Of a DNA stretch of 35,333 bases, positions 1-35,333 are shown one piece after another. Source of the DNA: an uncultured Dokdonia sp. GTDB taxonomy: Bacteria > Bacteroidota > Bacteroidia > Flavobacteriales > Flavobacteriaceae. Every line of letters begins with the position of its first letter. Position 1 is the first letter of the stretch. The notes under the pieces are model-generated. The model ran no database searches, had not been told where the DNA came from, and saw only the letters and a list, made by a program, of their open reading frames with translations. The DNA lies in assembly GCA_913060645.1 (NCBI GenBank), contig CAJXSW010000019.1:1-35333 (forward strand), read 5' to 3'. The position numbers and the translations under genes were made by a program.

Positions 1-50
1 TACGAGATAGGAGTCCGTCTCGTGGGCTCGGAGATGTGTATAAGAGACAG
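1..50. other. Nextera i7-side adapter (artefact)
   Basis: The first 50 bases are library adapter, not genome: the tail of the P7 primer (1-8), an 8-base index AGGAGTCC (9-16), the read-2 primer part (17-31) and the 19-bp Tn5 mosaic end ending in AAGAGACAG (32-50). Genomic sequence begins at 51. Confidence 0.97.
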
Positions 51-920
51 ATATGTAGCACTCTGAGCAGCTTTTGTGGTGTCACGCATTCCTTTTGCAA
101 AGCGAATAGCCTTAACCCACTTCTTAAGTTTCTTATTCTTGTTAAGTAAGCCTTCTAACCACGTTTGCTTAGTCCCTATCTTTTGAACGTAAGGCGTGTT
201 TATGACAGTACAAGGTGTACCAGAAATCTTTTGAGTCATCACGATATCCTTAGCACCAAAGTCCACACAAGCTTGCTTGTATTCTTGAGATACTGGAGCC
301 TCTTCTGATGCTATAAAAGGGCTTCCTATACTTGCTCCTATGGCACCGTAAGACATGGCGCGTTCGAGATCTTGTTTATTTGCAACGCCTCCAGCAGTGA
401 TTACTGGAATTGTACAGTTTTCATTAAGTTCTTTTATTAATGCTTCGGGAGCGATGTTACCTCTGTGTCCTCCTGCTTGATTGTTTACAGCAACGAGCGC
501 ATCACAGCCCATAGCCTCAACCTTTTTTGAATAACCAAGGTCTGTTACATCACAAAACACTTTGATTCCCTTAGGTTTTGCCTGCTCAATCACCATTTGT
601 GGTGATCCTAAGGATGTAATTATAAAGTCTACCCCTAGCTCACAAGCCGCTTCCAGCTGTGCAGGGTATTTCATGTTTGACTTATTTACAATGAGGTTAA
701 TACCAAATGCTCCTCCAGGAACTTTGGCAGCCTTAAGCTCAGTAATTGCTGCCTTAAGTTCATCTATCGTTCTATAATTGAGTGCTGGTACGCAAGCAGC
801 AATTCCGTTTTCCATTCCGGCTTTGAGCATCGCTACATTAGATACCAAAAACATAGGTGCCATAATGATAGGATGTGTAATTCCAAGTAAATCTTTTAGG
901 GTAGGTTTTGTTGTGCTCAT
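51..920 (-). CDS. Nitronate monooxygenase-like NAD(P)H-dependent flavin oxidoreductase (3' end missing)
   Basis: The reading frame runs from an ATG at 920 to the left genomic edge without a stop, giving 290 residues; family members are about 310-320 residues, so only a short C-terminal tail is missing. It reads as an FMN-binding TIM barrel of the 2-nitropropane dioxygenase/nitronate monooxygenase family. Visible motifs are HPIIMAPMFLVSN near residues 16-28, GINLIVNKSN near 73-82, NNQAGGHRG near 146-154 with the likely catalytic His152, and the phosphate-binding VITAGGV near 173-179 followed by GAIGASIGSPF. Known members oxidise nitronates or act as general flavin oxidoreductases; the true substrate here cannot be told. 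A TATATTTG box lies 16-23 bp upstream, suggesting its own promoter although it follows the glycosyltransferase gene by only 57 bp on the same strand. Confidence 0.88.
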
Positions 921-935
921 AACATTCAATTTAAA

Positions 936-943
936 CAAATATA
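936..943 (-). promoter_or_regulatory. Putative -7 promoter box (TATATTTG)
   Basis: On the minus strand this reads TATATTTG, matching the Bacteroidota sigma-A -7 consensus TAnnTTTG, just upstream of the flavin oxidoreductase start at 920. No clear TTG -33 element is seen. Confidence 0.45.
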
Positions 944-977
944 ATCAATCTTACTATGCGTGCATAATACATTTATG

Positions 978-1991
978 CTAGATCGCAGCCGTAATTTTCT
1001 CAACAATATCAGTAGGTAAGATAGTATTCATCACATCTTCATACCCTTCTGGCACTACGTTTCCATATATTGAAGTCGGTATCCTTGGATACTTTTTTCT
1101 ATCTGAAAGCAGGCAGTTTTGCTCTTGATTAAAAGGAGCAAATCCTGCGTGTGGATGCGTTACTCCCCATAATGTTACCGTAGGGATTCCATACATGGCA
1201 GCAAGATGTGCATTACCACTATCCATAGCGAGCATACCATCTAGCTGACTGATAAGATTAATTTCTTCTTTAAACTTGAGTTTTCCGGCGACCACCTTTG
1301 TCATTACGAAACCTTGTGAAAGGTCTCTAAGAATCTCTTCCTCATCTGGCGCTCCAAAAAGGAATAAATGGTATTCTTTTTTATCATCTAGCTGTCTAAT
1401 GACCTGTTCCATCAAGTTTAGTGGATATTGTTTTCCTTGGTGTGCTGCAAATGGCGCAATGCCTATCCACTTTTTATGACAACCAGCAGTAAACTCCATT
1501 ACCTCATCTTGCTTGTTAGGCTTCGGTAAAGCTTCCGGAGTAAAGTGATGCCCGTCTAGCTCTTGAATAACATCTTGATATCTAGCTATGGTGGTTTTAA
1601 GGGCTTTAAAAACTTTATCCGTGTTTCTAGTAAGTGCTTTTTTATCTGGTCTACCCTTATCTAGGCAAACGCTGGGAAGATTAAGAAACTTACGCAGCAT
1701 TTTTGAACGAATTACATTGTGTAAATCTGCTACATGAGTAATTCCTGACTTTTTAAGTTGGCGAGAAAGTTTCCACATACCGCTCACCCCTTTGTGTATG
1801 GTATTTACTTCGGCAGCGATAAAAGTTACATTAGGTATTGCTTCTACAATAGGCCTAAAAAAAGGTTTTGAAAGGAAGGATATTTTTATTTCTGGGTTCG
1901 CTTTCGCGAAAGCGTACACCACAGGCACTGTCATCGCAACGTCTCCCATTGCAGAGAGACGAATGATGAGCATGTGTTTTTGTTGAGCCAT
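978..1991 (-). CDS. Family 9 glycosyltransferase (heptosyltransferase-like)
   Basis: 337 residues, the usual length for GT9 heptosyltransferases of the WaaC/WaaF type, which transfer a sugar from an ADP- or other nucleotide donor onto lipopolysaccharide core at the inner face of the cytoplasmic membrane. The N terminus carries the typical acceptor-domain start (ML-IIRLSAMGDVAMTVPVV, residues 7-25), and the C-terminal donor domain has the family signature DSGNAHLAAMYGIP (257-270) followed by LWG.THP. It lies 58 bp downstream of the DUF4254 gene, a pairing often seen in Flavobacteriia, so the two may act together in surface glycan synthesis. A copy of the 16-bp palindrome sits in codons 27-31 (AFAKA), inside a helix of the acceptor domain. 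The exact sugar is unknown. Confidence 0.88.
   Translation of the reverse strand: MAQQKHMLIIRLSAMGDVAMTVPVVYAFAKANPEIKISFLSKPFFRPIVEAIPNVTFIAAEVNTIHKGVSGMWKLSRQLKKSGITHVADLHNVIRSKMLRKFLNLPSVCLDKGRPDKKALTRNTDKVFKALKTTIARYQDVIQELDGHHFTPEALPKPNKQDEVMEFTAGCHKKWIGIAPFAAHQGKQYPLNLMEQVIRQLDDKKEYHLFLFGAPDEEEILRDLSQGFVMTKVVAGKLKFKEEINLISQLDGMLAMDSGNAHLAAMYGIPTVTLWGVTHPHAGFAPFNQEQNCLLSDRKKYPRIPTSIYGNVVPEGYEDVMNTILPTDIVEKITAAI
1899..1914. repeat. Iterated palindrome CGCTTTCGCGAAAGCG, copy 1
   Basis: Perfect 16-bp palindrome inside the GT9 gene, translated as AFAKA. Confidence 0.95.
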
Positions 1992-2049
1992 TATCTCGCT
2001 AGACTTGTGAAGGGTTTATCTATTTTAAACTAAATCCTTCAACAGATAA

Positions 2050-2661
2050 TTATTTTTTGATGTTGCGTAGTACTGGGTTGAGCTCATCGTCATTGTACAT
2101 CTTCATCTGCTTATAGACTTTCATGTATTTATCCCCCTTTGAGATATCCTCAAGTAAGGTGTCTATCGCTGTCGAAAGATCTACGCGTTGCTCTAGTAAT
2201 ATGTCAAGTTTAGTTTTACAAGCTGCTCGGTGTGCATCACTAGCATCTGTACGAGTTGCTTCCTCGTCCATATGGTACACTTTAAGCGCTAGAATAGATA
2301 AACGATCTACTCCCCAAGCCGGACTTTCTGTATTAATTGTGGCACCTTCTTTAACCTCAACGCTATTATATTTTTCAAGAAAATAGCTGTCTATATATTC
2401 AACCATATCTGTACGATCTTGGTTAGACGCATCAATCTTACGTTTTAGAGTCAAGGCTGCTACTGGATCAATCTGCGGATCACGAATGATGTCTTCATAA
2501 TGCCACTGTACCGTATCTATCCAGCATTTTCTGTATAATAGGTGGCCCAATAAATCTTCACTTTTATCATATTTATTGATAAAAGGTTGGTCTACCGTAT
2601 TTACTAAATGATAGGTATCGATTGCTTCTTTAAAAATGGCGTTTGCCTTTTCTGTAAACAT
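2050..2661 (-). CDS. DUF4254 family protein
   Basis: 203 residues, soluble, no signal peptide or membrane segment. The sequence (for example KSEDLLGHLLYRKCWIDTVQWHYED, seen as two consecutive stretches near residues 33-57) matches my recollection of the DUF4254 family, which is common in Bacteroidota and regularly found beside a family 9 glycosyltransferase, as here. It is largely helical with acidic and basic patches; a late GDKYMKVYKQMKMYNDDELNP stretch is also typical. No biochemical role is established. The pairing suggests an accessory function in lipopolysaccharide or surface-glycan assembly, but this is inference only. Confidence 0.8.
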   Translation of the reverse strand: MFTEKANAIFKEAIDTYHLVNTVDQPFINKYDKSEDLLGHLLYRKCWIDTVQWHYEDIIRDPQIDPVAALTLKRKIDASNQDRTDMVEYIDSYFLEKYNSVEVKEGATINTESPAWGVDRLSILALKVYHMDEEATRTDASDAHRAACKTKLDILLEQRVDLSTAIDTLLEDISKGDKYMKVYKQMKMYNDDELNPVLRNIKK

Positions 2662-2839
2662 ATAATTGTTTTCTATAATGTAATTATTCTATAATGCGGA
2701 GTCCCTCGTATAACGTATAAATCCTCTAAGGAATAGGGACAACATGCATTGTATACAAAGATATTATTTTTTGATTTGGAATCACTGACTGCCATAAAAC
2801 ATAATAGCATCTCTTAATTTAAGAGCAAGAATGAAGTCA

Positions 2840-3766
2840 TTAAGGTATTAGATGTATAAGGATAGGCAATAATATGATAAGCCACAGTAAGCTTTCCTTA
2901 AATATTAAACTCTCTGTTTGCTCCAAGTAATTACTTACAATAATGGTCATTACGGGAATAATAAAATACCACTCAGCCCCTGTTTTTGTGGTGGTAAATA
3001 AGATTAACAGTAATCCCACAGCTAGTATTCCTAGAATAACCGAGTATCTACTTTTTGATCCGGTAGATGCCCTTCTTTGTTCGCCTAGATATTTCCAGAT
3101 GGTCCATAATAATGTCCCTATAAAGAAAGCAATTGCAGCAAGCACTTGTAAATTATTATAAGCTGTAAAATCTAGTGATATAGATTGAAATGACAACGAC
3201 ACCTCAGACGGATCACCCACTTGAAATAATAAAATGGAATAATAAATCACACTAAAACTCAGTAATGCTAGTAGTGGTATAAAGAGATATCTTACTACCG
3301 TAATTCTATAAAAAAGCAATGCTAGATAAATCGCTATAACGTACAGCCAGCTAAAATAAAAAGCTAGTGAGGCCAATAATATCCACAACGCAGCATCAAA
3401 AATCTTGCGTTCCATATGTAATTCTGACTTGAAACTGATGATCCTACGTAGCGCAATTAAGATAAAAAACCCAGCTATTAAAATGGCGTGATCCTTTAGA
3501 GCGACTGGTAATGCCAGGCTAAATGCTGCAAATAAAAGTACTCCATAAGATGATCGCTTAGTAAGATCATTTTTTTGAGAAACAAAACTTAATATAAACA
3601 TTGTGAGTACATAAAGTATCCACATACCTAGTGTTGTAAATGTACTTAGCCACGTAAATGGCTCAGTAATTATGTCCCTATGACTATAAAAAAAGCCCAA
3701 GGTCATATATATCAAAACAATTGCAATAGCGAGTGGTTTTGATGACCCAAAAAATCTTGTGAGCAT
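2840..3766 (-). CDS. DUF6427-like multi-pass membrane protein
   Basis: 308 residues with about eight or nine hydrophobic segments spread over the whole length, so an integral inner-membrane protein. The N-terminal MLTRFFGSSKPLAI followed by a membrane segment is characteristic of a flavobacterial family I recall as DUF6427. No catalytic motif is visible and no function is established. The gene is divergent from the small DUF6341-like gene at 3848 and separated from it by 81 bp, which must hold the promoters for both. Downstream, a 178-bp gap separates it from the DUF4254 gene; a short inverted repeat (CTCTTAA / TTAAGAG, 2811-2825) lies just after its stop but lacks a U-tract, so its role as a terminator is doubtful. 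Confidence 0.75.
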   Translation of the reverse strand: MLTRFFGSSKPLAIAIVLIYMTLGFFYSHRDIITEPFTWLSTFTTLGMWILYVLTMFILSFVSQKNDLTKRSSYGVLLFAAFSLALPVALKDHAILIAGFFILIALRRIISFKSELHMERKIFDAALWILLASLAFYFSWLYVIAIYLALLFYRITVVRYLFIPLLALLSFSVIYYSILLFQVGDPSEVSLSFQSISLDFTAYNNLQVLAAIAFFIGTLLWTIWKYLGEQRRASTGSKSRYSVILGILAVGLLLILFTTTKTGAEWYFIIPVMTIIVSNYLEQTESLIFKESLLWLIILLPILIHLIP

Positions 3767-3781
3767 AGCTAGTTTTTTTCC

Positions 3782-3789
3782 TATTTTTG
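3782..3789 (+). promoter_or_regulatory. Putative -7 promoter box (TATTTTTG)
   Basis: Matches TAnnTTTG on the plus strand, about 58 bp upstream of the DUF6341-like start at 3848. No convincing -33 TTG was found, so this is a weak call. Confidence 0.3.
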
Positions 3790-3847
3790 CAATAACATCT
3801 TTATAAGATGCATAATTAAGATTTCAATATTGTAAACATACAACATT

Positions 3848-4111
3848 ATGAGTTTGACAGGACTTTACGAAGGCATTCAAGAATTTGCAGAAGCAACTTT
3901 ATTTGCACCTTTCAACGCACTTGCAGAATTAGAACTGAGCAACTGGTGGCTAGCTAACGGAATCAACTGGTTCTTTATGCTTATTTGTGCTGCAGCTATC
4001 GTATACTGGGTTATGGAAATCAAAAAGTATGACGATAACGACACAGAATATCGCGAGGCAAAAGCTCACGGTTTCTTAGGTAAAAACAGCGAGCTAGAAA
4101 GCAACCTTTAA
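3848..4111 (+). CDS. DUF6341-like small membrane protein
   Basis: 87 residues with one membrane segment (about residues 37-57, ending FFMLICAAAIVYWVMEI) and a charged cytosolic tail (KKYDDNDTEYREAKAHGFLG). Short proteins of this kind are widespread in Flavobacteriia and I recall the family as DUF6341; database entries sometimes carry the misleading name uracil phosphoribosyltransferase, but there is no PRPP-binding motif here. The amino-terminal half is amphipathic and rich in Phe/Ala/Glu. It ends only four bases before the convergent end of purD, leaving no room for a separate terminator. Function unknown. Confidence 0.8.
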   Translation: MSLTGLYEGIQEFAEATLFAPFNALAELELSNWWLANGINWFFMLICAAAIVYWVMEIKKYDDNDTEYREAKAHGFLGKNSELESNL

Positions 4112-4115
4112 GTTA

Positions 4116-5384
4116 CTATAGGTCAAAACCTATATCTGTACGATAATTCATCCTATCAAAATGTAGTTTTTCTATATTCTGGTAGGATTTTTTTATGGCC
4201 TCTCTGTAATCTTCATGGAAGGAAGTTATGGCAATCACTCTACCACCATTAGTAACTACTGCGCCATCTTTTTCTGTAGTTCCTGCATGAAAAGCTATAG
4301 AACCTTCAATTTTTTCAAGCCCTGTAATTACTTTTCCTTTGTCATATGCCTCTGGATATCCACCAGAAACAAGCATCACTGTTGCCGCACTTCTAGGATC
4401 TAGCTTAAACTCTTGCTGGTCTAATGTTTGATTATCAACAGCTTTAAAAAGTGATACAAGATCAGACTGGATACGTGGTAATACTACCTCTGTCTCAGGA
4501 TCACCCATGCGTACATTGTACTCAATTACCTTAGGGTCATCTCCTACTTTGATAAGACCAATAAATATGAATCCCTTGTAATCTATATTTTCTTTAGTAA
4601 GACCATTAACCGTAGGCTTAACAATGCGGTCTTCTATTTTTTTCATAAAAGCATCATCTGCAAATGGTACTGGGCTTATGGCACCCATTCCCCCGGTGTT
4701 AAGTCCTTTATCACCTTCACCTATGCGTTTGTAATCTTTGGCAGTAGGAAGCACTTTATAGTTTTTACCATCTGTAAGCACAAATACACTAAGCTCGATT
4801 CCGTCTAGAAACTCTTCAATCACTACGGTCGTACTTGCATCGCCAAATTTACCACCAAGCATGCTTGCTAGTTCCTCCTTGGCCTCATTAAGATCTTCTA
4901 TGATTAAAACTCCTTTACCCGCCGCAAGACCATCTGCTTTCAAAACATATGGAGGATTTAAGGTTTCTAAAAACGCTTGTCCTTTCTCTAGTGTCTCTGC
5001 TGTAAAAGCTTCGTAGGCAGCCGTAGGAATATCATGAGCGATCATAAATTCTTTTGCTCGCTCCTTGCTTCCTTCAAGTTCTGCTCCTTCCTTGCTTGGG
5101 CCAATTACAGCAACGTTTTTAAGAGACTCATCTGCTTTAAAGAAGTCATATACTCCTTGCACAAGCGGATCCTCAGGTCCTACAACAACCATTGTTATTT
5201 GTTCCTTAATCACTAAAGCTTTAATGGCTTCAAAATCGGTTACGCCTATGGCAACATTCGTTGCAATTTGAGCAGTACCTGCATTTCCTGGTGCAACAAA
5301 AAGTGAATCACATTGCTCGCTCTGTGCTAGTTTATAAGCAAATGTATGCTCGCGTCCTCCAGAACCTAAGATTAAGATATTCAT
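4116..5384 (-). CDS. purD: Phosphoribosylamine-glycine ligase (GAR synthetase)
   Basis: 422 residues, normal length for PurD. It catalyses ATP-dependent ligation of glycine to 5-phosphoribosylamine, the second step of de novo purine synthesis, in the cytosol. Visible family features are the N-terminal GSGGREH (residues 7-13), APGNAGT (31-37), GPEDPLVQG, the ATP-grasp segment LKADGLAAGKGVLI (about 147-160) and the metal/ATP-binding GDPETEVVLPR near 296-306. It is monocistronic: the next gene downstream is convergent with a 4-bp gap, and the gene upstream is divergent. A TATTTTTG box lies 23-30 bp upstream of its ATG. Confidence 0.96.
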   Translation of the reverse strand: MNILILGSGGREHTFAYKLAQSEQCDSLFVAPGNAGTAQIATNVAIGVTDFEAIKALVIKEQITMVVVGPEDPLVQGVYDFFKADESLKNVAVIGPSKEGAELEGSKERAKEFMIAHDIPTAAYEAFTAETLEKGQAFLETLNPPYVLKADGLAAGKGVLIIEDLNEAKEELASMLGGKFGDASTTVVIEEFLDGIELSVFVLTDGKNYKVLPTAKDYKRIGEGDKGLNTGGMGAISPVPFADDAFMKKIEDRIVKPTVNGLTKENIDYKGFIFIGLIKVGDDPKVIEYNVRMGDPETEVVLPRIQSDLVSLFKAVDNQTLDQQEFKLDPRSAATVMLVSGGYPEAYDKGKVITGLEKIEGSIAFHAGTTEKDGAVVTNGGRVIAITSFHEDYREAIKKSYQNIEKLHFDRMNYRTDIGFDL

Positions 5385-5406
5385 TATGGTATATTTTGCG
5401 TTTAGA

Positions 5407-5414
5407 CAAAAATA
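5407..5414 (-). promoter_or_regulatory. Putative -7 box for purD (TATTTTTG)
   Basis: Minus-strand TATTTTTG fits the Bacteroidota TAnnTTTG consensus, upstream of purD in the 64-bp divergent gap. The -33 element is not obvious. Confidence 0.4.
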
Positions 5415-5448
5415 AATGTTTGTATTTTGGCTCCCTAATTAAGACGAT

Positions 5449-6759
5449 GTGAATTTATTCAACTGGGCTTTAAAAATGAAAGGATTTGATACCGCTTTCG
5501 CGAAAGCGGAATTGCAACGTATCATAGATATCCCAGAGAATCAATATGCGGCTTATATATCTGAGCAGAAAAAAAAGATTGTTACCCATCACGAAATCTA
5601 TAATTCATTTTATAGAAATCTTCTTACCGAAAGAGACGAAAAAGATTGGGAAACACTGCCAGTGCTAACAAAATCAGATTTACAACAGCCTCTTGAAAAT
5701 AGACTTTCTCAAAACTACGACCGCAAGAGTGTATACGTGAGTAATACTTCTGGTTCTTCTGGACATCCTTTTATTTTTGCAAAAGACAAAGTTGCTCATG
5801 CCTTGAGCTGGGTGAGTTTTCAACATAGGTATAATTGGTATCATCTTGATCTGGATACGTCAAAACAGGCCCGTTTTTATGGAATCCCTCTCAATAAAAT
5901 AGGATATCGGAAGGAAAGGCTCAAGGACAAACTAGGCAACAGATATCGTTTTCCCATTTTTGATCTTTGCGAGCATAAGCTTGCAGATATGGTTAAGAAA
6001 TTTAGCAAGACACCATTTGACTATATAAATGGCTACACAAGTAGCATAGTATTACTAGCTAAGCACTTGAAAAGGCACCAACTTATACTCACAGATATTT
6101 GCCCTACTCTTAAGGCATGTATTGTCACCAGTGAAATGCTATTTTCTGATGATTTAAAATTAATGGAACAGCAATTTAATGTCCCAATCATCAATGAATA
6201 TGGAGCCTCAGAAGTAGGACTTATAGCCTTTCAAAACAAGAAGAATCAGCTTGAGGTAGACAGTGAACTGTTATTTGTCGAAATTCTTGATGATAACGAT
6301 AAGCCTGTACCTCAAGGTGTTGTAGGGCGTATTGTAATCACATCTTTTTATAATAAAGCACATCCTTTTATACGTTATGATATAGGTGATATGGGATCTT
6401 TATCACCGCAGAGCACACTTAAAAAACCTATTTTAGAAAACCTACAAGGTAGAACAAGTGATATTGCACGTCTTCCTAGTGGTAAAGTAGTTCCTGGCCT
6501 CACATTTTATTACGTGACCAAAAGTATTATAGAGGAAGATGGCAATGTAAGTGAGTTCATTATTGAGCAAACTGCTCAAGATTCCTTTACATTTATTTAT
6601 ACCTCTGAAAGACCACTAAATGCTCACGAGAAAATAAATATTGAAAAGGCTACCGCCAAATATCTTGAAAGTGGACTAAAATTATCTTATGAAAAAGTAG
6701 CTGCCATGGACCGTAGTAATAGAGGAAAGCTCAAACAGTTTACATCTCTACTCTCTTAG
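5449..6759 (+). CDS. CapK/PaaK-like AMP-forming adenylating enzyme
   Basis: 436 residues from a GTG start (MNLFNWALKMKGF...), the N terminus usual for CapK-like proteins; an ATG at 5476 is the alternative. It belongs to the acyl-adenylate-forming superfamily, phenylacetate-CoA ligase branch. All motifs are present: P-loop TSGSSGHP (100-107), NEYGASEVG, HPFIRYDIGDMG, hinge GRTSDIARLPSGK and the late NRGKLKQF lysine. Proteins of this branch occur in capsule clusters with unknown acyl or amino-acid substrates. The gene is on the opposite strand to the polysaccharide operon; its TAG and the TAA of the GT2 gene overlap within TTAG (6756-6759). The out-of-frame ATGTGA at 5447-5452 overlaps the GTG. 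Palindrome copy 2 encodes AFAKA at residues 16-20. Confidence 0.85.
   Translation: MNLFNWALKMKGFDTAFAKAELQRIIDIPENQYAAYISEQKKKIVTHHEIYNSFYRNLLTERDEKDWETLPVLTKSDLQQPLENRLSQNYDRKSVYVSNTSGSSGHPFIFAKDKVAHALSWVSFQHRYNWYHLDLDTSKQARFYGIPLNKIGYRKERLKDKLGNRYRFPIFDLCEHKLADMVKKFSKTPFDYINGYTSSIVLLAKHLKRHQLILTDICPTLKACIVTSEMLFSDDLKLMEQQFNVPIINEYGASEVGLIAFQNKKNQLEVDSELLFVEILDDNDKPVPQGVVGRIVITSFYNKAHPFIRYDIGDMGSLSPQSTLKKPILENLQGRTSDIARLPSGKVVPGLTFYYVTKSIIEEDGNVSEFIIEQTAQDSFTFIYTSERPLNAHEKINIEKATAKYLESGLKLSYEKVAAMDRSNRGKLKQFTSLLS
5493..5508. repeat. Iterated palindrome CGCTTTCGCGAAAGCG, copy 2
   Basis: Perfect 16-bp core, extended by one pair to 18 bp (5492-5509), read as AFAKA in the CapK-like gene. Confidence 0.95.
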
Positions 6760-7556
6760 ACATCGTATCGCTGTATCCACTTAGGTCTCATTACAAAATA
6801 CTCCCAGAAAAAGCGTACTAAATATAGGGTGGCTGCTATATGAGAATATCCTAGGCAAGTTTTGTAAAACTGGTAGTTGTACTTAACGAGATTTAATTTA
6901 TTTGAGCTCATTGAGCCTTCACGTACTCTATAAAAAGCTAGGTCTTCTTGCAAACCTAAGGCGGGTTTTTCGCTCTTCTTTATCGCGTCTAACCACAGCG
7001 CCCAGTCTTGTCTTTTTCTAACGTCTGGAGCGCTTATTTTACCTATTGAGGTTGCATTGTAAATACCTGTGAGATTTCCCACATAGTTATTGCTGTGTTG
7101 CTTTTTGTAATGGAGCTCTGGTAATGCCACGATGCGTTTACCAAGTGGTTTTCCCTGTTCATCTATATGTACATAGCTGGTATAAGAAACGTCACAAGCT
7201 GTTTTTTGCATGAAAGCAATTTGCTTCTGGAGTTTTTCTGCATGCCATAAGTCGTCAGAGTCTAAGAATGCAATGAATTTTCCTTGGGCAGCTTCTGTTG
7301 CAATGTTGCGAGTGTGTGCGGCACCACTATTTCGCGAAAGCGTAATAAGTTTAATTCTATTATCAAGAGCTATTAGCGCTTTTACAATTTGAACAGAATC
7401 ATCTGTTGAGCAGTCATCAACGATAATTTGCTCCCAGTTTTGATACGTTTGTGCTTGAATACTCGCGATGGTTTGAGCAATAAATGGTGCTGCATTATAC
7501 AGCGGAGTGATAATGGAGACTAGTGGCTGTATATCTTTTTTAGTAAGCTTTGTCAT
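6756..7556 (-). CDS. Family 2 glycosyltransferase (GT-A)
   Basis: 266 residues with the classic GT2 N-terminal domain: VSIITPLYNA (13-22), the nucleotide-binding DDCSTDDS (47-54) and the metal-binding DSDD (99-102). No large membrane segments, though the C terminus has an aromatic stretch that may touch the membrane. It should add one sugar to the lipid-linked repeat unit at the inner face of the membrane. It is the last gene of the polysaccharide operon, starts 17 bp inside the end of the initiating transferase gene, and its stop overlaps that of the convergent CapK-like gene. A degenerate copy of the palindrome lies at codons 73-76 (LSRN). Confidence 0.9.
   Translation of the reverse strand: MTKLTKKDIQPLVSIITPLYNAAPFIAQTIASIQAQTYQNWEQIIVDDCSTDDSVQIVKALIALDNRIKLITLSRNSGAAHTRNIATEAAQGKFIAFLDSDDLWHAEKLQKQIAFMQKTACDVSYTSYVHIDEQGKPLGKRIVALPELHYKKQHSNNYVGNLTGIYNATSIGKISAPDVRKRQDWALWLDAIKKSEKPALGLQEDLAFYRVREGSMSSNKLNLVKYNYQFYKTCLGYSHIAATLYLVRFFWEYFVMRPKWIQRYDV
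7327..7342. repeat. Iterated palindrome, degenerate copy 3
   Basis: TTTCGCGAAAGCG is intact but the left CGC arm is CTA; lies in the GT2 gene and reads LSRN on the minus strand. Confidence 0.7.
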
Positions 7557-8892
7557 CTCCTACAATAGCTTTGTAAATAGTATTAAAAACAATTTTAATA
7601 TCTAAAAAGAGTGACCAGTTTTCTACGTAGAATATGTCAAATTTTACGCGGTTCACAATATCTTCATCGGTCTCAATTTCTCCTCTATATCCACTTACTT
7701 GCGCAAGGCCTGTAATTCCAGGTTTTATAAAGTGACGTACCATAAATTTATCTATACGCTCCGCATACATATGTGTGTGTCTCACCATATGCGGTCTAGG
7801 CCCCACCACAGACATGTCTCCCTTAAGAACATTTATAAATTGTGGCAACTCATCCATACTCGTTTTACGCAAGAAGCTACCTACTCTAGTAATACGACTA
7901 TCATTTTTACTCACCTGCTCAATATCTGCCTCTTCATTATCTCGCATAGATCGAAATTTATAGCAGTAAAACTCGTGATAATCTAATCCGTTACGTTTCT
8001 GTTTGAAAAACACAGTTCCTTTAGAGTCGAGCTTTATTAAAATTGCAAGCAAAGGGGTAAGCCATGATAATACGCCTACAAGTACAGCAATAGAAAGAAC
8101 GATGTCAAACGCACGCTTAATAAACTGATTTAATGGCTTATCTATAGGGATGGTACGCAATGATAGAATGGGAGTAATCCCTAGATATTGATATTCTAGT
8201 TTCTTTGTAAAGATCTCGCGGCTGTCTGGAATAAATTTTAATATCTTAAGGTTGTTATCTGTAAATTCAGATATCTCTCTCAACTCTTCATTAGTAAACT
8301 GCTCTACTGAGCAGTAAACCTCATCTACACTATTCTCTAATATGTAATTAAATATGCTGTCAAGAGATACACTTGGGTCTTTTATATCAAAGGTGCTACT
8401 CACTACATAACCATACCTTTTGTTTTCATCAAAAAACTTTTTAAGCTCCTTAACTTGTACATTCCAGCCTAAAATAACAACACGACGATGGTTACCTCCC
8501 AAAACCGCTCTATACGTTTTTAACAAATAGAATACTCCAAATTTATTGATCCCTACACCTATAAAAACATATAAAACATATAGAAACACAGCTATTGGAG
8601 AGGCGTCTACTGTTTGAAATAGACCAAAGAATGCAAAAACAAGTAATGCAAAAATGAATAACTGTAATAGTAAAAGAGATACTATACGTGTAGGCTTAGT
8701 ATACCTATAAACTTCATAAAAATCTGACTTGATGGTTGAAAAAATCCAAGTTGTCGTGATATATAATGAGAACACCACAAAATCTTCCTTCATGATAAGG
8801 CACACCTTAGCGAGTAATAAAATAATCACTAAGTCTATACCATATATTGCGGGCCTTATATAAAAGGAATATCTACCTACGCGTTGCGCCAT
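7540..8892 (-). CDS. Initiating sugar transferase (WcaJ/WbaP-type polyprenyl-phosphate sugar-1-phosphate transferase)
   Basis: 450 residues. The N-terminal part has four membrane segments, then a cytosolic CoA-binding-like region with VVILGWN near residue 138, then a fifth hydrophobic helix (IVLSIAVLVGVLSWL) leading into the catalytic domain with FFKQKRNG, YKFRSM, SMDELPQFINVLKGDMS and VVGPRPHM. This is the standard architecture of enzymes that move a sugar-1-phosphate from a UDP-sugar to undecaprenyl phosphate and so start the repeat unit at the inner membrane. It starts two bases after the stop of the UDP-glucuronate decarboxylase gene, so the two are in one operon. Which sugar is primed cannot be told from sequence; glucose, galactose and deoxy-amino sugars are all possible. 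Confidence 0.92.
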   Translation of the reverse strand: MAQRVGRYSFYIRPAIYGIDLVIILLLAKVCLIMKEDFVVFSLYITTTWIFSTIKSDFYEVYRYTKPTRIVSLLLLQLFIFALLVFAFFGLFQTVDASPIAVFLYVLYVFIGVGINKFGVFYLLKTYRAVLGGNHRRVVILGWNVQVKELKKFFDENKRYGYVVSSTFDIKDPSVSLDSIFNYILENSVDEVYCSVEQFTNEELREISEFTDNNLKILKFIPDSREIFTKKLEYQYLGITPILSLRTIPIDKPLNQFIKRAFDIVLSIAVLVGVLSWLTPLLAILIKLDSKGTVFFKQKRNGLDYHEFYCYKFRSMRDNEEADIEQVSKNDSRITRVGSFLRKTSMDELPQFINVLKGDMSVVGPRPHMVRHTHMYAERIDKFMVRHFIKPGITGLAQVSGYRGEIETDEDIVNRVKFDIFYVENWSLFLDIKIVFNTIYKAIVGDDKAY

Positions 8893-8894
8893 AC

Positions 8895-9881
8895 TTACTT
8901 GCGTATGTGTTTTGAAAAGTCTTTATGTTCACTTTTATATAACTGCTCCTGAGATAAGCTTTTAAAATATTCGAACGTCTTTCTCATGCCTTCCTTGCGG
9001 TCTACCTTAGCCTCCCAATCTAGTAGTTCTATTGCTTTTGAAATATCGGGTTTACGTTGCATAGGGTCGTCTACTGGTAAATCTTGATAAATTACCTTTT
9101 GATCTGTTCCGGTAAGTTTTATAATCTCCTCAGCAAAGTCTTTTATCGTGATTTCATCTGGGTTACCTATGTTTACTGGTAGTGCATAATCACTTAATAG
9201 TAGACGGTAAATCCCTTCTACTTGATCGTCTACATAGCAGAAAGAACGAGTCTGTAAACCGTCACCAAATATCGTTAGATCTTCTCCCCTGAGTGCCTGT
9301 CCCATAAATGCAGGTATTACTCTACCATCATTAAGTCTCATGCGAGGTCCATAGGTATTAAAGATTCTCACTATGCGGGTTTCTAAGCCATGAAAACGAT
9401 GATAAGCCATCGTGATAGATTCTTGAAAACGTTTTGCCTCGTCATATACCCCTCTAGGTCCTATAGTATTTACATTACCATAATAATTTTCATCTTGAGG
9501 ATGTACCAGTGGATCACCATAAACTTCAGAAGTTGATGCAATCAAAATACGGGCATTTTTAACCTTAGCCAACCCTAATAGGTTGTGTGTTCCTAAAGAA
9601 CCCACTTTAAGTGTCTGGATAGGAATTTTAAGATAGTCTATAGGACTTGCTGGTGATGCAAAATGCAAGATGTAATCGAGTTCACCAGGTACATGTACAA
9701 ATGTTGTAACGTCGTGATGATGGAACTCAAATTGCTCTAACTTAAAAAGGTGCTCAATGTTTGATAAATTCCCTGTAATAAGGTTATCCATACCAATTAC
9801 ATGAAAACCTTCTTTAATAAATCTATCACATAAATGAGACCCTAAAAATCCTGCAGCACCCGTAATTAAAACTCTCTTCAT
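8895..9881 (-). CDS. UDP-glucuronate decarboxylase (UDP-xylose synthase)
   Basis: 328 residues, an extended short-chain dehydrogenase of the UXS group. The NAD-binding GAAGFLG is at 8-14; [10 protein letters not shown] (115-124) and [11 protein letters not shown] (141-151, Tyr146 and Lys150) form the catalytic set, and [10 protein letters not shown] is typical of this group. UXS enzymes oxidise UDP-glucuronate at C4, decarboxylate it and reduce it to UDP-xylose. No UDP-glucose dehydrogenase is in the window, so UDP-glucuronate must come from elsewhere. An 82-bp gap with no clear promoter separates it from the WcaI-like gene upstream, the largest gap inside the operon; it contains a small ACAGA/TCTGT inverted repeat. 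A related 4-epimerase or dehydratase activity is a less likely alternative. Confidence 0.88.
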
Positions 9882-9963
9882 AATTGGTTGATTAATCTAT
9901 ACAGACTTAAAAATCTGTGTTCGTAAAAATAAGGAAGTATTAGCTGCTTGTAAAGCCTAAGCC

Positions 9964-11187
9964 TTATAACCTACTCAGGGTTTGAGAAAATTTCTCTAAA
10001 ATAGGTTTCCTTGCAAATTTTTCAAGTACATACTTTCTCGCAGCTGTACCCATAGTCATAGCTATTTCTGGAGTCGAATTGAGAGTTTCTAGCTGGCTCA
10101 ATATTATATCTACATTAATAACGGAGTTATAATATCCACCATTTGAATCTTTTATAATCTTAGCTGGCTCTGCGTCTGGGTGACCGGTGATGATAGATGG
10201 TCTAGCACTAGCCATCATACCTAGAATTTTAGAAGGCATAACCGTATCTACAACTTCGCCTTTTTGAAATAAAATATGCACATCTGCACTAGCAAGTAAA
10301 CTTGACAACTCTATAAATGGAACAGGCGGGTAGAATTTTACCTTCGTGTCTTTTAGATTTTCCTTTAGAACCTCCATTTTTGCCCCTGCCCCTACTACAA
10401 TTACTTCAAAACTATTAAAATCTAATGCTTTAACCACATTAGTAAATAACTGCCAGTCTTGCTTATCTCCCACATTTCCAGAATACAAAACACTACACTT
10501 ATCATGAGAAAAATAAGGATGTGCTTGTGACTTAGATGGATCACTCTCGGCTGCATCAATCCAGTTGGGTAGATAGTAAGTTTTGGAAGTGGTTTTCTCT
10601 TTAAGTTTGGCAAGCATTGTTTGACTTATAGTGCTTACATAATCTGCCTTATTAAGAATACTACGCTCTAATTTCATCAAAGCTTTGTATGCCATACTTG
10701 TATTTTCAACTCCAGAGGCAAGACCCGACTGAAAAGCTGCATCAAATTCAAAATCTTGAATGTGAATCCAGTGTTTTGCGTTACGCTTTCGCGAAAGCGT
10801 ATTACCTAACCACGCACTGCTCGTAAAAGGGATTACAGAGATTACAATGTCACACGCTGCAATCTGTTTGAAGTTAAAGCGTGATCCTATGGTAAAATCG
10901 GCTATGTGGATAACGCGTTTTAAGAATGTAGGCTCCTTGGGAGTAAACTGCTTATATCGATATATATCAATGGTTCCCTTCTTCTCATGTAAATAAGTTC
11001 CTTTGTTTTGATATGATTCTACTATCTCCCATTTTGGGTAATAAGGAAATGCTGTAATCACCGAAAGCAAAGCCCCTTGTGATTCCAGATATTCTGCTAG
11101 TTGTGTGCTATAAAGTCCTATTGCCGTGTCTTCTGGATAGAAGTTTAAGGAGATAAGCGTGATATGTTTGCCTTGTAGGTTATTCAA
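9964..11187 (-). CDS. WcaI-like family 4 glycosyltransferase
   Basis: 407 residues. The N terminus (HITLISLNFYPEDTAIGLYSTQLAEYL, seen near residues 8-34) is the form seen in WcaI-type GT4 enzymes of colanic-acid-like clusters; the GT-B C-terminal domain has LYSGNVGDKQDW, and IILSQLETL replaces the classic E-x7-E region with VVDTVMPSKILGMMASARP. The start is unusual: TTG at 11187, overlapping the wcaF stop in the 8-base string TTGAATAA, with no ATG near the conserved N terminus. That layout suggests coupled translation. Palindrome copy 4 gives LSRKR near residue 130. Donor and acceptor are unknown; E. coli WcaI adds to the colanic acid unit. Confidence 0.88.
   Translation of the reverse strand: MNNLQGKHITLISLNFYPEDTAIGLYSTQLAEYLESQGALLSVITAFPYYPKWEIVESYQNKGTYLHEKKGTIDIYRYKQFTPKEPTFLKRVIHIADFTIGSRFNFKQIAACDIVISVIPFTSSAWLGNTLSRKRNAKHWIHIQDFEFDAAFQSGLASGVENTSMAYKALMKLERSILNKADYVSTISQTMLAKLKEKTTSKTYYLPNWIDAAESDPSKSQAHPYFSHDKCSVLYSGNVGDKQDWQLFTNVVKALDFNSFEVIVVGAGAKMEVLKENLKDTKVKFYPPVPFIELSSLLASADVHILFQKGEVVDTVMPSKILGMMASARPSIITGHPDAEPAKIIKDSNGGYYNSVINVDIILSQLETLNSTPEIAMTMGTAARKYVLEKFARKPILEKFSQTLSRL
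10784..10799. repeat. Iterated palindrome CGCTTTCGCGAAAGCG, copy 4
   Basis: Perfect core extended to 18 bp (10783-10800), read as LSRKR in the WcaI-like gene. Confidence 0.95.
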
Positions 11188-11728
11188 TACGATCTTTTAT
11201 AATGATTGCTGGTGTACCTGTGCAGATTTTTCCTGCTGGTAAATTTTTAAAAACACTGCTTCTAGCACCTACCACAGTACCATTCCCTATTGAAACTCCA
11301 GGTGCCACATAGACATCTGTAGCAATCCAGCATTTTTCTCCTATAGTGATAGGGTGTGCTTCTATTTCAAAACTCGGAGAATGATAATCATGTGTTCCTG
11401 TACATAAGTAACTGCGTTGTGACACCACAGCATTTGCACCTACAGTAATAGGTCCCAGCGTATAAAGCGCCACCTCATCACCTATCCAGCAGTAATCTCC
11501 TAAAGCTAATTTCCAAGGATAGGTAATCTGAGCAGTGGGTCTTATAATCACTTTCTTACCCACTGTTGCTCCAAAGCATCTTAATAAAAACCGTCTCCAG
11601 CCGTATAAAGCTTGCGGAGAGTTTCTGAACAAAACAACGTACACAATACGCCATAATTGTACTATTATTCCAGACTTACCTCTGAAATCTTTAGGGGTAT
11701 TATATGATTTTAAATCTTGATAGTTCAC
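11180..11728 (-). CDS. WcaF-like O-acetyltransferase (hexapeptide repeat)
   Basis: 182 residues, the same length as E. coli WcaF as I recall it. It carries left-handed beta-helix hexapeptide repeats (for example IIRPTAQITYP, WIGDEVALYTLGPITVGANAVV, VAPGVSIGNGTVVGARSSV) and the CTGTHDYHSPSF segment with the catalytic-type His of this group. It should transfer acetyl from acetyl-CoA to a sugar hydroxyl of the repeat unit, in the cytosol. The start codon is GTG at 11728, sharing one base with the upstream TAG (TAGTG), and the end overlaps the TTG start of the next gene. Placement between two GT4 genes fits decoration of a colanic-acid-like unit. Confidence 0.9.
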   Translation of the reverse strand: MNYQDLKSYNTPKDFRGKSGIIVQLWRIVYVVLFRNSPQALYGWRRFLLRCFGATVGKKVIIRPTAQITYPWKLALGDYCWIGDEVALYTLGPITVGANAVVSQRSYLCTGTHDYHSPSFEIEAHPITIGEKCWIATDVYVAPGVSIGNGTVVGARSSVFKNLPAGKICTGTPAIIIKDRIE

Positions 11729-12804
11729 TAGCTTTTAAAAATATTAGTAAGCCTTTCTGAAAAGGCTGTTATCGTAAAATTTTTATTAAAGTAATTCACG
11801 TTACCTTCTCCTATTTCCTTGATAGTGGTAACATTGTTTGCAAGGTACTCCATCTTGGCCGCTAGATCTTCTACCTCTTGCTTTTCTACAAGAAAACCGT
11901 GTTTACCATCTTCTATCACATCTACAATCCCGCCTTGTGTGGTGGTAACTATTAATGATCCTGTTGCCATGGCTTCAAGTATAGAAATAGGTTGTCCTTC
12001 CATAGCATAATATGTAGGTAATACAAATACATTACCCCACTCAAAGAGTTCTTTCTTTTCTTTTCCGCGCACGACTCCTTTGTAATCTGTGTTTTTGAGA
12101 GTGAGCAGCAATGGGTTTACTTGAGACCACATTTCGGTAGTGACACCGCCTCCTATCTGTGCATGAAATGGCACTCCTTTGTCTTGAAGAATTTTAAGTG
12201 ATTTTAAAAAGACTAAAATACCTTTCTCCTCCATCAAGTTACTCAAATATATAAAACGAGGTGTAGTATAGGTCTTTGTAATATTTTCTTGTAAATATTC
12301 TTCGGCAAAATTAGGAAGTACGTGTATATCCTTCGGCTGTAAAAATGGAGTGAGATTAGCAATTAAAGATTGAGACAGTACAATCCCTGTAGTTGTTTTC
12401 GACATTAAAAAATGGACGATTCTTTGTTGCACACTACTCATTTGTTCATATGCAGTACCCAGGTGATTACCATGTATGTGGGTAATTATACGCTTTCGCG
12501 AAAGCGTACCAAACCCAATAAACAAGGCGTATTTAAGAACACCAAAAAAGGTCTGTCCTGGTGTTATATATAAAATATCGTTTGAAAAAACTTTAAACGC
12601 TGCTGTATTATACTTGAGATTATGCCAAAGTTTTTTAAATGAAAAACTTCCTAATTTCTCATCTAGCTCGCTAAATGAGGTGTTAACTACAGTCACTCTG
12701 AAACCTGCCTTAATTAACAATGTACTTGCTACCTGGTTAGCCAGCGAAACCCCGGTGGTGGGCTCTGGAAAAGGGCCTACAATAAGTATCTTTTTATTAG
12801 TCAT
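11728..12804 (-). CDS. Family 4 glycosyltransferase
   Basis: 359 residues from the ATG at 12804 (MTNKKILIVGPFPEPTTG). A longer frame starting at 12885 exists, but its extra 27 residues lie inside the preceding gene and do not look like a GT4 N terminus. The GT-B fold is clear: the N-terminal glycine-rich loop, then RFIYLSNLMEEKGILVFLKSL for the donor domain start and the E-x7-E motif in AMEGQPISILEAMATG. The gene overlaps the ligase-like gene by 8 bp (ATGACTAA), so translation is probably coupled. It should add one sugar to the repeat unit. Palindrome copy 5 is read as LSRKR near residue 105. Confidence 0.9.
   Translation of the reverse strand: MTNKKILIVGPFPEPTTGVSLANQVASTLLIKAGFRVTVVNTSFSELDEKLGSFSFKKLWHNLKYNTAAFKVFSNDILYITPGQTFFGVLKYALFIGFGTLSRKRIITHIHGNHLGTAYEQMSSVQQRIVHFLMSKTTTGIVLSQSLIANLTPFLQPKDIHVLPNFAEEYLQENITKTYTTPRFIYLSNLMEEKGILVFLKSLKILQDKGVPFHAQIGGGVTTEMWSQVNPLLLTLKNTDYKGVVRGKEKKELFEWGNVFVLPTYYAMEGQPISILEAMATGSLIVTTTQGGIVDVIEDGKHGFLVEKQEVEDLAAKMEYLANNVTTIKEIGEGNVNYFNKNFTITAFSERLTNIFKS
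12491..12506. repeat. Iterated palindrome CGCTTTCGCGAAAGCG, copy 5
   Basis: Perfect core, with the symmetry extending to 20 bp (12489-12508), read as LSRKR in the GT4 gene. Confidence 0.95.
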
Positions 12805-14023
12805 TAATAGGTGTGGCAAATAAGGTTTTGGCAGAAAGAAAATTAAAAAACAACGAGAAGTAAATGACCCCTGATTCTTTTTCAAAAATATTATCTGTGA
12901 GCATCATTATGCTATAGAATATGATTACCAAGATCAGTAGCTCATTATTGAACCTAACGGCAAAGATAAAATTTAAAACGAGTGTAGCTAAGAAAGCAAG
13001 CAACGCAATGAGACCTCCTATAAGCAATAAACTAAGAAACTGATTGTGGGCATTATATCCTCCTTCTTCTAGTAGTTTGGTTTCTAAAAGCTCGTATCTC
13101 TCTGTGAGCACCTCGCGGTAATCTCCAACACCATAGCCAGCTATAGGACTTTCTCGTATAACATCTAAGACTATTCCATAAATGGTAAATCTAATGTTTG
13201 TAGATGTAGGAGCTCCCTGGGTAATGGATTCAATATTTTTAAATTCTAAAAATTTATCTCTTGTGCGTGGTATGGCAATCATCAATACCAGTAGACCTAC
13301 TATTACAAAAGCGTACGGTTTTACTAAGCCTTTATTACGCTGAAAGAGCACAAAGACAAAGGATACAACCATAAGTGCTATAATAGATCCCTTCTTTGCA
13401 TAAAGTAATAAAAACAATACTAGTACAAGGTTTATAATAAGCAGTCCAACGATTTTCCATCGTGATTTTAGGGATCGAAATATGTATATGGAGAAAAGTA
13501 AAGCAGCACTACAATGCATTCCAGAATAAATAGGATGAATTTTATATTTACCTACATGAATTTTCATGATTATAGGAAAGTGCATAAGCATCTCATCAAA
13601 ACTATAATGCGTTATATAAAACCATAAAAAGGGTATAACGTTAAACAAAGCGACAGTAACCACATATACAGCAAAGTATCTTTCTAGATGAGTATGTAAT
13701 CGCTTAATGTCTTCTCGAGAATACATTGCAAAACAGAGTGGAAAGAGTATTAACGATAAAAATATGGTGAGCTTTTTTATGCCAAATTCAAAATTGTCAC
13801 TGTAGAGTAAAGTGCTCGCTACTACGATATACACAAGTCCATTTACTATAAAAAAACGAAAATTAAATGTGTTCTTACTTTTAAAAAAATGTAGTATTGA
13901 AACTACAGCAAATAGACCTATAGCTATAGACTTTGCATTAGAAGGTAGTAATACAGATGTAAATAATAGAAAGAGAGCACCTTCCGGTAATCTTAAGCTT
14001 TTTTGATGTGACTTTGCTTCCAT
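12797..14023 (-). CDS. O-antigen ligase / Wzy_C-family membrane protein
   Basis: 408 residues, about ten to twelve membrane segments, with one large periplasmic loop. The loop holds YGVGDYREVLTERYELLE, ending GGYNAHNQFLSLLLIGG, the signature arrangement of O-antigen ligase/polymerase proteins (WaaL and Wzy_C superfamily), where His and neighbouring Arg residues act on the lipid-linked donor. Together with the Wzy-like gene just upstream this gives two polymerase/ligase-type membrane proteins in one cluster. One probably polymerises, the other may ligate the chain to an acceptor. The start overlaps the upstream gene by 31 bp; there is no better internal start. Confidence 0.85.
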   Translation of the reverse strand: MEAKSHQKSLRLPEGALFLLFTSVLLPSNAKSIAIGLFAVVSILHFFKSKNTFNFRFFIVNGLVYIVVASTLLYSDNFEFGIKKLTIFLSLILFPLCFAMYSREDIKRLHTHLERYFAVYVVTVALFNVIPFLWFYITHYSFDEMLMHFPIIMKIHVGKYKIHPIYSGMHCSAALLFSIYIFRSLKSRWKIVGLLIINLVLVLFLLLYAKKGSIIALMVVSFVFVLFQRNKGLVKPYAFVIVGLLVLMIAIPRTRDKFLEFKNIESITQGAPTSTNIRFTIYGIVLDVIRESPIAGYGVGDYREVLTERYELLETKLLEEGGYNAHNQFLSLLLIGGLIALLAFLATLVLNFIFAVRFNNELLILVIIFYSIMMLTDNIFEKESGVIYFSLFFNFLSAKTLFATPIND

Positions 14024-15483
14024 TTTTGTTGATTGATTATTCCTTGTTTGATAAAATAATCTAATATTTTGGCAATACCCATAACTCCAACGAGGGTTCC
14101 TACGTAATATGAAAATCCATTTGCAAAATCACCTCTAAGAAAGAACACAAGATGAATAGCAAAATAAAAAGCCATCATCTTTTTCAGTAAGATACTACTT
14201 TGTAACCAAGTAAGTAAGTAAACAAGTGTGTACGCTAATGCTATTGCAAGCAGTATAACTCCCATTACTCCAAAGTTAATATAACCTTCTGAAACCATGG
14301 GGTTAGATAGATTACTAAAATTAAAGCCATAACTATCTATAAGGTGCTCTCCTACAAGTTGCCCGGTTGTTGTAGGTTTATCTGGCCATATTTTGCGTGG
14401 CACGAAAAACAGAAAGGCACTTAACAATTGATATCCGTATGAAAATCCCTCATACTTAACATAATCTATGGTGGCTACAATATTTATAAATGCATCATAG
14501 TGTAATGTATTAAAAACCTCCCCGATACCTTCTCCCTCAAATTCGTCTAGAAGCAATCGAGGTTGTATAAAAATCTCACGTAAAGATGACCTCACATGTG
14601 TAATTATTGCAGATAATGGAAATACAATAATCATTGTAAAAAACATAAAAAACATAGTTTTCACATTGCTATTAAATATTCCAGGTATAAAGAGGTAAAT
14701 AATTGATATGTAGATAGGTCCTAAAGCATTGCGCTTTTCTACTAGCGGGTTTTTAAACCACAACAAGAGCATTACAAAGATCATAAGTACTAATGCTATT
14801 GCCAATAAATTTTTTGACGAGCTTTTTGCATTCTTGTAATATTGCACTGAAAGAATAATTCCTCCTAACGGAACTACAAATAGTAGTTTTTTCCATAATA
14901 GCAATGCCGACGTTCCAACAGAAAACGATGTCTGTCCTGCTCTTGAAATCTCACTTATCACAAAATCATAACTTGCTATAAAAACGAATAATGATATTCC
15001 TAACAACCCTATTAATACCAAGGGTAATCTTTTATCACTCTCTATGTTATGTTTTACGACTCTAGTTTTTCTAGTTTTTTTAAGCAATGTATAAGTCCCA
15101 AAGAAGAAAGTAGTAAATATAACAACAAGCACATTTGCATAAATAATACCTCTAGGTGTATAAGGGAGGTTTGTAATAAAATCTGCATTCTTATTACCTA
15201 TCACCCGCAGTTGCAATATGGGCGCTATTATGAAAAATAAAAAGTTAAAAACAATATACACAGATATAAAAGGAGAGTACTCTTTCTCCTTATATAAATG
15301 CCACCAGAGAAGTGTAAATAGCACTAAGTTACTCACAAAAAAAGATGCCCATACCTCTATCTCTGTTGCAAAATTTGCAAATAGAAATGTGCTTATTACT
15401 ATATAAGCTCCAAGGAGCACTGCTTTTCCCAATTTACATTTTATATTTAAGTCAATATCATTTGCATTTACCCACAAAGACAT
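13993..15483 (-). CDS. Wzy-like oligosaccharide repeat unit polymerase
   Basis: 496 residues with a dozen or so membrane segments across the full length and a central-to-late periplasmic loop (about residues 285-375) containing HVRSSLREIFIQPRLLLDEF and FVPRKIWPDKPTTTGQ. The PRxxWPxKP phrase is typical of the O-antigen polymerase group found in Gram-negative Wzx/Wzy loci. It should join lipid-linked repeat units on the periplasmic side of the inner membrane. It overlaps the end of the preceding methyltransferase fusion by 26 bp and the start of the ligase-like gene by 31 bp. Polymerases are poorly conserved, so the assignment rests on topology, the motif and the neighbours. Confidence 0.82.
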   Translation of the reverse strand: MSLWVNANDIDLNIKCKLGKAVLLGAYIVISTFLFANFATEIEVWASFFVSNLVLFTLLWWHLYKEKEYSPFISVYIVFNFLFFIIAPILQLRVIGNKNADFITNLPYTPRGIIYANVLVVIFTTFFFGTYTLLKKTRKTRVVKHNIESDKRLPLVLIGLLGISLFVFIASYDFVISEISRAGQTSFSVGTSALLLWKKLLFVVPLGGIILSVQYYKNAKSSSKNLLAIALVLMIFVMLLLWFKNPLVEKRNALGPIYISIIYLFIPGIFNSNVKTMFFMFFTMIIVFPLSAIITHVRSSLREIFIQPRLLLDEFEGEGIGEVFNTLHYDAFINIVATIDYVKYEGFSYGYQLLSAFLFFVPRKIWPDKPTTTGQLVGEHLIDSYGFNFSNLSNPMVSEGYINFGVMGVILLAIALAYTLVYLLTWLQSSILLKKMMAFYFAIHLVFFLRGDFANGFSYYVGTLVGVMGIAKILDYFIKQGIINQQKWKQSHIKKA

Positions 15484-16864
15484 GTCTGTTTACAGCCAGT
15501 TCCTCATCCAAGATATATTCAAAACGCTCTCTAAAGGCAGAATCAAACCACTCTAAAGAGTAGTAATCAGGAGTTTTAGGAATATTGTTCATATCACCAA
15601 AATAAAGACCTAAAGGCATAAATTCAACTATTACATAGTTAGCTGAAAGATTCTCTAATGTATCAAAAATATGATCTAATGAAACATCCTGGGTAAGTAT
15701 CAAATGATGTGTGACTGCTAACGCTATTACTACATCGCCTTGAATTCGATCAACAAAAGAAGATGTATTATGGCGCTGGTTAGGTCTCACAAAATCATGT
15801 ACTAGAGTTAAATAATTGTCTTGACTACCATTAACTTTAAAATTTTGATCAAGCGCATTCTTATCATAATCTGTAGAAATCATTGTAGACAGATGCGTAT
15901 TGTTAATCAAAAAATTAGCAAATTTACCTTGGTTTGACGCTAGTTCAACAGCGCTAGTTGCATCTGCCATGTGCTTAGTTACGATTTCCTTAATCCTTAG
16001 AAAACGTTTGTCATTTTTTGGATCTTTATCATCATGGTAATCCTTCCAGTAAGAATCAAATGAGCTCCTGTCAATTTTACCAATGAGTTTACGGGCATGC
16101 TTTGTACTATAGTTGTTCTGAAATGCCTTTTTAAATCGTATGAGCTTTTCAAAGTGCTTATGATTACCATATTTATCAATGACTCTAGAATAACGAGCAG
16201 ACGCTAGTCTACGTTTACTAAATCTTATATGGTACAAGAGATTTGAAATACTTTTTCCAAAAAGACCTGCATAGCGGTACCTTAAGTTAAATAGATCTTT
16301 ATCGTTATAAAATCCATTATATAAAAAAATGTTGTTGGGAACATCTGCATAGCCTTTTTTGTAAAGAAATAGAGGAATATAAAATGAGTTATAAAAATTA
16401 GAAAAGCCAGACCAACTATTTTGGTTTCGAACATCTCTTTTTATAAAACTTCCAAAATCAACATAAACAGGCTTATTCATCATAAACACGACATTATAGG
16501 CGTGACTATCAAAAATCTCATACCCATGCTTAAAAGCAACCTCGTTTGCGTCTAAAACTACGTTTGCGGCTTTATGTAACATTGAAAAAGACCACTCATA
16601 AGGGTAGTTCCAATATTCAATATACTCATGTTCAATTACTAGTTTATAACCTTCTATCTCAACGTCAGATATCCATGTATTAACAAATAATTCTTTCTCA
16701 ATAAGCTCACTTATCAAGCCGCAATCAAACATATCCTCTACTTGAGAGATATACTCATCGTTTACAGCTCTAAATATTTTTTTTCCATAAAAATAAAGTG
16801 TACACATCTGATCAATAGAAAAGTCTACAGTTTTAAGGTTTTTTACTTTTAAAGGAGTACTCAT
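15458..16864 (-). CDS. Kinase-like domain fused to SAM methyltransferase (NoeA-like)
   Basis: 468 residues from the ATG at 16864, which overlaps the flippase stop as ATGA; an in-frame ATG at 16879 is also possible. Residues about 60-145 resemble the small-molecule kinase/aminoglycoside phosphotransferase catalytic region: FDSHAYNVVF (118-127) looks like the catalytic loop and VYVDFGSF (133-140) like the DFG segment. Residues about 290-410 are a class I methyltransferase fold with motif I as AVELASNQGKFANFL (306-320), an acidic STDYDKNAL strand end (330-338) and ALAVTHHL (381-388). Proteins with this arrangement resemble NoeA-type methyltransferases. It probably modifies a sugar or its carrier in the repeat unit, in the cytosol. 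Whether the kinase-like part is active is unknown. Confidence 0.7.
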   Translation of the reverse strand: MSTPLKVKNLKTVDFSIDQMCTLYFYGKKIFRAVNDEYISQVEDMFDCGLISELIEKELFVNTWISDVEIEGYKLVIEHEYIEYWNYPYEWSFSMLHKAANVVLDANEVAFKHGYEIFDSHAYNVVFMMNKPVYVDFGSFIKRDVRNQNSWSGFSNFYNSFYIPLFLYKKGYADVPNNIFLYNGFYNDKDLFNLRYRYAGLFGKSISNLLYHIRFSKRRLASARYSRVIDKYGNHKHFEKLIRFKKAFQNNYSTKHARKLIGKIDRSSFDSYWKDYHDDKDPKNDKRFLRIKEIVTKHMADATSAVELASNQGKFANFLINNTHLSTMISTDYDKNALDQNFKVNGSQDNYLTLVHDFVRPNQRHNTSSFVDRIQGDVVIALAVTHHLILTQDVSLDHIFDTLENLSANYVIVEFMPLGLYFGDMNNIPKTPDYYSLEWFDSAFRERFEYILDEELAVNRHVFVGKCK

Positions 16865-18183
16865 AATAGACGTGTCCATGTGTTTATATTGAAAATATTT
16901 ACAAACGCTTTGGTTTGTAGCTTAAAGTTTTCTCTTGTTTTTTTAAACAGTGCATTAATCAAATATCCTGAAATTGCATAAGAGATAAGTGTTGCGTAGG
17001 CCGCCCCAACTAGTCCATACCACTTTATGAAAAAGATATTTAATGTAATATTTATAATTGCTCCAACAACCAATCGTATACTGGAAAATTTTTCTAGATT
17101 TTCATTTAGATAATATCCCCAAGACCCATTACTCAAGAAAACAAAAACAATTGACCAAATATATAGAACTAGAACATCACTACTATCACTGTATTCATTT
17201 CCAAATAGCAATGGAACAAAGAAGTGTGCAGATAATGTATAAATCAAAGAAACTACTATTGCTATCTTAATAAGTAAATCGTAAAGCTGTTGGAGTCTTT
17301 TTAAAAATAAATCCCGATTGCTTTTTCTAATATTTACAAGTGATGGAAAAACTGATTGTGTGATTGCAGCTGTCACAAAAAGCCATATTCCCGTTAGTTT
17401 TACTGCCACGCTATATATCCCCAGTGATTCTTCACCTAAAATTTCCTTAATCATGACTTGGTCAATTTTCATGTATAATGCAGCTGCAACAGAACCTATA
17501 ATTAAAAACCAACTTTTACTTAATAACCTTTTTGCCCAATAGGTTTTAAATTTCCACAGCCATATAGAAAGTCCTGAAACATGATAAGCAATAATGTAAC
17601 TGAGAGATATAATAATCCATTCGGCAACAATTACATAACCAAAGTAAATTAAAGGAGTTTTTGAAAAAATAAGGAACACCTTAACCGCAGCAACAGCACC
17701 TACTGCAACGATGTTTCCTATAACCGTGTATTTACTACGTACATTGCTCTGAAAATAAAAATCAATCCCCTTAAAGCTTTGTAGGAGTATGCTTGACGCT
17801 ATCACAAATATCATTGTATTTGTGAGTGTTGTATGATCTAAAAACTGAGTTGCACCCACTATGAGACTAAACATCACAACAAATCCTAATAGCCTTAATC
17901 CTAGCGTAGTTCCAAGAATTTCATCTCTACTTGAACTATTATTTACAAGCTCTTTCGTTACTATTTGGTCTAAACCTAAAGCCGCAATTGCAGCAAATAG
18001 ATATACAAATGACTCTGCATAGCTTAATATTCCAAAATCGCTAGGACCTAAGTACCTAGCAATCCAAATGCCTATAAAGAAACCATCTAAAACACGTAGT
18101 CCTTTCTCAAATAATATCCAGACAGTATTTGAAAAATAGCGGCGAACATTAGCCTCCGCTAAAAATTGTTTCTTACCAAACAT
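16861..18183 (-). CDS. Wzx-like polysaccharide flippase
   Basis: 440 residues with about twelve membrane segments and the N-terminal FSNTVWILFEKGLRVLDGF / IARYLGPSDFGILSYA pattern common to polysaccharide-specific transport proteins of the MOP superfamily. It should flip the undecaprenyl-linked repeat unit across the inner membrane. Its ATG follows the fcl stop directly (TAGATG, no spacer), and its TGA overlaps the ATG of the next gene, so it sits in a tightly coupled operon. No signal peptide other than the first helix. Substrate specificity cannot be inferred. Confidence 0.92.
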   Translation of the reverse strand: MFGKKQFLAEANVRRYFSNTVWILFEKGLRVLDGFFIGIWIARYLGPSDFGILSYAESFVYLFAAIAALGLDQIVTKELVNNSSSRDEILGTTLGLRLLGFVVMFSLIVGATQFLDHTTLTNTMIFVIASSILLQSFKGIDFYFQSNVRSKYTVIGNIVAVGAVAAVKVFLIFSKTPLIYFGYVIVAEWIIISLSYIIAYHVSGLSIWLWKFKTYWAKRLLSKSWFLIIGSVAAALYMKIDQVMIKEILGEESLGIYSVAVKLTGIWLFVTAAITQSVFPSLVNIRKSNRDLFLKRLQQLYDLLIKIAIVVSLIYTLSAHFFVPLLFGNEYSDSSDVLVLYIWSIVFVFLSNGSWGYYLNENLEKFSSIRLVVGAIINITLNIFFIKWYGLVGAAYATLISYAISGYLINALFKKTRENFKLQTKAFVNIFNINTWTRLL

Positions 18184-19245
18184 CTACAGGTTTCCTAGAT
18201 ACCAATTATATAATCTATTAACTCCATCCTCAAGCACTACCATATGTTTCCATCCTAAACTATTAAGTTTTGTAACGTCTGTAAGTTTGCGCGGGGTGCC
18301 ATCTGGTTTTGAGCTATCAAAAATTAACGCTCCTGTAAAACCTATCGTTTCTTTGATGAGGGTAGCTAGTTCTTTTATAGAAATATCCTCTCCTGTGCCT
18401 ATGTTTATGTGTGTATTCCTTACTTCGGTGGTGCTTCCTTTTACATCGTCAAAACTTGTGTTTTCTAAGATATGTACACAAGCATCTGCCATATCTTGAC
18501 TCCATAAAAATTCTCTTCTGGGCGTTCCTGTTCCCCATATCTCAACACTTTCGGCTGTGACACCAAACTTTTCTAGTATAGGTTGCGCTTTCGCGAAAGC
18601 GGAAACATCAAGATCCTTACAAACCTCATCCTTCCTTCCTTCAGACAGTAGTTTTGCAAGGTGAATTTTTCTAATCAATGCTGGTAGCACGTGAGATTTC
18701 TCTAAGTCGAAGTTGTCATTAAATCCATATAGATTAGTAGGCATCACCGAAATGAAATCTGTTCCGTATTGCAGATTATAACTCTCGCAGAGTTTAATAC
18801 CTGCTATTTTTGCAATAGCGTACGGCTCATTTGTATATTCTAAAGCGCCCGTAAGTAGCGCCTCTTCTGGCATAGGTTGCGGTGCATTTTTAGGGTAAAT
18901 ACAGGTACTTCCTAAAAATAACAACTTCTTAACTCCGTGTACATAACTCTGATGAATCACATTATTTTGAATCATGAGATTCACGTACAGAAAACCTGCT
19001 CGGTATGTATTATTTGCGATAATACCACCCACTTTTGCGGCTGCTAGAAAAACATATTCAGGCTTTTCTTGTTCAAAGAATTGTTGCGTTGCAACAGTAT
19101 CTGTTAAGTCAAGTTCCTTGTGAGTTCGCGTGATTATATCCGTATAACCTTTCGCTTCAAGTGTATTCACAATGGCGCTCCCTACAAGACCGCGATGTCC
19201 AGCAACAAATATTCTAGCGTTTTTAGGTATTGGTGTGTTACTCAA
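18184..19245 (-). CDS. fcl: GDP-L-fucose synthase
   Basis: 353 residues. Extended short-chain dehydrogenase with GHRGLVG (16-22) for NADP, GSTCIYP (112-118, Ser113 and Cys115) and the catalytic Tyr142 and Lys146 (EPYAIAK). It carries out the 3,5-epimerisation and 4-reduction that turn the Gmd product into GDP-L-fucose. The start is TTG at 19245, overlapping the gmd stop as TTGAGTAA; no ATG lies near. Between about residues 190 and 232 it has an insertion relative to E. coli Fcl, a longer form usual in Bacteroidota; palindrome copy 6 lies inside that insertion as [24 protein letters not shown] follows, as expected. Confidence 0.96.
18586..18601. repeat. Iterated palindrome CGCTTTCGCGAAAGCG, copy 6
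   Basis: Perfect 16-bp palindrome in the variable insertion of fcl, read as AFAKA. Confidence 0.95.
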
Positions 19246-20356
19246 AATAATTCATCGTTTTATATCCGCCTTCTTTGAGATAGCTGTCTTTCTTCATCAG
19301 CCTTAGGTCACTTTGCATCATATCGTCTACAAGTCCTTGTAGTTGATATTCTGGCTTCCAGCCAAGCTTGTTGTAAGCCTTTGAAGCATCGCCTATAAGT
19401 AATTCTACCTCTGTAGGTCTAAAGTACTTAGGATCCACCTCAACAACTACCTGCCCTATTTTTACAGGGTATTCTGTATTTTCTGATGCAATAACAATTC
19501 CTTTTTCATCTATTCCTTCACCTTCAAATGACAACGTAACACCTATATGAGCAAATGACATTTTTATAAAGTCACGCACCGTCGTAGTCTCTCCAGTGGC
19601 GATTACCCAATCTTCTGGCTCATCTGCCTGCAAGATCATCCACATCATTCTCACATAATCCTTAGCATGACCCCAGTCACGCTTTGCGTCTAGATTTCCT
19701 AGATACATTTTATCTTGTAAGCCTAAAGCAATTTTTGATGTAGCTCTAGTAATCTTTCTAGTCACAAAAGTTTCTCCTCTTACTGGAGACTCGTGATTAA
19801 ATAAAATACCGTTACACGCAAACATATTGTAAGCTTCACGATGATTTACAGTAGACCAGTATGCATATAACTTTGCTACTGCATAAGGACTTCTTGGATA
19901 GAAAGGTGTTGTCTCAGACTGGGGTACTTCTTGTACCTTCCCATATAATTCTGATGTAGAGGCTTGATAAATACGCGTCTTTTTTTCAAGACCTAAAGCT
20001 CTCACTGCTTCTAATAGTCTTAAGGCACCCAGTCCATCTACATTTGCGGTATACTCTGGCATCTCAAAAGATACCTGTACATGGCTCATTGCACCTAGAT
20101 TATAAATCTCATCTGGCTGTACTTCTTGTATGATTCTAAACAGATTTGTGCTGTCCGTAAGATCTCCATAATGAAGAAAAAATCGCTGGTTATCAATATG
20201 TGGATCTTCATAAAGATGATCTATTCTATCTGTATTGAATAAAGACGATCTACGTTTAATACCGTGTACCTCATAGCCCTTCTTAAGTAAAAACTCACTT
20301 AAGTACGCTCCATCTTGACCAGTCACGCCGGTAATTAATGCTACTTTATTACTCAT
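19238..20356 (-). CDS. gmd: GDP-mannose 4,6-dehydratase
   Basis: 372 residues, normal length. GVTGQDG (10-16) binds NADP; the catalytic residues are in STSELYG (133-139, with Ser/Thr133-134 and Glu136) and in [10 protein letters not shown] (Tyr158, Lys162). [15 protein letters not shown] is also diagnostic. It converts GDP-mannose to GDP-4-keto-6-deoxymannose, which the next gene product turns into GDP-L-fucose. It starts 26 bp after the Wzz-like gene and overlaps fcl by 8 bp. Synthesis of GDP-mannose itself is not encoded in the window. Confidence 0.97.
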
Positions 20357-20382
20357 AAATAATTATTAATATGTGGGAGAAA

Positions 20383-21381
20383 CTATCCTTTTAGGACCGC
20401 TGTTTCACGCCTGTATGATTTGTATACACTTACAATCCCTGAGAGTATTAGAAATATAATCACTAAGCCTAATGGGAAAATAACAATCAAATTATCTGTT
20501 ATAGATGACTTCTTTGATACTTGAATAGCACTTACGATTACAGCTACATCAGTATAGCTCACAAAATCATTTTTTTCAATCTCTAAATCTTCTACTAAGT
20601 CTGATTTAGTGTGAAATAATGATGCTAGGTTCTCATTTTGATTGTTAAAATAAAACCCCTCCCTGTCCTTTTGCTCTGATATATTGTTATCCTTACTGAA
20701 AGAATTGATAAGCTCATTTATCTGAGCAATAGATTGTTCTTGGCTTTCAAGATAAATCTTATGATTTTTAAGACCTTCTTTTTTCAACTCTTTAGCATAA
20801 GGGTTATCATTAATAAAAGATAAGAAAGACTCAATATCTTCTAAACTCTTATCACTGTCAAATACTATTCGGAGTTTGTGAAATTTAAACTTAGATAAAA
20901 ACCGATCTGTTGCAAACAATTCACGGTCACCTTTGAGCTTAAACTCTCTCGTCATTTCTCCTAGCGCACCATCATTATCACCTATATAATTCACTAAGTC
21001 TATCACCTCTACTACTGGCTCTACGCTAACGTCTTTAATACTAAAGTTTTCAGGAGACTTACCAAGAGATGTTATAAAACCCTCATCATCTTCTTCAAGG
21101 TTATTATTAAACTGCTCTATTGCCGTATAAACGTACGCCTGGCTCGTAAAATTAGTTTTAAGTAACAGATTTGCCTCATAAGATGGCTCCTCCTTCAAAA
21201 CGAACCCTAAAGCTATTCCAGCAACGATGAGTAATAAAAACGCCCACCACATTTTAATCATAAAATCAACAACTCTAAAAAATGAATAGACCACATTTTT
21301 AAATAGTCTACCTATCAAAGAAAAGATGTCTGAGAGGTCCATTTCTTGCTGATTTCCAGACTGATTGTAGTGATCGCTCAT
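20383..21381 (-). CDS. Wzz-like chain-length determinant protein
   Basis: 332 residues with two membrane segments, one near residues 43-64 and one near 298-319, and a long hydrophilic periplasmic stretch between them that looks helical (for example ESQEQSIAQINELINSFSKD). This is the topology of the polysaccharide co-polymerase family (Wzz), which sets chain length of Wzy products. The usual proline-rich motif at the second membrane helix is not obvious, so the assignment is from topology and position. There is no kinase domain, so it is not the autokinase type. It is the first gene of the polysaccharide operon; 38 bp separate it from the gene before, with no recognisable promoter there. Confidence 0.72.
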   Translation of the reverse strand: MSDHYNQSGNQQEMDLSDIFSLIGRLFKNVVYSFFRVVDFMIKMWWAFLLLIVAGIALGFVLKEEPSYEANLLLKTNFTSQAYVYTAIEQFNNNLEEDDEGFITSLGKSPENFSIKDVSVEPVVEVIDLVNYIGDNDGALGEMTREFKLKGDRELFATDRFLSKFKFHKLRIVFDSDKSLEDIESFLSFINDNPYAKELKKEGLKNHKIYLESQEQSIAQINELINSFSKDNNISEQKDREGFYFNNQNENLASLFHTKSDLVEDLEIEKNDFVSYTDVAVIVSAIQVSKKSSITDNLIVIFPLGLVIIFLILSGIVSVYKSYRRETAVLKG

Positions 21382-21419
21382 GTGCTTACTTAAAATTGAA
21401 TGTTAGTTGTAATATATTC

Positions 21420-23114
21420 CTACTTATTAGTAGTAAATAGTTGGTGCAATATCTTTTCAGTGATTAGGTATGTAGGCTTCACTCCTGTAGTTCCTAGTCC
21501 GCCAGATGCTAGTGTGCTTCCTGTTTCTAAAGGGTTATCACTAGCATAATATGCATATCTAACTTTTACATCTTCTTGAATGCTCTTACGAAGTTTTGCG
21601 GCAGCTTGTATTGCTTTTTGATAGTGTGCTCCTTCCATTTCTAGACCTATCACACTCCACGTACTGTCATGGAAGAATTTAAGGATATCTCTATTTTGTA
21701 ACGAGGTTCCTAATACAGAAACCATAGCACCTTCAAAAACTTCTAATCCATGTCCTTCAAAATCCTCTTTAGTAAGTTCGTTCTCAAAAGGATAATTATC
21801 TGCTGTTCCTTCAAAAAGGTGTGCACTTGGAATCATAAGATCCCCCTTTCCACCTTCTAGAATACCTGCTTTACCCATGATAGACACAGAATCTACATCT
21901 AAGTATGTTTTCTCCTCTCCTTCTTCATAAGGCTTAAGAAGCTCTTCCATAGTTTCATAAGCTTGCTCTCCAAAGGCATAGTCCATTACTATAATAACGG
22001 GCTGTTGTTCCTTTTTTACATCGTTGCTACAGAAGTCATTTTCAGCTACAGGCAGCTTACACATGTCAAAAATTTGTACATTGATATTTGTACCACTATC
22101 ATCTGGCAGATATATCATTCCGTTTTGTAATGCGACTTTCTCTACTTTAGCACGTAGAGCTGCGTTACCACTATTACTAAGCATTTCATACACCTCTAAT
22201 TTAGACTTTTTCTTAAGTTCAGACTTAAGTGCAAGTGGTGCATATAAAGTGTTCATAACTGAGTGCATGTTTGCACTAATAATATGAAGAGGTCTACCTA
22301 AAAGATTATTATCCTTTAAGGTAGCTTTAATATCATTTGCCCAGATCTCACCGTGTATGTGATGACCTAATCGTTCTCTTAGAACAGGACTAAAGGTAAC
22401 TGTGCGTTTTTGCTCTTTAAGTACTTCTGCTATGGCAAGTTTACCTAACCAGTAAATAAGCTCAAAGAAGCGCTTGTTATTAGTGCGCGTATTAAAAAGA
22501 GGTGCAATTGCTCGTACTTCTGCAAAAGTGCGTCCTAAGATATTTGCGGTATGTGTAGTTGCAATCTCCCAGCTATTTTGATCTAGCTCTTCATTGTTTA
22601 AAACTGCTTTTTCTAGCTTTTCCCAATCACGTATTACAGCGCCTTCATCATTTATGAGGACACGTTTCATAATCTTATGAGACTCAATAAATAGGAAGGT
22701 CACGTGTGTAAGAATATCATAAATTTCAGAACGACCACGCGTGATCTCGATATTCATTTGCTCCTCATCTATACGGTAGCAATTACGACGACGTTTTGCT
22801 GGAATAATAGGTTCAAAGTGACTGTTTTTGTAGCCTTCATCACTTGTTAAGTTAATGAATCTACATTGCTCTATTCCTTCTGGAAGTCTATCAATAACGT
22901 AAAGAAGACCATCTAGTTCTACTTTTTCTTCGGCAATGGTACCGTAGATTTCTGGTCTTAATATAAGTAATGACTCTCTAAGTGTCTCTCCAGAGACACC
23001 CATAGGTTTATAAAATCCTCTGTTAAAAAGGTGACGCATTGTAATATACATGCGTTCTATAGCGCTGCTGCTCTCTTGGGCTCTTGTACGGCCTTGTGTT
23101 TTGTTTGTGCTCAT
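21420..23114 (-). CDS. Conserved 564-residue protein (DUF6909-like) with nucleoside-phosphorylase-like C-terminal part
   Basis: 564 residues, soluble, no signal peptide. It matches a conserved flavobacterial protein I recall as DUF6909. The N-terminal half is helical and unrecognised. Residues about 370-560 resemble the nucleoside phosphorylase/nucleosidase fold: GKAGILEGGKGDLMIPSA (414-431) recalls the family's NAGGL...GD..I. segment, VSVLGTSLQN (465-474) the mid-domain strand, GLEMEGAHY (490-498) the substrate-binding DME-type motif, and YYASDNPL (522-529) the active-site Asp region. If right, it would act on a purine-like or nucleoside-like ligand, but this is inference from short motifs. 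It lies on the same strand just before the polysaccharide operon and after the GH3 gene with a 68-bp gap. Confidence 0.65.
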   Translation of the reverse strand: MSTNKTQGRTRAQESSSAIERMYITMRHLFNRGFYKPMGVSGETLRESLLILRPEIYGTIAEEKVELDGLLYVIDRLPEGIEQCRFINLTSDEGYKNSHFEPIIPAKRRRNCYRIDEEQMNIEITRGRSEIYDILTHVTFLFIESHKIMKRVLINDEGAVIRDWEKLEKAVLNNEELDQNSWEIATTHTANILGRTFAEVRAIAPLFNTRTNNKRFFELIYWLGKLAIAEVLKEQKRTVTFSPVLRERLGHHIHGEIWANDIKATLKDNNLLGRPLHIISANMHSVMNTLYAPLALKSELKKKSKLEVYEMLSNSGNAALRAKVEKVALQNGMIYLPDDSGTNINVQIFDMCKLPVAENDFCSNDVKKEQQPVIIVMDYAFGEQAYETMEELLKPYEEGEEKTYLDVDSVSIMGKAGILEGGKGDLMIPSAHLFEGTADNYPFENELTKEDFEGHGLEVFEGAMVSVLGTSLQNRDILKFFHDSTWSVIGLEMEGAHYQKAIQAAAKLRKSIQEDVKVRYAYYASDNPLETGSTLASGGLGTTGVKPTYLITEKILHQLFTTNK

Positions 23115-23182
23115 AATTGGGGATAAAGGTACTTAATAGAACTTGACCATGGTAATTTCATCGCCAGCTTACCTATTAAATA

Positions 23183-24673
23183 CTATTTTGATTGCAATAG
23201 ATCGGCAATCTTTCGATCGTTTGAAAGACGTGGAATTTTATTTTGACCACCTAACTTTCCTTGTGATTTCATGTAATTATTAAAGCCATCTTTTACCACC
23301 TTCGTGATTTTTAATGGCTGGAGTACCTTTCCTGTGATTAAGTCAAGGTAGTATGAGTTTTGAGCTTGTAGTGAGGAATCTAACGCTTTCGCGAAAGCGT
23401 GTAAATCACCACTCCCCTCATTTTCAAATTCTATAAACCACTCATGATAAGGTAACCCATCTTGTGGCGCCACCTGCGGAGCTACGGTAAACTCGGTCAC
23501 TTTAATATCTGTTCCTGCAGAGGCTTCAAGCATGGCCTGCTCTACTTCCTTACCTATCACATGCTCTCCAAAAGCCGAAATAAAGTGCTTGATTCTCCCA
23601 GAAACCATAATACGATACGGCTTGAGACTCGTAAACATCACGGTATCTCCTATGTTATAAGCCCATAGTCCTGCTGTGGTAGAGATAATCATCACATAAT
23701 TTACGTCAAGAGCTACATCCTTAAGCGTTATTCTCGTTGGGTTTTCATTAAAAAACTCATCTGCTTTTACAAACTCGTAAAAGATACCATTGTCTAGTTG
23801 CAACAGCATTCCTTTCTCTGTCTGTGAATCTTGGAAGGCAAAAAACCCTTCACTCGCTGGATATAACTCAATGCTATCTACGCTTCTACCTATAAGATCT
23901 TCTAGCTTGCGACGGTAAGGTTCATAATTTACACCTCCGTACACAAACAACTGATAGTTTTTAAAGAGTTCTCCCACCGTTTTACCACTCTTCTGGATAA
24001 GGCGCTCATAATACATCTGTACCCAGGGAGGAATCCCTCCTATAAGCGTCATATCTTGGTCTATTGTTTCGGCTACGATAGCATCTACTTTTTGCTCCCA
24101 GTCGTCTATACAATTAGTCTCAAGACTAGGAAGCCTATTCTTCTGTAGGTAATTAGGCACATAGTGTGCGACAATACCAGAAAGGCGGCCTAGTTTGATG
24201 CCATTCTTTTCGGTCATCTCTGGGCTTCCTTGTAAAAAAATCATCTTACCATCTACAAAGTCTGTATTACCAGTCTCTGCGATGTAAGAAAGAATAGCAT
24301 TGCGCGCACTGTTAGGATGCGTTTTCATGCTATCCTTAGTAAGCGGAATGTACTTTACTCCAGAAGTAGTTCCAGAAGTTTTTGCAAAGTAAAGAGGTTT
24401 ACCTGGCCAGAGTATATCTGGTTCTCCAGCAACCATTTTATCTACATAGTAGCGCAGGTCTTCATAATCCCTAATAGGCACCTGCTTTACAAAATCTGCA
24501 TGTGACTTTATTGTGTCAAAACGGTGATCATTACCAAAGGTTGTATACTGAGCAGCATCTATAAGACTCTTAAAAACCTTGTTCTGAGTCTCAATAGGAT
24601 TATCTGCCCATTTTTTTATACTTCGCTGTATGTACGATGCAAAAATTTTTGCTCCAAAAGACTTTATCGACAT
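23183..24673 (-). CDS. GH3-family acyl-adenylate/amido synthetase-like protein
   Basis: 496 residues. The GH3 branch of the adenylate-forming superfamily, best known from plant auxin- and jasmonate-amino-acid ligases. Motifs present are FAKTSGTTSGVKYIPLT (97-113, the ATP loop), YPASEGFFAFQ, AYNIGDTVMFTS and the late KSQGKLGGQNKIPRLSND. Bacterial members, common in Bacteroidota, have no proven substrate. The ATG overlaps the M23 peptidase stop in the string TAATG, so translation is coupled to that gene, which suggests a cell-envelope context. Palindrome copy 7 is read as AFAKA. Confidence 0.9.
   Translation of the reverse strand: MSIKSFGAKIFASYIQRSIKKWADNPIETQNKVFKSLIDAAQYTTFGNDHRFDTIKSHADFVKQVPIRDYEDLRYYVDKMVAGEPDILWPGKPLYFAKTSGTTSGVKYIPLTKDSMKTHPNSARNAILSYIAETGNTDFVDGKMIFLQGSPEMTEKNGIKLGRLSGIVAHYVPNYLQKNRLPSLETNCIDDWEQKVDAIVAETIDQDMTLIGGIPPWVQMYYERLIQKSGKTVGELFKNYQLFVYGGVNYEPYRRKLEDLIGRSVDSIELYPASEGFFAFQDSQTEKGMLLQLDNGIFYEFVKADEFFNENPTRITLKDVALDVNYVMIISTTAGLWAYNIGDTVMFTSLKPYRIMVSGRIKHFISAFGEHVIGKEVEQAMLEASAGTDIKVTEFTVAPQVAPQDGLPYHEWFIEFENEGSGDLHAFAKALDSSLQAQNSYYLDLITGKVLQPLKITKVVKDGFNNYMKSQGKLGGQNKIPRLSNDRKIADLLQSK
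23384..23399. repeat. Iterated palindrome CGCTTTCGCGAAAGCG, copy 7
   Basis: Perfect core extended to 18 bp (23383-23400), read as AFAKA in the GH3 gene. Confidence 0.95.
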
Positions 24674-25539
24674 TAGTTAAAATCTATAAAATTAGTCGGA
24701 TTTATAGGGTACCCATTACTCCACAACTCAAAATGTAAGTGTGATCCAGTACTATACTCACCTGTATTACCCACCGTGGCAATAACTTCTCCTGCTTGTA
24801 CTAAGGCTCCTTGTGACTTATTGAGAGAAGCATTGTGTTTATATACGGTAATAAGGTTCTTACCATGATTGATGATAAGTACATGACCTGTCTCTGCAGT
24901 CCACTCGGCAAAAATCACAGTTCCATCTGCTGCTGCTTTTACAGGAGCATCTTTTACCGTTACAATGTCTACTGCAAAGTGTTTTTGACTAGCATTGTAT
25001 GCAGATGATATGGTTCCTTTTACTGGAGGAAACAGTGAGAAATCTGTATCCTCAATAGCTTTATCAAACACATTGTACTTGTCTTCCTGCTCTACTGTTT
25101 GCCTTAGTAAGCTATCTTCTCTACTAGGAAGCACGTAGATTTCTTCATCATTAAATACGGCATCGCGTATAGAATCTCTATCAAATTCTAGCTCTTCTAC
25201 ATCACCACTCAATACTCTACGTATAGAAGAGTAGTATTGCTCATTTACTCTAATTGCATTTTCTATAGAGTCCGTTTTTGCAACGAGTAGCGTCGCATTG
25301 CGTTTGAGTTTTGTGCTTGAGTAACCAGGAATATATTCCCTTAATGGTGTAAATGCGATAAGTAAAGTGGTAAGTGCAATAAGAATAATAGCAGATATAC
25401 CTACTAGAATAAACACATTGAGTCGTGTGAGTTTAAAAGAAATACGCTCCTCAAAAGTATCTTCATTGAGAATAACTAAGCGATACTTGTGCAGTAGCTT
25501 TTTTGCAATCTTTTTTTTCTTCTCTTTTTTTTCTGCCAT
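24673..25539 (-). CDS. M23-family peptidoglycan metalloendopeptidase, membrane anchored
   Basis: 288 residues. A lysine-rich N terminus, one membrane helix (about 41-63), a coiled-coil-like linker (about 75-155) and a C-terminal LytM/M23 domain. The zinc site is complete: His187 and Asp191 in KHFAVDI, His269 in SHLHFELW (267-272), with His235 (YKHN) and His267 as the catalytic histidines. It should cleave peptide crosslinks in the periplasm. A TATATTTG box lies just upstream. Transcribed with the GH3 gene through the TAATG junction. All active-site residues being present, it is probably a real enzyme rather than an EnvC-type activator. Confidence 0.93.
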   Translation of the reverse strand: MAEKKEKKKKIAKKLLHKYRLVILNEDTFEERISFKLTRLNVFILVGISAIILIALTTLLIAFTPLREYIPGYSSTKLKRNATLLVAKTDSIENAIRVNEQYYSSIRRVLSGDVEELEFDRDSIRDAVFNDEEIYVLPSREDSLLRQTVEQEDKYNVFDKAIEDTDFSLFPPVKGTISSAYNASQKHFAVDIVTVKDAPVKAAADGTVIFAEWTAETGHVLIINHGKNLITVYKHNASLNKSQGALVQAGEVIATVGNTGEYSTGSHLHFELWSNGYPINPTNFIDFN

Positions 25540-25547
25540 TTGAGATA

Positions 25548-25555
25548 CAAATATA
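25548..25555 (-). promoter_or_regulatory. Putative -7 box for the M23-GH3 pair (TATATTTG)
   Basis: Minus-strand TATATTTG only eight bases before the ATG at 25539, implying a very short or absent leader. No clear -33 element. Confidence 0.45.
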
Positions 25556-25586
25556 CTTTTTAGATATGAGATAATTGATGTCTTTA

Positions 25587-25602
25587 CGCTTTCGCGAAAA
25601 TT
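25587..25602. repeat. Iterated palindrome, degenerate intergenic copy 8
   Basis: CGCTTTCGCGAAA is intact, but the right arm GCG is ATT. It is the only copy outside a gene, between the M23 gene and tatA. Confidence 0.7.
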
Positions 25603-25674
25603 GGATTGCGAGAACCACTCAAAGTCAATTAAGTCCTTTTTATGACTTTAACGCTCGTATGTCTGTTTTCTTAC

Positions 25675-25682
25675 TATCTTTG
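25675..25682 (+). promoter_or_regulatory. Putative -7 box for tatA (TATCTTTG)
   Basis: Plus-strand TATCTTTG fits TAnnTTTG and lies 15-22 bp upstream of the tatA ATG at 25697. A matching TTG at the -33 distance is not evident. Confidence 0.5.
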
Positions 25683-25696
25683 TTTTTCTAAAACAG

Positions 25697-25891
25697 ATGA
25701 AGATGAATTTTTTAGCAATATTTTTAGGAATGGTAGGCCCTTGGCAAATAGGTCTTATTGTATTAGTTGTTTTATTACTTTTTGGAGGTAAGAAAATCCC
25801 TGAAATGATGCGCGGCTTAGGTGGCGGTATCAAAGAATTTAAGAAAGCGTCTAAGGACGAAGAAGACGATATGATAGAAGAGAAGAAGTAA
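25697..25891 (+). CDS. tatA: Twin-arginine translocase subunit TatA/TatE
   Basis: 64 residues, typical TatA size. A short periplasmic start, one membrane helix (about 15-30, [17 protein letters not shown]) with the conserved FG hinge, an amphipathic helix ([19 protein letters not shown]) and an acidic tail. It forms the pore-like part of the Tat system, which exports folded proteins across the inner membrane. No tatC or tatB lies nearby; in Bacteroidota tatC is usually elsewhere. It is a single-gene unit with its own promoter-like box and a strong terminator 22 bp after the stop. Confidence 0.93.
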
Positions 25892-25912
25892 TACTCGCTC
25901 TTTCTTATATAG

Positions 25913-25947
25913 AAAAACCGCATAGCTCTTTGAGTTATGCGGTTTTT
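25913..25947. terminator. Bidirectional intrinsic terminator (tatA / DUF4837 gene)
   Basis: A 12-bp outer stem AAAAACCGCATA / TATGCGGTTTTT closes on an inner GCTC/GAGT stem with a TTT loop. On the plus strand a T-rich run follows (TTTTTTTGTTTTT overall), ending tatA. The A-run on the left gives a U-tract on the minus strand, so it can also stop transcription from the DUF4837 gene. Confidence 0.92.
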
Positions 25948-26061
25948 TTGTTTTTAAAAATTAAGGCTAGAGTATCAGTCAAAAAGTGACTCCCTATTCT
26001 AAAGAGTGAAATTTTTAAAGTTTAAAAATTTAATCACATCTATTCTACTAAATTAATTACC

Positions 26062-27033
26062 CTACCTCAACCTAGCACTTTTCAAGATACTCTCAAGCTC
26101 AAACATATTATCACGCTGGTCTTGTGATGGGGAGAATATAAAACCTTCTAATATCAAGTATCTTCCATTTTTTTCATCTCTTACAGCATAGTTTACAAAA
26201 GGTCCAGCCATATAACGACCGTCTACTTCCCATGTTCCTTTAGTCTCATAAGCTAGTTTTCCATCTATCTCTGTTTCTTGTAAGTATGGTGAGAAAGCAC
26301 GTTCTGTAATAAAGCGACCGTCATCTACTGGTATTTTCTTTCCACCTATAGAATCACGCATGCGTATAATGTTCTTGATTGTTAAGGTATCCTTATCAAT
26401 TGCTTCTAGCGGCACTTCATATACCGTTATGTTCATGTTACCGCTGCGCTTAAGCTCTTTGCGCATCCAGAAGAAATCTGATTTCTGTTCTGCATATCGA
26501 TAAGCATTAGGAAAGTTAAGTTTTACTCCAAATACTTTTTGTAATGAATCTGTTTTCTTCAATGCCTTTTTAATTCGACTTTGGTTTGCAACAAGCTCTT
26601 GTTCTTTAAAAGCAGTTACAATACGTTCCTCATTATCAATAATAAGGTTTGCAATTTGTGTCTGGCTTCTTCCAGTAACAATTATTCCTGTCTGTGGGCG
26701 TGCATACTTATCTTTTACAATAGTTAAAGAAGCACTATCTGCTGGTTTTATTTGCAAATAAATTCTATTCTTAAGTAAGAAATCACTGAAAGCCTCTGGC
26801 GGAATCTGATCTATAGAAAACTTAGGCTCCTCACGTGGTAATCCATACACCGGATCTGCCAGCACGTCGCGTAGCGCGTCTCCTATAGCTCCTTGCCATT
26901 GCGCTTTAGTCACAATCACCTTAACGTTGTTAATATTACCTACAGACTGGCTTAAAATGCGTTTACCGTCATTATCCCCACAAGAAAAAAGTAAGGATGC
27001 TGTTACTATACTTAAAAATATTCTTTTTATCAT
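26062..27033 (-). CDS. DUF4837 family lipoprotein
   Basis: 323 residues from the ATG at 27033 (MIKRIFLSIVTASLLFSCGDND); an ATG at 27057 would add eight residues ahead of the signal peptide and is unlikely. The N terminus is a lipoprotein signal with lipobox LFSC, so it is expected to be lipid-anchored in the envelope. The rest matches my recollection of DUF4837, with WQGAIGDALRDVLADPVYGLPREEP near residues 46-70 (seen as shorter pieces) and a C-terminal VDGRYMAGPFVNYAVRDE segment. Function is not established. It is 17 bp downstream of the small secreted-protein gene and part of the run with the lytic transglycosylase gene. Confidence 0.85.
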   Translation of the reverse strand: MIKRIFLSIVTASLLFSCGDNDGKRILSQSVGNINNVKVIVTKAQWQGAIGDALRDVLADPVYGLPREEPKFSIDQIPPEAFSDFLLKNRIYLQIKPADSASLTIVKDKYARPQTGIIVTGRSQTQIANLIIDNEERIVTAFKEQELVANQSRIKKALKKTDSLQKVFGVKLNFPNAYRYAEQKSDFFWMRKELKRSGNMNITVYEVPLEAIDKDTLTIKNIIRMRDSIGGKKIPVDDGRFITERAFSPYLQETEIDGKLAYETKGTWEVDGRYMAGPFVNYAVRDEKNGRYLILEGFIFSPSQDQRDNMFELESILKSARLR

Positions 27034-27050
27034 ATTGCTATTATTAATGA

Positions 27051-27548
27051 TTAACATCCAGACATCACAAGGACCGTGGTGTAATCTATATCTCTCTTAA
27101 TTGTAAAAAAACCTCCTAGTATATTGTCGGTTGGTCTGTATTCTGTAAGGTCAAAGTTCCAATGATTCTGACCATAATCTCCAAAAATCTTATTAACCGA
27201 CTCCACCCACAACAGCACAGATTCTCTATTAGGGTTTGCTATGGTGAGCACTTCTCCAGTTGCAAGTGCTGCGTCGCCACAATTGCGTTTTGTATAAACG
27301 ATTCCATTTTCAAAAGTTTGTGTAAATCCGCAATCTCCGCCACCATTAGGTGGAAGAATTTCCTTGTCTGAAATGGCATTATAATTATCTATCAAGTACG
27401 TGTAAACAGGATTTTTTATAATACCTTTTTCATTTTCCTCACTATTTACTACGGTATAAGCCGCAGCATCATACGGTTTAAGGGTTACTTCCTGTGCAGC
27501 AAGTACTGCTGTAAAGCATAAGCTTAATGAAAGAAGTAACTTTTTCAT
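27051..27548 (-). CDS. Small secreted protein of unknown function
   Basis: 165 residues from the ATG at 27548, chosen because the signal peptide MKKLLLSLSLCFTAVLAAQ begins there; a longer frame starts at 27569 inside the preceding gene. Cleavage after AALA-type residues should release a periplasmic protein. It contains Cys in GGGDCGFTQ and KRNCGDAA and ends with a terminal SGC, so disulphides are possible. I do not recognise a family. The gene lies 7 bp after the MltD-like gene and 17 bp before the DUF4837 gene, so the three are probably co-transcribed and may share an envelope role. Confidence 0.75.
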   Translation of the reverse strand: MKKLLLSLSLCFTAVLAAQEVTLKPYDAAAYTVVNSEENEKGIIKNPVYTYLIDNYNAISDKEILPPNGGGDCGFTQTFENGIVYTKRNCGDAALATGEVLTIANPNRESVLLWVESVNKIFGDYGQNHWNFDLTEYRPTDNILGGFFTIKRDIDYTTVLVMSGC

Positions 27549-27555
27549 GATTGAT

Positions 27556-29178
27556 TTATTTAGAAACACGTAGTTTCATTCCTGGCTTTAGTTTACTACT
27601 GCTAATATCATTCCAAACTTTAATATTATCAATGCTTACTCCAGGAAACTTATTTGCAATTTTCCAGAGTGAGTCACCATTTTGAACAGTATATGTTTTC
27701 TTTCCCTTTAATGAAACAGTTTTTGAGCTACTACTTGTACTGCTATTGGTAACAGGTTTTCTTGGATAAATAGTTAATCGCTGCCCTATTTTAAGAGCAT
27801 TTGATCGTAGGTTATTCCACTTCTTGATTTGGCTTACACCTACTCCGTATTTGCTTGCTATCTTTCCTAGGTAATCACCGCTACGCACTCGGTATCTCAC
27901 CTGAGAGCTTGCTGTAAGTACTTCTGGTAATGGTTTTTCTCGTTTGTCAAGTTCAGCTTTCGCGAAAGCGTAAATAGCCTGTTCATTTTGTACAAATTTA
28001 CCCACACTCTCGATAGGAAGTCGCACGTAATATTTCTTGTCCTTTACCACTGGAATAATATCCAATTTATACTGTGGATTTAGAAATTGAACAATCTCCA
28101 AAGGAATTCCCACGATACTAGAAACCTGATCTAGCGCGATGCTTTGTTTTATGTGAATGGTATCTGTGGCAAAGTAGTTTATAGGTGCTTTTTCTGGGGT
28201 ATAGCCATGCTCATCTGCATATTCAAAAAGATACATGGTGGCTAGAAACGCAGGTACATAACCAGCGGTTTCTCTAGGTAAATTCTTTCTAATATTCCAG
28301 TAATTTGTAGCACCTCCAGAGCGTCTTATTGCTTTAGAAACATTTCCGGGACCAGAGTTATAAGATGCTAGTGCAAGATCCCAGTCTCCATGAATGTCAT
28401 AGAGTTGTGATAGGTAAGCACAAGCAGCCTCTGTTGCTGCAATAGGATCCATGCGATCATCTACATAGCTGTTTACCTCAAGGTTAAACATTTTACCCGT
28501 TGCAAACATAAATTGCCATAACCCTGTTGCTCCTACTCTAGATTTTGCTCTTGGACGCAGTGCACTTTCTACAATGGCGAGATATTTCATCTCTAGAGGG
28601 ATGTCATACTTATCGAGACGCTCCTCAAACATAGGGAAGTAAAACTGGCTCACGGCCATAAGTTTCTCCATAGCTGGTTTGTGACGCTTTAAGTAACGAT
28701 TGATCACGCTTTCTAGCGACGGGTTATACTCCACGTTAAATGGAGTACGCGCATTTATTTCGGCAAGGCGTTTTTTTAGTGTGTCTGTAGGAAGTTCTAG
28801 GTTTACTTCAGGCTGGTACGTGTGACTTTCACGTATATTATTTATAGAATCAAATAGATCCATTCTTGCCAGTTCCTTACGCCAGCGCATATCTATAAGT
28901 GCTGCCTGAGGGTTATCTGGTAAGTTGAACGTTATAGAATCTCTTACTTGTGTATCTAGTAATACTTGAGGTAAATCTTGAGAGATTGTATTGGTAATGA
29001 CAGTATCTACTACTTTGATAGTATCTCTTTGGAGTGCCGGTTTTTTATCTTCTTTGATAACCGGAGCTTTCTGTTTATAAGCCTCATATGAGAGGGTGTC
29101 TTGCGCTTTCGCGAAAGCGGAAAACAAGAGTATAGAAGCTACTAGGGATATTTTAAAATTATGTTGCATTTGAGTCAT
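27556..29178 (-). CDS. MltD-like membrane/periplasmic lytic transglycosylase with two LysM domains
   Basis: 540 residues from the ATG at 29178 (a second ATG at 29169 is equally possible; an upstream extension to 29250 precedes the signal peptide). Order: signal peptide ending AFAKAQ (1-26), a linker, a SLT catalytic domain (about 170-325) with the catalytic Glu204 in IVESALRPRAKSRVGATGLW and SYNSGPGNV (272-280), then two LysM domains (about 428-472 and 496-539). It should cleave glycan strands of peptidoglycan to anhydromuropeptides. Two palindrome copies lie in this gene, at residues 21-25 and 404-408, both read as AFAKA. It heads a three-gene run with the secreted protein and DUF4837 genes. 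Confidence 0.93.
   Translation of the reverse strand: MTQMQHNFKISLVASILLFSAFAKAQDTLSYEAYKQKAPVIKEDKKPALQRDTIKVVDTVITNTISQDLPQVLLDTQVRDSITFNLPDNPQAALIDMRWRKELARMDLFDSINNIRESHTYQPEVNLELPTDTLKKRLAEINARTPFNVEYNPSLESVINRYLKRHKPAMEKLMAVSQFYFPMFEERLDKYDIPLEMKYLAIVESALRPRAKSRVGATGLWQFMFATGKMFNLEVNSYVDDRMDPIAATEAACAYLSQLYDIHGDWDLALASYNSGPGNVSKAIRRSGGATNYWNIRKNLPRETAGYVPAFLATMYLFEYADEHGYTPEKAPINYFATDTIHIKQSIALDQVSSIVGIPLEIVQFLNPQYKLDIIPVVKDKKYYVRLPIESVGKFVQNEQAIYAFAKAELDKREKPLPEVLTASSQVRYRVRSGDYLGKIASKYGVGVSQIKKWNNLRSNALKIGQRLTIYPRKPVTNSSTSSSSKTVSLKGKKTYTVQNGDSLWKIANKFPGVSIDNIKVWNDISSSKLKPGMKLRVSK
27955..27970. repeat. Iterated palindrome, near-perfect copy 9
   Basis: AGCTTTCGCGAAAGCG: only the first base differs from the consensus. 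Linker region of the MltD-like gene, read as AFAKA. Confidence 0.88.
29104..29119. repeat. Iterated palindrome CGCTTTCGCGAAAGCG, copy 10
   Basis: Perfect copy at the signal-peptide cleavage region of the MltD-like protein, read as AFAKA followed by Gln. Confidence 0.95.
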
Positions 29179-29273
29179 AGTCAAGGAACGAAAGATACGG
29201 GAAAATCGTATGGTTTTAAAGAGAGGAAATATAACTTCTAGCCAGCACAACTTCTGTTAGGTATATAAATAAT

Positions 29274-29297
29274 AAGACCACCTCTTGAGGTGGTCTT
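29274..29297. terminator. Intrinsic terminator downstream of pgk
   Basis: Perfect 9-bp stem AAGACCACC / GGTGGTCTT with a TCTTGA loop, 20 bp after the pgk stop. On the minus strand it is followed by TTATTATTTATA, a moderate U-tract. Confidence 0.88.
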
Positions 29298-29317
29298 ATG
29301 CATTGATGTTTTATTAA

Positions 29318-30511
29318 TTATTCTTGTATAGCAGCTATACCTGGTAGTGTTTTACCTTCTAGCATCTCAAGCATTGCGCCGCCTCCAGTAGATACGTAGC
29401 TTACTTTTGTATCAAAACCAAATTGCTTTACAGCCGCAACACTATCTCCTCCACCTACAAGTGAGAACGCGCCATCCTTTGTAGCTGCAGCAATACTATG
29501 ACCAAGTGCAATAGTTCCTCCTGCAAATGTTTCCATCTCAAAAACTCCTAATGGTCCATTCCATAAAATAGTTTTTGCACGCTTTGCTACTTCGTCAAAA
29601 AGTTCGCGAGATTTTGGTCCAGCGTCAAGGCCTTGCCATCCATCTTCGATACTCATGATATCGCACACCTTTGTGTTTGCATCATTTGAGAAATCATCTG
29701 CAGCAATAACATCTACTGGTATGTGAATTTGTACTCCTTTTTCTTTGGCTTGTTTAAGAATATCGAGCGCAAGCTCCATTTTATCATCTTCACAAATAGA
29801 GTCTCCTATGGTACCTCCTTGTGCTTTAATGAAGGTAAAAGCCATACCTCCACCTATAATCATCTCATCTACTTTATCTAGGATATTCTCAATAACCGTA
29901 ATTTTTGAAGATACTTTAGACCCACCAAGAATAGCTAGTACTGGCTTCTCACTGTTATTAAGCACGCGATCAAGACTCTCTATTTCTTTGGCTAGTAAAT
30001 AACCATAGCATTTTGCTTCAGGAAAGAATTGAGCAATGATAGTAGTAGAAGCATGCGCACGGTGTGCGGTACCAAAGGCATCATTTACATAAATATCTCC
30101 TAGCTCACTTAATTGCTTTGCAAAGTCTACATCACCAGCTGTTTCTTCGCTGTAGTAACGAAGGTTTTCTAGTAGTAATATTTTACCCATTTCAAGGTTA
30201 GATGCAGCCTCTGTGGCTTTTGCACCTACACAATCCTCCACAAAGTTTACTTCTACACCAATGACTTCAGAAACTGTTTTACAAATCTGAGAGAGAGAAA
30301 ACTCCTCTTCTTTGTTTTTAGGTCGACCTAAATGAGACATAAGGATAGCAGATCCTCCATCTTCTAATACTTTCAAGATTGTAGGTTTTGCAGCCTCAAT
30401 TCTTGTAGTATCGGTAACATTACCATTCTCATCAAGGGGAACATTAAAATCTACGCGAATTAATGCTTTCTTATTCTCAAAATTAAAGTCGTCTACTGTG
30501 ATCATTTTCAT
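29318..30511 (-). CDS. pgk: Phosphoglycerate kinase
   Basis: 397 residues from the ATG at 30511 ([25 protein letters not shown]); a further ATG at 30505 is possible, and an ATG at 30526 would sit on the promoter box. Visible are [11 protein letters not shown] near residues 20-30, [36 protein letters not shown] and the ATP-site [12 protein letters not shown] near the C terminus. It transfers phosphate between 1,3-bisphosphoglycerate and ADP in glycolysis and gluconeogenesis, in the cytosol. Single gene with its own terminator; divergent from holB. Confidence 0.97.
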
Positions 30512-30523
30512 TGGTTTTGCTAA

Positions 30524-30531
30524 CAAATATA
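30524..30531 (-). promoter_or_regulatory. Putative -7 box for pgk (TATATTTG)
   Basis: Minus-strand TATATTTG about 13 bp before the pgk ATG at 30511, in the 68-bp divergent gap with holB. It predicts a leader of only a few bases. Confidence 0.5.
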
Positions 30532-30566
30532 ATAGATACAGAGGATAAAAAATGCAGTGATTCCTT

Positions 30567-30574
30567 TATATTTG
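30567..30574 (+). promoter_or_regulatory. Putative -7 box for holB (TATATTTG)
   Basis: Plus-strand TATATTTG ending five bases before the holB ATG at 30580. It is the same octamer as the opposing pgk box, and predicts a leaderless or nearly leaderless mRNA. Confidence 0.5.
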
Positions 30575-30579
30575 ACGCT

Positions 30580-31728
30580 ATGCTGTTTTCAAACGTTATC
30601 GGGCAAGATTTTATTAAAAATCATCTCACAACAAGTGTTGATGCAGGGCGTATTGCTCATGCTCAACTTTTTATAGGTTTATCTGGCACAGGGGTTTTAC
30701 CCATGGCTATTGCTTATGCACAATATATTTTATGTAATAACGCTCAAGGCGAAAATGAGGGAGGATCTCAAGCTTGTAATTTAAAGTTTGAGCACTTATC
30801 GCATCCGGATTTGCACTTTGCTTTTCCTGTAGCAACTACTCCCGAAGTAAAAAGCCATCCTGTCTCTAATAATTTTATGAGAGAGTGGTGCTCGTTTATT
30901 ACAGAAAACCCATATGGAGATCTCTTTGAATGGCACCAGCATCTTGGTATTGAAAAAAAACAAGGACAGATAGGTGTAGATGAAGCTTCTGAAATTAATA
31001 AAGCTCTCGCTTTAAAGTCATATGAAGGTGGTTATAAAGTAATGATCATTTGGGCAGTTGATAAAATGAATACTGCTGGATCAAATAAACTTCTCAAACT
31101 ACTAGAGGAGCCACCAGCAAAAACTTTATTTATTCTCATTTCTGAAAATGAGGATAGCATTATAGACACGATAAAGTCAAGATGCCAAGTATTGCATTTC
31201 CCAAGATTAAGCGAACCACAAATTGCCGATGCTTTAATTACTCATCATAAAACTCCAGATGCTGAAGCTCATAAAATAGCTCATCAAGCACAAGGAGATT
31301 ACCAGCAAGCGATGCATTTATTGCATCACGATGGTGACGATATTCAGTTTGAAAAATGGTTTGTTACTTGGGTGCGTACAGCCTTCCAAGCAAAGGGTAA
31401 AAAAGAGGCCGTTTTAGGACTCATGGAGTGGAGCGAAATCATAGCAAAATCTGGCCGTGAAACACAGAAAAATTTTCTTGCATACTGTGTTCAATTTTTC
31501 CGTCAAGCTTTGCTTAAAAATTACAAAGCAAATGATCTTGTTTTTATGGAAACAGAGACCGGTTTTGATCTCTCAAAATTTGCTCCATTTGTTCACAATA
31601 ATAATATATTTCCTATTGTAGAAGCCATTCAAGAGGCTTCGTATCACATAGAACGCAATGGAAATGCTAAGATTATCATGACAGACCTTTCTATAAAATT
31701 AACTCGATTTTTACATCGTAAGAGTTGA
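30580..31728 (+). CDS. holB: DNA polymerase III delta' subunit
   Basis: 382 residues from the ATG at 30580 (MLFSNVIGQDFIKNHL); a frame extending back to 30511 would run over the promoter and pgk start. AAA+ clamp-loader protein: the P-loop position reads GLSGTGVLP (33-41), without the GKT needed for ATP binding, as is usual for delta' proteins. CNLKF..LSHPDLHFAFP (66-83) is typical of flavobacterial members, VDKMNTAGSNKLLKLLEEPP and the SRC motif in IKSRCQVLHFPRL follow. It works with the delta and tau/gamma subunits to load the sliding clamp during replication. Single plus-strand gene; only an AT-rich inverted repeat follows. Confidence 0.92.
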   Translation: MLFSNVIGQDFIKNHLTTSVDAGRIAHAQLFIGLSGTGVLPMAIAYAQYILCNNAQGENEGGSQACNLKFEHLSHPDLHFAFPVATTPEVKSHPVSNNFMREWCSFITENPYGDLFEWHQHLGIEKKQGQIGVDEASEINKALALKSYEGGYKVMIIWAVDKMNTAGSNKLLKLLEEPPAKTLFILISENEDSIIDTIKSRCQVLHFPRLSEPQIADALITHHKTPDAEAHKIAHQAQGDYQQAMHLLHHDGDDIQFEKWFVTWVRTAFQAKGKKEAVLGLMEWSEIIAKSGRETQKNFLAYCVQFFRQALLKNYKANDLVFMETETGFDLSKFAPFVHNNNIFPIVEAIQEASYHIERNGNAKIIMTDLSIKLTRFLHRKS

Positions 31729-32065
31729 TTATATCAAATAGTTAGCTCTATATTTAGTTCTATCTAAATATATTTTTAGATAAATAATCAATAGTGTACG
31801 CTATCTATATACTCAGATGACCTCAGATCTTTCACTAAACGAGAACATTTAAAGACTCTATAATCTACAAGTACAATTTCTACCCCGCTAAGCAGTACCA
31901 TTTGGTTAGTGGAATCTTATTTAAATAAGCTTGATTATCTTGATGAAAAGTACGTAGATTTTACGGCGCTATCTAGTCATTTATTGATGAGAAAAATCAT
32001 CAAAATTAGGCATAAAAAAAGCGATGATTTCTCATCGCTTATAAAGCTATTTTAAAGACTAGAAT
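31729..32065. other. Intergenic region, 337 bp, no gene seen
   Basis: Between the convergent ends of holB and the OmpH-like gene. It has an AT-only inverted repeat TATCTAAA / TTTAGATA (31761-31782) 33 bp after holB, perhaps a weak terminator without a U-tract, and the strong terminator at 32019-32040. No coding frame or RNA gene could be recognised in the middle. Confidence 0.6.
32019..32040 (-). terminator. Intrinsic terminator of the OmpH-like gene
   Basis: Perfect 9-bp stem AAGCGATGA / TCATCGCTT with a 4-base loop. On the minus strand it runs into TTTTTTTA, a good U-tract, 26 bp after the OmpH-like stop at 32066. Confidence 0.92.
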
Positions 32066-32584
32066 TTAGTCTTCTTTTGGAGCATATTCTCCGTTCATTT
32101 CTGTAAGAATTGCTTCCGTAAGATTTAACTCATCTTTACCATAAAGAACACTTCCAGCATCGTTAGATCCATAGATATAAGAGTACCCGTTTGTCTTTCC
32201 GTAAGCCTTTACTTTATCCTTCACTTTTGTAATAAGTGAGTCTATTACTTTCTGGCTTTCTACTTGTAGTTGACCTATTCTTGCTTGGCGTTCTTGTTGT
32301 AATTGTTGTGCCTCTGCTCCTAGTTCGTTATAAGTTTCTTCTTGTTTTTTACGTGACATAGACGGTCCGTTTTTTCTAAACAAGTCTTCTTTGATTTGGT
32401 AAGACTTAATCTTAAGCTCTAATTCGCCCATGATTTCGTCATTTTGCTTTGTAAAACGATCCTTTGCGCTTTTAAGCTCTGCATATTCTGTAAGCAACTC
32501 TTCAGTATCTACAAAACCTGTTTTCTCTGTTTGACAAGCTACAGCCATCATAGCCGTAACAAGTAGCATTCCTATTTTTTTCAT
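32066..32584 (-). CDS. OmpH/Skp-family protein with a lipoprotein signal
   Basis: 172 residues. The N terminus MKKIGMLLVTAMMAVACQ has a lipobox (AVAC, Cys17), so the mature protein is probably lipid-anchored. FVDTEELLTEYAELKSAKD follows, the usual OmpH/Skp entry into the first helix, then a long charged coiled coil (about 45-125) and a C-terminal return (YSYIYGSNDAGSVLYGKDELNLTEAIL). Skp-type proteins are periplasmic trimers that hold unfolded outer-membrane proteins; classical Skp is soluble, so a lipid anchor would be a difference. Single gene with a strong terminator. Confidence 0.85.
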   Translation of the reverse strand: MKKIGMLLVTAMMAVACQTEKTGFVDTEELLTEYAELKSAKDRFTKQNDEIMGELELKIKSYQIKEDLFRKNGPSMSRKKQEETYNELGAEAQQLQQERQARIGQLQVESQKVIDSLITKVKDKVKAYGKTNGYSYIYGSNDAGSVLYGKDELNLTEAILTEMNGEYAPKED

Positions 32585-33179
32585 TATGTTATTTTGATTA
32601 TTTGATGCGAAAATAGGTAGAATCCATTAAAACTTAATTAAAATCATGTCTATTTCCATTTTGACTCTCAAATAAATATAAATAGACTTAAAGTCCTCGA
32701 TAATTCACTAAAACTTGAATCTTTTGAAACCTACACTTAGAGAATTTATTGATAACGCTACAATTTAAAATAAAGGAGTTAATTCGTGAATAATAAATAC
32801 GATATACTGAAAGCATTAAAATTAAAAGCAGAAATGAAATAATCAGGAAGATTGATAAACACATTATAGGGGATAGTAATCGTGTGATTTAAAAATGAAA
32901 TTATTAATTGAAAATATTCCACGTGGAACATTTTACAACTAAATGCATTTTTAGCAGAAACTTTGAAAACCAAATTCTCAATCCCAGATTAAATATAAAA
33001 AGGTCAAAATTGATTGAAATAAGCCATCATAAGAAAAAGTAATGACCAAAAAGAGAATTAATAATAAAATCTTATTAAAAACGAAGCCTATAAACACTGT
33101 TTTTAAGCGGCTTCAGCATTAAGCAATATACATTTAAGGCATTCGTACTCATAAGCCCTTAAAAGCGCTTATTTGCAAT
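32585..33179. other. AT-rich intergenic region, 595 bp
   Basis: Much more AT-rich than the surrounding genes, with no convincing gene. A 64-codon minus-strand frame (32779-32973) exists but looks like chance. It contains a near-consensus parS site at 32915-32930. A weak inverted repeat ATAAGC / GCTTAT (33151-33172) follows the methyltransferase stop on the minus strand but has no U-tract. No RNA gene or repeat could be recognised. Confidence 0.6.
32915..32930. other. parS-like ParB-binding site, copy 1
   Basis: TATTCCACGTGGAACA matches the degenerate ParB target TGTTYCACGTGRAACA at 15 of 16 positions (A for G at position 2). It lies in the AT-rich gap, about 1.1 kb from the second site and near mnmG, where parS sites are often found. 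Confidence 0.55.
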
Positions 33180-34013
33180 TTAAGCGTGTTTTAGGACATA
33201 AATATGAGATGAATAACCTCCAGACTGCTTTGCTTTACGATTTGACTTTAATCCAGTTACAAATGCAGTGAAGAAATTCATTTTACCACTTTTATACTTT
33301 TCTGAAAGAAGACTCACATAATAGGAATCAAATTTCATAGGCAGTGTTTTTACTAATTGTAAATCTTGTTCTTCAAAAAGTCTTTTTATAGCAGTTTCTG
33401 AAAAATGGTATAAGTGCCTTGGCACATCAAAAGCTGCCCAATATGATTTATAATAACTAGCATCAAAAGATTCAAAATTAGGAACGGCAATAAATATAGT
33501 TCCATTTTTTGCTAGTTGGTTTTTCAACCATGCTATTTGCTCTTGTAAATCGTAAACATGTTCTAGTACATGCCACATAGTTATCACATCGTATAACTCC
33601 CCTCCTACCTCATCGATATTGTTATAAACATCGAGTTTTTTCTTTTCAGCAAGTTTTTTTGCTTTATCATTTGGTTCTACTCCTTTTACGTTCCATTTTC
33701 TTTTAAATAGAAATTCCAAAAAATCTCCAGTTCCAGCTCCTATGTCTAAAACAGAACCTAGGTCAGGATGAAAACTTTTCAGGAGTTTTTGCTTTCGCGA
33801 AAGCGTAATTCCTTTTATAGTTTGATATGCGATTTCAAATAAAGATCGTTTTCCATCTGTATGAGATATATAATCTTCACTTTCATAATATGAAGGAATC
33901 TTAGAAAGATCTGGCTTAGGATTTGTGAAATACATGTGGTATTTCTCATCATACTTTAGTGTAAATTCTTCCCCACTTACCGAATAATCTTTTACTTTAA
34001 AATCTTCTTTCAT
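33180..34013 (-). CDS. Class I SAM-dependent methyltransferase
   Basis: 277 residues. Motif I is VLDIGAGTGDFLEFL (88-102), the acidic loop VKGVEPND follows (109-116), then YDVITMWHVLEHV (141-153) and a FIAVPNFES strand, the order seen in Methyltransf_11/23-type enzymes that act on small molecules, lipids or sugars. The N-terminal 60 residues (YHMYFTNPKPDLSKIPSYYE near 25-44) are typical of a flavobacterial group next to mnmG. The acceptor is unknown. Palindrome copy 11 gives LSRK at 71-74. It follows mnmG by 37 bp, which contain a parS-like site. Confidence 0.85.
   Translation of the reverse strand: MKEDFKVKDYSVSGEEFTLKYDEKYHMYFTNPKPDLSKIPSYYESEDYISHTDGKRSLFEIAYQTIKGITLSRKQKLLKSFHPDLGSVLDIGAGTGDFLEFLFKRKWNVKGVEPNDKAKKLAEKKKLDVYNNIDEVGGELYDVITMWHVLEHVYDLQEQIAWLKNQLAKNGTIFIAVPNFESFDASYYKSYWAAFDVPRHLYHFSETAIKRLFEEQDLQLVKTLPMKFDSYYVSLLSEKYKSGKMNFFTAFVTGLKSNRKAKQSGGYSSHIYVLKHA
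33790..33805. repeat. Iterated palindrome, near-perfect copy 11
   Basis: TGCTTTCGCGAAAGCG: only the first base differs. In the methyltransferase gene, read as LSRK followed by Gln. Confidence 0.88.
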
Positions 34014-34019
34014 TAACTT

Positions 34020-34035
34020 TGTTTCACGTGGAACG
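34020..34035. other. parS-like ParB-binding site, copy 2
   Basis: TGTTTCACGTGGAACG matches TGTTYCACGTGRAACA at 15 of 16 positions (last base differs). It fills much of the 37-bp gap between mnmG and the methyltransferase gene. Confidence 0.6.
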
Positions 34036-34050
34036 TATAATATTTAAAAA

Positions 34051-35284
34051 TTATCGCCCCATATAAATTAGCATTACACTTATGTCTGAAGGAGAAACTC
34101 CGCTCACTCTTGATGCTTGAGAAATTGTAGTTGGCCTAATTTTAGATAATTTTTCCCTAGCCTCAAAAGACAGAGACTTCAGTTTTGTATAATCAAAACC
34201 TTCTGGGATTTTAATGTTTTCTAATCGCTGTAGCTTGTCTGCATTTGCTTTTTCCTTTGCAATGTAACCAGCATACTTAACTTTAATTTCTGCTTGTTCT
34301 AATACGTCACGATCAAGATCTTTCTCCTCAATATAAGCAGCTACTTTCTCAAAACCTTTCATATCATCAAGCGTGATTTGAGGTCTAGAAAATACTTTAA
34401 ACATTTTATCAGATTGTCTCATAGGAGAAGATCCTCTCTCCTCTAGAATATCATTTACTTCTTCAGGAAGGATACTTGTCTCTTCAAAAAACTTAACAAG
34501 ATCATTAGATTCCGCCTGTTTCTTTTCCATTGTAACAAGACGTTCCTCAGAGGCTAAACCTACGGCGTTAGACATAGGTGTGAGGCGCTCATCTGCGTTA
34601 TCTTGACGTAAGAGTGTTCTATATTCTGCACGGGACGTAAACATTCTATATGGCTCATCTGTGCCCTTTGTAATAAGATCATCTATAAGTACTCCTATGT
34701 ATGCTTCATCTCTCTTAAGCATAAATGGATCTTTCTCATGAACCTTCAAGTGTGCATTCATCCCAGCCATTAATCCTTGGGATGCTGCCTCTTCATATCC
34801 TGTAGTACCATTAATTTGACCTGCAAAGTACAGTCCGCTCACTAGCTTAGTTTCTAACGTATGCTTTAACTGTGTAGGCGGAAAATAATCATACTCGATA
34901 GCATAACCTGGACGGAAGAATTTTACATTCTCAAAACCTGCTACAGACTTTAATGCCTTAAACTGGACATCTTCTGGCAAGGATGTAGAGAATCCATTTA
35001 CATAGATCTCGCAGGTATTCCATCCTTCTGGTTCAATGAATAACTGATGTCTATCCTTATCTGCAAAGCGGTTAATCTTGTCTTCAATAGACGGACAATA
35101 TCTTGGTCCAAGAGATTTAATTCTACCATTAAACATAGGAGAACGATCAAATCCTTCTCTCAAAATATCATGCACTTCCAACGAAGTATAACTCATATGA
35201 CAAGGACGCTGATGTGTAAGCGGACTTGTTTCTTTACTATAACTAAACTTCTCTGGAACATCATCACCAGGTTGTATAATCATC
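34051..35284 (-). CDS. mnmG: tRNA uridine 5-carboxymethylaminomethyl modification enzyme MnmG (5' end missing)
   Basis: About 411 C-terminal residues are present, out of roughly 620 in the family; the FAD-binding GxGxxG N terminus is beyond the right edge. The frame continues into adapter and would add an artefactual MCIRDR peptide, so the gene is partial and the first genomic codon is near 35283. Strong family stretches are [86 protein letters not shown] and the C-terminal [18 protein letters not shown]. With MnmE it makes the cmnm5 modification at the wobble uridine of some tRNAs. It is often near the replication origin in bacteria. Confidence 0.97.
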
Positions 35285-35333
35285 CTGTCTCTTATACACA
35301 TCTGACGCTGCCGACGAAGAGGATAGTGTAGAT
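35285..35333. other. Nextera i5-side adapter (artefact)
   Basis: The 19-bp mosaic end in reverse (35285-35303), the read-1 primer part GACGCTGCCGACGA (35304-35317), an 8-base index AGAGGATA (35318-35325) and the start of P5 (35326-35333). Not genomic. Confidence 0.97.

Follow-up and report, generated by a model that had tools for sequence, protein, structure and literature searches.

WbdD of Escherichia coli O9a, present also in Klebsiella pneumoniae O3, is a methyl-phosphate capping enzyme that terminates chains in an ABC-transporter (wzm-wzt) pathway with the aid of a coiled-coil ruler. Its methyltransferase precedes its kinase, and the coiled coil is C terminal; 4azs is a structure of the enzyme. 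The WbdD of O5/O8 caps with methyl instead of methyl phosphate (PMC11231755). The WbdD reaction has been followed by 1H,31P-HMBC NMR; the variants H132A, H133A and R203A keep kinase activity but have lost phosphate methylation, and free monosaccharide phosphates are not methylated by the methyltransferase (PMC3482155). Enzymes of the NodS/RebM type carry the HH pair as well; conservation of R203 does not extend to NodS or RebM (PMC3482155).

Kinase-methyltransferase fusions have been reported elsewhere. ORF6-O7 of K. pneumoniae O7 is a methyltransferase-kinase protein that makes methyl phosphate and is distinct from WbdD; according to the available part of its description, its kinase is nearest to the amicoumacin kinase AmiN, and it has a CBM and a coiled coil of its own (PMC11231755). 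The NoeA/Lani_1194 family was described by bioinformatics in 2022. It is widespread: the accessible text of that account reports homologues in 1201 species besides Legionella, a frequent though not universal NoeB-like neighbor gene (38%) and an Arg (R38) in place of the β3 Lys (K72), with no ion-pair Glu found; it sets the Lcin_0519 family, also a kinase-methyltransferase fusion and associated with LPS genes, apart from Lani_1194 (PMC9758233). As stated in the accessible parts of papers citing Ardourel 1995, noeA is needed for nodulation of particular Medicago species. We found no biochemistry or known reaction for any member of the NoeA/Lani_1194 family in the literature.

RESULTS

A kinase-methyltransferase fusion encoded next to wzx

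The window, a stretch of 35,333 nucleotides from an uncultured Dokdonia sp., contains at 15458..16864 on the minus strand an open reading frame that a first-pass annotation had read as a kinase-like domain fused to a methyltransferase. The frame proved to be real and encodes 468 amino acids. Its ATG at 16864 overlaps the stop codon of wzx (ATGA), and a second in-frame ATG lies further upstream at 16879.

The neighboring genes, all on the minus strand as well, confirm the proposed position between wzx and wzy, with wzy being putative. The Wzx flippase gene (16861..18183) matched PF01943 above the cut-off (3.1e-21), and the putative Wzy polymerase (13993..15483) has 11 hydrophobic stretches and a subthreshold match to PF14296 (19.4 bits; cut-off, 26.6). 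An O-antigen ligase/Wzy_C-type membrane protein is encoded at 12797..14023 (PF04932, 5.4e-19), and the remaining operon (7540..12885) encodes two GT4-type glycosyltransferases, a WcaF-type acetyltransferase, an epimerase and an initiating sugar-phosphate transferase. On the other side of wzx are a GDP-L-fucose synthase-like gene (fcl; 18184..19245; NF047922, 460.5 bits, below the cut-off of 500), the GDP-mannose 4,6-dehydratase gene (gmd; 19238..20356; TIGR01472, 603.7 bits, cut-off 415) and a gene for a Wzz-like protein with two predicted transmembrane segments (20383..21381). The last was assigned by topology only (hydrophobic segments around residues 42-62 and 299-319), and its product had no confident Pfam match. 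A limited literature search revealed no papers on Dokdonia polysaccharides.

The N-terminal domain has a protein-kinase-like fold

All VIA matches listed for the whole protein were taken by the methyltransferase, and therefore the kinase-like domain (residues 1-266; 16067..16864, minus strand) was folded alone. The resulting model (pLDDT 93.2, pTM 0.90) has a protein-kinase-like fold, and the 50 VIA matches listed for it were all protein kinases, with Z scores of 10.2 to 11.0; in VIA, Z scores can arise by chance when they are below 8 or, with helical bundles, below about 13, and the C-lobe of kinases is helical. Foldseek gave kinase matches with TM-scores of only 0.33 to 0.47. For the fusion protein, no kinase family was listed in Pfam (E values up to 1) or NCBIfam (E values up to 0.1). 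As to the aminoglycoside phosphotransferases (APH) with which comparison had been suggested, there was no kinase or APH match in Pfam, and the VIA matches listed, though protein kinases, are compatible with APH. The kinase-like fold first proposed for the N-terminal domain is supported.

The motifs on which that proposal was based are indeed conserved beyond chance. DSHAYNV corresponds to residues 119-125 and VDFGSF to residues 135-140, and the catalytic loop and metal-binding segment (D119..N124..D136-F-G-S139; 16448..16510, minus strand) contain D119, N124, D136 and S139, which are invariant in all 74 homologues of alignment A3. R32 (16769..16771, minus strand), E90, H386, H387, E414 and R460 are likewise invariant in 74/74. 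Alignment A3 does not include seven of the 80 loci (L070, L102, L103, L106, L109, L114 and L123), the starts of whose reading frames are truncated or doubtful. The ATP-binding Lys that the first-pass annotation recommended looking for is absent: its position holds R32, as the accessible text of PMC9758233 gives for the family. The kinase pattern of the family (R32, D119, N124 and D136) was present in 74/74 sequences, with R32 taken as the equivalent of K72 from that text's account of R38.

The C-terminal domain is a class I methyltransferase resembling that of WbdD

Residues 268-468 (15461..16063, minus strand) form the class I methyltransferase predicted to follow the kinase domain, as found with Foldseek and VIA (Z scores of 16.4 to 18.3 among the matches listed). 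Pfam recognized it weakly (Methyltransf_12, 18.3 bits; cut-off, 30). Among its best structural neighbors are TylM1, a sugar N-methyltransferase, and NodS.

The resemblance to WbdD suspected from the first reading was borne out by profile searches. WbdD was the best match of the family profile among PDB sequences (full-sequence E value, 3.6e-5), whereas a PDB search with the single fusion sequence gave no match at E values up to 10 and the profile of the kinase domain alone gave none either. In the HMMER alignment, H386-H387 (15704..15709, minus strand) paired with H132-H133 of WbdD and D119/N124/D136 with D351/N356/D369, although the kinase match was weak (3.3 to 3.4 bits; taken on its own, a match of this score would be expected about 300 times by chance). 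Alignment of the methyltransferase domains with hhalign gave a probability of 97.7 (E value, 2e-12), or 84.2 (E value, 7e-6) with branch sequences only (see below), and the global alignment paired R460 (15485..15487, minus strand) with R203. The kinase domains aligned with a probability of 44.9 (E value, 2e-4), which was 31.6 with branch sequences only and 6.6 in the global mode. When family members were aligned to WbdD one by one, 33 of the 74 alignments did not extend to the HH and R sites, and 29 of the remaining 41 placed the family Arg opposite R203. At the position of Y16 of WbdD, 12 of 44 alignments reaching the site had Tyr and 15 had a gap. Two unfused relatives of the WbdD methyltransferase have neither the HH pair nor the Arg; for four of the six control methyltransferases, this comparison produced no alignment that could be used. 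Taken together, the active-site residues of the window protein appear to correspond to those of WbdD, the kinase residues in a weak alignment and R460 with less certainty. The two proteins, both composed of a kinase and a methyltransferase that in WbdD act on glycans, differ in domain order, which is kinase then methyltransferase in the window protein, and in the C terminus: in the model, the window protein ends at the last strand of the methyltransferase (residues 460-467), whereas WbdD ends in a coiled coil.

The protein belongs to an exporter-linked branch of the NoeA/Lani_1194 family

Judged by its sequence, the window protein is a member of the NoeA/Lani_1194 family, and the kinship with NoeA that had been suspected is supported: it matched the Sinorhizobium meliloti plasmids in tblastn (best E value, 5e-17 over residues 57-422), and it is homologous to NoeA over its full length (alignment A1, which is without L010, and the tree). 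The plasmid record is unannotated at the match; the name NoeA rests on the nodL-noeA-noeB operon given in the available part of PMC9758233. Both proteins have the kinase-then-methyltransferase order, the Arg at the β3 position and the same D/N/D, HH and R residues. Unlike NoeA, with which it shares 20% identity in alignment A1, the window protein has a His in the catalytic loop (D-x-H-x-x-N), and it falls in a separate branch.

The family loci analyzed were the best 80 from a scan of genome contigs, of at least 80 in total. The branch consists of the 14 sequences found, from four phyla, and forms one side of a split with an SH-aLRT value of 100 in two quick trees, both midpoint rooted. D119, N124, D136, S139 and R460 are conserved in 14/14 members, and R32 (absent from L164) and H386-H387 in 13/14 each. 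The gene directly upstream encodes an exporter in 11 of the 14 (Wzx in 9, Wzt in 2); the other three are the two copies in L153 and the one in L164, which adjoins a Maf-type flagellin glycosyltransferase gene. One of the L153 copies has lost H387, N311, W273 and Y276 but kept the kinase residues. In L131 and L154, the gene comes after wzm-wzt, and Wzt_C was matched in both (below the Pfam cut-off in L154); the gene order is the same as in an O9 locus, where wbdD lies after wzm-wzt.

In contrast to noeA, the window gene is flanked by wzx and wzy and does not adjoin a NoeB-like (sulfatase/alkaline-phosphatase fold) gene. At the 75 NoeA-like loci, a sulfatase was found in 24 of 55 downstream genes (those of 150 amino acids or more among 57 same-strand neighbors within 400 bases) and in 9 of 39 upstream genes (of 43 neighbors). 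The upstream families given are 25 of the 51 matched, so that any of the 39 genes might still match Polysacc_synt. Downstream genes of the branch were scanned for a sulfatase in part, a 675-amino-acid gene in L054 being among those left out.

Since gmd and fcl are close to the window gene, we also note their distribution. gmd was above the cut-off in 10/10 branch genomes searched (L051 and L130 are 93% identical and not independent; G844, G815 and G1310 were left out), in 84 of 199 family genomes (two of them branch genomes) and, among the 14 control genomes, in 6. Of the first 10 branch loci, 7 have an Fcl-like gene no more than four genes upstream; of the 75 other loci, 3 have one at up to that distance in either direction. 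Our calling of reading frames overlooks genes under longer overlapping frames, such as gmd in L055, found later, and we take the link of the branch to gmd and fcl as a hint only. Phage sequences gave no match to the fusion protein, and the two stretches of viral contigs that fitted the pattern do not encode a relative.

DISCUSSION

We infer that the fusion protein may be a bifunctional cytoplasmic enzyme. Its N-terminal kinase would transfer the γ-phosphate of ATP to a sugar hydroxyl, either of the repeat unit on its undecaprenyl carrier or of a precursor, and its C-terminal methyltransferase would use SAM to methylate the new phosphate, so that Wzx would then flip a glycan bearing methyl phosphate. 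We give this sequence of events about an even chance. The first-pass annotation had already proposed modification of the repeat unit, and the fact that wzx immediately precedes the gene in 9 of the 14 members of the branch speaks for it. That a fucose residue is the acceptor, as the neighboring gmd and fcl could indicate, is a weaker guess.

Because the β3 Lys is replaced by Arg and no ion-pair Glu was found for the family in the accessible text of PMC9758233, the kinase could have little or no activity, or its reaction could be the transfer of another group. The kinase-like domain might then be a pseudokinase, a scaffold or a transferase of another group, and the protein a sugar O- or N-methyltransferase, as its structural neighbors TylM1 and NodS would allow. 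Kinase-like domains that transfer another group are known from SelO and SidJ. However, invariant D119, N124 and D136 would be unusual in a dead kinase, the L153 copy has preserved its kinase residues despite a decayed methyltransferase site, and HH and R match WbdD, whose methyltransferase requires a phosphate; we regard this alternative as unlikely. A phosphate acceptor other than a lipid-linked glycan, namely a nucleotide sugar or other small soluble molecule or a protein, would agree with the listed structural matches to protein kinases and with the Maf-type gene beside L164, but fits poorly with exporter adjacency in 11/14 members, with the surrounding polysaccharide genes and with the inactivity of the WbdD methyltransferase on free monosaccharide phosphates (PMC3482155). 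We consider it quite unlikely.

Since both of its predicted activities are those of WbdD and the active sites are alike, and given the wbdD-like gene order of L131 and L154, the protein could also cap the nonreducing end of the growing polymer as a chain terminator or chain-length regulator. An influence on chain termination had been suggested at first sight, but was set aside for the window locus, where the protein ends with the methyltransferase domain and its model has no coiled-coil ruler, the operon is of the Wzx/Wzy type and a gene of Wzz-like topology is nearby. In the Wzx/Wzy pathway, units are polymerized after export. Capping of the polymer at this locus is, in our view, improbable.

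The NoeA/Lani_1194 family itself was already known; the exporter-linked branch and the match of its residues to WbdD, with the methyl-phosphate chemistry that this makes likely, were not found in the literature. Going beyond phosphorylation and methylation of the repeat unit, the branch may be a counterpart of WbdD with reversed domains, which would place methyl phosphate on cytoplasmic lipid-linked glycans together with the adjoining exporter (Wzx, or Wzm-Wzt with a glycan-reading Wzt_C), and the mark may be the recognition signal of the exporter, also in Wzx/Wzy systems. We know of no such export mark in Wzx/Wzy pathways, and we put this forward as a doubtful, speculative extension. If it were true, the same chemistry would explain NoeA, the product of a nodulation host-range gene. 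The residue match to WbdD gives the family a concrete, testable reaction, phosphorylation followed by methylation of the phosphate, and names the residues to mutate, and the exporter-linked branch offers a clean test case because the polysaccharide can be isolated.

A kinase-like domain and a methyltransferase in one protein

The fusion gene lies on the minus strand at 15458-16864, with its stop side at 15458 and its start at 16864 or, alternatively, 16879; with the former start, its ATG shares the sequence ATGA with the stop codon of the upstream flippase gene. The host genome (a 3.1-Mb draft) carries a single match to the protein, and the closest named relatives of the protein among the best 80 loci listed are from Dokdonia (63% identity), which makes a flavobacterial source likely. 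The gene is surrounded by genes of a Wzx/Wzy-type polysaccharide. Two encode Wzx and the putative Wzy; others encode a membrane protein resembling ligases, glycosyltransferases, an acetyltransferase of the WcaF type, Gmd and Fcl, and the initiating sugar transferase. A two-TM protein of Wzz-like topology is encoded at 20383-21381 (without a confident Pfam match) and was found in the two Dokdonia loci as well. DUF6909 and DUF4837 proteins of unknown function are encoded near the operon (21420-23114 and 26062-27057).

The AlphaFold2 model of the fusion protein, built on the 74-sequence alignment, had a mean pLDDT of 92.0. Residues 268 to 468 resembled class I methyltransferases (VIA Z of 16.4 to 18.3 in the best 50 matches listed). 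Since methyltransferases occupied the entire list for the whole protein, residues 1 to 266 were modeled separately (pLDDT of 93.2), and here the best 50 VIA matches listed were protein kinases throughout (Z of 10.2 to 11.0; rmsd of 3.9 to 6.6 over 198 to 219 residues). An N-terminal fold unrelated to kinases, named in the first-pass annotation as the outcome that would speak against its reading, was not what we found. These Z values lie between the 7 to 8 that VIA lists as typical of models lacking a clear match and the approximately 13 that it lists for helical bundles, and Foldseek TM-scores of the domain were modest (0.33 to 0.47); we therefore base the kinase reading on the fold combined with the invariant D/N/D motif. 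Together, the modeled folds and this motif bear out the earlier assignment of an N-terminal kinase-like domain and a methyltransferase to one protein. The reading is correct, though the family is already in print.

Active-site residues shared with WbdD

All 74 family sequences aligned share R32, E90, W91, D119, N124, D136 and S139 in the N-terminal part and W273, Y276, N311, G313, H386, H387, E414 and R460 in the methyltransferase part. The top PDB match of the family profile was WbdD, the methyl-phosphate capping enzyme of E. coli O9a (E = 3.6e-5 for the full sequence; 0.003 for the methyltransferase stretch alone). Profile alignments placed HH opposite the HH of WbdD and D-x-x-x-x-N...D opposite its kinase, with the domains in swapped order; the WbdD kinase stretch by itself was not significant (3.3 to 3.4 bits). 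In hhalign, the methyltransferase domains matched WbdD with a probability of 97.7 (E = 2e-12), or 84.2 (E = 7e-6) with sequences of the exporter-linked branch only, and R460 stood opposite R203 in the global version. The kinase domains reached 44.9 (E = 2e-4), 31.6 with the branch only and 6.6 globally, with the catalytic segment covered; when the domains were swapped as a control, the probabilities were 0.1 (E = 0.5) and 8.6 (E = 0.004). The protein at the wbdD position of an E. coli O9-type plasmid has Y16, H132, R203, D351, N356 and D369, as numbered in the crystal paper; the numbering of the annotated Klebsiella WbdD is shifted by 8.

According to PMC3482155, WbdD altered at H132, H133, R203 or Y16 loses methylation and keeps phosphorylation, and NodS and RebM are without R203. 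In two relatives of the WbdD methyltransferase that are not fused to a kinase, the HH positions read S-H and N-Y, and the R position is G and K. WbdD Y16 stood opposite Y in 12 of the 44 single-sequence alignments that covered it and opposite a gap in 15. From the correspondence of H386, H387 and R460 with WbdD, the mutant effects, the absence of R203 from NodS and RebM and the differing residues of the unfused relatives, we infer that members of the family use their methyltransferase on a phosphate produced by their own kinase.

The NoeA/Lani_1194 family

The search for full-length homologues covered 395 genomes of the host's phylum, of which 14 had one, and 397 of its taxonomic family, of which 58 did (host genome counted in both); in the latter set, close relatives were restricted to the host genome and one other (592 bits; next best, 100 bits). 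S. meliloti plasmids carry a homologue preceded by a gene read as a NodL-like acetyltransferase and followed by one for a sulfatase-fold protein (2.8e-10). Gene order and lengths fit nodL-noeA-noeB; the plasmid record is unannotated there.

As already described in PMC9758233, the family has a kinase with Arg in place of the catalytic Lys, is connected to NoeA and NoeB and, in 94% of its roughly two thousand homologues, also has the methyltransferase. In the available text of that paper, WbdD is compared to a different family, Lcin_0519, and we found no alignment of NoeA or Lani_1194 with WbdD; the phrase "methyl phosphate" is absent from the main text. A literature search, with subscription journals and preprints mostly outside its coverage, returned no other publication joining NoeA with WbdD. 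As far as can be checked, the residue-level tie to phosphate methylation, a computational one, is new.

An exporter-linked branch

One group was split from the rest of the family with an SH-aLRT of 100 in two quick trees (10 of 84 rows in the first and 13 of 31 in the second; L130 in the first only), giving 14 members. With the phylum of part of the genomes assigned by kinship, these are Bacteroidota (the window protein, L050, L051, L053, L056, L130, L131, L154 and two copies at L153), Campylobacterota (L052 and L164), Pseudomonadota (L055) and Chloroflexota (L054). The catalytic-loop His (D-x-H-x-x-N) was present in 14/14 members versus 0/66 remaining rows of the alignment. All members have D119, N124, D136, S139, E414 and R460, and 13 each have HH and R32, the latter being replaced by Met in L164 (7775-9025). 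At L153, one wzx cluster contains two distinct copies, 8161-9582 (+) and 13238-14674 (-). One of them is convergent with wzx and overlaps it; its methyltransferase site lacks H387, N311, W273 and Y276, and its kinase residues are retained.

An exporter gene lies directly upstream on the same strand in 11 of the 14 members (Wzx in nine, Wzt in two). In one scan, Polysacc_synt was matched by 9 of 11 upstream proteins, the other two being Wzt and Wzm of L131. The Wzt_C match at L131 (2.3e-10) was assigned to the upstream protein by exclusion, and that at L154 (25.5 bits) is under the cutoff of 30.4. Neither copy at L153 directly follows an exporter gene, and the gene upstream at L164 encodes a Maf-type protein. 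At NoeA-like loci, i.e., those outside the branch, a sulfatase-fold protein was found in 24 of 55 scanned downstream and 9 of 39 scanned upstream genes; among the 25 of 51 families listed for these 39 upstream genes, Polysacc_synt was absent and ABC-2 transporter domains matched one gene each. TypA/BipA was matched by 4 of the 39, and at three loci of several Flavobacteriaceae (L132 to L134) the NoeA-like copy is placed after a gene for ~600 aa. As far as checkable, the branch, delineated computationally, is new.

Identity to the window drops together for Wzx and the fusion protein, respectively: L056, 70 and 63%; L050, 69 and 63%; L051, 61 and 54%; L130, 60 and 54% (the latter for its genome); L052, 51 and 42%; L053, 28 and 32%; L055, 28 and 32%; and L054, 22 and 32%. 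This fits joint inheritance of the two. Unannotated neighbors of ~257 to 299 and ~315 to 350 aa recur at L052, L053, L055 and L154, accompanied by FdtA-like and aminotransferase-like genes; the three proteins tested had no Pfam match. L164, a relative from the class of a Sulfurospirillaceae genome, adjoins a gene for a Maf-type glycosyltransferase and what we read as a flagellin-like ORF, and because of these neighbors its enzyme may act in flagellin glycosylation, too.

Decoration or chain termination

The best explanation, which we consider about as probable as all others combined, is formation of a methyl-phosphate on a lipid-linked glycan before export: the kinase would phosphorylate a sugar of the undecaprenyl-linked unit at the cytoplasmic face, the methyltransferase would cap that phosphate with a methyl group, and Wzx would flip the modified unit. 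Our confidence is slightly lowered by the weak match to the WbdD kinase.

In an O9 locus, wbdD stands after wzm-wzt, and the fusion genes of L131 and L154 have the same order; a WbdD-like cap recognized by Wzt_C is plausible there. In Wzx/Wzy systems, polymerization follows export and the chain is transferred onto the new unit. Thus, a blocked acceptor hydroxyl would prevent extension of that unit, but a modification at another position would end up on each repeat as a decoration. The possible influence on chain termination suggested in the first-pass annotation is not supported for the window locus; given this pathway and the nearby gene of Wzz-like topology, decoration is the simpler reading.
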